NCBI GenBank assembly: GCA_900323505.1
Contig: OOIN01000015.1
Coordinates: forward strand, 770,541-834,540
Reading direction: 5' to 3'
Length of the DNA: 64,000 bases
From: Ustilago trichophora
Lineage: Eukaryota > Basidiomycota > Ustilaginomycetes > Ustilaginales > Ustilaginaceae
Shown here: piece after piece, positions 1 through 64,000 of the stretch
Layout: the number at the start of each line of letters is the position of its first letter
Numbering within the stretch: the first letter of the stretch is position 1
The notes under the pieces: model-generated
Seen by the model: only the letters and a program-made list of their open reading frames with translations
What the model was told of the DNA's origin: nothing
Database searches by the model: none
Made by a program: the position numbers and the translations under genes

Positions 1-1770
1 CGACGCCTCTACCGCGCGCCAGGACAGTCGCTCAGCTTGGGACAGACGGTCGAACTTAACCGCAAATTCATCATGGGCTATCTCCAGTTCAAGGACGAGC
101 CGCGGGTTGTCAAGTTGCGAGACGAGATTCTGCGATACAACAAGAAGCTCCGTTACGCAGGCTTGCGAGACCACCAGGTCGAACGGGCAACTCGGGCTGG
201 CTGGCGCAGTCTCGGTCTCTTGGCCTACCGCCTTGGCCTGTTGGGTCTGTGGGGTGGCTTGGCCCTCCCAGGAGCGGTGCTCAACTCGCCCATCATCGTC
301 CTCGCCAAGATCATCAGTCACAAAAAGGCCAAGGAGGCCTTGGCAGCTTCTCAGGTCAAGGTGGCTGGTCGCGACGTGCTGGCCACTTGGAAAGTACTAG
401 TCTCGCTTGGTGTCGCACCCATCCTCTACTCGTTCTACGCAGCCCTCGCCACCTACCTCGCCCACAAGTTGGAGCTCTCGCCACGCACGCGTGCCCTCAT
501 GCCGCTGTACACGCTCATTGTGCTGCCCACCATGTCGTACTCTGCGCTCAAGTTCGCCGAGGTCGGTATCGACATCTACAAATCTCTGCCTCCTCTCTTT
601 GTCTCGCTCATTCCTGGCAACCACAAGGTCATCCTCGACCTGCAACAGACGCGCGCCAAGATCAGCGCCGACATGCATGCGCTCATCGACGAGCTCGCGC
701 CGCAGGTATGGGAGGACTTTGCCGAGAACCGTATGCTGCCTCACGCTGCTGCGCCCCCGCCCCCTCAGCGCGAAGCACTGGTGTGGAAGCAAAAGAAGTC
801 GACGAGCGGTGCGGGCAACGATGCGCTTAGTCATCCGCTCCAGTGGATGGACGAGCGACTGTTCGGTTGGGGTCGCCGCCGTCGCTCTTCGACGCGTCGA
901 TCTATGACGGCCGAAGAGATCAAGAGCCTGCGCAGCGCAAGCGTAGGCCGCGAGGCCGCTGGCGATACGAGCAACGCAATCGACGAGGAAGAGGAGCGCG
1001 AAGAGGACGACGGCGAGGGATCGTGGGGCGACGCTTCGGAGGGTTCGAGCTTCACCGAGAGCGGCGAGGAGGATGAAGGCGACTACGAGGCTGTCTTCTC
1101 CATGCTCAACCCGACAACGCTCATGAATGGTCTGCGTGCTGGAGTGCTGAGTCCAGGCACGCCTGGTTCAGCTGGCCGACGAAGCCGCACTCACTCCCGA
1201 TCGCGCAGTGGAAGCCGCGGTAGCATCGGAGGAGGCGCGGGTGGTGAGACCTTTGCCGAGAAGCGCAACAGGAGCAACCAGGACCTGCGTGCACTCATGA
1301 GGGAAGGCGGCGCCATGTCGCCCACCGCCACCCGCTCCACTGGCATTCTGGACGCCGCGGGCAGTAGAGCCTCGCAATCCAGCCGAACCTCTGCCCTGCC
1401 TGCCAGTCTGGCAACCACGAGCATCAACGGCAGCGGCAACGGCACGCGCACAGGAGCCGACAATTCTGCTGCCACTTCTCGCAGGAACCGCACTCACTCG
1501 CTCTCGGAAGACGTTCACGTGGCCGAGCTCAAGAACGCCGGTCCTGCAGCCAAGAAGTTGCCCTTCTCGGCGGCGTCACAAGCCTTCGAGATGCAGCACG
1601 AAGGCGGGGCCAAGCAAGCCGGATTCTTGCCCAAGTTGGAAGACATGAAGAGCGCCGAGAACACGCCTCCTGCGACACCAAAGCATGAGGCCAAGAAGAA
1701 TCTTGGTATCACGGCGAGCCACAAGAAGGACGGTAGCGCTGCCAGTGAAGGATCTAGTAAGGATGCGTGA
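1..1770 (+). CDS. Glycerol-3-phosphate acyltransferase (Sct1/Gpt2-like), 3' part
   Basis: The frame is open from base 1, so the 5' end with the acyltransferase HX4D site lies outside the window; about 589 residues remain. The first 220 residues match the conserved C-terminal half of fungal ER glycerol-3-phosphate/dihydroxyacetone-phosphate acyltransferases: RRLYR, FKDEPRV, the hydrophobic stretch around LPGAVLNSP, KGRD-like VAGRDVLATWKV, and two further membrane segments (about residues 130-190). This family makes lysophosphatidate, the first step of phospholipid and triacylglycerol synthesis in the ER. The last ~330 residues are a Ser-, Arg- and acid-rich cytosolic tail with an acidic patch (EEEEREEDDGE), of the kind phosphorylated in the yeast enzymes (family knowledge). 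Stop TGA at 1768. An apparent TTG start at 37 is not a real start. Confidence 0.88.
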   Translation, partial: RRLYRAPGQSLSLGQTVELNRKFIMGYLQFKDEPRVVKLRDEILRYNKKLRYAGLRDHQVERATRAGWRSLGLLAYRLGLLGLWGGLALPGAVLNSPIIVLAKIISHKKAKEALAASQVKVAGRDVLATWKVLVSLGVAPILYSFYAALATYLAHKLELSPRTRALMPLYTLIVLPTMSYSALKFAEVGIDIYKSLPPLFVSLIPGNHKVILDLQQTRAKISADMHALIDELAPQVWEDFAENRMLPHAAAPPPPQREALVWKQKKSTSGAGNDALSHPLQWMDERLFGWGRRRRSSTRRSMTAEEIKSLRSASVGREAAGDTSNAIDEEEEREEDDGEGSWGDASEGSSFTESGEEDEGDYEAVFSMLNPTTLMNGLRAGVLSPGTPGSAGRRSRTHSRSRSGSRGSIGGGAGGETFAEKRNRSNQDLRALMREGGAMSPTATRSTGILDAAGSRASQSSRTSALPASLATTSINGSGNGTRTGADNSAATSRRNRTHSLSEDVHVAELKNAGPAAKKLPFSAASQAFEMQHEGGAKQAGFLPKLEDMKSAENTPPATPKHEAKKNLGITASHKKDGSAASEGSSKDA

Positions 1771-3723
1771 CCGATCAGCCTCAAGAGATCTTGTTTGGCT
1801 GTCTGATACCTCTTTTTGATTGTTTTGATTCATGGGAATGCACAACTGCTTTACTTTTCTCATCACAGGTGGGAGGGTTGGATCGGGGTGTATTGAAAGG
1901 ACGGATCAGCACAAATCTCGATGTGTGTCTAAAAGTTAGCAAAAACTGCGGTTGCAAGGAGAGGCAAAAAGAGCAAGCTGATGTGAGATTACATCAAGCC
2001 GCAGTGTGTGGTGAGCACGTGTTGAAGCAGTCAGCAAGACAGTGTCAGAGTGAGTGTCTCTGTGAAGAATTCGAGCCTGGATTCGAGGCGAGGATTCGAG
2101 GATTTGAGGGCATCAGTTTACGCCATTGCGCATTTTCGACGCGTTTGTTCTGCTCTGGGCAGTGTGTAACTTAGGCGAGGAGATTTTGTGCACGAGGACA
2201 CGACGCGCTTGCGAGACATTCAGAGCTACAGTAGACACTGCAGCAGCTTGGACTGGAGAAGTGAGTACCCCATTTTTTGGTTGTTGATGTCTCGCTCGGG
2301 CTACACTCTACCAAATGTCTGAATAGTAAAGTAGAATACAGTCTACAGTACTCGTAATGGGTGCAAGAGGGAGTCATGTCAAGAAGGGTTTTGTTGGGCA
2401 TCAGGTAGAGGACGAGCTCGGTTGGCCGGATTTGAGCTTCCGGAATCCCGCCTAAAAGCAAGCCAACATGCAAAAAGTCTTGTCTACAGTACTGCTGTGC
2501 AGCGAACAGGCTAAGCACCGCCCTGAGCCCAATTCTACGTTGTTTTACGCCGAAAATCTGTCTGTTACCGACCATCCATACTGCAGCTGCGTACACAAAT
2601 GCCAGTTTTTTTTGTTTTTGTTTAAACAAGTGTGCATGCTGTTGTTGGTGTTGTTGTTGTTGTTGTTGTTGTCATATGCAGGAGAAAGAAGTTTTGCAGC
2701 TTGCATACAAAATCACAGGTGGAAGCGCGGCCAAAGCCGCAATCAACCCACTCAAACAAGAGCATAAAAACGAGATGAGGAAAAAAAAATAAGGAATCAA
2801 CGAAGAAGAAGGGGGATCAACATCGCATATGTTTAGTAGCTCGGATATCTATCGTACATCTGGACGCGGTGGGATGGGAGGTACAGTAGGGTCAAATAGG
2901 AATGAATACCCTATCAACCCAGGCAGATCAAAGTGAGAGATGGTCACGGGCCTCTGTTCTGCGTATATCACCATGATTCGTGCTGAGGCAAAGCTGATCT
3001 GGAAGCCAAATATACTTTGAGTGGGGTCCAATCTTCGACTGCGATGATCATTTGTTACCGCCGATATAGGATAAGAAGCGGAAAGTGGTTCTCTACGTGA
3101 TCATCAGAGGAGTGAACAGAGTGCTGAACGAAGGGGCGATGGAGAGAGAGAGAGAGAGAGAGGAAAGTCGGAGTATCCCCCGAGGGAAAGGGCATGTTCG
3201 TCATCGAGGCGATTCTGCATGGGATGCGACAAGTTGAGAGAATGGACGCCTTCTTTGGGAGTGATTCGCCGTGGAAACGCCAAAATGTGTCGCTGCTCAG
3301 AGCCAAAGGGGTTTGAATTTCGTACTCCGACACCTGTTACCAAGGTCTCGATTCTTGCTCGACGGCCTAGCTTGGCATCTCTTTGGGGCAGTCACAAATA
3401 TATCCTCACAGTCGCCGTGTGCTGCCGCTGCTCGTGTGCTTAAAAGCTTACTTTACCTTTAGTTTTTGTGCCCTTTTTCGGAATTTTTGGCGGCAGCGTC
3501 TCTTTTTCTGTGCGTGCGTGAGTGAGGAAGGGAGCGAGTTACGATATCCTTTTCCTTTCCTTTTTCCTTTTTTGCCAAAAATCCCCTTCCATCCGTCCAT
3601 CCACGCACACTTTGAGAGCGCACCCTCTCTCTCTCTCCTTCCTTCCCTCTTTTTCCGTCTCGTAAAATGAGCTCCGCTTTCGCGTCCACCTACCTATCTT
3701 TTGCCTTCATTTCATCCTTGCTC

Positions 3724-3763
<40 letters not shown>

Positions 3764-4834
3764 GCCTTTTCGCCTTAATCTGACCAAGACACTTGACACC
3801 GGTTGTCCTCCTCACGTTCTCTCCCTCCTCTTTCGGCTCTCATCCGACGTCCAGCTACATCATCATCGTCAGCGCTTGGTTGATCAGCAGCGCCTGTGGC
3901 GGATTGTCTGCCTTGTCTCGCTCCCTCCATCTCTCTCGGCCTCGTTCTCTTTCTCTCCATCGATACTCAGACCGTGCACCGGACCGGCGATCTTCAGGCC
4001 TTACCCCACCTATCTCACCAATCTCTGACGCTTCACTGCAGCACCAGCATCGGCACAAGCTGCACCAACGTGGGCACCTTGTTTCATCAATACAGTACGG
4101 TACTACTGTTTGACTCTCGATTCGATATCTCCGTTCCTGATCGTCTTCCTTCCATTCATCCTTCCATTCATCCATCCATCCATCCATCCATCCACACACA
4201 CACACACACACCTCCTTTGCTGGAACCATCCCTCCCCCGGACTACCATCCTCGACCTGATCCCTCGCCTTCTTCTCGTCGCTTCTTGCTCAACTCTTCTG
4301 CGTCCAGTTCGTGCTCGCAACTCATCATCGTCAATCGGATCTGTCTACCAACCAAAAAAGCATCGCATTCATCTTATCGGATCCACAAGCATCTTTAGCG
4401 CACCCTCTCAGCACTTTCGATTCTCGCTGCCCAGCCATAGACAACTCCATCAGCAATACTGTATTCTGATCACTTGCAGATCAAAGCATACCCATCATTC
4501 ATACTGCACAGCCGGAGCAGACATCGCATCGCCACCAGCACAGCCACCAGCAACTTGCCTTTTGCCTTTTCATTTCATGCCAGGCCACACAAGCGCAACC
4601 GCATCATACCAGCTTTGTTGAACCGCGCCTACTAGCAAACACACGGAATCTGCATTCTTCACTCACCCGACGAGGAAAGATCGCAAACTCTGCGACCAAT
4701 ATCACTAGTTGGAAGACAGACAGAAGAGCTGCTTGATACCGTATCCAGCACCGCGCATCGCATTCGTGCCGACCGTGGCCGACTTCTCCTCCATTCACAA
4801 GGCGAGTGTGCAAAGCTGTAAGGCTACGACCTCC
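1771..4834. other. 3.1 kb gene-free region with simple repeats and a long CT-rich leader
   Basis: No convincing gene. It carries a (TTG)n stretch near 2641-2670, (GA)n at 3141-3162, (CT)n at 3728-3759, a CATC array near 4163-4190 followed by (CA)n to about 4212. From about 3580 to 4830 the + strand is strongly pyrimidine-rich, which fits the promoter and 5' leader of the downstream gene; pyrimidine-rich leaders recur in front of other genes here (for example 13.0-13.3 kb). Confidence 0.6.
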
Positions 4835-7800
4835 ATGCCTGACGGCATGTCGCAGCCACATGCACCACCATTAGCCATGGCCTCGCCCTCTCGCAACACC
4901 TCGGCAGCGTCCTCCTTCCGTGCACCCTCCGCCGTGGCATTGCTCAACTCTCGTAGATCGTACCTCGACGAATCGGCGCTCTCGCCTCAAGAGTATGTCG
5001 TCTACCTTTCCAGTTTTGCCAGCATCAAACCTGCGCCCAGTGGGCAGCCAGGCCTCATCGACGAACAGGATGGATTACGCTATCTCCGCGAAGAGTGCGG
5101 CATGTCGATGACCGACGAGCTCGAGATCTTGCCGCTTTTCGAACGCACGCCGCTAGGTCTCGGCTCGGGTCACTTTTTCGCGATGCTCCGACTCGTCTCG
5201 TGGGCTCAGCAGGGCAGGTCTGCCAGCAAGGACCTTGTCTTCACTCAGACCAAGCCGGCACGCATCGCACAGCCCAAGAAGATTACAACACCTCAGAGCG
5301 CCTCGGCAGCCACTTTTGGAAACGTGCAGCAGATCACATCGCCCGGACCCAGAAGCCTCACTGCGGGGCCTGCACCCATCGTATTGGCACCACCAGCCAA
5401 AGTAGCACCGCCAAAGCCAGAGTCCAGCACCAAACCTATCTTGACGCCCGTCCGCGAGGAATCCTCGTTAAACCTCAACGAGTCTGCAGAGTCGTCCCAG
5501 GCGACGTTCAAGCCTCCTCCTGCCGTACCTGCCAAGCCGCAGATGCCCAAGTTGATCGCACCCAAGCCCAAGGTCGCCAATCCGAACGTGCCTCTGAATC
5601 TGGAACAGCTGCAACGCAAGCCGGTCCCCATCCCACCTTCCAGCAGCGCCAATCCATTCCGCGATGGTGCCACCTCGGCAACTGGCTACGTGAGCGGATC
5701 CGGCTATGCTGTTGCAGTAGGTGCTACCTCGACCACACCGGCCAACATCTCGACGCCCTCCGACGCGCTCCGTGGCTTCGACCCAGCACCGAATCCGTTC
5801 AAGCAGAGCAAACCGCGCATTGTCAAGCCGACGCCCGTGCGCGCCTCTTCGCCCGCATCCAATCCCTTCCGCAACGGTACACCAGCAATGGCCGCGCAGT
5901 CCCACTTCCCCAAGGTGGTCTTTGACCATGCCGACGACGGCGCCTCTTCCCAGGCCAGCAGTTCTCGCTCGCGCCAGCAGCATCAAGCTGACCGTCTGGG
6001 AGCTGGGTCACCACCACTACCACCGCGTCCGGGAGATCGGAACCCTCCACCTCTGCCACCCAGACACATCAGCCCGCTCATCCAAGCCGGTCTCAATGCT
6101 CGAAGCGAAGTACGCAGGGCGCAAGAGTCGTTACCGCCCAAGACTTTCACGGTACTTCAATCGTCGACAGCCAAGCATGGCGGACATTCCGCTGCAAAGC
6201 CTCGTCTGTTGAACGGCCAAAAAGCCCCGCCAGAGGTGGCCGCTGTGACATCGCATGCCAAGAAGCGTTCTGTTTCCGGCACCAAGTCATTCCTGGGCAG
6301 CAGCAGCGCGCTCGGATTGGATTCGCGCAAGGTTGGGCTAGATGGGCATCCGCTCCAGCGTCGAGACTCGCAGCAGTCGACGTCGGATCTTGGCGGACGC
6401 AACGACACGGAGCTCGGCACAACTGTCCGTCGCACATCGAGCCAGCTGCACCGCGGCATCGGTGGTGACAGCGAGGTAGGAGCAGGAAGCTCGATGGTTT
6501 CCCACGGAGTCTTGCACCAGCAGCAGCAACGCACTGTGCCAACGGTTGCTCCTAAGCCGATCTATGCCAAGAAAGCAGGTTCAGCCAGTGGCGAGGATTC
6601 GTCGTCCATCTCCAAAGTCAAAGCTACCCTGCCGTCATGGTTGAAGGAGCAAGAAGAGCTGCAGCGGGAAGCGCTCGCGTCGGGGTCTGAACCGCCGCCG
6701 CCTCCTCCCATCCAGCCGACGGAGGGTGGTGTACGTGGTCGTGCATCACGTACCGTCGTTGACGAGCTCACCGATTCAGCCGAAGCCATGTCCGACGAAG
6801 CGGCCGCAGCCAACGCTGCCTCGATCGACCGCCACAATCCTTTCTTTCCACCTCACAGACGGGACGAAGGCCGAAGTCCCAACCCGGACGGCGACGCTGC
6901 CGCATTTGACGACAGCCAAGTGAGCAGCAACCGCCCCCTCGGTCGATCGAAAACCACCACTGGCACCGCCAACAATCGTCCTCCACCGCCGCGTCGCCCT
7001 CGCGCCGGTACTGGAGCCGCAGCCGATGATCTCGCCGCCGATGACGGCTCCGCCGTCTCCTCCAACGCCCACTGGGGCCACTCTCTTGAATCGGGCACCT
7101 ATGCAGGCTTCAAACCCAACAAAGAACCCAAGAACAGTGGCGGATTACGCTTGGTCCCGCCTTCCAAACAAGCAAAGATGCTCAATATCGCAAACGCTGA
7201 GCAACTTGAACAAGAGGGGATCCGCCCGGCATCGGACCTGCGAAAAGTCTCTGCGACCCAGGATGACAACAACACCGCCATTGATGCCAGCGAAAACTCG
7301 TCTGGCAACGGACCAATGAGCCCCACCACCCCTTCTGGAAACTACCCATCGCAGCATCAGGTGCAACCTAGTGGATTGATGCGTAGACAGGGCTCACTGG
7401 GGAGCACGATCAGGGAGAAAGTGTCGGATATTTTGCGATTGCAAGATCAACCGCCAAAGGGGCAGCGACAGGTGGATCTCTTGACGCAGGATATCAACAA
7501 CTTTGTCAACAAGAACGAGTGGTTGGCGAGGAAGCGAGATTCCTTTGTCCGCGCTTCTGGTGGGAGAGATAGGGAACGTCTCATCTCTTCCTCAAACGGC
7601 GAGGATGAGGAAGATGACGATGGTCCGCATCCTGACACGGACCCGCACAACGATGAAGAGTACCACCATCGTCGGCACACCTCCCATCGAAGCGGCGGCG
7701 GTTCTAATCGGGACCCGTTCTCCTCCCCACCTCCTCCTGTCTCCTCCGATCATCGCGAATACAACCCGCACATGCATCAGCCTCCCCCGCAACACCCCGC

Positions 7801-8170
7801 TGGCCTCCGTCGTAGTGGCTCGCTAAACCCCAAACGTTCCTCCTCGTACAACTACCCGCAACACGCCACCCATGCCAACCCGGCATTTCCTTCCGCCGTC
7901 AACAACGGATCCAACTCTGTGGACAAGACCACCGGCAGCAGGAGATGGAGCTCGTTCCACCAGCCGCACAACAGCTTTTCGCAGTTGCAGAGTCACAGCA
8001 GTAACTTTTTGAAGCACGAAACTTCCAATGCGGCAGTAGGGGGGAATGGAGGAGGGAGGGATTTGAGAGGAAGTGCCGTGGATGAAGAGGACGCGGATGA
8101 GGATGTGGATGCTATGCTTGGTGGCGGAATTAGGGGTGGACATGCAACGGGTGGCTATGCCCAGCTTTAA
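4835..8170 (+). CDS. NPF-motif proline-rich protein with EH-like N-terminal domain (putative endocytic/cortical scaffold)
   Basis: 1111 residues from the first ATG in frame (the frame is open upstream only through a TTG at 4709). Residues about 35-130 resemble an EH domain: an ordered helical stretch (SPQEYVVYLSSF, LRYLREECGMS, GLGSGHFFAMLRLVSWA) with the hydrophobic spacing of EF-hand pairs. The rest is low complexity: polyproline runs (PPLPPR), and four NPF motifs (NPFRDG, NPFKQS, NPFRNG, NPFFPP), which are ligands for EH domains. Near the C-terminus a short conserved-looking helix (STIREKVSDILRLQ, then LLTQDINNFVNKNEWLARK) is followed by a His/Ser-rich disordered tail. Architecture suggests an adaptor in endocytosis or actin organisation; that is inference, and no orthologue is named. 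Single exon. Confidence 0.72.
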   Translation: MPDGMSQPHAPPLAMASPSRNTSAASSFRAPSAVALLNSRRSYLDESALSPQEYVVYLSSFASIKPAPSGQPGLIDEQDGLRYLREECGMSMTDELEILPLFERTPLGLGSGHFFAMLRLVSWAQQGRSASKDLVFTQTKPARIAQPKKITTPQSASAATFGNVQQITSPGPRSLTAGPAPIVLAPPAKVAPPKPESSTKPILTPVREESSLNLNESAESSQATFKPPPAVPAKPQMPKLIAPKPKVANPNVPLNLEQLQRKPVPIPPSSSANPFRDGATSATGYVSGSGYAVAVGATSTTPANISTPSDALRGFDPAPNPFKQSKPRIVKPTPVRASSPASNPFRNGTPAMAAQSHFPKVVFDHADDGASSQASSSRSRQQHQADRLGAGSPPLPPRPGDRNPPPLPPRHISPLIQAGLNARSEVRRAQESLPPKTFTVLQSSTAKHGGHSAAKPRLLNGQKAPPEVAAVTSHAKKRSVSGTKSFLGSSSALGLDSRKVGLDGHPLQRRDSQQSTSDLGGRNDTELGTTVRRTSSQLHRGIGGDSEVGAGSSMVSHGVLHQQQQRTVPTVAPKPIYAKKAGSASGEDSSSISKVKATLPSWLKEQEELQREALASGSEPPPPPPIQPTEGGVRGRASRTVVDELTDSAEAMSDEAAAANAASIDRHNPFFPPHRRDEGRSPNPDGDAAAFDDSQVSSNRPLGRSKTTTGTANNRPPPPRRPRAGTGAAADDLAADDGSAVSSNAHWGHSLESGTYAGFKPNKEPKNSGGLRLVPPSKQAKMLNIANAEQLEQEGIRPASDLRKVSATQDDNNTAIDASENSSGNGPMSPTTPSGNYPSQHQVQPSGLMRRQGSLGSTIREKVSDILRLQDQPPKGQRQVDLLTQDINNFVNKNEWLARKRDSFVRASGGRDRERLISSSNGEDEEDDDGPHPDTDPHNDEEYHHRRHTSHRSGGGSNRDPFSSPPPPVSSDHREYNPHMHQPPPQHPAGLRRSGSLNPKRSSSYNYPQHATHANPAFPSAVNNGSNSVDKTTGSRRWSSFHQPHNSFSQLQSHSSNFLKHETSNAAVGGNGGGRDLRGSAVDEEDADEDVDAMLGGGIRGGHATGGYAQL

Positions 8171-9023
8171 ACACAGCAAGCAAGCAAGCAAGGCGCTTCT
8201 TCGATCTCGGTTCCTTTGGGTGATGCCGCCAGCCGCAACGCCTCTTCATGCATTCGACCCTTCATCATCCTATAGGAAGCTTTGAATTCTTTAATCCAGA
8301 TACCTCTTTTGATAACTTTTCACCATCATGCTGCTGCTGCTGTTTGGTTTTGGCTGTGTGCATCGCGAGTCCCTCATGCATTAAGACGGCACTTGTTTTG
8401 GAACCATCAGTGTGAGTGAAGAGGTGACTTTTTTCAAGCTGTGTATTCGACTTCGTCACATGATTCTTTAGGATTCTCACGGGGTTTACGGTTATAAATT
8501 GGGGTAAACAATGAGGAGGAGTCTTGTTGAAAGGGGGGTGTATGCGCATAGAAGTGACGCTGACGGGCTTGTTTTAAATCTATTCCATTCTTGTGTTTTG
8601 GTTGATTGTTTCTTGCGTTGTGACTTTCTTCAACTTTGCTCGAGATAGATTCTTGTTGTTGCTTGGTTGGATGTTGCCATTTGGTGTATGCTGCGCTTGA
8701 CTGGATCAATAAGGGAAGAATTTTGTGCGCTGTTTAGTGAAGATCAACGCACGGTTGGGTACTAGGCATGGTGCGATGCGATCGCAACAAACGTTTGTCC
8801 TTCTTCCCAAGGGAAACGTCCCAAGATCGCTCAAGTTTCGCAAATGACTACAGATGTCAATCGGACCGTTGCTGGGAACCCTGACTCGACACACACATGC
8901 ATTTTTTACTCGTTCAATGCGATAACCACACTTGAGTTTTGACTGAACGTTCAAGCTGAATTTTCATCGTCCTACCCCCCCTTCTCATGAGCCCGATGAG
9001 ATTTGGTATTGCAAGTCATTCCA
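8171..9023. other. Convergent intergenic region
   Basis: 3' regions of a + strand and a - strand gene face each other. I see no gene, RNA or notable repeat beyond a short CTG run near 8331-8343. Confidence 0.6.
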
Positions 9024-9512
9024 TCAAACCAATTTGCAAATCGACAGCTCTAGATTGATCCTCTTGGCCGCAGCCTCGGTATAATCTACACCGTGCTCGT
9101 CCGAACAGGTAAAAGTAAAAGTGGCACTACCGACGGTATATGCGTCGATATCTCTCCTTTCCATATACCTTCTCCTTCGATCATTCTTGCCATCCTTCGA
9201 GTTGTATTTTTTATACTCAATCTCGTGCTCCTCCTTGTCAACGTCACAGCGTCTCGAGACATACGTTGCATACCGGTGTGGAGTGGCATGGTTCACTGCA
9301 TAATCGCATCCAAGCGCACAATACATCGTCCTCAATGCATGCGGATCCACCTGGCGTAAAGCTGCTTCGGGTGAATCTTCACCGTCGACGTGGCATTTCA
9401 GCATTCTTGCTTTGCCGCTCTTGCGCAACTTGTTGCGTGTGGCTGCTGCCAGGCATAGTGTGACGCCCATGAAAGCGAAGAGGGTGTAAGTGTTGATGCG
9501 AGTCATTTTCAT
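9024..9512 (-). CDS. Small secreted cysteine-containing protein (candidate effector)
   Basis: 162 residues with a genuine ATG. The N-terminus (MKMTRINTYTLFAFMGVTLC then LAAAT) is a clear signal peptide with a predicted cleavage around residue 25. The mature part is Lys/Arg- and Asp/Glu-rich and has six cysteines (KCHV, YC..GC, RRCD, FTCS, SICK), an even number compatible with three disulfides. No membrane segment follows. I recognise no family. Size, signal peptide and Cys content fit the small secreted proteins that smut fungi use on plants, but a secreted cell-wall or antimicrobial role is equally open. It stands alone, not in a cluster of similar genes. Confidence 0.68.
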   Translation of the reverse strand: MKMTRINTYTLFAFMGVTLCLAAATRNKLRKSGKARMLKCHVDGEDSPEAALRQVDPHALRTMYCALGCDYAVNHATPHRYATYVSRRCDVDKEEHEIEYKKYNSKDGKNDRRRRYMERRDIDAYTVGSATFTFTCSDEHGVDYTEAAAKRINLELSICKLV

Positions 9513-9914
9513 CGTGATGATTATGCTTTTGATGATCTCTTCGGGTTGGAAGAGGGTTTGGGATCAGTCGTTGATGGTTGGAGGTAAGGGAGCATCCGAG
9601 AAGCGACAACTGCCCCTTTTATGCTTTTTCTTCAACTCCTGTGGCTCCTGTGGCTTTCCTGATCGATCCCACATCTCATCTGGCCCACCTTGAAACAGAG
9701 AAAAGTCCGCTATTTCATGTGGGTACCCACCATTCTTGCAACGCCGAATTCGTATCATGCGATGAAGTGGGTGGCTGGTGGGGTCGAGGCAGTGTCTGCA
9801 CTCGGAGCAAGGTCACGTCTGGTGAGCAGTGAGCATGCTGAAGCACTAGGAAACTGGACGTTGTTGCCAAGATGTCTAAAAGTGGGCTTCCGTCTGGATC
9901 CAATCCGAGCGCGG
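9513..9914. other. Intergenic region, nothing evident
   Basis: Upstream region of the secreted-protein gene and 3' region of the WBP11-like gene, both on the minus strand. No repeat or RNA seen. Confidence 0.5.
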
Positions 9915-11270
9915 CTAGAGCAGATCGCCAATCTCGTTGAGAAACTGGTCGTACTCTTTCTTGCTGCTACTGCTACCAGCGTTGTCACCATCCGGTCGTA
10001 GCGTACCGCCTACATCTTTTGCAGATAGATGAGCTTGCACCGACTTGAGCAAGTCCGGCCTGTCCTTGTAGGATGCTGGAGAGGGACTCGACATGTCCTC
10101 CGAGATGGGGGCCGCGTCGATTCTTCCTGGCAAGCCGCGTTTCATTCTTGCTTTTTCTTCTTGTTGCTTCTTGCGGATGGCTGCGGGAACAAAGGCCGTA
10201 GACTCTTTCTTGAAGTCGCGCAACTGCGGCTCGGCCGAGATCACGACGCCGTCAGGTATCGATGGTGGTGGGCCTGGTGGCCTAGGCGGGCCGGATGCCT
10301 GTGTGGAAGGATGCGACAACGGTGTTGCGTTAGAAGGCGCAAGGGGAGGTGGCGGACGTGCTGAGAATCCGGCGGGCGGCCGTGGTGGCAAGCCAGCTGG
10401 ACTGAAATTTGGTCCTGCACTTGCGCCATGATTTGGAGGTCCTCTGCCGTGTGGACGGTGTGGTGGACCTGTGCCACGGCCCCTTGCCCCTCTGGTGTGG
10501 CTTTGACCTCTTCCTCTGTGCGAGTCTGCATTGTTTTGCCTTCTTTGAGAGTTACTGCTGACCGATGCTGAGCTCTTCTGATGGTCGGAAAGGAGTCTGA
10601 TCGGCGGCGGCCCAGCCGGCATAATAATATCTTTGAGATCTTCATCGACGCTCGAGTCATCGCTGTCGTCTTCCAAGCGTTGGAGCTCTTCCATCTCTTC
10701 CGGAAGCGGAGGTGGTTTCGCAGCATCCAACAGGCCTTCAGCAACGAGCTGCGAATGCGGCTTTTCCAGATAGGGCATGCCCGGAGGTGGTGCACCGTAA
10801 GGATTAAAGACAGCGTCATAGTAGATGCTCCATCGGGGATCCCTGGCTTCTCTCTGTGACGCTGGGCGTTGGTTACCTGAGGAAACCGAACGATGCTGAG
10901 CTGCTTGATGCCGAGTTGAAGAAGAAGAAGTAGAAGGGTCAGCCTTCTCCTTAGTGGCGGAAGAGCTGGCTGCGTCGTCTTCATAGCCGCGGACAAAATT
11001 GCGCTGATCGGGATGTTTGCGAATGTATTCTTGCTTGATGCTTTTGATCCTGGCAACCTCGGTCTGAAGACGCTTGAGCTCCTCGAGATCATCTGGGTCT
11101 AATGTGCTCTGTCTGTCCTCAAGTCGTTGAATCTGTCGCTCGAGTGCAGTCGTATCTTGCCGCAATGTTCGTGCTTCTTGTGCTTGTTCTTTGCGTTCAC
11201 GGTTGCGCTTGGCTGCACGCTTGATGGCGGCCTTGCGTGCGGCCTGCACCGGATCGGCTGACTTTGCCAT
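9915..11270 (-). CDS. WBP11-like (WW-domain-binding protein 11) splicing factor
   Basis: 451 residues, ATG start, single exon. The N-terminus is a typical Wbp11 domain: short MAKSADPVQAARKAAIKRAAK basic start followed by a coiled coil (ALERQIQRLEDRQ, LEELKRLQTEVARIK). The middle contains DPRWSIYYDAVFNPYGAPPP and an acidic stretch; then come Arg/Gly and PPG/PPR-rich proline runs that bind WW domains in the family. The C-terminus carries the conserved stretch with FKKESTAFVPAAIRKK followed by a basic segment. The animal protein associates with the spliceosomal PQBP1 and the Prp19-related machinery (family knowledge). Nuclear pre-mRNA splicing is the likely role. It lies 155 bp downstream of the deneddylase gene on the same strand. 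Confidence 0.88.
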   Translation of the reverse strand: MAKSADPVQAARKAAIKRAAKRNRERKEQAQEARTLRQDTTALERQIQRLEDRQSTLDPDDLEELKRLQTEVARIKSIKQEYIRKHPDQRNFVRGYEDDAASSSATKEKADPSTSSSSTRHQAAQHRSVSSGNQRPASQREARDPRWSIYYDAVFNPYGAPPPGMPYLEKPHSQLVAEGLLDAAKPPPLPEEMEELQRLEDDSDDSSVDEDLKDIIMPAGPPPIRLLSDHQKSSASVSSNSQRRQNNADSHRGRGQSHTRGARGRGTGPPHRPHGRGPPNHGASAGPNFSPAGLPPRPPAGFSARPPPPLAPSNATPLSHPSTQASGPPRPPGPPPSIPDGVVISAEPQLRDFKKESTAFVPAAIRKKQQEEKARMKRGLPGRIDAAPISEDMSSPSPASYKDRPDLLKSVQAHLSAKDVGGTLRPDGDNAGSSSSKKEYDQFLNEIGDLL

Positions 11271-11425
11271 GTTGGGGCCTTTTCGCGTAGCGACGAAGAG
11301 TCTAGATGGTAGAGCGAAGCAAGGAATGACAAATTCAAGAAGAAGACCTCAAGCAGCTACGGCATCACACATCTTGGGGAATTTCTATGCCAGCTTTACA
11401 GATCCACAACAACAAAATAGGCAAT

Positions 11426-12319
11426 TTACTCCACACCGATTTCCGAGAAAAGGTCGAGGAAGCGAGACTTGACCTTTTGGGTTGGGTCGACATGCTCCTC
11501 GTGGTGTGTTGCCTTTCCCCATGCTTGAAGCCATCTGAGGTACGCTTTGCGAAACTTGGCCACGACTTTGGGGGAAGAGTCTGCGCAGACGGTCTCGACG
11601 ACGGTGAAAAGGTCATAAGATGCTGCAGCTGGCGTGTTGAGGCGGTGTTGAAGAAGGCTAGAGAGGAGGAGGACGTAGATTCCACAATCGCTTCCGTTTT
11701 GTTGCTGTTGGAGGCAATCGACTTTGATGGGTACGGGGGGAGCGTCACTGCGACTGTTTGCAGGCTGGATGAGTTTGAGGATGCTGGAATGGACAGCATT
11801 GGCAGCCGTGCGGTTGCAATCGCCGAGCGAATCGAGATGGAAGCCAAAACGGGTAGCTGCATCGACGAGCAAGAGGCTCCAGTGGCTGCCGGCAGATGCG
11901 TGTGCTGGACTCGAGGGACTGTAGCGATCGCTGATGGGGAGGATCAAAAAACGCTCGTTTGGTCTTGGTACTACAGAAGAAGCATGGGGTGCAGCTGCAC
12001 TATCGAGCGTGACGAGAAGCTCTACGACGGAAGGAGGGAACATCTTGACGTCGGAAGTGAAGCCAGAAGGGTTGAGCTGTCCCGCGAGCGCATCGAGCCA
12101 TTCGGCATGGAAGGCTAGCACATTATCGCCGAGCCACTCGTCATGCTTTAGAGTCTGCGAATGAAGAAGAACAAGTGTCGCGATTAGAAAGACTTTGCCA
12201 AACAAACGTTGGATGATGGATGAGCTTGTGCTACTCACCTCGAGGTCGGATTTGTGGAGGCAAGCTTGGTTTGTCGAGACGACGATAGAATCCGAGTCAT
12301 GATGGTCGAGGCCAAACAT
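11426..12319 (-). CDS. Den1/SENP8-like NEDD8-specific cysteine protease (Ulp1/C48 family), two exons
   Basis: C48 peptidase with the full catalytic set: His in GSHWSLLLVD, Asp in FHLDSLGD, Gln in the QQQQNG stretch, Cys in GSDCGIYV (about H118, D135, C184 after splicing). Size (269 residues) fits the deneddylase/SENP8 branch rather than long SUMO proteases. The frame is open throughout, but I infer an 84-nt intron at 12155-12238: donor GTGAGT, acceptor CATTCGCAG, phase 0. Removing it joins HKSDLE to TLKHDEWLGDN and restores the family pattern (short N-terminus, then the W-L-x-D motif); retaining it inserts 28 hydrophobic residues. The enzyme removes NEDD8 from cullins or processes its precursor. 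Confidence 0.85.
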   Translation of the reverse strand: MFGLDHHDSDSIVVSTNQACLHKSDLEVSSTSSSIIQRLFGKVFLIATLVLLHSQTLKHDEWLGDNVLAFHAEWLDALAGQLNPSGFTSDVKMFPPSVVELLVTLDSAAAPHASSVVPRPNERFLILPISDRYSPSSPAHASAGSHWSLLLVDAATRFGFHLDSLGDCNRTAANAVHSSILKLIQPANSRSDAPPVPIKVDCLQQQQNGSDCGIYVLLLSSLLQHRLNTPAAASYDLFTVVETVCADSSPKVVAKFRKAYLRWLQAWGKATHHEEHVDPTQKVKSRFLDLFSEIGVE

Positions 12320-12911
12320 CGTAGCTTAGTCGAACGATGGCAGCCGGCGTCTAAGGAGATTGTGAGGGAGGGAAGGATGATGATGGAGACACTAGAAGCG
12401 TCTATCTCGTCACGAGATCAAGCAAGCATCTTTTGCTGGTGTTGATCTACGTGTATCATGAAGACGAAGGGAAGGACAGGCAGTGATGAGACGGAAAGGT
12501 ATGGCAGAATAACCTATGCGTTGCTGCCAAGCAGGCTATGCTGCATTGAAACAAGGAAGGAAAGGAAGACAAAGCACAATGGATGGCGTGCCATGCGCTT
12601 TCGCTTTTTTGCGACCATGACACTTTGCAACGTCACCAGGAGGAGGTGCAAGGGAGCGAGCTTTATCTGACTGGAGCGAAGCGTCATGCTCTTGACATTG
12701 TGATTATTGCCCCTTGTCTGCCACTTGACCTGACGCCAGGAAGAGAGAGAGAGAGAGAGCTGTCCTCGTATGTCTCCGATTTTTTCAGCTGAGACATGTT
12801 AGAGTGTTCAAGTGAGCAACAGGGACGTGCGTCAAAAAGTGTGACGAAACTGTACGCCAGTGAATGTATAACTCTCGCTCCACATCCGAGGTCCGATGGA
12901 GCACAGACAGA

Positions 12912-12972
<61 letters not shown>

Positions 12973-13345
12973 ACCACATTGCGGTTGCTGCCGCTGAATC
13001 TGAATTTGTGATTCACTTTCTCAACCGCATCCCCAAACTCGATCTGCACTTCCACATCACCAATCCCACCACCAATCCCACCACCACCACCACCATCACG
13101 CCGTTCCTTTACAACATCTCATTCTCAGTTCTTTCTCTCTAACTTCCACTCGAGCCAATGGTCGCTGCCGAGCTACAATAGCGACTCCAAAGAAAAGGGC
13201 TCATTCAGGAGCAAACAACGACGCTGACATCAACCGACCAATAACCTATCCTTCGCTCAACCACCCACCTACACATCGCCGCCTCGATTCGATCCGCCTC
13301 GCCTGGCTTTGTTTTGTACTTCACTCTCACCAGAGCTAAGCACGT
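12320..13345. other. Divergent promoter region with (AC)n(GA)n microsatellite
   Basis: Shared upstream region of the deneddylase (-) and the Lam-like gene (+). It has (GA)n at about 12741-12758 and an (AC)n tract at 12912-12924 running straight into (GA)n at 12925-12968. From 13020 to 13340 the + strand is C/T/A-rich like a leader. Minus-strand reading frames here (poly-Leu-Ser) are microsatellite artefacts. Confidence 0.6.
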
Positions 13346-16300
13346 ATGTCTTCATTCAAAAACATTTTTCGCAACATCAACAAGGACAATTCGCCACAGT
13401 CTTCGGCTGATCACAAGCGTTCCAAATCCATTTCCGCGGCTTCACCCTCCAGCTCGGCACAGCCATCGGACAATTCCTACGCCTTTGGCAGCACTTCTCT
13501 CCGCACCAACGGTTCAGTGCCCGTCTCTCCCTTTTCAACCCCGACCAACTTGCCTGCCATCGACGTCACCCATCTCTCCAACCTAGACAATCGCCCTCAC
13601 AGTCCAACAGAGTCCAACGTCTCCACCCTCAGAGCCGCCGACAACCGCACCGACAATTCCTCTTTCCATTCCAACTCGCTCCGCTTCGATCCCAAATCCC
13701 ATCGCTCCATGGCCAGACCATCTTCCAGCAGCCACGCCCAAGCTCGCAGTGAGCCTGGCGGCGCTCTCGCCAGCGGCGGCGGCGGTAAAGCTTCCCGCCG
13801 TGGTTCAAGGGTCGCCCCCAGTGATGACGCACATGGCAAGTCAGAGCCACTCAACCGTCACGAGCTCATGAGAAGAGCCATGGCTACCGCACAGGATTAC
13901 GACGACCACACCGATGGCGATGATAGCGGCAGCGTCTTTGATGATGACCACGACCATCTTTCCAATTCGCATCACTCTCACAACACCCATCCAGCCCAAT
14001 TCGCATCTCATCAACCTCATCCCAACAACTCCACCCCCGTCATCGTAAGGCAGCCTCCATCTTCCGATCGTCCCGGCGATGGTAGTCTTTCCATCGACGC
14101 CTTTGGCAACGGTCCATCTCAAGTCATCAGTGCCACAAACGGCGCGGCACCGGCTGATGGTCAGCGCGCGTCCAACGTTGGTCGAACATCGTCATTCACT
14201 AACACTCCCACCTCTTCAGCAAAACACCCTTCTGGTGGTCCTGTCCCTCCCTCACCCTCGCTGACCGCATCCTCCACCATGCCTACTCTGGTCACACCTG
14301 CACCAGTTCGCGCCGAACTGCCCCGTTCTGACTCTCTCGAGGAACTTATCAACCACGGCAACGTATACGCTCCCATGCAGCGCTCCGAGTCTTCCCTGGT
14401 CGCTTCATCGGATTCTTCCAGAGGCATCCCACAACGCGCCAGCACCTTAATCGAGCCTGCCACCTCGCCCAACCGCAACTCGAACCACGCCATGGCCAAA
14501 AGTGCCTCCAGTGGCGCGCTGCTCAGGCCCACCGACATTCCTGGAGTCGCCGACGGCAGCCCTCGTCGCCCCTCCGATGCAGCCTCAACCAACGGTCTCG
14601 CTCCTGGTCCTCTTGCACGTCTGCGCAAGAACAGCGACAGCAGCACCATCAGCAAAGCGAGCAAGGCTAAGAAAGGCGGCCCTTCAGCCGGTATTGCCGG
14701 TGCATTGGCTGCCAGTGGCATTGCCGGCATGGGTGTCGGTCATGCTGGCGTGCTGCAGCACAGTCAAGCCGCTCTAGCTGAGACCGAACCTACTTCGGCC
14801 AAGAAGAAGAAGGAGACAAAGAAGGCCGGCACTGGCCTCGGCGAGGTTGGTGCAGCAGGTCATGTATCTGGCTTTGGTGGCGGAATCTACCGCGATCCCT
14901 CCACAGGCAGCGTCATCGAAAAGGACTCGGAAGGCAACCAATTCAACGCACATCGTCCGCACCGAGATCGCAGCGCGAGCAGCTTCATGTCCTATGACGG
15001 CTCGGTCACCAGCGATCGATCTTCCGTAAGCGGCCTCGGCGCAGCGGCCGGATTCGGTGCTGCCTCGGCTGCTCTACTGTCTTCGATCGGAGGTGTACCA
15101 GGAATGCCCATCACTTCGCCGCTTTTGACCCCAGATGGAATTCATGCTATCGGCGGCGGAGGTCTCGTCCCACCCCAAGCAGGTGGAGCAGGCGGTGGAG
15201 GTGACCACATCGATGGCGAGACAACTTGGCCTGAGGACATGGGTCCACAAATCACCGGCTTCGCTGTTGCCAGCTCCAAGAGAAACCACGAGTTCCACCA
15301 GCTCTTCCCCCAGGTACCCGAAGATGACTATCTCATCGAAGACTACGGTTGCGCTCTGGTCCGTGAGATTCTCATCCAGGGACGGCTTTACATCTCGGAA
15401 AACCACCTCTGCTTCAAGGCCAACATCTTTGGCTGGGTCACCAACGTCGTTCTCCCCTTTTCCGAGATCATCTCGATCGAAAAGCGAATGACGGCGTTTG
15501 TCATCCCCAACGCCATCCAGATCTCGACGCTGCAGTCCAAGCATAATTTCACCTCGTTCCTCTCGCGTGATGCGACGTACGATCTCACGGTAAATATCTG
15601 GAAACTGTCGCACCCCGGTGTGCCTATTGCCGCGGCTGATCAGGCAGATCTGTCGGACGAATATTCGGAGATCGAGGACGACGCCGACGACTCGGCAGCC
15701 GCAGCAGCTGGTGGAACGGCTGTAGGCGATGCAAAGGGCGGCGACGGCGAGCAGCAGACTAAAGAGGGAGGCGAGTCTAAGCCGTCCAAGCGCGCCAGGC
15801 TGAAGCGCAAGCTCAAGGGCACCAAGACAGGTGTACGCGACGAGAACCTCGCAGCGGTCGCAGCTGCAGCCGCAAGATCTGGCACCCCGCTTATCCCGCA
15901 GAGTCGCTCTCCCGCCCCGGGGGGTAAACGTGTTGCACATCGCAAGACCACCTGTCCATGCGAAGAGAAGAAAGAGCACTTTACCTCTGTTGTCCTCGAC
16001 ACGACCTATCCCGCTGTTCCTGAAAAGATCTACAATCTCCTCTTCACCTCGACCTTCATGAAGGAATTCTGGACGGATGACCAAAAGCTGATGGATCTGC
16101 AAATTTCGGAATGGAGTCCCTCCTCTGATAACCGCAATCTGCTCTCCCGCAACATTTCGTACATCAAGCCGCTCGCTGGTGGATTCGGGCCTAAGCAGAC
16201 AAAGTGCTTGCTGACCGACGAAAACCTGCATGTCGACTTTGACAACTACGTCGTCACCTTGACGACCACTCGCACGCCGGACGTGCCGAGCGGTGGAAGT

Positions 16301-17338
16301 TTCACCATCAAAACCAAGACGTGTATCACGTGGGAAGGAACGGGCAATGTTTCACGCGTCTATGTGACGTGCCAGGTGGAATGGTCGGGACGTAGCATGT
16401 TGAAGAGTATCATCGACAAAGCGTCGTTGGATGGACAGAAGCAGTACTACAAGGAACTGGATGAGGCAGTGAGAAAGTATTTGACGGATCATACGAGTGA
16501 GTTCAAGGAGGAAGGGGATGATGCAGCCGCGGTGGAGGAGATTGCGAGGGCTGCTACACCAGGGCCGAACAGTAGGAAGGGGGCAGCTGCTGCCGGTGAG
16601 CGGTCCGCTAGTGGAGGTGCCGGTGGGGATGGCTCTGCTGCAGGTGGTTCAGGTGGTAGTGGAGGTGCAAGTGGTGCAAGCACTGGAGGTAGCGGCGGGA
16701 TCATGGATCAGGTCATGGACGCATTCGGGATGGTTGGCGACCTCCTCGGAGGGGCCCTCGAGATGATCGGGCTTCAAGATGTCAGCCTCAAAACCCTCGC
16801 ATTCGGCGCCATCATCTTTATCCTCCTCCTCTCCAACATTTACACCTGGCGCAAAACGTCCTCCACCCTCACCTCGTCTCACGACATGGTGGAGCACCTC
16901 GACAAGATGCAGGCGGCCGACACCAACCGCGGTTACTTTAGCGACGAAGGCTATTATGGGCCCATGTCACCTCGGGGCAGCCGCAAGGTGGGCGGATGGC
17001 CACCCGTCACGGAGCGCATCTTCGCGCCCAACGTCTACATCACGCCACCGGGAGGGAACGATGCTGCTACGCCAGATGCGATCGCAAGGACGGTAGCTGA
17101 GGTGTTGGACAAGCTGTACGAGCAGAATCTGGAGCGGTACAGAACATCGACCGCTGCTTCTGCAAGTGCAGCGGATGATTCAGAGTCGATCAAGAGGTTG
17201 CTGGCGGAAGCGGAGGCGCACATCGAACGGCTCGAGAGGCGGATCAGGGCTGCGAACCAGGACTTGGCGGGCGGAGAGGGCCAGGGGAATGAAAAAGCGA
17301 AGCGGAAGACAGGCAAGTCAGGGAAGGTGGAGCTCTGA
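13346..17338 (+). CDS. GRAM-VASt domain sterol-transfer protein (Lam/Ltc1/GRAMD1 family)
   Basis: 1330 residues, ATG start, single exon. Residues 1-640 are disordered and Ser-rich. A GRAM (PH-like) domain spans about 648-751 (FHQLFPQVPEDDYLIEDYGC, LIQGRLYISENHLCFKANIFGW). A single VASt/StART-like domain spans about 872-1046 (VVLDTTYPAVPEKIYNLLF, ISYIKPL, VEWSGRSMLKSIID). One transmembrane helix lies near 1150-1168 (FGAIIFILLLSNIYTW), followed by a coiled coil near 1276-1310. Order GRAM-VASt-TM is that of ER-anchored sterol transporters at membrane contact sites (yeast Lam5/Lam6, animal GRAMD1). One VASt domain groups it with Lam5/6 rather than Lam2/4. Role: moving ergosterol between ER and other membranes; substrate is inferred from family. 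Confidence 0.92.
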   Translation: MSSFKNIFRNINKDNSPQSSADHKRSKSISAASPSSSAQPSDNSYAFGSTSLRTNGSVPVSPFSTPTNLPAIDVTHLSNLDNRPHSPTESNVSTLRAADNRTDNSSFHSNSLRFDPKSHRSMARPSSSSHAQARSEPGGALASGGGGKASRRGSRVAPSDDAHGKSEPLNRHELMRRAMATAQDYDDHTDGDDSGSVFDDDHDHLSNSHHSHNTHPAQFASHQPHPNNSTPVIVRQPPSSDRPGDGSLSIDAFGNGPSQVISATNGAAPADGQRASNVGRTSSFTNTPTSSAKHPSGGPVPPSPSLTASSTMPTLVTPAPVRAELPRSDSLEELINHGNVYAPMQRSESSLVASSDSSRGIPQRASTLIEPATSPNRNSNHAMAKSASSGALLRPTDIPGVADGSPRRPSDAASTNGLAPGPLARLRKNSDSSTISKASKAKKGGPSAGIAGALAASGIAGMGVGHAGVLQHSQAALAETEPTSAKKKKETKKAGTGLGEVGAAGHVSGFGGGIYRDPSTGSVIEKDSEGNQFNAHRPHRDRSASSFMSYDGSVTSDRSSVSGLGAAAGFGAASAALLSSIGGVPGMPITSPLLTPDGIHAIGGGGLVPPQAGGAGGGGDHIDGETTWPEDMGPQITGFAVASSKRNHEFHQLFPQVPEDDYLIEDYGCALVREILIQGRLYISENHLCFKANIFGWVTNVVLPFSEIISIEKRMTAFVIPNAIQISTLQSKHNFTSFLSRDATYDLTVNIWKLSHPGVPIAAADQADLSDEYSEIEDDADDSAAAAAGGTAVGDAKGGDGEQQTKEGGESKPSKRARLKRKLKGTKTGVRDENLAAVAAAAARSGTPLIPQSRSPAPGGKRVAHRKTTCPCEEKKEHFTSVVLDTTYPAVPEKIYNLLFTSTFMKEFWTDDQKLMDLQISEWSPSSDNRNLLSRNISYIKPLAGGFGPKQTKCLLTDENLHVDFDNYVVTLTTTRTPDVPSGGSFTIKTKTCITWEGTGNVSRVYVTCQVEWSGRSMLKSIIDKASLDGQKQYYKELDEAVRKYLTDHTSEFKEEGDDAAAVEEIARAATPGPNSRKGAAAAGERSASGGAGGDGSAAGGSGGSGGASGASTGGSGGIMDQVMDAFGMVGDLLGGALEMIGLQDVSLKTLAFGAIIFILLLSNIYTWRKTSSTLTSSHDMVEHLDKMQAADTNRGYFSDEGYYGPMSPRGSRKVGGWPPVTERIFAPNVYITPPGGNDAATPDAIARTVAEVLDKLYEQNLERYRTSTAASASAADDSESIKRLLAEAEAHIERLERRIRAANQDLAGGEGQGNEKAKRKTGKSGKVEL

Positions 17339-17541
17339 GCCAACTTTGTCCTGCAATTTGATCATCATCTTTCTAATCACTACTCTGTATTGCGTTTGTG
17401 AAGTTTGAATTTGGTTTGTTCGAGATTTGAGAGTTTGTCGGGTCGCTACGTTTGCATTTGAACACAGTTCAGGACGTACAAGACCGTGTTGATGCTGACA
17501 TAAATTGCTGCGCCATTGAGGCTTGCAACTGCCATATCTTC
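17339..17541. other. Short convergent 3' region
   Basis: 3' flanks of the Lam-like and enoyl-CoA hydratase-like genes. The first ~50 bases reappear in altered form at about 19110-19185 (see the repeat entry there). Confidence 0.5.
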
Positions 17542-18558
17542 TCAGTCGGTTTTGGCTGCTTTTGCCTTTGAGCTGCTTGCCGCCGAATTTGGAGTGAAGT
17601 CGTGGAAGGAGCCTTGCTCTAAGGGCTGTAAGAATTTGTGAAAGTCATGGAGATCCTGCGGCTTTGCCTTTTCAATCTGAGCTACGTACTTCTTCATGGC
17701 CTCTTGTGTCTCTGCAACCAAAGCTGCGCCTCCAAACCAGCTCTGCTCGCGAAGCAATCCTTCGGACAGCGTCAGCGAGCTTCCCACGTGGACCGAGTCC
17801 TTGATCGCTTGCACAGAAAAAGGACTGCGTCGGGCGAGCCGTCTGGCGAGATCAATTGCTGTAGGCAGCAGCTCGTTGGCAGGACACGTGCGATTCACCA
17901 AGCCAAGTTCCAATGCTTCAGAAGGCTTGATGGCTTTACCCTCAAGGCACAGTTCGAGCGCCTTGGCTGTACCCAGGGCACGCGAAAAGAATTGCGTCCC
18001 GCCGCCTCCCGGGATCAGACCAATGAGAGACTCGACTTGACCCATCACCGGATGATCGGTGTCCACGAGCACTCTGTAATCGCAAGCGAGGGCAAATTCG
18101 CAACCTCCTCCAAAGCAAAGTCCATTGATCGCGGCGATGAAGACCTGCGGCTTGCTTCGAATCAATCCACAAACCTCTTTATAAAGGTTGAGATCGGCCA
18201 CGCCAGCAAAGAGTGTCTTTCTCGTGAGGGCCCTCAGACCCAAAGATGCCAAAAAACTTTCGCAACGAAGAGCAGTCCGGATGATAAAAGGCGAGGTTGG
18301 CATCCATGCTGGCATCGATTGTCCAAAGGCAATGATTTCGTCGACGTTGTAGTGCGTGACAAAGATGTCTTTGATGCCTGAAGTCAGAATCACCGCACGC
18401 GTCGTGTTGGCAGTGAGGGGAGAAATGATCTGTTTGAGCTCTTCGAAGCAATCTCGATCGAGGAAATTGTACGGCTCGTTGATAAGGCTGATGATGAGAA
18501 TGTCATGTTGAGGACGACTCGTCTTGAGGTGCGGTGTAACTTGTTCCCACTCCTCCAT
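17542..18558 (-). CDS. Enoyl-CoA hydratase/isomerase (crotonase) family protein
   Basis: 338 residues, ATG start, single exon. Crotonase-fold motifs are clear: NEPYNFLDRD near the N-terminus, the CoA/oxyanion-hole segment AAINGLCFGGGCEFALACDYR, and VESLIGLIPGGGGTQFFSRALG with the acidic residue that precedes the GGGG loop, then ALELGLVNR. It is longer than short-chain hydratases because of an insertion of about 45 residues (PAWMPTSPFIIRTALRCESF onward) before the oxyanion-hole segment and a 40-residue Ser/Ala/Lys tail. No PTS1 at the C-terminus and no obvious mitochondrial presequence, so location is uncertain. Members act in beta-oxidation or in side pathways such as siderophore acyl groups; no partner genes are adjacent. 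Confidence 0.8.
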   Translation of the reverse strand: MEEWEQVTPHLKTSRPQHDILIISLINEPYNFLDRDCFEELKQIISPLTANTTRAVILTSGIKDIFVTHYNVDEIIAFGQSMPAWMPTSPFIIRTALRCESFLASLGLRALTRKTLFAGVADLNLYKEVCGLIRSKPQVFIAAINGLCFGGGCEFALACDYRVLVDTDHPVMGQVESLIGLIPGGGGTQFFSRALGTAKALELCLEGKAIKPSEALELGLVNRTCPANELLPTAIDLARRLARRSPFSVQAIKDSVHVGSSLTLSEGLLREQSWFGGAALVAETQEAMKKYVAQIEKAKPQDLHDFHKFLQPLEQGSFHDFTPNSAASSSKAKAAKTD

Positions 18559-19352
18559 CTTGAAATGGTCCCAGGCTGCTCAGTTACTTGTGTTTGGTCT
18601 TGAGAATATGGCAAGGATGGGAGGTGTCGAATCGATGGTAAGAAGGGAGCTCCAAGTTCGGCTTTTATTTGCATTCATTGTGAGCCCAACTTGACGTGGC
18701 ATGTCAAGCATCAACAGCATTTGTTAGGCAAGAGATCGGAATGCTTCGTCAAATGTGTCGATTGGGCGGTAACTACCAAGCATTGGCTGCGCATACGCAC
18801 CAGAATACTGTATCCTATACGTTGGGTCTCACCATGTCGGTGGTGACTTCTGAAAACAATCGCTGCTGACGCGCAGTCCAATTGAGCGCACATATTTCCG
18901 AAATGGCCAATTTTAGTGCTGGAGGCCAAGTTTTCACAAACTTGTCGCGTCCGCAACGTCGCAGCCGAGCTTCGCAAAGTTCAAATTATACTTTGCGCAA
19001 AATGGTCGGGATAAGACAACGAGTCGATGCCAGCAAAGTCGACTGTGGCTTGAAGGATATGACATCCAGCCTAGCGAGGAAAGGCGAGGACAGGGAAGAC
19101 AGGGAAGGTGATGCTCAGAGCCAATTTCGTCTTGCATTTTGATCATCACCTTTCTTATCACCGTGTGGTTTGTTCGAGGTTCAGGGGCTTAGGGGTAGAC
19201 GATTCTGGTCAGGTGGGCGTGTTTGATGGCTCTCGTGAGGTTTTTGGAGATCAAATAGCACTCAAGCACCACCTTCTTGATGCGAGAGGATTTCTTTCAA
19301 GAATCTTTAACACTCGTCGATTACGATACAAGTACAAAGTCGACTCCTACTC
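18559..19352. other. Intergenic region, about 0.8 kb
   Basis: Lies between two minus-strand genes. No gene found. It contains a degraded copy of the 3' end of the Lam-like gene at about 19076-19185. Confidence 0.55.
19076..19185 (+). repeat. Degenerate partial copy of the 3' end of the Lam-like gene
   Basis: The stretch AGACAGGGAAGGTG, CAGAGCCAATTT, TTTTGATCATCACCTTTCT, TTGTTCGAG resembles bases about 17309-17430 (AGTCAGGGAAGGTG, TGAGCCAACTTT, TTTGATCATCATCTTTCT, TTGTTCGAG), spanning the last codons, stop and 3' UTR of that gene. Same strand, about 1.8 kb apart, with the crotonase gene between. Identity by eye is roughly 75-80 percent over about 80 bases with small gaps. Confidence 0.5.
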
Positions 19353-20190
19353 TTACAGGAACGCATTAGCCTCACCCTCCAACACATCGGCTTTGGCCAA
19401 TAGAGTCTCCTTTTTTGCCTTCAACTGTGCCAATCTCGCCCTTTGTTTCTGGAGCTGCTTCCTGAGTTCCACCTGTTCTTGCGATTCCGTCTCCTGCATC
19501 GCCGCAGCAGCAGTGGCACTAGTAGCGGTGTCGGGATTGAGTTTGGACTGGTGCGATTCAATGGAGCGAAGGTTGGAGATGCGTTGTTGGAGGGATTCAT
19601 TTTTGTTCTTGAGGGCTACTGCGCGACGATCTTGGCGCTGAATTTCGGCGGTTGCTCTTCGGCAGAGTTCCTCTACGTGAGGTCGGACTTCAGAGGCAAC
19701 GTGTTCTCGGGCTGATTCAATGTCTCGTTGTGACACCAGGTCAAAGTGCTAACCTCGCGGAGAAAAGATGGGAAAGACGGTTAGTGACAAGATACAGAAT
19801 CGGGTTGACACAGGGGTGTGTGTGTGTGCGGGAAACGAATACGTACGCGCTGAGATTTAAGTACAGTCATCAATCTGGGATGATCCTGAATCGCAAACTC
19901 GAGTGTATCGATCGCCTCCTTCATCTAAATTTCCAATCCCACACCACAGACAGCGAAAACAACATCAGCAATCAAAACCTCGAACATGGTCAAGCAGAGG
20001 AAAAGTTGATGCTTACAGTTTGAACACACCCCGCGGTGGAGTTGACACAGCTCTGCAATGACGAGATGAGATGTTGGGACGGTTGAGGCATGTGCATCTG
20101 CGCCGCGGCGTATGGGGCCTCGTACTGTTGTCCTTGTTGTGGTGGTTGCATCTGGTGTTGGGGATATGACGACTGGCGAGGCATCAACAT
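19353..20190 (-). CDS. SPC19: DASH complex subunit Spc19, three exons
   Basis: Reconstructed exons on the minus strand: 20190-20017, 19924-19847, 19748-19353; introns 92 and 98 nt with donors GTAAGC and GTACGT and acceptors TTTAG and GTTAG, all phase 0; 215 residues. Exon 1 holds LISSLQSCVNS, exon 2 (26 codons) holds LEFAIQDHPRLMTVLKSQR, and exon 3 opens HFDLVSQRDIESAREHV followed by RPHVEELCRRA and a long coiled coil. This order (SLQSCV, PRL-TVL, HFELV-DI, coiled coil) is that of Spc19. The DASH/Dam1 ring couples kinetochores to microtubule plus ends. The N-terminus is Gln/Pro-rich and lengthens the protein relative to yeast. The coiled coil contains an Ala run. Confidence 0.85.
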
Positions 20191-20710
20191 GGTTCTAGAG
20201 CGATGCGTAAGAGGTCCCCTTTCAGAAAATGCGTTGAGAGGTGAAATGTAGTGAGTAGATCGAGTGAAAAGATGGATGTAAAAGAGCGGCGCTGATGGTG
20301 AAAAGGGAAGATGGACAGAGGTGGAGAGATGAAGATGGAGACCAACACCCCATCTGCAGCTGACAGGGAAATTTGAGCAGTGTGTTGCTCTCTACGCAAG
20401 ATGATGGCGCGCGTCAAATTCACACGCGTTGCAAGGTTCTGTGATTTTTCTTAAGTTTGTTAGACCTCGCATTTCCACAAATGTCAGCTGTCGGCAATTT
20501 CCAAACCTCACTCCATGCCCGCGACAGCCTGGAGATCAATCGCTGACGAAAAGAGATTGAGAGAGGGGTGGTATTCCGGGAGATGCCCTGCATAGAAAGT
20601 GATCCTATAATACAGAGGATTCGAGAAAAGTTGGGACAAGAGATAGTGAACAAAGACCCGGCAAGGCAATTCAAAGCTTCGCAAAGATCAAGGATGGGTT
20701 TGAAATGTTC
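20191..20710. other. Intergenic region, nothing evident
   Basis: Upstream of SPC19 and downstream of the DUF2358-like gene, both minus strand. No repeat or RNA recognised. Confidence 0.5.
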
Positions 20711-21958
20711 TTAGGCGCCTCTGCCGGTCACCTTGGAGCTACAAGCAGTGGAACCTCCTCCAGTAGCTGCACCTCCTCCAGCCGCGCCAGCTGGGCTCAG
20801 GGTGCCCCAAGCGCTCGACAGCCCAGCCCAGACTTTGCTACCGGGCACAGGCTGGATGTTGTCCACCACATGCCTCGCGATCATCCCTGTAGCCCTGTCA
20901 AACTCGTATGTGAAGATGACCGTATAGGTGTGCGGTTGAGAAGAGACGCGAGAGATGCCCTCGAAGCGCAGTCTGGTGACGAGCTTGTCCTGCCACGACC
21001 TTGAGTCGTCCGACTGGGAGCTGCTTTGCGTAGAGCTGCGTCGGATGTATGGGCTGATACCAGGCCACGAACTACCGGTCTTGGAGCGGCCTTCGAAGCG
21101 GGCTGATTCGAGATGGAGGGATGTATCGTGAAATAAGGCAGAGAGGGCATGGCGGAGTAGGTGCGAGGATGCGACGTACATGGTACGGCCATTGAAGCAG
21201 ATTGTTGGTCCGCCGCGGGAGTGCTCGTCGTACGGTTCGAGGGATGTTCCGCTGTTATCCCGGCCAGATGTGCTCGAGGGTATACCATTGCTTTTTGACG
21301 GTGATCGATCTGCATCTGGGCCATCCGCCTTGCCGATGCTGATGTGTGGGAGAGGTGGTCGGAACTCGAATGCTATGGATGGGTGGTAAAGACTATCGAA
21401 GGCGTCCGCTTCATCCTCTGTTGCCTTTGCCTTGCCCTTCTGTGTCCATGTCGACCTTCGGAGCAAGCTCTGGCCTAGAAAGGGAGAAAGATTCGGAAGA
21501 AGGCCCTTGGCAGACCATCCAGATCGCTTGCCAGAAACAGATGCTTGGCAATCGGGCTCGAGGTCATCCAGATCAACTACACCCTTTGCCATAAAGTCAG
21601 GGAGGCTATCCACCAAGACTCTGCAGGCTTTGCCTACCCTGGTCTGGTACTCGTGGTCGGAGATCCCTTGTCTCCTCTTGTGCGGCGTTTGCGGCGATCC
21701 CGGGTCGTTAGGCGGTTCTGACAATAGTAGAGAACGATGTTCATTGACGTGCGTGTCGAAAAGCAGGCACGACTTCCATCGTGACTCGACAGATCGGGTA
21801 CATGATGAGTTTGGACGCGGCGAAGATCTTAGCTTTGTGGAACGGACGTGGTAGCAGCTGATGGGGATTGCAGCGTGCGCAGGTCGTGGGGAAGCCTGCA
21901 CCAGAGCCCGCAGACAAGGCTTGGAAGCTGGTTGCAACAGAAGCTTGGATCCCTTCAT
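20711..21958 (-). CDS. C6orf136/DUF2358-like protein, probably mitochondrial
   Basis: 415 residues from the first ATG (MKGSKLLLQPASKP); the frame continues upstream only from a TTG. The N-terminus is basic with Ser/Ala/Leu and no acids for about 40 residues, like a mitochondrial presequence. The conserved part is C-terminal: GRTMYVASSHLLRHALSALF, then WQDKLVTRLRFEGISR, TYTVIFTYEFDRATGMIARH, VVDNIQPVPG. This matches the NTF2-like DUF2358 pattern, where a region of 'internal strand, YxFD, G-x-I-x-x-H-x-x-D-x-x-x-P' is typical. Biochemical role of the family is not known. A Gly/Ala-rich tail follows. Family call is from motif memory; a profile search would settle it. Confidence 0.6.
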   Translation of the reverse strand: MKGSKLLLQPASKPCLRALVQASPRPAHAAIPISCYHVRSTKLRSSPRPNSSCTRSVESRWKSCLLFDTHVNEHRSLLLSEPPNDPGSPQTPHKRRQGISDHEYQTRVGKACRVLVDSLPDFMAKGVVDLDDLEPDCQASVSGKRSGWSAKGLLPNLSPFLGQSLLRRSTWTQKGKAKATEDEADAFDSLYHPSIAFEFRPPLPHISIGKADGPDADRSPSKSNGIPSSTSGRDNSGTSLEPYDEHSRGGPTICFNGRTMYVASSHLLRHALSALFHDTSLHLESARFEGRSKTGSSWPGISPYIRRSSTQSSSQSDDSRSWQDKLVTRLRFEGISRVSSQPHTYTVIFTYEFDRATGMIARHVVDNIQPVPGSKVWAGLSSAWGTLSPAGAAGGGAATGGGSTACSSKVTGRGA

Positions 21959-22970
21959 GGCGTGCTGACTGGGTGGTGGATGACGTGCATGGTGTTGTCG
22001 GTACCTCCTTGGGATGAGATGGGAAGGATGGTGGTGTAAGGAGCAAAGGTCACACAGCTGCTGTGAAATGCGGGGATCCCAAAGCCAAACTGGACTCAAA
22101 GTGAATCAGAGAACAGTACTGTAGTCATGTGGTCACCTTTGGCGGTCGAACAGCATGCAGCTTGAGCTGCACTCTTCTGCAGCAAAGAGCAACGACCAGC
22201 GAGGAGGCGCCACCCAGACCCTTCTCAAAAAAAAAGAAAAAAGAAAAAAAAGGTCCTCGATCCAACGCCAACAGCCGAAATTTGCTGAGAGAGTGGAGGC
22301 GAGCCAAAGAAATCGGCGAAGGATCGGGAAAAATCCATAGTTTCAATGTTTTCGAAGCTGAGCAAGAGGAGCACGTGACAACCACACGCGAAGTATTGGC
22401 TTGATTTTAGAGGCGCGTGAGGGAAGGGTTTGATTATTTTTGGACATTTAGGCTTGATGATGCTGATTCTGCTGCAGGAGCAAGTTCAATTTCAGCAACA
22501 GCTTGGCTGGACTGAGAAAGTCACACATGCTCCCGTTGAAGACCATTTTTTTTATCGAGTGAGTCTGGAGTCAAGTTGCTGGTGTTGGTTCCACAGGTCG
22601 CTTCATGCTCATCGGGCTCATATTCTGAGAATCGTCAAGTTGTGCTCGACTACAGTATTCACACTTCGGTTCCGTCTAGGTTTGGCTCGAGTCGGGTGAC
22701 TTGATGCTAACACCATTCATTCTTGCTGCCTCTCATCCATCGCAGACCTACAAAACCGACCATCATCTCTACGATCGCCTCCTTCTCTTTCGCACATTCG
22801 ACGTCAGATTGGCGCAACCAACCCAGCGTTCCTTCGGCATCTGCAAGCGGGTTAATCACGTCCATCTTTTACCTCGGCTCCACCACATGTCTCTACCGTG
22901 ATCCACTGTGCTTATTCTTTGCTCGAGGAAGAGCCGACACTCCTAGGAATTCAAACATACAGTCACCACG
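21959..22970. other. Divergent intergenic region, about 1 kb
   Basis: Between a minus- and a plus-strand gene. An A-rich stretch near 22227-22252 and a TACTGTA palindrome near 22107. No gene recognised. Confidence 0.5.
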
Positions 22971-25900
22971 ATGCAAGTGGCAACTCCCACGCCGTCACCG
23001 GCGCCACACACTCTCAGTCCGTCAAGACCTGGACTTGGCCCCGATGGATTCGGCTTGGCCGATGCCAAGCCAGCGCCTATCATCAATGCTTCCCCACGAC
23101 GTTTGCGCAGAAGTCTGCGGCTTTCCGGAGCAGCTCTCTCATCTCCACAGAACTTGTTGAACAAGGAGAATGTGGGCGCATCTCCAATGAATCAGCCATC
23201 CACCTCTGCAAAGACCCTCGACATCGGCATCTCCGAAAGCAACAAGCTCAGCAGCAGCCCCCGCATCGGCTCTCCTTTGTCAGGCAGTCCGGCACTCCAC
23301 TCTTCACCTCTACGCTCACGTAGCTCTCCCATCCGCATCGAATCGCCATTGCGCCGCTCCCGAATGGCTCAAAGCGATGACATCGTCTCGTCTTCGGACG
23401 AGTCGGACGACTCGACGCTCGTCTTCTTCGGAAAGCCCTCTTCGGCAGAGAAGAAGAAGCGCGTGCACTATGAACAGCGAGTCCTCGAAAAGCGTCTCAA
23501 GCACAAGGACAGTCTCGACCTGGCAAGACGGCGACCTATCAGCTTTAACCCGGACGACACCATGCTCATCGATGACCAGCATGCTTTTGGCTGGTCGTGG
23601 AACAAGCCAACTCCCACACCTTCACGGCCTGGTATGATGCTGCTCTCGTCCCCAACGCTGTCACCCGCCGTCCCCGACTCTCCATCCAAAGGTCGTAGCA
23701 GCACACGTAACTCGTCACCCGATTCACCCCTCATGGTATTGAACGATGATCCAGCTCCGCATCAGCCACCACCTCTGGACACCACGCGGTTGGAGAATCC
23801 GGATACACGCGAATCATCTGAAAAAGCTAGCTCGAAAGCTACTCAAGAGTCACCAGATGGGCCGGGAACTACTCAACTTGTCAAGGAGACGGAAGCACCG
23901 ATCCAAGTTCGAACCGAGAGTCAGACAGTTGAACTCAAGAGTAACGATAAACAGGACGTCAACCCCTTTATAGTTGCCCAAAACAGCCCAGCCAAAGATT
24001 CTGCTCCCAGGAGCCCGTCCAAGCAGCGTCCAGAGTCTCCACGACGAGCCCAGAGCCCGGTTCGCTTGATCGAGACACTCATCGGAGCTACCATGGCTCA
24101 CAACAGAGATTTGACCTCTCCTATGCGCTCGCCTCGACGCTCACCCAGATTGTCACTACGAGCTCTGCAGCTCTCAACATCTCCGACAAAGGCTACTGGC
24201 AGCGGACTGTTTTTTGGCCCATCGACACCTTTTCAACATTCTCTTGCCGCTCAACAAGCTACGCCGTTTCAACAGTCCACTCCTTTCCAGCAACCTGCTG
24301 CCGTTCAACTCGTCCCGCCAAGCACTGGTCTTTCTCGGTTTGCATGCCTGCAGAACCTCTCCTCGCTCAACAGAGCCCCAGAGACGCCCGCCAACAGTGC
24401 CTTGTCGATGCGGATGGCACATCACGCCGTTCTCCCTTCCCCCTTCATCTCTGGAGGCATCTTCGAGCCCTTGGCAGAAGCATCGTCCGTCGGAACTACA
24501 ACGCATGAGAACCCATCGCAGTCTCCAGTTAGGCCGTTGCGAGCGCCCAACGTTGGACAACTCACTCCATCTCCCTGGAAGCAGAGCGCGAGCGTCAATG
24601 AGCAGGCAGTGGTTGCCGATTCCATGCTTCGAAGCTCCTCCCCCTCAAAGGCAGCTCCGGTCCCTGGTACACCCTCAGTCAGGTTCGTCGAACCGGAGAT
24701 GCACACTACGCCGAGCCGGACAGGCAAGGCTAAGAACGGAGAGACGCAAGGAGCTCGCTCGCCTTCGCCCGCGAAAGCCCAGATCATCACAGATGTTCTC
24801 ATATCACCAGAGCAATTGTCAGAGTTGCAATTGGAGCCTCAATCATCACCTGCTCCCGCTCGCGATGGAGCTGGTTCAAATATGGAGATGCCTTCGACAC
24901 CACCGTCAGTCATGGCCGAGTCCAAAACAGAGTCACCCGGTCCTGTCTTCAGGCAAACTGCTCGACGAGTCCCCATTCATCAGCACGAGGCCGACTTTGG
25001 TGTCAAGGTCTCCCCTGAGAAACTCTCCTACTCGCCTCGCAAGGCGTACGCCAATAGCTCTGCCCGCACCAACGATTTTGGTGCCAAGTCGGAGAGGATT
25101 CCAGCGCGTAGAGTCCCCGTTCAGTCAGCACCAGCAGCGCGTCAGACTTCCGGTAAACAGGGCGAGCTGTCCGCACCGACGGCAGCAAGAGTCCCAAGTG
25201 TGGCTTCAAAGGCGGCAAGAACGGCCAACGCCGGTGCAAGCAGAATCGGCAGCCAGGCTACAAGCCTTCCTGCCGCTGCGTTGTCTCGTACTGTGTCTGC
25301 CACAGCTGCGGCTACCTCTGCGGCTACGTCTGGCGCAGCTACAAAGCAATCTGCAACGAGACTCGTATCTTTAAGTCAGGGACCATCTGTAGCATCAAAG
25401 GCATCGCGTCTTCAGCGTCCAGCATCGACCGCCTTTGGGAACCCGCCTAGCTCGCCTTCCAAGCAGGCGCGGTCTCTCAGCGGGCTGCCACGGCCAAAAT
25501 TGGCACCACCCGCCGCCAGCGCTGCCCTGGGCGCAGGTCCAGGATCACGTCTGCCCCGGCCGGCGACATTGGGCGCAACGGCGAACGCAGCTAGGCCAGC
25601 GTCCAGGCCGGTTCCCATGGCCATTGCCAGGCTCGCTCCCGCTCAACAAGGTGTACACCGTGCCGTTGCCGCATCGACAACTCCAAAACCGCAAGACGCA
25701 GCGCCGGTCAGTGGAAGTCCAGTCGAGGCTACACCTACATCAGAACCGTCAGACCCTGCGCAAGATGAGGAGATGAAGGACGCAGTCCTCGTAGCTCTGG
25801 AACCAAGCGTGGCAAGCCCTGAAGCAGAGGTCGCTGTAGCTCGGCTACCTGATTTGCAAGTCATTCAGGCCGAAGAGGTGGCGAGCAGCTCTGTTCCTCT

Positions 25901-27059
25901 GCGTAGACAGATTCCATCGTCAGCACTCCGAGTGCCAGTTGCGAGAGCAGATGCCGATGCCCAGTCAGACTCTGTTGGACAGGCATTGCAAACAAAGACG
26001 GCTAAATTGATGTGCAGGGCAGTTGAGACGGCACCCGCTCGTTCTTCAAGCCCTGTCGTGGCAGCGCCTCCAGCTAGGCCGCCACCTTCAGCGCGCTCAG
26101 CTCCTCCAGTCATGCTGGATCCAGAACAGCAGCGGCTGCGATGCCTAGCAATGCAAGAAAAGGCGCGCAACCGTACCCCGAAGCTGAGCTCCAGCGTCAG
26201 TGCTCCGACAAGCTCTGACGTTGAAGAGCTTCCCTCGAGCGAAGCAGGCGCGGCTGGAAGTTCACCGCAAGCCAACACTGTTGAGCAATCTCTCGCTGGT
26301 GCAACTGGGCCCACTGGCGCTCCATCAGCTGCTGAAGCTTTGGCAAGCAAGCATGCCGAGGCTATGGATGCAGCCTCTATAATGTCTGCGCCATCAAGCG
26401 CGCCTGGTACTGCCACCGGAACGGCAGCAGCCGCATCGACCACCACATCGACAGGACGGCCTTTACGGTCGACTCGCTCAGCCTCACGACCTCTGACACC
26501 ATCAGCGACACGTGTTCCTCCCTCCCGAGGGCGTGCATTGAGCTTGAACGACATTATCGCTGCGCGCAAGATTGATGTTCCTCTTTCCTTGACTGACCAG
26601 CTGCGATTGGCAGACACTGTCAACAAGAAGCACAACGAGAAGACGCTGGCGCGGTACAAGATCACCAAAGTGCAGAGGCCATACGAACGCCCACCCAGCC
26701 CTGAGCGTCACGACCACGAGCCAGAGGCGTGTACCATTATCGACGACTCGGGCAGCCACCGACAAGGAAAAGGTGATCTCGCGCCTTATTCGACGCCGAT
26801 CAAAGGCTCGTCAACCGGCTACGGGTCCTTGGACGGCCGCAAGTGTGTGCGCTGGTACCGTCCGCTCTTTGTGGGTAAGGGTGCACAATACGGAATTCGG
26901 ACGTCAGAGGCCAGACCAGCGCTCAAGCCGATCCAGTATGAATTGGATAGGATGGGCAACAAGGTTGCTACGGGCAACTCGCCCAAGCTCAGCAAAGGCC
27001 AGTCGATCGTTATTTATCGCAACTACTTCAAGGGCGAACCTGAGCCCGCTGATGACTAG
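22971..27059 (+). CDS. Large Ser/Pro/Ala-rich protein with KEN box and conserved C-terminus, function unknown
   Basis: 1362 residues, ATG start, single exon. Most is disordered with very many SP/TP sites (SPRRSPR, SPSKAAP), typical of CDK substrates. A KEN box (NLLNKENVG, residues 65-67) follows a basic RRLRRSLRLSG segment that also contains RxxL. Such degrons direct APC/C-dependent destruction at mitotic exit. The last 200 residues look ordered and conserved: SLNDIIAARKIDVPLSLTDQ, LADTVNKKHNEKTLARYK, RKCVRWYRPLFVGKGAQYG, QSIVIYRNYFKGE. I recognise no family. A cell-cycle or chromosome-associated role is inference from the degron and phosphosite density only. Confidence 0.7.
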   Translation: MQVATPTPSPAPHTLSPSRPGLGPDGFGLADAKPAPIINASPRRLRRSLRLSGAALSSPQNLLNKENVGASPMNQPSTSAKTLDIGISESNKLSSSPRIGSPLSGSPALHSSPLRSRSSPIRIESPLRRSRMAQSDDIVSSSDESDDSTLVFFGKPSSAEKKKRVHYEQRVLEKRLKHKDSLDLARRRPISFNPDDTMLIDDQHAFGWSWNKPTPTPSRPGMMLLSSPTLSPAVPDSPSKGRSSTRNSSPDSPLMVLNDDPAPHQPPPLDTTRLENPDTRESSEKASSKATQESPDGPGTTQLVKETEAPIQVRTESQTVELKSNDKQDVNPFIVAQNSPAKDSAPRSPSKQRPESPRRAQSPVRLIETLIGATMAHNRDLTSPMRSPRRSPRLSLRALQLSTSPTKATGSGLFFGPSTPFQHSLAAQQATPFQQSTPFQQPAAVQLVPPSTGLSRFACLQNLSSLNRAPETPANSALSMRMAHHAVLPSPFISGGIFEPLAEASSVGTTTHENPSQSPVRPLRAPNVGQLTPSPWKQSASVNEQAVVADSMLRSSSPSKAAPVPGTPSVRFVEPEMHTTPSRTGKAKNGETQGARSPSPAKAQIITDVLISPEQLSELQLEPQSSPAPARDGAGSNMEMPSTPPSVMAESKTESPGPVFRQTARRVPIHQHEADFGVKVSPEKLSYSPRKAYANSSARTNDFGAKSERIPARRVPVQSAPAARQTSGKQGELSAPTAARVPSVASKAARTANAGASRIGSQATSLPAAALSRTVSATAAATSAATSGAATKQSATRLVSLSQGPSVASKASRLQRPASTAFGNPPSSPSKQARSLSGLPRPKLAPPAASAALGAGPGSRLPRPATLGATANAARPASRPVPMAIARLAPAQQGVHRAVAASTTPKPQDAAPVSGSPVEATPTSEPSDPAQDEEMKDAVLVALEPSVASPEAEVAVARLPDLQVIQAEEVASSSVPLRRQIPSSALRVPVARADADAQSDSVGQALQTKTAKLMCRAVETAPARSSSPVVAAPPARPPPSARSAPPVMLDPEQQRLRCLAMQEKARNRTPKLSSSVSAPTSSDVEELPSSEAGAAGSSPQANTVEQSLAGATGPTGAPSAAEALASKHAEAMDAASIMSAPSSAPGTATGTAAAASTTTSTGRPLRSTRSASRPLTPSATRVPPSRGRALSLNDIIAARKIDVPLSLTDQLRLADTVNKKHNEKTLARYKITKVQRPYERPPSPERHDHEPEACTIIDDSGSHRQGKGDLAPYSTPIKGSSTGYGSLDGRKCVRWYRPLFVGKGAQYGIRTSEARPALKPIQYELDRMGNKVATGNSPKLSKGQSIVIYRNYFKGEPEPADD

Positions 27060-27520
27060 ACAGATTAGAAATGATGTAGAAATCCACTTAAATACCTTGG
27101 AATGTAGCAGGGTTGCAGACTGGAAAGCATGTCGTCCAAGCTTGTGAGCTGGCTGTGATTCGCACGAGAAGACCAAGTGGAGTGGTTGAGCATTTTTCTT
27201 CGGAACACGGACATGATGCTCAATGCTGTGGGATTTTGATTTTTTTTTTTTTCTTCTTCTGCAGAAGGAAATGGTGTGGCACAGGAGAAGAAAAAAAACC
27301 CTCCCGGAGGTTGGACTAAGCCTAACCCATCGCGCAATCGAGCCTGTCCAACACTGGATTCGCAACATTCGACTTCTATCTTACACACCCACCATACCCT
27401 CGTCTGACAGCCCAATCGATAGCGCCATCGGAAAGCATCCGGAAGCGTGGGAATGCTGTTGAAGACACAGTAATCATCGGAACTCATCCTACACATCTCC
27501 GCCGTCGCAGTCAGTTGAAG
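27060..27520. other. Intergenic region with T-rich tract
   Basis: 3' flank of the KEN-box gene and leader of UTP10. It carries a T-rich tract near 27237-27258 and an A-rich run near 27290-27298. The first TTG-initiated codons at 27515 are leader, not coding. Confidence 0.5.
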
Positions 27521-30500
27521 ATGACCTCGTCTCTGGCTGCTCAGTTGGCCAATGTACGCTCGCACAATGCCGAGCGACTCACCTCGTCGGCATCTTTGGT
27601 CAAACACACATCATATCTCTTTCCTCCCAAAACTGCAGCTCAGCAGGACCTCTTCACCGTTCATGCCCTCGGTGCCAGCGGATGGACCGAGCTCTCTGCG
27701 GAGGATGCTTCTCTGCAAAAGTGGTCTAGCTCAACGCTCCTCTTTGGCGACGAGAGCAGAAGCATGGACCGCCTCATGCTGCCAAAGGAGGACAACGATG
27801 CCATCGACAAGGCTGTCGAGCAATTTCTTCATCTCGCTTCGCCCTTCCTCCTCTCGAAAGGAGCCTCCAAGTGTCTAGAGTGGCTCGTTCGCCGTTTCCG
27901 TATCCATGAGTTCAGTGTCGAAGACGTGCTCGCTGCTTTCTTGCCATACCACGACACTCAGCAATTCGCTCGTATGCTCTCGATCTGCAAGCTTGATGAC
28001 AAGCCACACCTGCAGTTTCTGCTATCTGTCAAGAAGACCGCCAGCCCTCTACCTGCAGGTGTGTTGCATGCTGCCATCCTTGCCCCAGCCACCACCACCG
28101 CCAGCTTGGATCTGCTTCGTTGGATCTCGGGGCTCGTGGCCAACCATGCTGCAGCTGAGCTCCATGTCGCCCCGCATCGCGCCCTCGTCAACTTTTGGAC
28201 TTCGACCTTGGTCCAGGTTTGCGCTGCTCGCTCGCGTATGGACGACCACCAACAAGTTGCCGGCCTCTCCAAATCGACTAGCAACTCGAAAAAGTCGGCA
28301 AAGACTCGTGCAGCTGATGCACAGGCGATCCTCACGGTGCTCCTTCCTTCCGCCGTCAGGGTGGCCGGTTCCGCTTCGCTCGGTCAGGATGCGCAGATTG
28401 GAGGTTTCATGCTGCTCTGCACCATCGCACAGTCCTTCCCCCTCAGCAAGGAAGCCATTCAGGGCATCTTTACCAGCTTGGCAAAGCTCCTGTCTGCATC
28501 ACACGTTTCCCCTGCCGTCAGCCGCGCCCTCATTTCGTGCGCATTCGCCCTCTGCTCCAGCTCCAATGCAGTCCTCGACCCGCTCACTACACAGTCAACC
28601 CACGCCACAAGATTAATCCCCGACAGCTTGACCGCTATGTTCGTCTCGTCTCCTGATGCAGGTAGCTCGATCGGTGCGCTTACCAAGCTCTACGACGCCC
28701 ACGCCTTTTTGACACACTTGTCCGCTGCGCTCATCGCCCGCCTTTCCCATGGTCCTTCGGCCGACCTTCTCATCACACTGCTTCGAGGTCAAGCTGTGCA
28801 GGATGCGCTCTGCATCCAGGCCAGCGAGCTGCTCCTACGCCTCCGACTTGGTGCCCTTGTTGGCTCATCGCAAGCACCCGAGACTGCCTTCGAAGCCCAC
28901 TTTGCCAGCGAGACCATCGACGAGGCGCACAAGAACCGTCTCCGTGTCCTTCACACCGTGCGAAGCCGCAAGCCTCAGGCCTTTGACACCGCTCTTCGCA
29001 ACTGCACCCGCAAGGACCAGTCCGAAGCGCAGATTGCTGCCATCTGGCAGACTGTTCAGGCTGTCCTTGCGCTCGAATCTGGCACGTCTCTTGACGAAGC
29101 TTCCAGTGGCAGGCTTGATGGGCAGGGCAAATCCGACATCCTTTGGCTTTCCATTCACTCTGCCGAAGCATCGCAGCGCTCGCTGGCTCTCAAGCAGCTC
29201 TACAAAGACATTCAGGGTGGACGTGCTCTCGCCCACGACACCATGGTGCGCGAGGCTCTTCACGCCCGCATTCAGGACTCTTCGGTTGACGTCCTTCAGG
29301 TTCTCTACTCGCAACCTACTGCCTTGCTTGAAGCCTTTGATGCGAAGACTCTTCTAACAATGGTAGCAGAGGCGCTCGAGGAAGACAAGATCCCTGTTGA
29401 ACGTTTCAACCACCACCTCTCGTTCCTTCTGAACGCCTTCTTGAAGCGCCACGCGGATGTCAAGAACGAGGTTGCTCAACATGCCGTATGGCCTTACCTG
29501 CTGCATAGCCCATCTCGGAAAGCGATTGCAAGCTCAGTCGTCAAGCTAATCTCACAAAATAAGAACGTCGATGGTCTCCTGAACGCTATCGCTTCCTCTG
29601 TGGACGAATCGATGGCTCCTGCCGATGTTAACGACGCCATCGCAAAGGCTGCTGCAGTCCACCTCTCCTCGCTTCACACCATCGACCGCAACGGCTGGGT
29701 CAATTTCCTCCGCACAACTGCTCGCCCGTCCCCGGGCACCGGCTCCGCAGTCGCCATGTCGCGAGACTTGTCTCTGTTGACTTTGCTTCACCTTTCTGCC
29801 GAGCTCGAGGGTGACGACTTTGTCTCTCTCGCCGACTCCACCCTCCAATCTATTGTCTTGCCTTCACTCTCTCAGACGGGTGCCCTCACTGCAGAGCAAA
29901 CCAAGCAGCTCTCGGCCGCCGGTCTTCAGGAGACCCTCAAGGCTTCCCAGCACATCAAGCAGCTCGAGACGCTCTTCAAGGAAGCCGGTACCGAACAGAG
30001 CGCTTGCCTTCTGGTCAACTACCTCTTGACTCAGCTCGTTCGTCGTGTTGCCGTGCCTGCATCTGACGCCTTCCTCACCTCGCAAGTGTCGGCAGAAGTT
30101 GCAAATGCCAAGACGCTGCTCGGAACTCTGTATTCGATCGTAAATACTTCCGCTCTACCCGCGTCTTTGCCTAATCTGCTGTTGCAGATCTTGCTCCTCA
30201 AGACAGGCGATTCCAGTCTGCCCTTCCTCGCCTCGGTTTGGACCAACACCTCGGCCCCCTATAGCGCCGCTGTGCGCCTGGCTGCACTGCGCCACGCTGA
30301 TGCCTACCTGCACGCTCAAGTTCAAGCTAGCTCGCAGCAGGAGCCCAAGGACTTCCAAGTCGTGGTACCGCTTTTGCTCGTCGCTCTGGCCGATGCCGAG
30401 GCCGCCATCCGATTGGCTGCCATCTCTGGTCTCGAGCATACCCTCCAGATCTGCAAGCGAGCTGGTGACATGTCGAAAGCTTCCAAGAAGAAGGGCAAGG

Positions 30501-33500
30501 AGCTCGACATTTACGGCTACGAGTCGTTCCATGGCGCCGAGACTTCGGATGCCATGCAGTACATCGACTTGATCTCGCTCGTCTTCTACCTCGAGCATCT
30601 CCTGGAGCGCAAGTCGGGATTCCGAAACGATGCTGCGGTGCTGTCTCAGCTGCACGGCGAGCTTCTCCGAATCGGGCGTCAGGATGGACGCAAGGAGGTT
30701 AGCCACAAGCACGCCATGGTCTGCTTCATTGTCTCGCACATCCTTTGCATTGACTCGCTGCCTAGTCGCCTTGTGCTGCTGCAATCGCTCGCTGCTGTCA
30801 GCGACGCCGCCAAGCTCGAGATGCTGCTGCCGCTCATCCGCACCTTGGTTGAAGGCAACGTGGCTGCAGTTACAAAGGGTCTGCGCACCAGCGAGGACCG
30901 CGAGCTCTATCTCGAGCTTCTCTTCGCATCGTACGACCGCAGCTGCCGTGCTCTGGTCGAGGATGCTTCCACCGGTGCTTGGCCTGTCTACCTCGAGGCG
31001 GTCTCAGGCAAGGACGGCAAGCGACTCGTTCAGAAGGCCGCTGTTCGAGCACTTGACAAGGCCGGTCTCTTTGCCGCCTTGTCGCCCAGCATGCGCAAGG
31101 AGATCTACCTTCACCTCGCCACCATCGTCGCCGACCCATCGCTTCCCGCCTCGCCCGAAGTCGGATCCGCTTTGCGCGAGCTCGAGGTGGACTCTGCTAT
31201 CCTCATCGCTGTCTTCTCTGAGCTCCGCGAGACGATCACCTCCAAGGCGCTTAGCGGTCCCGAGTCCAAACGAGCCCGCATGTCGCTGGGTTCGGACGAA
31301 ACGATGAAGCGCACCTGTGCCATCCTCGTCGCTGTCCTCGAGACGGCGGTGGGCAGTAAACTCGTCTGCTCTGGCGTCCTGCTCTATGAGCTCTTTGAGG
31401 TGCTCCGCGTGGCTGTGGACCTGCACTCGGGTCTGCTTACCACCAACGCCGAGCAGATGATGCAGCTCACCATGTCTTGCATCGAAAAAGTGCTCCAGGT
31501 GGTGCCCGATTCCGCTGCAGCCATCCCTGCCGAGGTGGCTCAGGCTCTACGCGTCGATATTATTGTCAGTGTTGTCAAGTCATCCAACAACCCTCAGACC
31601 TTCCAGCACGCACTGCTGCTCCTGTCCAAGATCGCCAACATCGCCCCCGAGGCTGTGCTACACAATGTCATGCCAATCTTCACCTTTGTCGGCTCCACCG
31701 TGCTGCAGCGCGACGACGCATTTAGCTTCTCCGTTGTGGAGAAGGTGTTGCAGAGCATTGTCCCCGCGCTGGTAAGCTCGCTCAAGGCCAGCGTCGTTGC
31801 CAAGGAAAGCAAGTTTGCACTTTTGTGTGAAGCGAGGGCGTTTGTACGCATCTTTACTGATGCTGCCGCGCACGTTCCTCGTCATCGCAGGCAGATGTTC
31901 TTCCGACTGCTCGTCGACATTCTGGGTGCCGATGACTTTGCTGCTGCCGTGGCCATGTTGCTTGTGGACCGATCGGCGCACAAGATCGTCAAACAGCCCA
32001 AGTCGGATGCCGAGCAGACACTGCAGCTACCGCTTGCTGTAGTCTCGCCTCACAGCGCCATGGTGCAGGTGCGCGTGCTTCAACAAGTTTGGGAGGAAGT
32101 TCTGCGTATCTGCGCCAACCGCGATGAGACTGACTCGCTCAGCGAGCTGGTCTTCCTCGACCGAGCCGGCCGCCTCGACAAGGAGCACGTCGACCACGAG
32201 TCCGAGCCCCTGCGACAGGTTCAAGCGCTCATCATGTTCATTCGCCATGTGCTCAAGTCCAAGATGTTCGCTGAGCAGATTGAGGGTGTTCCAGCCAGCG
32301 AGGTTGGTCCAGAACTCGAGACTTTCATCCGGCTCGCGCTGGAGACTGTGGCAAGAACCCGCTCCAGCCAGCCCGCAATCGCCGCCCTCACTCTCGAAGT
32401 GCTGGACAGCGCCATGCCTTTCGCGCCCGTCCCCAACGTCTTGGCTGTCGTATCCACTTTGGTCGAGGGCGATGATGTGCCGCGCAAGACGAGCGGTTTC
32501 TCGCTCTTTGCCAGCCGCGTTGCTGCTATGGCGCCAGGCTCGGCCGATCGAATTACTGTCACCACCTTCACGCCAACCATTGTCAAGGCTGCCATCGACG
32601 TCATCCAAGGCTCTCTTGCCTCCTCGCAGGGAGGCAGCGATGCCGAGGCTCTTCGCCAGGCCGCTCTGGATGCACTCAAGACCATTTCTTCCTCGGCTCA
32701 GCCCGCAGAACACGGTCCGCTGGCTTCGACCCTTCCCGTCCTCGTCCAGCTGGGCAAAGTCGGCGTCGAGGCAGAGGGAGGCAACCGCGCCGTGCCATCC
32801 GCAGCTCGCATCAGCGTCTTTTCCATCTCCCGCCGCCTCACGACAAAGTTGGGTCCCCGTCTCATCCCCCACATCGCTGCATTGGTGCCCTTCTGCTTAT
32901 CCATCGTCTCGCTGTCTTCTAAACCTGCTTCGGCTGGGGACAGCGATGAGGAGGACGAGAAGGCTTCCGCTGCACGAGGCGTCAACTCGAACGTCTCCTC
33001 TCTACGCACAGGTGCATTGGACACCTTGACCGGGCTATTTGGCTCCGTGTCGACCTTCATGACCTCCTACGTGCCCGAGATCATCCGTATGTCGACATCG
33101 CCCGAGCTGAAGCAAGCCATGTCGAGCGCCAGCGGATCTTCCACTGCCAGCGAGCGCTCACTCAACCTCCTCATCTCTACGTTGATCCGCAAGGCCCCTG
33201 CCAAGGAGGTGTTTGAGGCAACCTTCAAGGTGTGGGATGATGAGTTTGCTTCTCCCAACTCTGATGCTGAGATCAAGGCGGAGCGCCTCGTCGGCATTTC
33301 TGAATTCCTTGGTCGTGCTCTCCGCCAGAGTGACAGGGAAGCCATTAGCGGCACCTACAAGTTGGTCTACCGCTTTTTGCTGCGTGCGCTTGACCTCCGC
33401 CGCACAAGCATTGGCTCGAAAGATCAGAAGCTTTCGCAGACCGCCATCGGGCGGGTTGAATCGAGTCTCGTCGGATCCGCGTTCATGCGAATGGTGCTCA

Positions 33501-34249
33501 AGCTCAACGAGGCTTCCTTCCGCCCTCTGTTCATGCGCATGTTCGACTGGGCGGTGCTCGATCTCGTTGACGACGATGCTGACTTTGCTACTGAAGCGGA
33601 CGGTATCATCGCAAGACAGATTGTACTGTTCAAGACGTTCAACGCGCTCTCCGAGACCCTGCGCAGCTTGGTTTCATCCTACTACGCGGTGCTGCTGGAT
33701 CAGGTGATCGAGCTTCTCATCACCTGGAGCAACTCTCGCAGCGGTGCAAACAGCTCGCAGAAGGAGCTGTGGGAGCAAGTCATTCGCTCGCTCGCTCTCT
33801 CAGCCAAGAATGATGAGGGCATCTTCTGGAACCCCACTCGGGTGGCAAAGATCATCTCGCCCTTGCTGGATCAGATGAACTTACTCAACGCCAAATCGAG
33901 GTTCGTCGACTCGCCGGAGTTTGTGGCGGCTCTCGGACCCGTCCTTGTCGGCCTGATGAAGAACGTCAATGACGAAGGCACGCTCAAGTTGTTCAACGCG
34001 AAGCTGCTGCAGCGCGCCTCGGCGACGAGGACTACGAACAGTTTGGTGGTTCGAAGCACAGCCACGCAGCTGCTCACTCAAATGTGGGCCGCGCAAAAGG
34101 ACCACCTGCTCGGGTTGGTGCCAGAGACCATCGCTCAGCTGTCCGAGTTGCTCGAGGACGATGACGAGGAGATTGTTGGGCATGCCAACGAGTTCAGGAC
34201 CGAGATCGAGGGGGCTCTGGGTGAGAGTTTGGAGTCGTACCTCACTTAG
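27521..34249 (+). CDS. UTP10: U3 snoRNP/SSU processome protein Utp10 (HEATR1/BAP28)
   Basis: 2242 residues from the ATG at 27521 (MTSSLAAQLANVRSHNAERL). The N-terminal block LVKHTSYLFPPKTAAQQDLFTVHALGASGW is the family signature; then FLLSKGASKCLEWLVRRFRIHEF and AAFLPYHDTQQFARML, followed by HEAT-like alpha repeats over the full length. The C-terminal BP28CT region lies at about residues 1865-2040 (LLISTLIRKAPAKEVFEATF, RLVGISEFLGRAL, LYKLVYRFLLRALDLRR-like). The acidic C-terminus ends ESYLT. It is a scaffold of the t-UTP/UtpA subcomplex, needed for rDNA transcription and early 35S pre-rRNA cleavage in the nucleolus. Single exon over 6.7 kb, no breaks seen. Confidence 0.95.
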   Translation: MTSSLAAQLANVRSHNAERLTSSASLVKHTSYLFPPKTAAQQDLFTVHALGASGWTELSAEDASLQKWSSSTLLFGDESRSMDRLMLPKEDNDAIDKAVEQFLHLASPFLLSKGASKCLEWLVRRFRIHEFSVEDVLAAFLPYHDTQQFARMLSICKLDDKPHLQFLLSVKKTASPLPAGVLHAAILAPATTTASLDLLRWISGLVANHAAAELHVAPHRALVNFWTSTLVQVCAARSRMDDHQQVAGLSKSTSNSKKSAKTRAADAQAILTVLLPSAVRVAGSASLGQDAQIGGFMLLCTIAQSFPLSKEAIQGIFTSLAKLLSASHVSPAVSRALISCAFALCSSSNAVLDPLTTQSTHATRLIPDSLTAMFVSSPDAGSSIGALTKLYDAHAFLTHLSAALIARLSHGPSADLLITLLRGQAVQDALCIQASELLLRLRLGALVGSSQAPETAFEAHFASETIDEAHKNRLRVLHTVRSRKPQAFDTALRNCTRKDQSEAQIAAIWQTVQAVLALESGTSLDEASSGRLDGQGKSDILWLSIHSAEASQRSLALKQLYKDIQGGRALAHDTMVREALHARIQDSSVDVLQVLYSQPTALLEAFDAKTLLTMVAEALEEDKIPVERFNHHLSFLLNAFLKRHADVKNEVAQHAVWPYLLHSPSRKAIASSVVKLISQNKNVDGLLNAIASSVDESMAPADVNDAIAKAAAVHLSSLHTIDRNGWVNFLRTTARPSPGTGSAVAMSRDLSLLTLLHLSAELEGDDFVSLADSTLQSIVLPSLSQTGALTAEQTKQLSAAGLQETLKASQHIKQLETLFKEAGTEQSACLLVNYLLTQLVRRVAVPASDAFLTSQVSAEVANAKTLLGTLYSIVNTSALPASLPNLLLQILLLKTGDSSLPFLASVWTNTSAPYSAAVRLAALRHADAYLHAQVQASSQQEPKDFQVVVPLLLVALADAEAAIRLAAISGLEHTLQICKRAGDMSKASKKKGKELDIYGYESFHGAETSDAMQYIDLISLVFYLEHLLERKSGFRNDAAVLSQLHGELLRIGRQDGRKEVSHKHAMVCFIVSHILCIDSLPSRLVLLQSLAAVSDAAKLEMLLPLIRTLVEGNVAAVTKGLRTSEDRELYLELLFASYDRSCRALVEDASTGAWPVYLEAVSGKDGKRLVQKAAVRALDKAGLFAALSPSMRKEIYLHLATIVADPSLPASPEVGSALRELEVDSAILIAVFSELRETITSKALSGPESKRARMSLGSDETMKRTCAILVAVLETAVGSKLVCSGVLLYELFEVLRVAVDLHSGLLTTNAEQMMQLTMSCIEKVLQVVPDSAAAIPAEVAQALRVDIIVSVVKSSNNPQTFQHALLLLSKIANIAPEAVLHNVMPIFTFVGSTVLQRDDAFSFSVVEKVLQSIVPALVSSLKASVVAKESKFALLCEARAFVRIFTDAAAHVPRHRRQMFFRLLVDILGADDFAAAVAMLLVDRSAHKIVKQPKSDAEQTLQLPLAVVSPHSAMVQVRVLQQVWEEVLRICANRDETDSLSELVFLDRAGRLDKEHVDHESEPLRQVQALIMFIRHVLKSKMFAEQIEGVPASEVGPELETFIRLALETVARTRSSQPAIAALTLEVLDSAMPFAPVPNVLAVVSTLVEGDDVPRKTSGFSLFASRVAAMAPGSADRITVTTFTPTIVKAAIDVIQGSLASSQGGSDAEALRQAALDALKTISSSAQPAEHGPLASTLPVLVQLGKVGVEAEGGNRAVPSAARISVFSISRRLTTKLGPRLIPHIAALVPFCLSIVSLSSKPASAGDSDEEDEKASAARGVNSNVSSLRTGALDTLTGLFGSVSTFMTSYVPEIIRMSTSPELKQAMSSASGSSTASERSLNLLISTLIRKAPAKEVFEATFKVWDDEFASPNSDAEIKAERLVGISEFLGRALRQSDREAISGTYKLVYRFLLRALDLRRTSIGSKDQKLSQTAIGRVESSLVGSAFMRMVLKLNEASFRPLFMRMFDWAVLDLVDDDADFATEADGIIARQIVLFKTFNALSETLRSLVSSYYAVLLDQVIELLITWSNSRSGANSSQKELWEQVIRSLALSAKNDEGIFWNPTRVAKIISPLLDQMNLLNAKSRFVDSPEFVAALGPVLVGLMKNVNDEGTLKLFNAKLLQRASATRTTNSLVVRSTATQLLTQMWAAQKDHLLGLVPETIAQLSELLEDDDEEIVGHANEFRTEIEGALGESLESYLT

Positions 34250-34546
34250 AAGCATGTTCGGATTGCAGCTACTTTAGACATCACACGAAATTGGAAATCA
34301 GAACGAGATTCACACAAAAATGATCATGATCGAGAACGTGCACACCAGAAAGGCATGGGAGCCTCACTCGCCACAAAAACTCTTCAGCTTCCGCCCAACC
34401 ATACTTCGTGACCTGCTGTGAGTCTCGGGTCTAGGAAGACACTGGATTAAGACGGGACAAAGACGGTAACACTAATGCTGAATGTATATGAAATAGAGAA
34501 AGAACAACACTCGAGAAAACCAAAAGAAGAATGACAGTCACCTTGT
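34250..34546. other. Convergent 3' region
   Basis: Between UTP10 (+) and the F-box-like gene (-). Nothing further seen. Confidence 0.5.
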
Positions 34547-36355
34547 TTACCAAAAGTGCATTTCGGTCTCGAGCCCAGCATCAGCCGCTAGGGCCTCGTA
34601 CAGCTCCGCGCAGATTTCGATGTTTGCCTGCGTGGCGCCCCTGAGATCGGCCCTGCGCAGGACGAAGGGTGCGCGGCGAATGCGCTGGCGGTGATGCCTC
34701 GGGCTGGAGGAGGAGGAAGAGGTGAAGCCGTGGGAGGCGCTGCTGTGCTCCGTTCCGGATTGAGAGGGAGCATTACGGCCGACAAGCCCTGCGGGTGTGA
34801 ACCGTTCCCCGCGCAACAGTTCCTCGATGGGGATGTTGAGAGGTGGTGCGTTGGTGAATCGCGTTGGAAGAGTTGAAGCGTTGGATGAAATGTCTGATTG
34901 CGGGGGAAGCGAGAGCAGGGCGCCGGCGGCGCCCTCGGCATCGTCCGACTCGTCCATGTCATCGTCGCTAAAGTCCTCCAATGTGTCGTCGTCCTGATGA
35001 GGAAGATGGCCCGGGTCGTCATCATCGCCCCATCCTGTGGAGGCGCTTTGACTTGTGCCTCCGCCCGAACTGTCGGACGAGCGACCTTGGCTGGTGCGGC
35101 CGGAGGAGTCGCGACTAGTATCCGGATCCCCAGATGAGGATGACGAGGTTGGCGGGTCCCGTTGCAACAGATGCAGACGCACTCTGTTGTAGAACTCGGA
35201 CAGCAAATCGAGCTTGCTCGTGACGACGGCGTCGTAGAGGGCGGAGGCCTGAGTTCCAAGCCTTGCCATCGTTCGTGCACGCCGAGCCTGATCGGGAGAG
35301 AGCAAATCGTCGGATCCGCGGATGGGCCGGAAGACAAGCTTACGATCCTCAACCGGTTCCAGCTCCTCCATCACGCGAACGCACGTGGCAAGGTCGGCAC
35401 GAATGATGATTCGGGCAATGTTGCCAGATCCGAGTAGCAACATAAGATGCGATCGTGGGATGACGGATAGACCTGGAACGCCAGGTCGCGTTTCTGGAAC
35501 CAACGGATTGGTTAAGACGAGATGAGTCAACGATGATACGGTGGCCAAATGGTGCAGCAGTCGTCCGTCAAAGTTGACGAGGTGAAGATGAGACAGCGAG
35601 CGCTCGGCTTGAGACACTGGCACCGGCGCTGGCGCCGATCCTTCTAGTCTTGAACCTTGGGCGTCTGACGAAGAGGGCAGATCTGCAAGCAGAGGTGCGC
35701 GTTGGCTTGGCGTTGCTGCGGCGGTAGAAGCGCCTAGAATGGCTTGGATGCGAGGGTCGTTTTGCAGAGCAGCGGCGGTGAGGTCGCGGTGTCGCGTGAC
35801 GATGCCATCGAGATGTTGTGCTTCGGTAACGTTGACCAAGGTAACCTCTTTGGGCCGACGCAGATTATAGACACCCGCTGAAAGACGGTCGAATTGGTTG
35901 CAAGACAGGAGCAAGTGGGTGGCATTGGGACACGCTGCTAGGATGGCATCAGCAGGCGCACGGTAGCTGGCCGCCGCAGCGCCAGCGGAACGGTGACGCT
36001 CTGCTGCGTCGCAAAGGACAACAAGGGAGCGCACGTGTGTGCCTAAGTCTGGCCGGCTGGCGATGGTGCGACCAAACAGGGCAATGACTTGGACAGTCGA
36101 AAGGGTGACATGCCGATAAAGCTCGATCTGAAATTGTGATCGATGGTGCCGAGATATAGCACTGATGATGACGGCTTGTTGGACATTGATTGGCTGCTCT
36201 GCTGACTGCGCTGTCATCACCGACGGAGATGAGGCTGTCGCGAATCTCTGTAAGGCTCGCCTTGGACTATCCGTGCCATTATCGGCGGCGCCATCTTGCT
36301 GGAGCGACAGTGAGAGGATGAGATCCACGATCTCGAGGGGAAGAACAGCCTTCAT
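34547..36355 (-). CDS. F-box-like protein, otherwise unrecognised
   Basis: 602 residues from the first ATG (MKAVLPLEIVDLILSLSL); upstream the frame is open only from a TTG. The start resembles the first helix of an F-box (LPxEIVxxIL). Residues about 50-350 have the alternating Leu pattern of a degenerate leucine-rich repeat domain (QIELYRHVTLSTVQVIALF, HVRSLVVLCD, ATHLLLSCNQFDRL, LSHLHLVNFDGRLLHHLA, LTHLVLTNP). The C-terminal third is a Ser/Asp-rich acidic disordered region. Many basidiomycete genomes carry expanded F-box-like/LRR families of this type. Substrate receptor for an SCF ubiquitin ligase is the default inference, unproven. Confidence 0.65.
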   Translation of the reverse strand: MKAVLPLEIVDLILSLSLQQDGAADNGTDSPRRALQRFATASSPSVMTAQSAEQPINVQQAVIISAISRHHRSQFQIELYRHVTLSTVQVIALFGRTIASRPDLGTHVRSLVVLCDAAERHRSAGAAAASYRAPADAILAACPNATHLLLSCNQFDRLSAGVYNLRRPKEVTLVNVTEAQHLDGIVTRHRDLTAAALQNDPRIQAILGASTAAATPSQRAPLLADLPSSSDAQGSRLEGSAPAPVPVSQAERSLSHLHLVNFDGRLLHHLATVSSLTHLVLTNPLVPETRPGVPGLSVIPRSHLMLLLGSGNIARIIIRADLATCVRVMEELEPVEDRKLVFRPIRGSDDLLSPDQARRARTMARLGTQASALYDAVVTSKLDLLSEFYNRVRLHLLQRDPPTSSSSSGDPDTSRDSSGRTSQGRSSDSSGGGTSQSASTGWGDDDDPGHLPHQDDDTLEDFSDDDMDESDDAEGAAGALLSLPPQSDISSNASTLPTRFTNAPPLNIPIEELLRGERFTPAGLVGRNAPSQSGTEHSSASHGFTSSSSSSPRHHRQRIRRAPFVLRRADLRGATQANIEICAELYEALAADAGLETEMHFW

Positions 36356-37846
36356 CAAACAGGGGCGACTCAGCACGGAGATGCCGAAGCGATTCTTACG
36401 TGCGTCTGCAGTCTGTCCCGAAATTGAATCGTGACGAGGAGTCAAGTTTTGAAACCGAGGATGGACGGAATTCAAGTGTCTTGGGCAATCGCAAGGTTCC
36501 GAAGATGAGGGCAAGGCGAGGTCGATCCCGTGAGGTTGAAAAGTGAAGTGATGGCGCAAATAGATGGTCGATCTCTGCCCATCCTCAGGTCCAGATTATC
36601 AAGGGAAAACGGCGCAATATCGAGCTGTTGCTTCGTGACGGTGGCAAGTAACTGCTGAGACAACTCCGACCAATGACTCCGGTAACAGAGAGATGCGGCC
36701 GACGCCTCGATTTCCTTTGGCAGGCTCGGAAGCTAGGTGCCGGACCCCGATACTGTGCGTCAGGTGTCCAACACCCAGCAATGTAAGCAGCAAGGTCCCT
36801 GAGCGCAAGGCTGAAGATGCGATACGGCGAATGACCAGCTGTTGACGATGCTCCTTATAGACGTCTGTTCAGATGTCGAGAGAAGGGACTTGAGTTGAGT
36901 AGACGTGTGTGCGCTTGGCAGCGGTGGTCGTCGAAGGTGACGGCAAAGTTTGAGGGAAGTCGGATCTGCCTGGTGCCAGGCGTGAGGCGTCAGGGTCGTA
37001 GTAGTGCAGATAGAATTGGGTCAGGCAAGGAGTGGGCAATCACTGATGTCGAGTCGGGAGCGAGCAATGGCAGTGTAACCTGGCTGAAGCGTCAATGAGA
37101 CCAATCGAGTCAAATGATGTGACTCTCAGAGCTTGTTTGGTAGGAGAGAGAGAGAGAGATGAGCAGCAGCAGTCAGAGCAAGGTTAAGCTTCCGGAAGAA
37201 CCGATTCGAGCAAGGGCAGCAAACATGAGATCCACGCCTCTTGAACATGCGGCGTTGGGAGCGGACAATGGTCGAGAGCCCAATCACGCACCCATGCAGC
37301 CGTCCACAATGCTCTGGAAGCTAAGGGACGAGAGGGCGTAGACGCTGAGAGCAACCGAGGGATCTGCAGAGGAGAATGAGAACAGAGTCGCAAGGCACAA
37401 GAGCCCTGGTCACGGAGCGACTGTCTCTCCGAAAGTCCGCTGGCTCGAAAGCAGGTCTTGGCCTGGGTTGGGTGGGCGCCGAAGCTACAAGTGGCAACTG
37501 TACTGTATCTGCCGCGCAGACGCTGCTCGTGCCACTTGATGTAAAGCGTTGACCCAATGTCCTGTACCGCTCATGAGGTGCTGGCGTAAAGAAAGTCGGG
37601 GGCGAAACAATCACTGATGTGACGAAAGACTGACAAACACACAGAAAGATAGAGAGAGAGAGAGGAAAAGAGGGAAGGAAAGGTGAGAGTCGACGGGATT
37701 CACGGTCAAAGACAGAAAGTTGGTCGATCCCGATGCAGTGTTGCATGCAGTTAAACGCAGACGGTAAGGCACAGAGCCAGAGACAGAGACCCAAAAAGGA
37801 AAGGGCCTGACTTGCCGAATTTTTTTTTACCCAAGGCAATGGAACG

Positions 37847-37870
37847 CCCCCCCCCCCCCCCCCCCCCCCC
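37847..37870 (+). repeat. Homopolymer C24 tract
   Basis: 24 consecutive C on the + strand (G24 on the other). Reading frames through it (poly-Pro, poly-Gly) are not genes. Confidence 0.95.
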
Positions 37871-38253
37871 TTTTGGTCTATGGCAGCCAGTGTCGAGACA
37901 GACCAGCAACGCAATCAGCCAGTTAGTATGCGTCGAGCAAAGACATGCGTGGTTCAACGGTGCCAAGCTGGTGAACCGGCTGCCATTCAGTGGGCTGTTG
38001 CCAAAACGAGAATCACCGTGCAGCAATGCAAGTCAGTGCCACTGCAAGGAAAGGATAGGGACGGGTGTGCGGACGACGAAAAGCGAAAGGACTGGAAATT
38101 TGACAGCATCTGAGCACGCACACGTCTCAGACGTTGGGTTATGAACGGAAGGAAGGTCAGAATGCAGCTTTGATGCAAGTTGTGATTGCGGACGGACCCG
38201 AAAAAAGCACTTGGGAAGCAATGCGACTGACGGGAGAGAATGCTGAAAGAGCC

Positions 38254-38254
<1 letters not shown>

Positions 38255-38285
<31 letters not shown>
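38255..38285 (+). repeat. Homopolymer A31 tract
   Basis: 31 consecutive A, then GAG and nine or more A. Could be the tail of a degraded retrotransposed sequence, but no body with coding potential was seen upstream. Confidence 0.9.
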
Positions 38286-38299
<14 letters not shown>

Positions 38300-40226
38300 C
38301 GACCGAGAGAAAGGAGGAAAAAGAATGCGGCTCAGCGGATGTGCCAGCTTGATCGGTTCAAGGAGCGCCTCGCGAGAGAAGCAGACGCAAAACCAGATTC
38401 CCAGCACACACCGAAATCGATGCACAAGGTTCAACCGCCGACCCTCGCCTCGAGAGCAACACCAATTTAGTGGGAAGGCGGGGTGGCACAACCCCTTTGG
38501 TCAACAAGAAGGCTTCTTTGAAATAAGATTTAGGGGAAGAAAAAAAAAACCCTACACCATATGAAGCGTTGCGTTCTTTTGCCCAAAATGCCGGTCGAGG
38601 CCGGTCACCATTTGCTTTTGTCTTGATGTGGCTTTGACTGCTTCCACATGTGCTTCTCTTTAATGAGATGGTGGTGCAGCTTCTAATTGCGATCCACAAA
38701 CAATGCAGTGTCTCAGACTAGATCTGACTAGTTAATCAAGGAGTTCCTCTCATTGTTCGTCACAACGTCAAACAAAGGCAGCAATAGCTCCATTTTAAGT
38801 CCGCGGAGGCTTCTGATTGTGGTACTGGCCCAAAAACAAACAAAGAAGATAGATCATACCCGAGTGCAGAGGATGCAACATGCAATCCTGCGATTGGTCC
38901 AAGGTTGGGCCTAGGCCAATTTTGCCGTTCTTCTGCGAATGCGGCTTCTTATGAGCGCCGAAAAAAACAGGATGCTGCTTTTTCTCAGGAGGGGGGAAGA
39001 GAAAAAGGCAAAGAAGCAAACAGGAATTACAAAACGCCTCTACAGTATCTCGGGTCCCAGCGCAATGGAACATGGCAAAGGTAGGAAGCAAAATCGAGGT
39101 CGGCATGAAAAATCAAACTTTGGCAGCGCGTGCGCTTTGCATATTTTTGCAATCTGCTGGACTCAAAATTTGGTGTTTGTCCTCGCCATCGGTCCAACTG
39201 TCTTTGCTCGATGATGGCATTGTGCTCAACCTTGCTGCGAGCTTTGGTTACCCCCTGCAGGAAATCTCGGAACAATTCCATGGCATAAGGCTCTTCAAGC
39301 CAACCTGGATTGGCTCCAAGGCCCTATTCTGTCCGGTTGTGTGCTCTCGATAGCAGACATCTGCAAAACTGTGGTGATTTTGTCCCGATCGCGAACCCCT
39401 CGTCTAGCAAATGCGATCTCTGTTCTTTACGGGCGGACCCGACCAAAATGACACAAGAAGTTGAAGTTTGGCAGGCATTTTGGCCGGGGAGTCCTGGAAG
39501 AAAAATATATTATTCTGGAATTTTTGAAATTTTGCCTGTACATTTTCTTGCGCTACAAAAAGAAAAAACAAGGTTCCCACTTTCGAAGGACATCAAAATT
39601 GGGAAAGAACTGGCCAAAGTCCCGACAGCCGACTGTCTCTGATCTTTTGACCACCAGAGAGAGCACGAGAAAATGTTCGGATTGCGGTTACTGCAACATC
39701 AATCCCCGACAGCTCTCCATACAACGACACCCTTGGATGGTCTTCTTTAGCGAGCACCGCTGGCGAGCTGTCCACTAGTCCAACACAAACATGCCACATG
39801 CTGCTTTGTGCTCATTTCCCCGTCAGGCTGCTTCGGCATTCCAGTCTCAGCTATCGGTGGCATCTTACATCGACCCGGGCCACCGACTTGTAGCCAACGC
39901 TCCGTATGATGTCCGTCTGAGCAGCGGAGTTCGCTTTGCTCCTTATTACACAATCACCTTCACGTCAGCATTGGCATGCCAGCCTGGACTCCCGTCTGCC
40001 TAGCGGGCAAGTAGATAATATCGCTTTGTCCGATCCGAGTGCTTTCGTCTGTTGCTTGGTAGCGCTTTTTTTCCATCTTGAACGCCAGGGACTCAGTCGT
40101 TCGCGAGTTTGCATTATGGTGATAACGAGCGGGAAAGCGTCTCGTTCATTCGCAAGGGCATAGCAGATTGATGTGTGCTGTCTTTGACCATTTGAGATGT
40201 TTCTGTTAGTCGAAGCATGCTGTCCG

Positions 40227-40244
40227 AAAAAAAAGGCAAAAAAA
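40227..40244 (-). terminator. RNA polymerase III terminator T-runs
   Basis: On the minus strand a T7 (40244-40238) and a T8 (40234-40227) lie 13 nt downstream of the tRNA 3' end; four or more T suffice for Pol III. Confidence 0.85.
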
Positions 40245-40257
40245 GGCACATGAAGGA

Positions 40258-40357
40258 TGACCAGCCTGGGGCTCGAACCCAGAATCTCCTGATTAACTAC
40301 AAGCCGTGATGGATGCTTGAATCGTAGTCAGACGCCTTACCATTGGGCCAACCGGCC
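40258..40357 (-). tRNA. tRNA-Arg (anticodon ACG) with 28-nt intron
   Basis: Folded by hand. Acceptor stem GGCCGGT pairs with GCTGGTC (two G-U and one U-G), discriminator A. D arm GCC...GGC with AATGGTAA loop, anticodon stem TCTGA/TCAGG with a 7-base loop CTACGA-A, variable loop AGATT, T arm CTGGG-TTCGAGC-CCCAG. The anticodon is ACG (position 34 A, read as inosine). The intron of 28 nt follows position 37, and its TTGTAG pairs with the anticodon-loop CTACGA, as expected of a tRNA-splicing substrate. Internal A box (TGGCCCAATGG) and B box (GGTTCGAGCCC) are good. Mature length 72 nt before CCA addition. Confidence 0.95.
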
Positions 40358-40490
40358 AATTGATGTTTGTGAGCTGATAATAAGTATATATATTACTACA
40401 GCTTTCATCTTTCTTTGGCGCTGATCGAGTGAACAAAATCTTGACAAACGCGATATAAGGATGTACAGCAGCTCTTGTAATTCAAATCAT

Positions 40491-42698
40491 CTACATGCGG
40501 AAGCCAAGGTGGTGTGGAACGTAAGCATAAGCGGCGGCAATGAGAGCCACGGCAATCGAGCCGATCAAGAAGAAGATGGCAAACATCTCTCGCATCAGCC
40601 AGCGCCATTGACGAACAAGCTGTATGTTTTGCTCTTTGTCCTCGGGCACCTCAATGTGGGAGTTCGATTGAGTCTCGACATTCACCCTCTCTCCATTACG
40701 TGCCTCCGAGTTAGCTAGCGAAGGCGAGTGCGAGGGCATTTCGAACTTTGTCCGTTTGTTGCCAAAGCTAAATACGATCAGACGACGCAGCAGAGGTCGG
40801 GCAAGTTCGAGTTTGCGCTTCTCCCAGCCAGAGCGTGGATAGATGGCGCCAAAAAGAATAGGAATCTGCATTCCGAGGAAAGCAATGTCGGTGAGGACCT
40901 CGCGCTTGGCCGAAGAAGCGGGCAGTGCGAGCGAATCTGCCAACGACTTTCCAAGGAGACGGCGAGAGATAGCTACGTGTGCGGACAGCGGCGTGTGGAA
41001 CGGCGGGCGGTCGGCACAAGCAATGAGCACCGGAATGGTGGGGCCTTGCATCCTAGGCCCCACGGCACCCTTCCCATCCTCTTGCTGGCCGTCGAGGATC
41101 TCGACCTTGTTGAATAGGTGGAGGATGGTGCACCACAGCGTGCGATCGGCTGCCTGGGGATCACAAAATGCCCGGCGCAGAAGGGCAGGCTCAATGCCCA
41201 TGTAGAAGCCGACGTGCCTCCAAAGCGCGATGTAGTCCTTGCGTTCCTGCGCGGTAGGAGTGATGCCAATCCTCTGCAGCATAGCAAGAGGAGCGGAGGA
41301 GAATGCACACAGGGTTCCGAGCATGTCCTCCTGGTTGATGGGGACGCCATTCTTTTCGAGATCATAGACCATCTTGTTTGGACCCAAAGTGTCGTTGCTT
41401 TGCCTCTGAGCCAGCTTAAGGACGCGGCGTCGTACGTTGGCATGCAGGAGCCGAACACGAACGGCAGACTGCCAGCCTTGGCCGCCGTTCTCTGGAGGCG
41501 CCGGCGGCGCGTATCCAGCTTTCTGGGTGGTGGAGGCTGAAGTGGGTGATGCAAACGGCGTGACATTGAAGCTCGGAGGGTGGAGACTGCCAGCATTCTC
41601 TACGACGTCTAAAACGAATTGCGTGGTCTCAAGGAGACGATTCCAAGTACGGTCAGCTCGAGGTTTGTCGACGTTGAACATGTTCTTGAGATCTTCAATA
41701 GTAGGCAGCGCGGAAGATTCAGATGATTTGGGATCCTTGCCCCGACCGGCAGCAGAGGGGACGAGATAGGCAGTCTGCTTGAGGACCTCAGTAATTCTTG
41801 GCGATGCGAAGCCACCAGCAAGGCTGAAGTGGAGCAGAACGGTCAGCATGGGACCGGCGTAGCGGTAAAAGACATCCTGGCCGTGTCGTAGTACCTCGGC
41901 CTCGGCTTCAAGCTCTTCAAGCTCGTCCTGTGCGTCTATCGGACTATATCCACTTGGAGACCAGATGGGAAGGGTGCGTGATGGCTCCTCTTGGCTCGTG
42001 GAAGAGTACCGAGGCCATTGCTCCAGACTGTTGACCGCTCGAGAACCGTAGCGCGACTGATACCAATCGAGTCCCAGGGCGCCGGCACCAGGCGGAGGTC
42101 TGCGGTCGATGGCGTTCCAAAAATGACAGGTTGCCCGGTCGCCTTTGGACGTGTTCTTGGTTGATGCTTGGTCAAAGATCTTTTGCAAAGTATCAGTGGA
42201 GGCTTGCTTATCGGGTGCGCGGAGCGAGTCGAGGTACTCGAGAGCATTGTCGGCAGTGGGATCACCATAACGACGGAGCTGTTCGAGCTTGTGGGGGTGC
42301 AGACACTGTTGATCCCATTCGGCAATACGATCCCAGGCCTCAATCATGTCGCCATCCTTGACAGCGTTGGGCAAATTCCAGTTGACCTGCTTTTCATGCC
42401 TAAGCCCTGCACGTTGGGCGCGCCACTTGAGAGTGGTGGAAGCTTGAATGCGGGACCAAATTGAGTTGGTGAGCGGCAACGGTGCTTCCGCTTTCGAGAA
42501 GAGGTAGTCAGTAGGCGAAGAGCGGTATGGTCGATGGACGAGCGTTACGTAAATCTGGCAGACGACCTCGACAGCCATGTGTCTAGCAGCGGGGACCAAC
42601 AAAAGGAGCAGAGCAAAGATCGCAGTCCAAGCGAAGGTAGGCGTGCACAGCTGTGCAAGCACATCGCCTTCAAGCTGAGAGAGGGAGATACCGAGCAT
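40491..42698 (-). CDS. MpaB/latex-clearing-protein type (DUF2236) haem oxygenase-like membrane protein
   Basis: 735 residues, ATG start, single exon. The DUF2236/MpaB core is visible: YRYAGPMLTVLLHFSLAGGFASPRI (H290), a segment VRLLHANVRRRVL, GVPINQEDMLGTLCAFSSAPL, and the family signature ALWRHVGFYMGIEP (H495, the expected haem-ligand region). An N-terminal hydrophobic segment (AWTAIFALLLLLVPAA) and a C-terminal one (IFFLIGSIAVALIAAAYAYV) suggest anchoring at a membrane, probably ER. Known relatives are the mycophenolic acid side-chain cleaving oxygenase MpaB' and bacterial rubber oxygenase Lcp. Substrate here is unknown; no biosynthetic cluster surrounds it. Confidence 0.8.
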   Translation of the reverse strand: MLGISLSQLEGDVLAQLCTPTFAWTAIFALLLLLVPAARHMAVEVVCQIYVTLVHRPYRSSPTDYLFSKAEAPLPLTNSIWSRIQASTTLKWRAQRAGLRHEKQVNWNLPNAVKDGDMIEAWDRIAEWDQQCLHPHKLEQLRRYGDPTADNALEYLDSLRAPDKQASTDTLQKIFDQASTKNTSKGDRATCHFWNAIDRRPPPGAGALGLDWYQSRYGSRAVNSLEQWPRYSSTSQEEPSRTLPIWSPSGYSPIDAQDELEELEAEAEVLRHGQDVFYRYAGPMLTVLLHFSLAGGFASPRITEVLKQTAYLVPSAAGRGKDPKSSESSALPTIEDLKNMFNVDKPRADRTWNRLLETTQFVLDVVENAGSLHPPSFNVTPFASPTSASTTQKAGYAPPAPPENGGQGWQSAVRVRLLHANVRRRVLKLAQRQSNDTLGPNKMVYDLEKNGVPINQEDMLGTLCAFSSAPLAMLQRIGITPTAQERKDYIALWRHVGFYMGIEPALLRRAFCDPQAADRTLWCTILHLFNKVEILDGQQEDGKGAVGPRMQGPTIPVLIACADRPPFHTPLSAHVAISRRLLGKSLADSLALPASSAKREVLTDIAFLGMQIPILFGAIYPRSGWEKRKLELARPLLRRLIVFSFGNKRTKFEMPSHSPSLANSEARNGERVNVETQSNSHIEVPEDKEQNIQLVRQWRWLMREMFAIFFLIGSIAVALIAAAYAYVPHHLGFRM

Positions 42699-43811
42699 GG
42701 CAGGGGAAAAAGTGTGTTCTTGCGATCTTGGTAAGGCTGTGGAAAATTTGGAAGTGGATATGTTATCTGGATCAGATGAGCTGAAGGACCAGAGTGGCGT
42801 TGGTGGAAGCGTCCTTTTAATGTTGGCCGATCGCTGGCTAGTGCACCCTGTGATCAGATGCAGCCCATATGGATGACGTGGAATGTCTATCGACGCTCTG
42901 CCGACTGAGAGCGGTGTTGGATGCTTGATGGATGAGGACTGGCCTACATGGCATCACAGCGAGGTACTGTGATCACAGAAGCCGGCTACGAATGAGACCG
43001 ATTGCCGACGGTCACAGAGACCTTGCAACTGAGCGTGACAGGAAGAGCAAAGGAGGGTTCGAGCCACGAGTCTAGGCAAAACGAAGCAACGGTCAAGCTT
43101 CGGGCAGGAAGGATGATACAGTTCGGGAGGCAAGCCGAAGCTGAGGATCTATCGAAGAGCGCATGAAGGGGGAAGACAAACGTACCACAAAGGGTCCTAG
43201 CTCAGGACAGTACAGTACTTTACAGTACAGTACATTCACGCCCCGGCTCGGCCAAGAGAGCGAGAGGCCACCTTCTTCTTGGCCCAATAGCGCATGACCT
43301 CAAGAGCGTGCCACTTTCAACAGAGGCGACTGCTTCGCTTCGCTTAGCGTAATCCTGACTAGCTTGCTCAGCATCAGTAGAAGAGGACAGAAAAACCTGA
43401 GGGAAAAAAAAAGTGGAGAGAAGACATGTTTTATGCAGGGTCCGGACTCGTGAAAAGAGAAGAGTGATGATGTGGAAGGTTTCCTTTCACGTCCCAATTT
43501 ACTGGTAACAATGGTTCGGATGGTACCATCCGATGGTGCATGCCGAAGATGCTGTGCGGGGTAAATGTCGGTGATGGCTCTGAAAGAGTTAGCGCGGCCT
43601 CAACTCGTTGGCTTGAGCAGAATCGGTATCGCTTTGCTCTGTGCCAGAGCGTGAATGGAAGCCCATTTATGCAGCAACAGAGCAAGTACAATGCAGTATC
43701 TGGCCTGGTCACGGTGCGCGAGTGGCTGCACACGTGTTGATGGGTGACCTTCTCGCCAGCTCTCGAAGACGTTAGCACACCGACAAACCATTGCATGATG
43801 GCATTTCAGCC
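42699..43811. other. Intergenic region, about 1.1 kb
   Basis: Upstream of the MpaB-like gene. It contains a cluster of overlapping CAGTAC/TACAGTAC motifs at about 43203-43236. No gene seen. Confidence 0.5.
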
Positions 43812-44518
43812 GAAATGACCGGCTGGACAAGCCGAGCATGGCTCAATTTTAAGCACGTTGTAAAGCTTCCCAACCAGATAGCCCATGGGCCCCAAACGAA
43901 CGGACACAAAGTGCTGCTGGAGCTCTGGTACAGGCGTGCCATGGCGCAGGGCATCAGCAACCAGTCTAAATGGGACTTCTTGATTCCCGTCTACGAGACT
44001 GACGAATGGGAGACGAAATGTTTGACAAGGATCGGCTATCTTATGTAGCAATTCAGGTCCAGAATTGCATTCAGCCATCTGATACGGCAGCTCTCAAGGC
44101 TGACGTCGGTCCCACACTACGCGTTAGCGACAGTCGCATCAAGCAATGTCTGGAGCTCGTCATCGACCTAAGATCGGCAGCAACCTGCTGCGTCTACACG
44201 CTACCGGCGCCTCCAAGCTTGGCCCTTGAGCAACGGCAAGGATTGGTGCGCCACAATATGCTCATGGGGGGTGCGACTCTCTCTGTGCTGACCATATTGA
44301 CGGCGCCGGCAAGGAACCAGGCAGGCATCTTGATTGGCAATACCGACTCTTTGGACACGCTTGAATTTGATGAAGAACATGTCAAATACGTGCACAACGT
44401 CGAGGACAAGGGTGAGCACCAGCGGGCATGGAGGGATGCACAAACCAGGGTCGACGGCGCGCTCGTCTGCGTCACGCAGCTGCCAGAGGGCGGAGACGGG
44501 GACCTCGACATCTCTTAG
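43812..44518 (+). pseudogene. Relic of the C-terminal nuclease part of the Crinkler-like NTPase family
   Basis: Translated in two frames it matches the last ~250 residues of the 53.9-57.2 kb gene: SRAWLNFKHVVKL against DRAWLNFKHIVRL, AMAQGISNQSKWDFLIPVYE against AAAQGISNQPGWDLLIPVYE, then after a frameshift near 44000 LSYVAIQVQNC against LSYVAVQVKNC, and GNTDSLDTLEF against GNTNSRDTIDF. No N-terminal NTPase part precedes it. The putative catalytic Lys of the QVK motif is Gln here. Truncation, frameshift and loss of that residue together indicate a dead copy. The match ends with a stop at 44516. Confidence 0.85.
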
Positions 44519-45194
44519 GCGGTTTTAGTTTGGCTGCAGTAGGTCCAAATTCAGTCTTCAGTCTTGGTACGACCAATGCCAATGGATGCGTTAGGCTAAG
44601 GACACTGAGGAAACGCCTGTAGGATAACATTAAAAGTCATCCAAGCCGGCGCCCGCGATGCGACTTGATGGAGGCTAAGCAGCGCGATTGCTGCTTCGAC
44701 GTTACATGCATTCTTGGCGACTCTGCTTGAAAGGATAGTGAACCCGGTTGACACTTGGCCTATATTTCTTCATGACTCACTCCCTTTCAACTTTCACGCA
44801 GCCTGGGCAAGATTCAAACCTGATCGCATCCTCGCACTTTTCGTGGTAGTTAAGCTGAAATGCGGCAGTAACTTTGGTGCCAGGATCGCTTTGGGTAACC
44901 CGAACCGAATTCTTCCTTGAACATCCTGCTAGTGTTGTGAGCCTGGCGCGATGAGCACGTGCGGAAATGTCCGAGCTTGACAGCTGCACAGTCGATCGCA
45001 TAGCGACAGCCTCAATCTTGATCCCTTATGTTGAGAGGGAAGCAGGCATCATGGAGTAAAATAAGATGAAAGCATGAGGCGGCTCAGGGGTATATTGCAG
45101 TTGAAGTCGTGCCTAGCGGGTGGAGATGATCGGGTCATACAGCTGGAACCTGCAGCTGGCCATAGCTGGAACGAGTCTGGTCTATAAGGATACT
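44519..45194. other. Intergenic region
   Basis: Downstream of the relic and of the GT69 gene. Nothing recognised. Confidence 0.5.
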
Positions 45195-46922
45195 CTATAA
45201 TGTTTTCCAACCGCTGCGAAGTGCGTCTGCGCAATCGTCCTCCTTGCGGCCGAGCTCTGCGAAGAAGCCGAACAAGGAATGACTGATCAAATCTTGCCAG
45301 ATACGACTCCAGAGGTTGACAATGTTGGAGCGCATGATCCAGTCGTACATTAGATAATCGCTGTATTGATAAGCTACGAGGGGATCACAGTCAAAGTGAA
45401 GGTCGAGTCAGCTACTGCCATGGCGAACGCATGGAAAGAAGAAGAGGAGGGAGCATGCCGAACACTTACTAGCTACCGCCTTGGGGTTGACAAAGATGAG
45501 AGGGCGCTGCTTGCTGCGAACATGAATGTCGTAGCTTGGTAGAAGGCACTCGGAGACAAGGCATTCGGGATGTGTGCGGAAGCGAATAGGCCCATCGTCT
45601 ACACCAGATGTCGTGGTGGCGTTGTTATCGTCTTGGCTGGCAGGGAGGAACCACTTTGCATCAAACGCTGTCATGCCGTTCCAGCAGCTGTTGACAGGGA
45701 TTGCGTCGCCTTTGCGCAAGCTAGAGATGTCCTGCTCGCGCTTGAAGTAAGGCCACAATGGTGTTGGACGATTTCCTTCAACGTCGCGCATCACCCAGCT
45801 AGTGAAGGTGAAGATGAGGACAGGTGTGGAAGGGTCAATGCGGTGCGGGTTGATAATTAGCAGTCGGACAGGAAGGAGAGCTGTGACGTCGTTGATACTT
45901 ACGTGTCGTAGAAGCCCAGGGGAAGATAGTCGAGAGCGCAGACTTGGTCGAAGCGCCCTTCATTGGTTGAGAGGAGCTCCAAAACCGATTCTATCGTCTC
46001 GTATGGTCAGATTGGGGACGTGATGTCAGCACGGAAGCCGGCAAACCTTTGATGCTGTACGTCAAGACTACGTACCTGGACGGAAAAAGATATCGTTGAG
46101 CCAAATAACTTTGGAAAAGGTGCGGTCGTGGAGGCCATAAATGCTGTCCTGTATTGGGCTGAGAGCTTCATTCCTGATGATGGCGAGTCGCTCTATGCGT
46201 TCGAGGTCCTCTCTACGATTGTTGTCGAGCATGCGAATGCGATTCTGAATGCCGCGAAGGTCGAGGTCGTGTTGGAGCAAGGAGAGATGGTACTTGGTGT
46301 GGTCCTTGGAGTTGCTCTCGTATATGGAGATGTATACATTTTCGTCGCCAAGGTGATGTACGAGCTGAAGGAGGGACTCGGAAAAGTTGGGGAAGAGGTG
46401 CTCCGAGTTGTAGAGGTTGACAGCGATGAAGACAGTCTGGTTGGTGTTTGGTGCCGAAGTGAAGTCGGAGAGACCGCGACGTGGGCTGACGGTGAACGTC
46501 CTCCAAGTGACGGTGCAAAGTAGAGTGAGGAGAAGAGCTGCTTTGAGATGGTCTCGCGTAGTGGGGCTGTGTGTATAGTATCTGGAAGCGATGGCAGCAA
46601 AGGTCGAGATGGTGGCGGCTGGCAGGCCTATCCAGACAAGGGCGAGAAAGACGTGTAGCGTTGAGAACATGTGGAAGTAGATATGCGCGATGATCGAGGT
46701 GATGATGGGCAAGCCGACGAGCAAAGGGACGAGGCCGGTGGAAGATTTTTCAGCGAGGTCGCCTAGACGACGGGCCCATGGTGCCGAGTGCCACAAGCGT
46801 TTGTCTAGCGAGCCTGGTGTGGTGTAGAAAAGGTCGTCCTCGGCATCATCATGGGCTTGGTAGGGTGAAGCCTCTGCTTGAAGAGGAAGCAGAGGTAGCT
46901 TCTGGGAATGTTGGTGGATCAT
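45195..46922 (-). CDS. GT69 family alpha-1,3-mannosyltransferase (CMT1-like), four exons
   Basis: Exons on the minus strand: 46922-46076, 45990-45903, 45798-45470, 45373-45195; introns 85, 104 and 96 nt with donors GTACGT, GTAAGT, GTAAGT and acceptors GATAG, ACTAG, CGTAG. Phases agree and give 480 residues ending GWKTL. Start is the ATG at 46922 (MIHQHSQKLPLL); an upstream TTG is ignored. Three hydrophobic segments (LVPLLVGLPIITSIIAHIYF, LHVFLALVWIGLPAATI, AALLLTLLCTVTW) precede the catalytic domain: VFIAVNLYNSEHLFPNF, VYISIYESNSKDHTKYHL, VIWLNDIFFRP, FDQVCALDYLPLGFYDTWVMRD, SCWNGMTAFDAKWF. This is the cryptococcal Cmt1/Cap59 family, Golgi mannosyltransferases of surface glycans. Exon 4 is the least certain. 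Confidence 0.85.
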
Positions 46923-48355
46923 GAGATTTTTAGCGACAAAGTGGAGAGATGGTGGAGATGGAAGGAAAGGGAGGTAGCGAGGCGAGGTGGGCAGGGCAAA
47001 CAGGAAAGGATGGTGTAGCGTATGCTCAGGCAAGAGGTTGACCGGCTGGACGCCGTGTGCGGAGTCTGTAAGTGTGAGGCGAGGCGAGGCGAGGCGAGGC
47101 GAGGCGAGGCGAGGAGAAAGGGATGGCAGTTACAGTACGCACACTCGATTGATTTTATTTGTATTTTTGCTTGTTCATATGCATGGTGTCTAGGAAGGAA
47201 ACGCCTTGGGCATGCAAGAGCGAACAGAGCCTGTGGATATGGCAAGCGTCGCTTGTGATAAAGGGCATGCAGGAAGCTGCTGGTCGGTGGGATGGTGCAC
47301 AAGGAAAGTGGGATCCGGTAGGCGCGAGATCAGAGCGGCGACGAAACGGTGGCCAGAGCGAGCAGACGGCTCAAGCATGGCGGATGCGGTCGCGCAAAAC
47401 GAGCAAAGCATGCTAACTTAGCTGTACAGTAAGTCGGTTGAACAACTAAGTCCTCCTCCTTTGGAGAAACCCTTTGGAGAAGGTTTCGGAGGGTCTGGAA
47501 GCACCAAAGGTTTTGGCGGTGCTCTCTCTCTGCATGAACGCGCGCTGTTTTCTGCGGGGAGCTGCCAGCACGAGAAGAACAAGGCTGTGCTAGAGACAAG
47601 GTTTTACTCCCAACACCCATCACAATTTTTCTTTTTCGCTTAGATATCTGACAGCTGATCCACCGAGCCTTTTCCGTTTCAAAACAAAATTTAAAGCTCA
47701 CCTTCAGGTTTCAGTAAAGTGGCACACGCCAAGAAGCAAACGTGGTTCTCCAAGAAAGGAATCAAAATCTCAAAATGTCTGGCGCGAGATCAGATTTGAA
47801 ATTCCAGGGTCCAGCTTCGGCGTGGTTGGTTTCAAAAGATGCACTCTCACAAATACAAAATCTCGAGTGGCCACGAAACAAGCTGCACAACCGCCGGCTC
47901 CCCAAAACAGTAGCCAGTACTGTACTGTACACAACCCTACGCCCTGTGCCTTTTTTCTTTTCTTTTTAGATCACCGGAACAGCCAACCGGGAACAACTTT
48001 CTGCCAGCGTAAAGCTCACAAAGTGTAATGAAGGCTGCCGTAAGCCGTCTACGGCTCTCATGTCCGCTGCCGATGCCAGGCGCGCGCGCCCTTTTCATTT
48101 TCTTTTAGCTGCAACCCAGCAAGCCAGATCACCGATTCTGCTGTTTCTACCGATCTGGTGCCGTCCAAAATAGCGATGCTTTCTCTTCAGAAGCAGAGAC
48201 GCGCGCGCGCGCGCGCTCCGAGGCAACAACACATTTGATGGGCTGGTCAGGGTCCAAGATCATCATCAGTCATACTGAATGAGCCTTGCCTACCATCATA
48301 ACTCTGACGTTATCCCCTCACCCATCCGAACCATCATCGAGCCACTTTCGACAAA
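46923..48355. other. Divergent intergenic region, 1.4 kb
   Basis: Between the GT69 (-) and YeeE-like (+) genes. It contains seven perfect GAGGC pentamers (47076-47110), a TACTGTACTGTA motif near 47913-47927 and a (CG)n tract near 48200-48216. No gene seen. Confidence 0.55.
47076..47110 (+). repeat. GAGGC pentanucleotide tandem repeat (7 units)
   Basis: Seven perfect copies, then a GAGGA variant; it lies about 150 bp upstream of the GT69 start codon, in its probable leader or promoter. Confidence 0.95.
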
Positions 48356-49770
48356 ATGGCAGCTGGACTCGCAGACTTCACTCCCTTTCACAGCTTGGCT
48401 GGCGGGCTGATGATGGCCGCATCACTTCACACGCTCCTCTCCAAATTGGGTTTGGTGCTTGGCATTTCAGGTTTCTTCCATTCGACCGTCTCCTCGACAT
48501 TAGGCACAGCAAGACAGAACAAATCAGACCCATCTACTTCCATCTTTCCTCTAGTCGCTCCATACTTTACCACCGGCATCTTTCTTGGAGGCCTAGTTCT
48601 TGGCTTGGCCCGTCCCAGCATCGAGGCTGGCCTTGGCGTGCCCATCCTCGATAGCGTCACCACCGCCAAGCATGCCTCCCTTCTTTCTATCGCCACACTC
48701 GGTACTCTCGTGGGCTTCGGTACCAAGGTGAGTACTCTTTCGAGTCCTTTGCCGTCTGCCTTTCAAACAAACAAGACTAAAACGCTGCTTTTCCTTTGCG
48801 TTGCGCTTCTAGCTTGGCAATGGCTGCACTTCCGGTCATTTTCTTTGTGGTCTCTCGAGGCTCTCCGTAAGATCCTTGGTTGCGACTGCAACCTTCTTTG
48901 GCGTCGCCGTTCTCACTCATGTTTCTCTCGTTTCAAAAGCAGCTGTTCAGGTCTCAGCGCTCAAGTCGACGTTTGCCAGCCATTTCCCCACCAGCTTTCC
49001 GCAGCCTGACTTTGCAACATTGCTAGCTCTTCAAGTGCCAGCCTTCGTCTATCGCACAGTGCCCCAACTGCTGGGCGCCACTGAATCAGACGCAAGTCTG
49101 GAACGCAAGAAAGCTGCTCAGCTGCTGGCAGCCAAGATCACGGCCTTAGCTGTTGGTGTCCACTTCAGCTTCGCTCTCGGCGTCAGCGGCATGATGAGGC
49201 CTTCCAAAGTCCTCGGCTTCCTTTCTTTGTCACCAGAGCTAATCTCATCGGGTGCATGGGATCCGTCGCTTGCAATGGTAGCCATCGGTGGTATCATCCC
49301 CGCTTCTGTCGCCTACTTTCGTCATGTCAAGCCCAAGCAGCATGCGCTACGTCGGGCTGCCTCCCAGTCCGCTTCTAAAAAAGCTGACAAGTCTGACGAT
49401 GATGCGCGCCCCGAGTTCTCACTGGTCGCTCCGGAATGGCGGACGCCCGCAAACCCTTTCAAGATTGATGTCACGCTCATCATCGGATCCGCTCTCTTTG
49501 GTCTTGGATGGGGAGCAACAGGCTTGGTAAGTACAGTGCGAAAAGCACGCTCTAGGACATGCTGTTTCTCGACTGTAATGCCTTGGCTGAATGTTGAGAC
49601 CGCTTTTTGCCTTTCTTTGCTCATCTGTACAGTGTCCGGGTCCAGCGCTCGCTTCGCTCTCATCCGTGGCAACCGAAGCCATCCCGCAGCGCAGCCTGTC
49701 CGCTGTTTCGGAACTGCTTGTCTTCGTTGCGTCGATGGCAGCTGGCGGACAAGTCGCCAGCCGGCTCTGA
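48356..49770 (+). CDS. YeeE/YedE family sulfur (thiosulfate) transporter, three exons
   Basis: Exons 48356-48727, 48813-49526, 49633-49770; introns 85 and 106 nt, donors GTGAGT and GTAAGT, acceptors TTCTAG and GTACAG, both phase 0; 407 residues ending GGQVASRL. Start [20 protein letters not shown]. The family's two signature cysteine motifs are intact: GNGCTSGH at the start of exon 2 (Cys about 128) and CPGPA at the start of exon 3 (Cys about 363), with GLGWGATGL just before the second intron. Many small hydrophobic helices throughout. Bacterial YeeE moves thiosulfate through a row of cysteines; a sulfur-compound uptake role here is inferred. The family is mainly prokaryotic, so ancient transfer is possible. 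Confidence 0.88.
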
Positions 49771-50031
49771 CACCTTCTCCACATTCACGCTTTCTTCTCG
49801 CCCACGAGAAGACCAGGATCACAAATGCGCATTCACATTTGCTCTTCACAACACTTGTAACCTAACAGCGTCACCCCTCGCTCATTCAACTTGCGTTTAG
49901 CAACTTGCATTCGGTAATCAAACAACAGGTATGAAGCATCATGTCAGATCATCGGCAAGTATCAAACTTCAAGGTCCCAAGAGGCTTGCATCACAGGACC
50001 CACCGCTCGCATCAATCGACAAAGGCTGGCT

Positions 50032-51011
50032 CTAAGAAGAAGTGTAAGTGAACTTGACAGAGATGGGGGTATGGTCGGCAAGAGGGTTGCCAGAGGCATC
50101 GGTGAATTCCTTGCCCAAGTACTGCCAGTCACTCGGCTTCAAGGTCACCGTCTTGCCGTTCTTGTAGAACACCTTGTCAACAACCTCACAGTTGGTGGTG
50201 GTCGGAATAGGCGAAGAGCAAAGCAAAGCGGTATCTGTCGAGGCGGGAGCCTTTCCGGATCGGACGAGCTGGACCCAGGTGTCGGTGAGCTTCGTCTGCG
50301 ACAGGAACGAGAGTAGATTGTCCTTGGGTCGGGTGTAGCGGCTGTTGGTGTCGCCCATGACAATGACTGCACGGCCAGCAGGGTCGGACCGATCGGTAAT
50401 GGCCTTTGCGACTTGGTTGAAGTTCGAGTTACGAGCGGTCGAGTCTCCATCGTCGTCTCCAGCATCCATGTGCAGGTTGAACACGTCAATCTCGCCACCA
50501 GTAGGCAGCTGGAGTGTGACAGCTGTGTAGCCCTTGGGCGTGAGGCAATCACCTTCGTTTAGATTGCATTTGTCCCACTTGACACGAGTAATGTCCTTCA
50601 TAGGAATCGTGCTGAGTGTGTTCAAGCCGGAGCCGAAGGGAACGCCTCCAGAAGTCGGTGTGCGGTAAGGATGATCATCATTGTTGTAGATGTAGGCATG
50701 GTAGTCAAAGTCCTGTTGTGAACATAAAACCATGATCTTCGTTTTAAAATTGTTTACACAGTACAGCCTGACCTGGATCAAAAGCTTACCTCTTGCACAT
50801 TGATGAGTTCGTAATTGTACTGAGCAAATTTCCTTCCGATCGCGATCGAGTTCGCCTTCTTGTCGCTGTCGCCGTTGCTATTCAAGACAGCGGGAAGTCC
50901 GGCAACGTTCATGGTGACTGCGGTCAAGCTGCCCGTCGCAGTTGGAGCTGCCGAAACCACAGACGACAGCTTCAAAAGTGAAACCAGTGCGAGGAGGGAA
51001 ACGCTTAGCAT
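50032..51011 (-). CDS. Secreted endonuclease/exonuclease/phosphatase (DNase I-like) superfamily hydrolase, two exons
   Basis: Exons 51011-50790 and 50712-50032, intron 77 nt (GTAAGC...AACAG, phase 0); 300 residues. Residues 1-22 are a signal peptide (MLSVSLLALVSLLKLSSVVSA). Catalytic landmarks of the EEP fold are in order: MNVAGLP, NVQE (E74), FNLHMDAG (H155, D157), VMGDTNSRY (D195, N197) and the terminal ADHTPISVKF (D287, H288). Such secreted fungal proteins include sphingomyelinase-like, phosphodiesterase-like and nuclease enzymes; the substrate cannot be told from sequence. The intron falls directly after the catalytic Glu. No GPI signal is visible. Confidence 0.85.
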
Positions 51012-51755
51012 GATTGTTTGTGCCGGGACCGATGAGTGTCGAGACGTATGTGCGGTGAATTCTTGTCCAGAAGACTTTCGATTCCAGATACCTCTTTATT
51101 TATGAGCTTCGGGTGAGTTGCAGATGAAGATATCGTATCTGTCTTGTCCCCACATTCCCATTGACAGTGCCATGCTCCTTGCAGTCAGAGGCAGATCGGA
51201 ATACCGAGGACCGACTCTGAGGTTGCGCTGATCAAGGTGTGAGGGCTAGAGATCTCCGAGCTTTATCGAAAAGGCAGTATTTGGACAGATTCTGCACAAG
51301 ATTGATAGGGCAGCAGAGGCCACACAGTAATGTGTTGCATGCGCACTGTGCATTAGCGCCTTTGACACAGCACTGTCGTGTTTTCATGCAGAAACTTACA
51401 GCAGAAAGAGGAGAGCTTGGCACACGTTGGTTCCGAGCTTGCCTTGCCGATCTTCGATTTCTCAGCAGATCCCTGATCGCAGTGTCAACGTGCTCCCCTT
51501 GACTCCACAAGGTCCCACCTACTGGTGAAGACTGTTTCGATGACAGACGAGTCTCTTGCTTTTGGCATGAGTGCTCTAGCATGCGCTTGCCGGTCGGCAA
51601 TCATGGAACGTGCTCCGGCAAGCGTTCGCCCCTTTGCCGATTCCCGTCATTCTCAGCCTGTAAGCTTCAGTATCTTGCTCCGAAGTAAACGATCATTGAA
51701 GAATGAAAACAACGAATATTCCGTGTTGGCAGGCATGTTCATAGAGGACAAACAT
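51012..51755. other. Intergenic region, nothing evident
   Basis: Upstream of the secreted hydrolase and downstream of the Rad1/REC1 gene. No gene or repeat recognised. Confidence 0.5.
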
Positions 51756-53405
51756 TCAGATTATCAAAGTGCTCGTGTCGAGCGGACAGCACTGCGTTCG
51801 GTGCCAAAGATCGCCACGAGCAAATTTGCGTCCAGTCCCGTGGAATACGGGAAGCACCCAGCGACGGCAATGAGAACGAAACAGAGGCGAGGTGGAACGC
51901 AGAAATGAAACAGCGTGATGAGCCAAAACAGGGACCAGGACATAACAGAATGAGGCGAGGAGAGTGAGTTTGGTCAGTGCGTCGTCCGGCAGAGAATAAA
52001 AGTAGATCAGGACGTTCATACCCATCATGGCGCTCCGTGTACCTACCAAGAACTCGCAGAAGGCGTCTTGCTCGTCTTCAAGCACGGCTTGGCCTGCAGC
52101 CGGGCCAGCAACTGCACCTGCGGCGCCTGGAGCAACCGTGCGTCGATACTTTGGCATCATGAACTGAAAGCTGATCAGACCGGCCTCATCCATTCGGAGT
52201 GATGTCTTGATCGACGATCGCAAGACCGTCATGGTACGCGAAAGCAGCGTAAAATCGTACCATTGCTCGCTGCTGCCTGGAAGAGCGATAAACTTTTCGA
52301 TAACACCAGTAGGATCGGTTGACGACAAGCTGGCTGGATACTCCATCTCAGACGATCCCGTGTCCGAGATGGCTCTGAACCTGAGCATGCTCGGTGATTT
52401 GGCCCTGTGGATGCCCCGTGCAATTCTCGAAGTCTCGTGGGTGTCTTCATCATCTTGATTGAGTGTAGAGTCAGGAGATGCCATGAAGATCGATAGCTTT
52501 TTGCAACTGGCGTCGATCTCGGAGAAGGCAGATTGCAAGAGTTCGGATCCGACAATGACTTGGGCCAGCATGTTACGTGGATCAAAAACCATGTCGGTCA
52601 GGAAGCTGGGCTCGTAAGTTGACATGGAGCAACGTGTGAGAACGTTGGCTTCTTGCTCGAGCTCCAAGACGAGTGGATGACCATGGCCTTGGTAGCTGAG
52701 CCTCATACGCGTCGCCTTGGCTGCTGAAGGCTGATTCCTTTCGAGGCCTCGCTCGCTCGATGTGCCTCGGTCGCCGCTGTAAGGATCGATCGTTCCGTCG
52801 CTTGTGCGTGCATATCCATGCCCTCCTGCAGCAGCGCCGCCACCACCTCCCTCTGGACGAGAGCCAGCATGACCATGAGCGACACCGTGAGGTCGAGAGG
52901 GGCCGACGCCGCCAAAGATGTTGAGGCAAGAGATCCACGTCTGAAGGTTGATCTCGAACGAGACGCTAGCAGGTTCATCTTGGGTGGCATCAAATTCTGT
53001 GTCCTCTGCTTCACGTGCCCGGTTGCGGACGTGGCCTGGTGGTGGGGAAGGGCTTGCAGATCGACTGCCGTCGTTTTTCGTTGAGCCGGAGCAAGACTGC
53101 GTCCTGTCGTTGTTGGATTGGCTGTGTGCGGCTTTCGAGCGCTTTCTTGCGCGTGGGCGACTGGCACTGGAATGCGATGATGCGGAAGATGGCTGTTCAA
53201 AATGGTAAGAGTCAAACATGTGCGAATAAAGGTATGCGTGCGCTTGAAGGGTGCGATTGAGCTCTGTGACGATCTCCAAGCCAGAGTTCGATGCAATGAC
53301 AACAGCATGTGTCTGGATAGCGACCGATTTGAGCAAATTAGAGAGGCCCGTCACATCGGAAAGGCTGGCACGGAGTGTCTGGACGACAATGCAACGATTG
53401 ATCAT
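51756..53405 (-). CDS. REC1: Rad1-type checkpoint clamp subunit (Ustilago REC1 orthologue), with terminal intron
   Basis: N-terminal half of the clamp fold: LRASLSDVTGLSNLLKSVAI, AVVIASNSGLEIVTELNRTLQAHAYLYS, MFDSYHFE; later LVLELEQEANVLTRC, SELLQSAFSEIDASCKKLSIFM, LRFRAISDTGSSEMEYP, FTLLSRTMTVLRSSIKTSLRMDEAGLISFQFMM. This is Rad1 of the 9-1-1 DNA-damage clamp. The frame reads unbroken to 51756, but an intron at 52046-51792 (GTAGGT...CGCAG, 255 nt, phase 0, no AG for about 200 nt before the acceptor) would join DAFCEFL to CCPLDTSTLII, restoring the family's end (F-x-E-x-x-CCP). Spliced length 464 residues, unspliced 549. A Gly/Ser-rich insert sits in the middle. The N-terminus could extend upstream through another intron. 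Divergent from the NTPase gene. Confidence 0.88.
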   Translation of the reverse strand: MINRCIVVQTLRASLSDVTGLSNLLKSVAIQTHAVVIASNSGLEIVTELNRTLQAHAYLYSHMFDSYHFEQPSSASSHSSASRPRARKRSKAAHSQSNNDRTQSCSGSTKNDGSRSASPSPPPGHVRNRAREAEDTEFDATQDEPASVSFEINLQTWISCLNIFGGVGPSRPHGVAHGHAGSRPEGGGGGAAAGGHGYARTSDGTIDPYSGDRGTSSERGLERNQPSAAKATRMRLSYQGHGHPLVLELEQEANVLTRCSMSTYEPSFLTDMVFDPRNMLAQVIVGSELLQSAFSEIDASCKKLSIFMASPDSTLNQDDEDTHETSRIARGIHRAKSPSMLRFRAISDTGSSEMEYPASLSSTDPTGVIEKFIALPGSSEQWYDFTLLSRTMTVLRSSIKTSLRMDEAGLISFQFMMPKYRRTVAPGAAGAVAGPAAGQAVLEDEQDAFCEFLVGTRSAMMGMNVLIYFYSLPDDALTKLTLLASFCYVLVPVLAHHAVSFLRSTSPLFRSHCRRWVLPVFHGTGRKFARGDLWHRTQCCPLDTSTLII

Positions 53406-53915
53406 GCGCGAGTTCAGAGAAGGCACGTGTGGGAGCAGGGAGACAACGTCAGCAATCTCGAACGCAAGTGATAGACGCTAGCGTGAGAGGACATACCATG
53501 ACAGACGCGGTGGTAGGTGCTTCGGAGTGAGAGGATTGGAACAAAGATGTGAGGAGTATGGCTCATGCGACGATGAACTCAACCGAAAGGATCGGGAACA
53601 GCGACATCCGAGACTTGCATTGGACCCTTTTTTTCCCAGACATACTGTATTGTTGTCAAATTCTCTTGAGCGGAAGTGGAAGTTTGGCTCACCGCGCGCG
53701 CTTCCAAAACCTCTCTATTGGCAAATGGGTGGACCACGAGCCTACAACGTGTTTGGCTGATGAAATTGGACGGCGTCCAGGTCTGATTGTCAGCTTGCGT
53801 GTCTTGTGTCTGTGTGCACAGGCCGCTCAGGGATCATCCACCAATCCGTCATGACAACCATCATCTTGACAACCACCATCATCGCCACACTCGCTTGTCC
53901 ATATTCAACAGCAAC
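53406..53915. other. Divergent promoter region
   Basis: Between REC1 (-) and the NTPase-nuclease gene (+). A possible upstream REC1 exon (ATG followed by GTATGT near 53490) cannot be excluded. Confidence 0.45.
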
Positions 53916-56900
53916 ATGAACGTGGACGATACCAAAGACGAGACTCTCAGCGCTCCTGTCCCGTCTTCCTCGTCGCCTTCGTCACCCTCAACAACGCAAA
54001 AGCTGCAGGAGCTGTTGGCCAAATATCATGCGTCCGCAGATGATACCAAACAACATTGGTGGAGCAATATCGAATTCGCTCTGGATTCCAAGTACGGCGA
54101 TGAGATCCGCCGCCACTACATGGTCAGCTTTGTCGACCACCCTGTATTCCGGAACTTGGTCAAGGAGCTGCTCGACCACATCGATGAGCTTCCGCGCTCA
54201 TTTACCGACCAAGTGTTTGACCGATCCAAGTCGTCGTCGCCTCTTCCTCGACCCCGAATGGGTGCAGATCGACTGCTCGCAGATCTCAAAGATGCCAAGC
54301 TAGATTGTACTGATCCGGCTCACTGCCTCGAGACGGTACTACGACACCTGCACAAGCCTCTTCCACGTCGCCCCGTCTCCTCCCTCACCATGATGACGCC
54401 CGTTGCCGATTTTACATCCGCTTTCTTCGGTCCCAGTCTCATCTTGCTTCAAGACCACATCACCGTCCACAATGAGCTTTTCCCGCACAAAAAGCATGAT
54501 TCGTCTCCTGACCTAGTCCATATTCCCAATCCCACCCAGAACAAAACCGCGTGGCGGGACTACACCAAAGTTCTCCCCATCATTCAGTCGTCCGGATTTG
54601 GGAAAACACGCATGTGCGTCCAGCTCAGTACTATCAGCCCTGGCATGCTTGTTTGTCTCCGCGAGAGCAGCATCCGCACCGTGCATCACCACGTCTCCTT
54701 TCCGCCTCAGGATTCGCACGTCTATTCGTATTTCGAAGCATCCAAAGCTCTCCTCAGCAGCATCGACTTCCCCGTTTCCGCAGAGCAGCATGCCCATTTC
54801 AACAGAGCACATCTTCACGTCTGCGCCTGGCTAGCCATGTACTGCTCCGCCATCGCCTCCTATCTCGAACGCCTCAAGGCAAGTGCTGGCTGCTTCTCTA
54901 GCCTGCCCTGCGGTCCCGCCTCCCACGAACGCTCTCACCCTAACGGTCTCTGCTGGAAGACCGTGGTTTATCATCTTGCGGCTGTCATTCACTCGTCGTC
55001 GGAGGATTTTGTCCCACACTCGCTCTTCGATCCCCCCGACTTGTGTCCAGAAAGCCAGCTCCACATGCTCGCTCAACAGTCAAAGGATGCTACCACCCAA
55101 GCACCAACGCGCCAGACACCCGCCCCGTCGTCGTCGACCACTGAAGCTAAGAAGGAGGAAAAGCCCGTGCTGCCGGATCTCTTCACCACCCCCAACCTAC
55201 GCACGCAATTGCTCAAGTTCATCTGCGACTCGGCCGAGGCTCTCTACAAGGACATGTGCACGAAACACTCTTCTGCCATGTCCCAGCCTGAACATATGCT
55301 CCAAAAGGCGATCAAAACGAATTTGACTTCGCAAATCAATAGGCTAGAGGCATGTGTACCCAATGGCTTTCATCAGCCATTCTTCTTCCTCGCATTGGAT
55401 GAATGTGGTTCCATGGCCACTCTGCTACCAGTGATACGCCGCGTATGGTTCCACGCCAGACCTCAGAGGTCCTGGATCCTTCTTATTGACACCAACTCGG
55501 ATCTAGCTCCGCTTGCCGGCGAAGCCGCTCGCAAGGGCTCTCGACGTACTGACCGTGGTAGCACGCATAGGCTCACCCAACCTTTCTCTACCATGCCCCT
55601 CGACGTCAACGTCGCTGCTGAGACCCGTCAACGCATTTTTGCCGACCGCAATACGTTTACGCTTGAGGACCTCAATCGATTGCTACCCAAGCTAGGCCGA
55701 CCCTTGTGGAACGACCAACGCTACCACGACCAGCATGGCATCATCGATCCGCAGGTCGTCATCACCAAACTCGTCTCGCCCGGCGATTGGACTTGGGACA
55801 TCAATCAGAAAATCCCACACGAGAGCATCGCCGAAGTCATCCAGAACCTGTTGGCTCTTGCCTCACGCCGCATCAATCTGGAGCTCACCAGCCGGTCAAG
55901 TCCTCAATTGTGGTACAACTTTGTTTCGACACAGATTGCACAGCATTTGCGCTTTGTCGGCCGCATCTTCACCACCTCCGACTCTATCATCAGCAACACG
56001 CCAAGTGAGCCGCCGCTCAGTGCCGCTGTGGCTTGGTTCTTTCGCTGCGAGCCCAAAATCACTCTCAACAAATGGCAGATGGTGATTCAGGCAATCGCGA
56101 GCGCGATCGAAACCATTGGCTTCGACGTTGGCGCACAAGGAGAACAGGGCGTTGCGCTCTTGTGCAGCATGGCCATCGATCTTGCCGCCGTAGACAAGTA
56201 TGCCAATGACTTGGCAAAGTCGTATTCGGAATCCAGTGATGTCAACCATCTTTACCCCGCCCTCTTCGGCCTTGTATCCGTCCGGGACTGGCTGAAAAAT
56301 TTGATCAGCGACATCGGACGCCTCGATTCACCACCTTTGTTTACACCGCAAGAGGACAACAATCAGATGCAGCTCGAGTCGGACGAGGCCGCGTCCTCGG
56401 CGCCAGACGCTGCGCGCCAATTGGCAGAATGGAGTGATCGCGCTTGGCTCAACTTCAAGCACATAGTTCGCCTGGAAGAGCAGCTGCCCATCAAGGATGT
56501 CATGGATCCAGATTACCTTGCGGAGTTGTGGGTCCGGCAGGCCGCAGCACAAGGCATCTCAAATCAACCGGGATGGGATCTTCTCATTCCTGTGTACGAG
56601 TCGAGCACACCAGCAGCACCAGACGACAAGTCGGAGGCCTTTGACAAGTCCAAGCTGTCGTACGTTGCTGTGCAGGTCAAGAACTGTATCAAGTTCCCGA
56701 CCGAGAAGCTAAAAGAGCCGGTGGGGCCTCGGCTTGCATCTTCCGAGCTCAAGCAATGTCTCGAAATCTTTGTTGACCTCAAAGGCAAAGCTCGTCACAC
56801 GGGACCTATTCTCTCGCAGCGACGACATACCGCCGCAGAATCAACAGCAGAGGCGAAACAAGCCGACACAGTATCGCAGCTGCTGCGACATCATCTCTTG

Positions 56901-57173
56901 GTCACCGGTTTGGATGCGATAACTTTTCCCATCCTCGATAAGCTAGTGAGTCCCGCCAGCGATCAAGTCTGTCTCTTGTTTGGTAACACCAACTCGCGCG
57001 ACACGATCGATTTTGATCGCGCTCGTGCGGCCCATGTACGACAACAGGATCCGGCTCATCAGGTCGCCTGGGACGAGGCCCAAGTGCGAATCAGCGGCGC
57101 ACTCGTCGACCTCCAGCTGCCTTCGGACAGACGTGATCGAAAGCGCAAGCGCAAGCAGCACACCCGCGCTTGA
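53916..57173 (+). CDS. Large P-loop NTPase with C-terminal PD-(D/E)XK-like nuclease signature (Crinkler-like architecture)
   Basis: 1085 residues from the first ATG (MNVDDTKDETLS); no signal peptide. Residues 225-231 (SSGFGKT in IIQSSGFGKTRM) form a Walker A-like loop; 490-497 (FLALDECG, D495/E496) a Walker B-like strand followed by ILLIDTNSD. The C-terminal ~220 residues carry AELWVRQAAAQGISNQPGWDLLIPVYE (D888) and, 32 residues on, YVAVQVKN (Q920, K922). The spaced D...QxK is the pattern of restriction-endonuclease-fold nucleases. NTPase plus REase-like nuclease is the core of Crinkler (CRN) effectors and their transposon relatives in fungi and oomycetes. The link to CRN is inference from architecture. 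The C-terminus (RKRKRKQHTRA) is a likely nuclear localisation signal. It is the last conventional gene before the telomere and has a dead partial copy at 43.8 kb. Confidence 0.7.
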   Translation: MNVDDTKDETLSAPVPSSSSPSSPSTTQKLQELLAKYHASADDTKQHWWSNIEFALDSKYGDEIRRHYMVSFVDHPVFRNLVKELLDHIDELPRSFTDQVFDRSKSSSPLPRPRMGADRLLADLKDAKLDCTDPAHCLETVLRHLHKPLPRRPVSSLTMMTPVADFTSAFFGPSLILLQDHITVHNELFPHKKHDSSPDLVHIPNPTQNKTAWRDYTKVLPIIQSSGFGKTRMCVQLSTISPGMLVCLRESSIRTVHHHVSFPPQDSHVYSYFEASKALLSSIDFPVSAEQHAHFNRAHLHVCAWLAMYCSAIASYLERLKASAGCFSSLPCGPASHERSHPNGLCWKTVVYHLAAVIHSSSEDFVPHSLFDPPDLCPESQLHMLAQQSKDATTQAPTRQTPAPSSSTTEAKKEEKPVLPDLFTTPNLRTQLLKFICDSAEALYKDMCTKHSSAMSQPEHMLQKAIKTNLTSQINRLEACVPNGFHQPFFFLALDECGSMATLLPVIRRVWFHARPQRSWILLIDTNSDLAPLAGEAARKGSRRTDRGSTHRLTQPFSTMPLDVNVAAETRQRIFADRNTFTLEDLNRLLPKLGRPLWNDQRYHDQHGIIDPQVVITKLVSPGDWTWDINQKIPHESIAEVIQNLLALASRRINLELTSRSSPQLWYNFVSTQIAQHLRFVGRIFTTSDSIISNTPSEPPLSAAVAWFFRCEPKITLNKWQMVIQAIASAIETIGFDVGAQGEQGVALLCSMAIDLAAVDKYANDLAKSYSESSDVNHLYPALFGLVSVRDWLKNLISDIGRLDSPPLFTPQEDNNQMQLESDEAASSAPDAARQLAEWSDRAWLNFKHIVRLEEQLPIKDVMDPDYLAELWVRQAAAQGISNQPGWDLLIPVYESSTPAAPDDKSEAFDKSKLSYVAVQVKNCIKFPTEKLKEPVGPRLASSELKQCLEIFVDLKGKARHTGPILSQRRHTAAESTAEAKQADTVSQLLRHHLLVTGLDAITFPILDKLVSPASDQVCLLFGNTNSRDTIDFDRARAAHVRQQDPAHQVAWDEAQVRISGALVDLQLPSDRRDRKRKRKQHTRA

Positions 57174-58160
57174 GCGTTGGAGGAAAATTTGTTGAAAAGA
57201 GCATAGCGGATGGGGATCACCATTCTCAATCCTAAAATGTGGCCGGAAGACAAAGGTTTCTTTGGCATTGCAGCAGATCATATTGTCATATATGAGGACA
57301 AGCTGTCAAACTTCAAGTAAGTTCCCTAGCCCTAGGCCGCAGGTCCTTGTTGGCCGGCAGCGGACCAGGCCGCTCTGCCAAATGGACGCGTCCAACCTCG
57401 GCTGCTGACCCCAGCGGACAGCGCAAAACACACTGGCCAAGTGCCGCAACGGTTTGAAATTTTTCTTGGCTCAGCAAGCGGCCCAGCATCCAAGAGACAC
57501 GTCAAAATTCTTGGAAATTGTTGGAATTGCAGTCGCGTCCACCCACTGACCCAGTGCCCAGCAGCCAGCAGCCAGCACACAGCTGCCACTGCTCAGCAGC
57601 CACGGCTCACCACAGCTCAGCTGTTGCCGCTCAACAGCAGTGAGAGTCTGTCCATTTTGGGTGTAGCAGCCCAATGGTCTGTACACATTTCAAGCTGTAG
57701 TCCGTGTATGAATAGGAGTCAAGCGTACAAGGGCAAACACCTATTCAAGGGGCAGTGCAGACCAATGGGCCGCACAAAGTTGTGAATTTCCTCCAGCCCT
57801 TTTGTCTGGGACTACCTTGTCAAACTGCACACATTCTTGTTTGGTCACATCAATCTCACTTGAACAACAGCACGTCTGTTGATGCCAGAAATCAACTAAG
57901 AAATTGGGTCATTGAAATGGATTGCAAAATTGGAAGTAGACGCGACACGCACAGCAACTGCAGTGAAAATTTTGATTGCCGCTTTCTTGTTTGTCAAGCA
58001 GCGGCCAACGCTCAGCAGTCACCAGTCAAGAGCCACTGGTCAATGCAAAGAGCGGTCATCGACTCATCAAATTGAGGCCACCGGTACTGCCATCCTCGGC
58101 AACAGCTAGAAATGCATCAATGGAGCGGCACCCACAGTTCATGCTGCCTGCCCTTTGTTG
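57174..58160. other. Proximal subtelomeric spacer
   Basis: About 1 kb with no gene. It has a CAGC-rich stretch (57540-57620) and AT-richer flanks, and ends at the short TAGGG-type sequence that precedes the first subtelomeric unit. Confidence 0.5.
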
Positions 58161-59184
58161 GCTAGGGTTCCAAGGCCGTCAGTGGATGGGGTGTTGCAGA
58201 GAAGACGCGTCTGCCTGTGAAATTTTGAGACGGTCCAATACAAATCCAAGACGGTCCATTTCAAATCCAAGACGGTCCATTTCAAAGTGAAGACGGTCCA
58301 ATACAAATCCAAGACGGTCCACTACAATTCCAAGATGGTCCAATTCAAAGTGAAGACGGTCCACTACAATTCCAAGACAGTCCACTACAAATCCAAGACG
58401 GTCCACTACAAATCCAAAACAGTCCGCTTCAAATTGTAGGCACTCCAATAAAAAGTGAAGACGGTCCACTACAAAGTCAAGACGGTCCACTACAAAGTCA
58501 AGACGGTCCACTACAAAGAGAAGACGGTCCACTACCGTTGTGCACTTGCTTGGCGCTCCTTCAGATCACCATCATCACCGATACAAATCCAATACGATGT
58601 CCAAGGTTACGTGCCCAGTCTGCTCCTTTGCCTACGCAGCAAGCAATATCACAAATCATTTCCGCAAAGCACACAGCGGAGTGTTTGTCACACAAGAGGC
58701 TGCTGCTGGAGTGGGTCTTGTTGCGTGTGCTTGTGGTCAGCTTGTGCTGAATGCTGCAGCATTGCGGAAGCATCAAGGGATCCGCAAGTGTCATGGTGCC
58801 GCTTCACAGCCTGCACCACCGGCTCCAACAACACAGCCAGCTGCGTCTGCAGTCACACAAGCAGAGTCAGCTCCTGCGGCACTGGCAGTTGAGCAAGATG
58901 ATCCATTCCTGCAGCTGGTGGATCCCGCTCTTCTCATGGATGAACAAGCACTTGCACCAACATCAGACTTGGACTCAAGCCGAGAGGATTCCCCACTTGC
59001 CCTGGTGGACGACAATTTGGACTTTGTCTTTGCTGAAGCCGATGCAGAGGCAGCAGCAGCAGCAGCAGCAGCTACGCAAGAGCCAGCGGCAGAAGATGTG
59101 GAAATGCACGATAATTTTCACAATAATTTGCAGGAAGACGCGTCCTCTGGTGAAGTGCCGAATCCATTTCCAATTCCAAGTCTT
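58161..59184 (+). repeat. Subtelomeric unit, proximal copy (3'-truncated)
   Basis: Begins with GCTAGGG followed by TTCCAAGGCCGTCAGTGGAT and contains a 21-bp minisatellite and the 5' third of the zinc-finger gene. It matches the distal copy almost base for base apart from minisatellite unit number and a few substitutions, for about 580 bp of coding sequence up to CCAATTCCAAGTCT, where the match stops abruptly and telomeric sequence begins. Confidence 0.92.
58228..58534 (+). repeat. 21-bp minisatellite, proximal copy (14 units plus a partial)
   Basis: Tandem 21-mers with the core GACGGTCCA followed by a variable (C/A/T)TACAA(A/T)-type half. Units 10 and 11 are divergent (AACAGTCCG, GGCACTCCA) and occur at the same place in the distal copy. 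21 is a multiple of 3, so frames stay open on both strands. Confidence 0.95.
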
Positions 59185-59322
59185 GGGGTTAGGGTAGGGT
59201 TCCAAGGCCGTCAGTGGATGGGGTGTTCCAGAGGAGACGCGTCTGCCTGTGAAATTTCAAGACGGTCCAATACAAATCCAAGACGGTCCAATACAAATCC
59301 AAGACGGTCCAATTCAAAGTGA
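58597..59322 (+). pseudogene. Truncated copy of the subtelomeric zinc-finger gene
   Basis: ATG followed by SKVTCPVCSFAY and the same first ~195 residues as the 916-residue gene downstream, with a few differences (an extra Ala in the Ala run, NL for NF). After PFPIPSLG the frame runs through the interstitial telomeric sequence and into the start of the next unit, ending with SNTNPRRSNSK. The large C-terminal part is missing, so it encodes at most the zinc fingers and the acidic linker (241 residues). Because promoter region and fingers are intact, a short regulator or dominant competitor is conceivable but speculative. Confidence 0.85.
59185..59200 (+). repeat. Interstitial telomeric sequence
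   Basis: GGGGTTAGGGTAGGGT: about two and a half TTAGGG-type units in the same orientation as the terminal telomere, exactly at the junction of the two subtelomeric units. Confidence 0.92.
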
Positions 59323-59630
59323 AGACGGTCCATTTCAAAGTGAAGACGGTCCACTACAAATCCAAGACGGTCCAATACAAATCCAAGACGGTCCACTACA
59401 AATCCAAGACGGTCCATTTCAAAGTGAAGGCGGTCCACTACAAATCCAAGACGGTCCATTTCAAAGTGAAGACGGTCCACTACAATTCCAAGATGGTCCA
59501 CGACAATTCCAAGACGGTCCACTACAAATCCAAAACAGTCCGCTTCAAATTGTAGGCACTCCAATAAAAAGTGAAGACGGTCCACTACAAAGTCAAGACG
59601 GTCCACTACAAAGTCAAGACGGTCCACTAC
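59260..59630 (+). repeat. 21-bp minisatellite, distal copy (17 units plus a partial)
   Basis: Same repeat as in the proximal copy, with thirteen units rather than nine before the two divergent units, so the arrays have changed length since duplication. It ends about 60 bp upstream of the zinc-finger ATG, in promoter or leader position. Confidence 0.95.
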
Positions 59631-59691
59631 CGTTGTGCACTTGCTTGGCGCTCCTTCAGATCACCATCATCACCGATACAAATCTGATACA

Positions 59692-62442
59692 ATGTCCAAG
59701 GTTACGTGCCCAGTCTGCTCCTTTGCCTACGCAGCAAGCAATATCACAAATCATTTCCGCAAAGCACACAGCGGAGTGTTTGTCACACAAGAGGCTGCTG
59801 CTGGAGTGGGTCTTGTTGCGTGTGCTTGTGGTCAGCTTGTGCTGAATGCTGCAGCATTGCGGAAGCATCAAGGGATCCGCAAGTGTCATGGTGCCGCTTC
59901 ACAGCCTGCACCACCGGCTCCAACAACACAGCCAGCTGCGTCTGCAGTCACACAAGCAGAGTCAGCTCCTGCGGCACTGGCAGTTGAGCAAGATGATCCA
60001 TTCCTGCAGCTGGTGGATCCCGCTCTTCTCATGGATGAACAAGCACTTGCACCAACATCAGACTTGGACTCAAGCCGAGAGGATTCCCCACTTGCCCTGG
60101 TGGACGACAATTTGGACTTTGTCTTTGCTGAAGCCGATGCAGAGACAGCAGCAGCAGCAGCAGCAGCTACGCAAGAGCCAGCGGCAGAAGATGTGGAAAT
60201 GCACGATAATTTCCACAATAATTTCCAGGAAGACGCGTCCTCTGGTGAAGTGCTGGATCCATTTCCAATTCCAAGTCTCGATCTCCCAGCTGCAGACGAG
60301 GACAATTTGCAGGAAGGATCAGAGGCAGGATCGGAGGCAGGATTAGAGGCAGAGACATTGGAGCAGGAGGAGGACACTGGGGAGACATTGCCGCAGCTGC
60401 CGCTACAGGAGGTACAAGCGCCTCAGCCTCAGCAGCTAGAGCTTGATGTACCTGACATGCCTGAGGATGGCATTGTTGTACTGCTTCCAAGTATGGACTC
60501 ACCAACCGGACCAGTGCCCAATCTGCTGCTTGACTCACACGCTGCCGAGGAGCCTCCCATGCTGCCACCAATCCCTGGCCTGTCTCCGATCACCGATTGG
60601 AATGTGGGAGTTGACACCGATGTGGATTCATTTGCGGTGACAATTTCTCCTGCCGATATCCTCAAGATTTTTCCGGCCGGCTGCTACCTGTCACTGATCA
60701 GCCACGCGCCTGATTTCAAAGACTTGGCTTCATTCAACAGCTGGGTTTATTTTGCGGAGCTCAAGGTGCTCTTCCGGTTTGAACCGCAGTTCAAGTTGCC
60801 GCTCATCCAGCGGCTGTGTCAAGCACCGCAGAAGGCAATTCTCATTCCATCGGAATATGCCACAGCACTCACACTTGGTGAGCTGCGCTTGGATGTAGGA
60901 ATTGTGGTGGAGGCGCTGCAAGACATTGGTTGCCAGAATGTGCGCATGGGAGCATACGGCATCAAGGTGCCAGTGGACCGGTTCCTTGACCCAGCTATGC
61001 TGAGTGAGCATCCGATGCGGGAAAGCAATGTCTTTGATATTGGCTGCACGATTGATACAGGACGTGTCACACTGATTGCCCCCAAGAGCAAAAAGGGCAA
61101 GTACAAACAATATCCGATGGCATTACGGGTGGGGAGAGGATTTGGAAGTGTGGAATTGAAGTGGAGCAGCCGGACAGATGGGATTACGCACTTCAAAGGA
61201 TATCCCAAATTGACGCATCTGCTCAAAGCCGGTGCAGCCGGTGCAGGCCAAGCAGGAGTGCCGATGACTGTCAAGACCGTCAAGGACCGCATCAGCACAC
61301 TGGAGAGCTGGAAGCAACGCATCATTGGCACAGCACCAGAGCTGGGCAGTGGAGTGCGGCTGGAGGTCACAGTGCAGGCAGCCACGATGCAACAGGCAAG
61401 AGCGGCAGCTGAGGCCAGCCAGTACTTGGATCACCGATACCTCTTCTCTGAGGCAGCAGGAGATCAGCAGCTGCTCACGCACACGATATGCAAGGCGGAC
61501 ATGTTTGCAGATCTGGATGCACTGCTGGCCATTGTGGAACACAAGCAAATCTTCCGAGGCAATCATTCCAAGCAGTCAAGCGGAGTGCAGCGGCAGGCTG
61601 TCATTGACCTGTACAATGCAATGGGCTGGCATCCTGGACGTAGACCAACTGCACTTGACAGTCACATGGCGTGGTGGGAGACCAACCAGGCTGCTCTAGA
61701 TCTTGCAGATGAGCTGGAGCGGTTCAGCACACCGGCAAGCACAAAGCATCTGTTTTCACATGTGCAAGCTCATTTGCGGTGCCGGGGCTGCCACAAAGTG
61801 GGTACATATGCTCTGTGCGGAGGAGCCAATCAATTCCGCATCCGGTGCACTGATTGCCGGGCCACTCTTTCTGCGCAGAAATTCCGAACCCACCTTGCTC
61901 TGCTTGCATCACGGCAGCAGCTGGGAGTGGATCTGCGTGCTCTGGTGGTGGATCCTGCCCGGCTCATTTTTGCAGGGATTGAGCAGGAAGACTTTGCCAT
62001 GCGGAAGCTCAGCCAACGGCAGGATCTCAATGGTCTCTGCCGCACAAATGAGTTTGCGTCCATGCGGGAATCAATGTTGGAGTGCTTGGCTCTGCATTTG
62101 GAGCACAGACGTGAGGCACCAGGGCCGCAGGAGATCAGAGCCAAGGCAGTGGATTGGTTGCGGGAAAATACACAGGCAGTGGAGTATCATCTTGGTACAC
62201 GGAGCAGACCAGCAGCAGAAGCATGCCTAGAGAAGTTGGCTGAGCGGGATGCGGAGCTCAGCCGTGAAGAGGAGGTTGTGCTGCTGCATGGAGTTGCAGG
62301 AGCATTTGATGTGCGGATTGCTCACTTGCAGCTGTTGCGTCGGTCTTGGTCATGCCAGGTGATTCCTCTCGGCAGCCAGGGTCCATACCTTGGACTGGTG
62401 CAGCTTTCAGGTGGGTATGAAGTGCTCACGCAAGCTCAGTAG
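59692..62442 (+). CDS. Subtelomeric C2H2-type zinc-finger protein of unrecognised family
   Basis: 916 residues from ATG (MSKVTCPVCSFAYAASN). Finger 1 is C6-x2-C9-x11-H21-x4-H26; a second finger-like CACGQ...RKHQ...KCH follows. Residues about 75-300 are acidic, Gln/Ala/Pro-rich linker. Residues 300-900 look globular and unfamiliar: LKIFPAGCYLSLISHAPDF, FRFEPQFKLPLIQRLCQ, RVGRGFGSVELKWSSRTDG, VIDLYNAMGWHPGRRPT. A zinc ribbon lies at about 697-722 (CRGC, C709, CTDC), followed by helical Arg/Glu-rich sequence. I found no helicase, RNase H-transposase, reverse transcriptase or HUH motifs. DNA-binding is implied by the fingers; an element-encoded protein acting at telomeres is inference. A truncated near-identical copy lies just upstream. 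Confidence 0.8.
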   Translation: MSKVTCPVCSFAYAASNITNHFRKAHSGVFVTQEAAAGVGLVACACGQLVLNAAALRKHQGIRKCHGAASQPAPPAPTTQPAASAVTQAESAPAALAVEQDDPFLQLVDPALLMDEQALAPTSDLDSSREDSPLALVDDNLDFVFAEADAETAAAAAAATQEPAAEDVEMHDNFHNNFQEDASSGEVLDPFPIPSLDLPAADEDNLQEGSEAGSEAGLEAETLEQEEDTGETLPQLPLQEVQAPQPQQLELDVPDMPEDGIVVLLPSMDSPTGPVPNLLLDSHAAEEPPMLPPIPGLSPITDWNVGVDTDVDSFAVTISPADILKIFPAGCYLSLISHAPDFKDLASFNSWVYFAELKVLFRFEPQFKLPLIQRLCQAPQKAILIPSEYATALTLGELRLDVGIVVEALQDIGCQNVRMGAYGIKVPVDRFLDPAMLSEHPMRESNVFDIGCTIDTGRVTLIAPKSKKGKYKQYPMALRVGRGFGSVELKWSSRTDGITHFKGYPKLTHLLKAGAAGAGQAGVPMTVKTVKDRISTLESWKQRIIGTAPELGSGVRLEVTVQAATMQQARAAAEASQYLDHRYLFSEAAGDQQLLTHTICKADMFADLDALLAIVEHKQIFRGNHSKQSSGVQRQAVIDLYNAMGWHPGRRPTALDSHMAWWETNQAALDLADELERFSTPASTKHLFSHVQAHLRCRGCHKVGTYALCGGANQFRIRCTDCRATLSAQKFRTHLALLASRQQLGVDLRALVVDPARLIFAGIEQEDFAMRKLSQRQDLNGLCRTNEFASMRESMLECLALHLEHRREAPGPQEIRAKAVDWLRENTQAVEYHLGTRSRPAAEACLEKLAERDAELSREEEVVLLHGVAGAFDVRIAHLQLLRRSWSCQVIPLGSQGPYLGLVQLSGGYEVLTQAQ

Positions 62443-63053
62443 TCTGCTTTGAAATTGCCGCAGTAGCTGTTCCCTTTGTGCGGAGTGAAAATTTTTGTGC
62501 GGTCAGTGATCAATGCAGCCGGTGTGAATTACCATTGATTTTTGAGGCCTTCATTGTTGCATGCGTGTGTGTTGAAATATTTTTTTCTGCGATCTTGGAA
62601 ATTGATTGTGATTGAAGTCGGTGTCAGCTGGGTTGCCGATGAGGACTCTACCATAGATCTAGCTTTGGCAGACTTGAGTGACCAACAAAGACGCGTTCGC
62701 TCAGTGGCTGATCTCTTCGGAGTATTGAGAACCAATTTTTGGAGCAGGGTCCCTCCGGCGTGGGGGAAGTTGGGGTTCGATCCCCTTCGGTGTCCCATTG
62801 TTTTCAACAATGGTAATCCCCCGTCACAGAGCTAGTAAAGTCTTCTTTCAAACCCTGACGGGTTCAATTGATGTTGATTTTCACGGCTTTGTGTCTGCGG
62901 CTTTGTTTTTGCCAAATTGGAATGCGGAATGCGGCACTGTACCAATTACAGATCAGTACAAATTGTATCGAATAGTCTCATTTCAATCAATGTGGACACA
63001 CAATGCACACAATACATGGAGAAGGAAACGGTGTGAATTCAAAGAACAACGGA
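62443..63053. other. Spacer between convergent element genes, with Pol III box-like motifs
   Basis: No coding frame. A perfect B box (GGTTCGATCCC, 62774-62784) lies within a short hairpin-like GGGGTTCGATCCCC, with a weak A-box-like TGGCAGACTTG at 62666-62676. No cloverleaf could be drawn, so it is not called a tRNA. Confidence 0.4.
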
Positions 63054-63767
63054 TCAGTCAGAGTCAGGAAGCGGCTTGAAAAGCTGCCAAGCATCGATGC
63101 ACCTTTGCCGGTAAGCAGCCTGCTGTGCTTCTGGGGTGTTGGCCACTTTGCCACCCAGTCCGTTCCACTTGACCACATCTGAGGACATGAACATGGTCAT
63201 GGATCCTCGAGTCTCTCCTGGGAGGATGGGAGAGTTGAAGTGGTGGAGCACGTGGGAAGGGAAGAAGCACAGTGCACCAGGAGGAAAGTCCAGGCTGACC
63301 TTGGCCTCAGTGAAGCTGATCTGCAGCTTGGTGTAATCACCGTAGCTGAAGACGCCAGCTAGGCCCTGCAGATAGTCACGCCTGTCACGGTGGGGGAGGC
63401 TGTATGCCTGGCCTTCCTGGTTGATGGCCAGGGAGGGGAAGCAGGGGGCCCAGAGGAAAGCACCATGGGGCCTGTAGTGCTCCGGGCTGCCGGTGTCCAT
63501 GTAGTGGCTTGCGTGGCTGGGGAAGCACTCGAAGAAGCGTGTGTTGCAGTACTCTCGGAGAGCAGTGACGTGCTTGTTGCGCAGGAATTTAATCATTGTG
63601 CGGTAATTCTTGACAAATTTGAGGTTGAAGTAGGGACCGTCCATGCAGGCAGTGTCTTGTCCACTGAGCATGAGATGAAAGGTGAAGAAGTCACCACGCA
63701 GTGACTCGACAGGTGCACCAGCAGACTTTGGCAGGTCTGCCTGCAGGCGCCTGAACTCCTGGTACAT
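63054..63767 (-). CDS. 2-oxoglutarate/Fe(II) dioxygenase-like protein (TET/JBP-like), probably 5'-truncated by the telomere
   Basis: 237 residues from an ATG at 63767, but the frame is open upstream through GAA GAA TTT AAG into the telomeric CCCTAA repeat, so the true start may be lost. Double-stranded beta-helix landmarks: H126-R-D128 in SLPHRDRRDY, then KVSLDFPPGALCFFPSHVLHHFN with the distal His (175 or 176), and R187 in GETRGSMTMF for 2-oxoglutarate. Order and spacing fit the DSBH dioxygenases, and the PPGALCFFPS-x-x-x-HH block recalls fungal TET/JBP enzymes, which oxidise methylated bases and are carried by transposons in basidiomycetes (family knowledge). It converges on the zinc-finger gene. 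Substrate and activity are unproven. Confidence 0.65.
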   Translation of the reverse strand: MYQEFRRLQADLPKSAGAPVESLRGDFFTFHLMLSGQDTACMDGPYFNLKFVKNYRTMIKFLRNKHVTALREYCNTRFFECFPSHASHYMDTGSPEHYRPHGAFLWAPCFPSLAINQEGQAYSLPHRDRRDYLQGLAGVFSYGDYTKLQISFTEAKVSLDFPPGALCFFPSHVLHHFNSPILPGETRGSMTMFMSSDVVKWNGLGGKVANTPEAQQAAYRQRCIDAWQLFKPLPDSD

Positions 63768-63785
63768 TTCTTCAAACTTGGGGCT

Positions 63786-64000
63786 AGGGCTAGGGTTAGG
63801 GTTAGGGTTAGGGTTAGGGTTAGGGTTAGGGTTAGGGTTAGGGTTAGGGTTAGGGTTAGGGTTAGGGTTAGGGTTAGGGTTAGGGTTAGGGTTAGGGTTA
63901 GGGTTAGGGTTAGGGTTAGGGTTAGGGTTAGGGTTAGGGTTAGGGTTAGGGTTAGGGTTAGGGTTAGGGTTAGGGTTAGGGTTAGGGTTAGGTTAGGGTT
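63786..64000 (+). repeat. Telomere, (TTAGGG)n
   Basis: About 35 tandem TTAGGG units with the G-rich strand running 5'->3' to the right edge, so this is a true chromosome end (or its assembled part). The proximal two units are CTAGGG variants and one TTAGG unit occurs near 63989. Confidence 0.98.

Follow-up and report, generated by a model that had tools for sequence, protein, structure and literature searches.

A subtelomeric unit with a TET/JBP-like dioxygenase gene adjoins telomere-like sequence at chromosome ends of Ustilago trichophora

Among described systems, the unit analysed here (unit A) is close to MoTeR1, MoTeR2, and FoTeR, which likewise are telomeric, have their inner edge beside interstitial telomere repeats, are cut on the outer side by the telomere, form stacks of truncated copies, and contain internal tandem repeats. 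MoTeR1 and FoTeR have a gene for a non-LTR reverse transcriptase, whereas none was recognised in unit A, whose proteins gave no RVT match, and, in contrast to MoTeR and FoTeR, ORF1 of unit A reads outward. A MoTeR2-type partner shares its termini with an element encoding reverse transcriptase, while in the chromosome ends fetched here the terminus of unit A leads into unit A sequence. HeT-A and TART of Drosophila and the terminons of bdelloid rotifers are additions onto chromosome ends, as unit A appears to be, but they are retroelements. To our knowledge, the telomere-joining elements described so far either have a reverse transcriptase or helicase of their own or rely on one.

Yeast Y' and Naumovozyma TelKO resemble unit A as subtelomeric amplicons with short telomeric tracts, and such a tract is found at the inner border of unit A; Y' encodes a helicase, whereas none was recognised in unit A. 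According to PMC12408736, Y' and TelKO of N. castellii are spread by recombination, and their shortened variants lack the inner, not the outer, part; by this rule the inner part is variable and the outer one conserved, the reverse of unit A. The telomere-linked helicase elements UTASa and UTASb of Ustilago maydis, together with unit B described below, compare with unit A in occupying the same ends, having the same kind of G-rich inner join, and being stacked with unit A; the UTASa type has a RecQ-type helicase with an OrsD domain, and an OrsD-like region plus a RecQ/DEAD-type helicase is seen in unit B and not in unit A. Finally, fungal DNA transposons (KDZ and others) share with unit A the carriage of a TET/JBP-type dioxygenase, but no known transposase was recognised in unit A and no internal copies of it were found in the genome searched. 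PMC12730594 describes many fungal DNA transposons as carrying TET/JBP genes, and its text contains neither “smut” nor “Ustilag.” Searches of the open-licence PMC literature brought up no description of unit A.

The window, a stretch of 64,000 nucleotides, is the right end of U. trichophora contig C14. Telomeric 12-mers (at most one mismatch) occur in it 34 times, against 0.05 expected from 100 dinucleotide shuffles. The last chromosomal gene before the elements (53919–57173, plus strand, ORF of ~1,084 aa) has relatives elsewhere in the genome, several of them near contig ends, with 91% matches on C39 and C16; the Pfam search gave no convincing match. An empty allele of the window join was sought on the homeologous contig C13, which matches window pieces up to 53.5 kb but neither of those sampled at 54.5 and 56 kb. 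The 0.8 kb just inside the first copy of unit A (57325–58163, plus strand) is not unique DNA but, according to sequence matches to other B copies, a truncated fragment of the helicase element B, from the part upstream (inside) of its protein-coding frame. It is 97% identical to C8L 7147–7995 over 849 columns and 96% to C15L, also matches C14L, C43L, and C38R, and lacks the TTATATG terminus at its inner edge.

A single telomere-like repeat, CTAGGG (58162–58167, plus strand, as read from the sequence), marks the junction with the truncated copy 1 of unit A (58168–59183, plus strand), which corresponds to positions 1–1002 of the A reference and is 91.6% identical to the longest copy. It holds 21-bp tandem repeats (58228–58535, plus strand, repeat detection) and the N-terminal part of ORF1, cut at the junction (58597–59183, plus strand, ORF list and comparison). 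The interstitial telomeric tract TTGGGGTTAGGGTAGGG (59183–59199, plus strand, sequence read) separates it from copy 2 (59200–63785, plus strand), which is 4.6 kb long and, by comparison with other copies, has lost its outer part to the telomere. Copy 2 contains 21-bp tandem repeats (59258–59630, plus strand, repeat detection), ORF1 of 916 aa (59692–62442, plus strand; ORF list, alignments, motifs by eye), and a 237-aa ORF of a TET/JBP-like 2-oxoglutarate dioxygenase (63054–63767, minus strand; profile, alignment, and structure matches), whose N-terminal part is lost to the telomere. The terminal (TTAGGG)n telomere occupies 63786–64000 (plus strand; repeat array called at 63781–64000).

The first-pass annotation had described two same-strand copies of one unit, each starting right after a telomere-like repeat, with the outermost capped by the telomere. 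Indeed, both copies begin with TTCCAAGGCCGTCAG, copy 1 at 58168 immediately behind CTAGGG and copy 2 at 59200 immediately behind TTGGGGTTAGGGTAGGG, and the TTAGGG array closes the second. Copy 1, however, is only ~1.0 kb long, and the tract before it amounts to one CTAGGG. The segment 59201–63785, suggested there for searches, is a real copy but a truncated one and not a full unit, its dioxygenase frame spanning 237 aa against 426 aa in C15L, C27R, and C40R. The zinc-finger protein and the convergent dioxygenase postulated for the unit are both present, the latter truncated here and TET/JBP-like.

The genome search found 17 starts of unit A at 13 contig ends, all pointing outward and lying 2.3–14.0 kb from the contig end (17/17). 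The unit begins at the identical base, GGG directly followed by TTCCAAGG, in 14 starts, with GG in two and no G in one; perfect TTAGGG precedes five of the 14 GGG starts. A G-rich, mostly telomere-like tract adjoins the fixed start base in 16 of the 17 starts, the one lacking it being a fragment in C24L. This one inner edge faces 13 different flanks. Two look-alikes of the terminus, C10:860270 and C32:517467, proved on reading to be internal chance matches. The copies found across the assembly agree with the earlier expectation in lying only at chromosome ends, with one inner boundary, mostly joined via telomere-like sequence, and capped by telomere or another unit, rather than mainly at internal sites without telomeric boundaries.

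Nine joins have a related sequence without unit A, these relatives being paralogues (76–98% identity) and not empty alleles; the positions at which homology ends are scattered and lie short of the join. In seven of the nine, telomere-like bases missing from the relative (3 to about 35 nt) precede unit A, e.g., GGTTAGGGTTAGGG in C27R, TTAGGGGGGG in C15L, and TAGGG in C8L, and the other two joins (C20R, C40L) fall in a G-rich run largely present in the relative too. No relative lacking unit A was found for C1L and C38R, and only a partial one for C6L. Four joins (C15L, C27R, C40L, C40R) interrupt long open frames. Several flanks belong to repeated families.

The outer ends are ragged, with 11 end points among 12 copies spread over 800 bp, and meet the telomere or another A or B unit; only one pair among the 12 copies has a common outer end. 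The outer composite that C14L and C43L have in common represents a visible end-to-end exchange. C1L carries 703-bp B repeats with identical junctions, which resemble the D-loop amplification reported for MoTeR arrays in PMC7367193. The natural outer end of unit A is not among the copies found, and a distal gene is possible beyond.

ORF1 is a smut-specific protein with N-terminal zinc-finger-like Cys/His motifs, a conserved core, zinc-ribbon-like Cys pairs, and possibly a degenerate OTU-like tail, as judged by eye. Relatives that are 51–68% identical to it occur in other smuts and among environmental sequences, and an OTU protease domain is present in a distant paralogue, about 29–31% identical in the core. 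Searches of Pfam, PHROGs, and PDB sequences recognised no catalytic domain in ORF1, and, as the first-pass annotation had noted for the unit, no reverse transcriptase, helicase, or transposase (including the RNase H type) was recognised in unit A. The best PHROG, phrog_1568 “DNA binding protein,” is a weak match (2/10 members, best E 0.0031), as is phrog_4875 (2/10 members, 0.015); in Pfam, zf-Di19 matches weakly in 4/10 members (best 0.093) and Beta-barrel_SelB in isolation in 1/10 (0.0056). SAGA-associated factor 11 is a further weak match (0.23), and the core alone has no Pfam match. The AlphaFold2 model of ORF1 (mean pLDDT 37.6) is too poor for a fold search. A Rep_trans rolling-circle initiator (PF02486) was considered and rejected, as the genome gave no match to it up to E = 10.

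ORF1 is open, with no stops, in 10/10 full-length copies (pN/pS 0.15), and the product of the neutral no-stop chances over approximate terminal branches is 7e-8; for the dioxygenase, pN/pS is 0.08. Since both genes are under purifying selection, the label of a passive amplicon, offered by the first-pass annotation as one option, is too weak for unit A.

PF12851 (TET_JBP) is matched by 11 of the 14 aligned dioxygenase members (best 5e-6, E up to 0.1), the U. trichophora protein itself matching weakly, under the cut-off (0.017). The HRD, H, and R columns of the HxD...H...R motif are invariant in 14/14, and from the domain matches of its family and this motif the enzyme is classed as TET/JBP-like. 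The best Foldseek matches of its model (pLDDT 56) are NgTET1 and CcTet, both weak (best E 0.008, none <0.001; TM 0.30/0.44). A profile search of PDB sequences found no TET, and a scan of viral contigs found no relatives. Cytosine-C5 methyltransferase genes are present in the genome (six matches at four loci), and therefore a TET-like enzyme could have a substrate.

Element B carries a RecQ-type telomere-linked helicase (DEAD region 1.5e-13; OrsD 6e-5, just under its cut-off) and has a join of the same kind as unit A. Its terminus, TTATATGACTG, differs from that of unit A, and its terminus matches lie at contig ends (34/34), with a G-rich inner join as in unit A. No homology to ORF1 was detected in the B protein over its initial 849 aa, a region without the helicase part. 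Motifs seen by eye hint at a possible tyrosine-recombinase-like region in the B protein, but that piece has no Pfam or PDB match. The similar joining of A and B points to a shared host process; such a process would suffice, because B, with no detectable ORF1 relative, joins ends in the same way.

Taking the sequence comparisons together, we consider unit A to be, on balance, probably a telomere-repeat-primed, Y'/MoTeR-like amplifying subtelomeric element with two unusual genes of its own. It seems to have been joined, by way of its fixed inner edge, to ends that were broken or had eroded, and to accumulate there in arrays, as judged from this edge, the scattered homology stops, the telomere-like bases, and the ragged outer ends. 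A broken or eroded chromosome end would gain a few telomerase-added bases, or expose a G run; the 3' end could then anneal to a different chromosome end, at the telomeric tract that borders an A or B copy on the inner side, and copying would run outward from there (break-induced replication). The new end would later erode and be recapped by telomerase, and repeated cycles would pile up truncated units separated by telomere-like sequence. By oxidising methylated bases, the dioxygenase may hold the subtelomere in an open state; for ORF1, binding to the 21-bp repeats or to the junction is possible. Several observations speak against this reading: the truncation polarity is opposite to that of Y' and TelKO; the outer structure of the donor should often be passed on, yet just a single pair in the 12 copies agrees at the outer end; the conservation of ORF1 in 10/10 full-length copies exceeds the need of a passenger; the start in C24L lacks a G tract; and the relatives without unit A are paralogues rather than empty alleles, with none for C1L and C38R and a partial one for C6L.

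A serious rival, possible although rather less than even in our estimate, is that unit A represents a new kind of autonomous mobile element, whose ORF1 protein would bind the inner terminus with its 21-bp repeats and direct copying onto G-rich 3' ends, the TET-like enzyme being anti-silencing cargo, as in the TET-carrying fungal DNA transposons. The fixed inner and ragged outer edges have the polarity of end-joining elements, and the purifying selection on both genes, the ORF1 relatives beyond this species, and the OTU-bearing paralogue agree with it. However, ORF1 has no recognised catalytic domain, its PHROG match being weak and its Pfam and PDB matches weaker or isolated, and its structure model (pLDDT 38) is too poor to use; moreover, B joins ends alike without ORF1, and internal A copies were not found. 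More tentatively still, unit A may be the first of a class of mobile elements with neither reverse transcriptase nor helicase, spreading only by addition to broken or eroded ends with the help of a protein family new to science (zinc finger, conserved core, OTU-like tail) and of a TET/JBP demethylase that would reopen subtelomeric chromatin; we regard this as unlikely.

A reading of unit A as a MoTeR2-like, non-autonomous telomeric retroelement is improbable; the 3' end of its RNA would lie at the inner edge, and a reverse transcriptase acting in trans would copy it onto 3' ends of TTAGGG sequence. The orientation and truncation of unit A do follow MoTeR and FoTeR, where, according to PMC7367193 and PMC12857005, the 3' end lies beside telomere repeats and the often truncated 5' end outward. 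However, none of the 82 reverse transcriptase matches in the genome falls in unit A; four are no more than 3 kb from a contig end (C20, C24, C26, C42), counted over the contig ends of known position. The C24L match sits in a separate transposable element after an A fragment, and C24L was rejected as a reverse transcriptase-bearing version of unit A, since that element begins inside the A copy. An element with reverse transcriptase and the terminus of unit A was not seen in the fetched ends of this one genome, and the long conserved ORF1 would be antisense to the supposed RNA. An assembly artefact or an ordinary subtelomeric segmental duplication with no special joining edge is very improbable, for despite the difficulty of assembling subtelomeres and the repetitive nature of several flanks, one inner edge faces 13 different flanks, 12 of 12 contig ends fetched to the last base, and C40R too, finish in TTAGGG-type tracts of 145–210 bp, and the A copies have diverged (dS up to 0.09).

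Unit A is conserved and multi-copy, neither reverse transcriptase nor helicase is recognised in it, and it is joined to different ends at one exact base. With its TET/JBP-like enzyme, it ties the healing of chromosome ends to selfish DNA and epigenetic control, and it makes two questions testable: whether end addition may be driven by a non-retro protein of the element itself, and whether gene-bearing elements can persist through ordinary end healing and nothing else.

The stretch under study corresponds to positions 770541-834540 of contig C14 (834,540 bp), whose right end it forms, and two copies of unit A, the telomere-joined element, lie on the same strand near its right end. Copy 1 (start 58168, ~1.0 kb) begins with TTCCAAGGCCGTCAG preceded by CTAGGG, and copy 2 (start 59200, 4.6 kb) begins with TTCCAAGGCCGTCAG preceded by TTGGGGTTAGGGTAGGG and leads on its outer (telomere) side to the terminal TTAGGG tract, so that two same-orientation copies with a common start after telomere-like bases, the second telomere-capped, are present as the first-pass annotation had described. 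The order within A is 21-bp tandem repeats, an outward 916-aa frame (ORF1), and a convergent dioxygenase frame. A fragment of unit B, the second end-joined unit, occupies 57325-58163 and lacks the B terminus. The large gene at 53919-57173 has relatives on C39, C16, C5, and at the left end of C40 (C40L; L and R denote left and right contig ends), where the relative adjoins an A join. C13:815029-863515 aligns with ten out of 12 window pieces, reaching approximately 53.5 kb, mostly at 81-95% identity (one piece, 76%; one short inverted match, 89%); given these matches and the assembly size (38.8 Mb in 45 contigs), the assembly gives the impression of a hybrid genome or of two diverged haplotypes.

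The whole assembly was searched at the DNA level, as the first-pass annotation had proposed, with a part of the suggested query (window 59201-62440), which yielded 20 A matches, all near contig ends. Terminus searches and reading of the fetched ends identified 17 A starts at 13 ends: one each at C1L, C8L, C14L, C15L, C20R, C27R, C40L, C40R, and C43L, and two each at C6L, C14R, C24L, and C38R. Every start (17/17) points outward, at a distance of 2.3 to 14.0 kb from the end of its contig. GGG precedes TTCC in 14 out of 17; the more diverged pair in C38R shows GG before the start, and in one C24L fragment CCC stands there in place of any G tract. Two candidate termini with three mismatches were dropped: C10:860270 is 229 kb and C32:517467 is 36 kb away from the contig end, and neither pattern match is followed by A sequence.

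The inner (chromosome-side) flanks of A are all different (13/13, the C14R flank in this comparison being that of the B fragment). Relatives, that is, related sequences without A, were sought with 260 bp of each flank, and short stretches of them were then aligned at the joins. A relative reaching the join was found for nine A junctions; this search yielded none for C1L and C38R and only a partial one for C6L, and the C14R result concerns the B fragment. In the nine alignments, where the relatives are paralogues of 76 to 98% identity, homology breaks off at differing points, and at least three telomere-like bases absent from the relative are seen in seven out of nine joins: GGTTAGGGTTAGGG in C27R, GTTAGGGTTAAGGG in C14L, TTAGGGGGGG in C15L, GGTTAGGG in C40R, TAGGG in C8L, GGG in C43L (the C14L and C43L alignments are weak near the join), and, in C24L, a 50-nt stretch with five TTAGGG repeats in its last part. 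In C20R and C40L, the join lies inside a G-rich run largely present in the relative too. Long open frames whose start is 248 nt or more ahead of the join are interrupted at C15L, C27R, C40L, and C40R. The evidence that A joins arose by end breakage and subsequent addition is good but, since the relatives are not alleles, indirect.

The outer edge is ragged. Scored against C40R, which at 7.07 kb up to its B junction is the longest copy, the 12 A copies above 800 bp stop at 11 distinct outer points, the sole shared one being that of C14L and C43L; this count omits the shorter copies (C6L inner, two in C24L, two in C38R). Outer ends abut the telomere, another A, or unit B, and the short C24L copies stop where other TEs start. 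No natural outer end was found in copies read outward as far as the 7.07 kb of C40R. At positions 5051 and 6202 of the oriented C24L end, A fragments each run into unrelated sequence beginning TGTT, and the outer fragment leads to an RT-encoding TE, itself cut by the telomere.

Among named sources, ORF1 relatives were found in smuts only (11 proteins in one search and 14 in another, the scored candidates being those sharing most words), namely, Ustilago sp. UG-2017a and UG-2017b, Kalmanozyma brasiliensis, and Pseudozyma hubeiensis, along with unnamed environmental sequences. Identity to relatives beyond U. trichophora is 51-68%, with invariant N-terminal Cys/His motifs and a conserved core; Pfam, PHROG, and PDB gave weak matches, none convincing. 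The ORF1 core recurs in two distant relatives located close to other ends, C28:5521-6738 and C18:775-1482 (for C28, 29% identity across 430 columns, hhalign 99.9%), both of which close with an OTU protease domain (E 7.7e-9 for C28 and 2.4e-9 for C18). On visual inspection, the tail of ORF1 looks like a degenerate OTU domain; the hhalign alignment with relatives of this type stops short of the tail. Both OTU genes are subtelomeric, at left contig ends, with frames directed toward the contig interior; that in C18 begins at a CCTAGGGCTAGGGCTAGGGG tract.

The full dioxygenase (426 aa) is found in C15L, C27R, and C40R, and stop codons are present in C14L and C43L; all genome matches (9/9) are at A-carrying contig ends. 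All 14 aligned members share the HRD, H, and R columns without variation, and 11 of them match Tet_JBP at E ≤0.1 (best 5e-6), the match of the U. trichophora protein itself falling under the cut-off. A moderate-quality structural model has its best, weak PDB matches in NgTET1 and CcTet (E 0.008 at best), and a profile search of PDB sequences returned no TET. Both frames annotated in the first pass, for a zinc-finger protein and a convergent dioxygenase, are present; the window dioxygenase frame is reduced to 237 aa by the telomere. Cytosine methyltransferase genes are represented by six matches at four loci; DNA methyltransferase matches at C24:65006-65530 and C19:552348-552869 lie within open frames of 2,527 and 2,545 aa, possibly DNMT5-like. 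TET/JBP genes are carried by many DNA transposons in rusts, mushrooms, morels, and truffles, according to Kojima (2025; PMC12730594); "Ustilag" and "smut" are absent from its text, and the "telomer" passage belongs to the reference list. Searches of the open-licence literature turned up no description of a telomeric element carrying a TET gene in smuts.

All ten full-length ORF1 copies retain an open frame; their pooled pN/pS is 0.15, and dS between pairs reaches 0.09. For the dioxygenase, four copies (three full, one partial) give pN/pS 0.08; in both cases the pairs are not independent. Under neutral simulation at 3% divergence, 2.8 stops per copy are expected and 6% of copies are stop-free; the product of no-stop chances over terminal branches alone, each branch being approximated by half of the smallest pairwise dS and assumed independent of the others, is 7e-8. 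The A gene copies therefore derive from functional ones, a pattern compatible with a selfish element or with a gene family useful to the host.

With up to three mismatches allowed, the B terminus, TTATATGACTGTCTGG, was found 34 times, always facing outward and never more than 10.8 kb from a contig end. G precedes TTATATG everywhere except in three tandem C1L copies (GGGT), and the flanks are mostly different, the exceptions, with a flank in common, being C10L/C38L, C14L/C43L, and the C1L tandem. The B protein starts with an OrsD-like region; in C43L it continues into a DEAD helicase domain and is cut off by the telomere after 1,107 aa. It fits the telomere-linked helicases UTASa/UTASb of U. 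maydis as excerpted in PMC10532341; helicase genes at 22 chromosome ends are reported for Sporisorium scitamineum (PMC4466345, excerpt). Between these two parts of the B protein (C43L 14498-17821, oriented end), motifs of tyrosine-recombinase-like appearance are seen by eye, for which database searches gave no support. At C1L 7290-9840 (oriented end), three ~703-bp and one shorter copy of the B inner part stand in tandem with identical junctions and look like products of tandem copying by a D-loop or rolling circle, a route put forward for MoTeR arrays (PMC7367193). No homology was detected between ORF1 and the first 849 aa of the B protein, a span without the helicase part. As B termini also point outward at contig ends, with G before the terminus and mostly different flanks, the two elements join ends alike.

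This likeness is the main argument for a host process, in which a G-rich 3' end would pair with the telomeric tract that borders a resident unit on its inner side and be extended outward by copying that unit, the new end being recapped by telomerase. Addition driven by the element itself is a serious rival, argued for mainly by selection on ORF1 and by the polarity of A, which is opposite to that reported for Y' and TelKO (PMC12408736, excerpt) and like that of MoTeR/FoTeR (excerpts of PMC7367193 and PMC12857005). A retro route lacks a reverse transcriptase: of 82 RT matches in the genome, none forms part of A and four, among contigs of known length, sit no more than 3 kb from an end, in agreement with the first reading of the unit. 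At the sequence level, A combines a fixed inner edge, mostly telomere-like joins, a ragged outer edge, stacking, and purifying selection. The initial observation is confirmed, and its interpretation as a telomere-joined mobile element is partly supported, by end location, the fixed inner edge, and the telomere-like joins. A belongs with the telomere-joined elements and has a fair chance of forming a new class.
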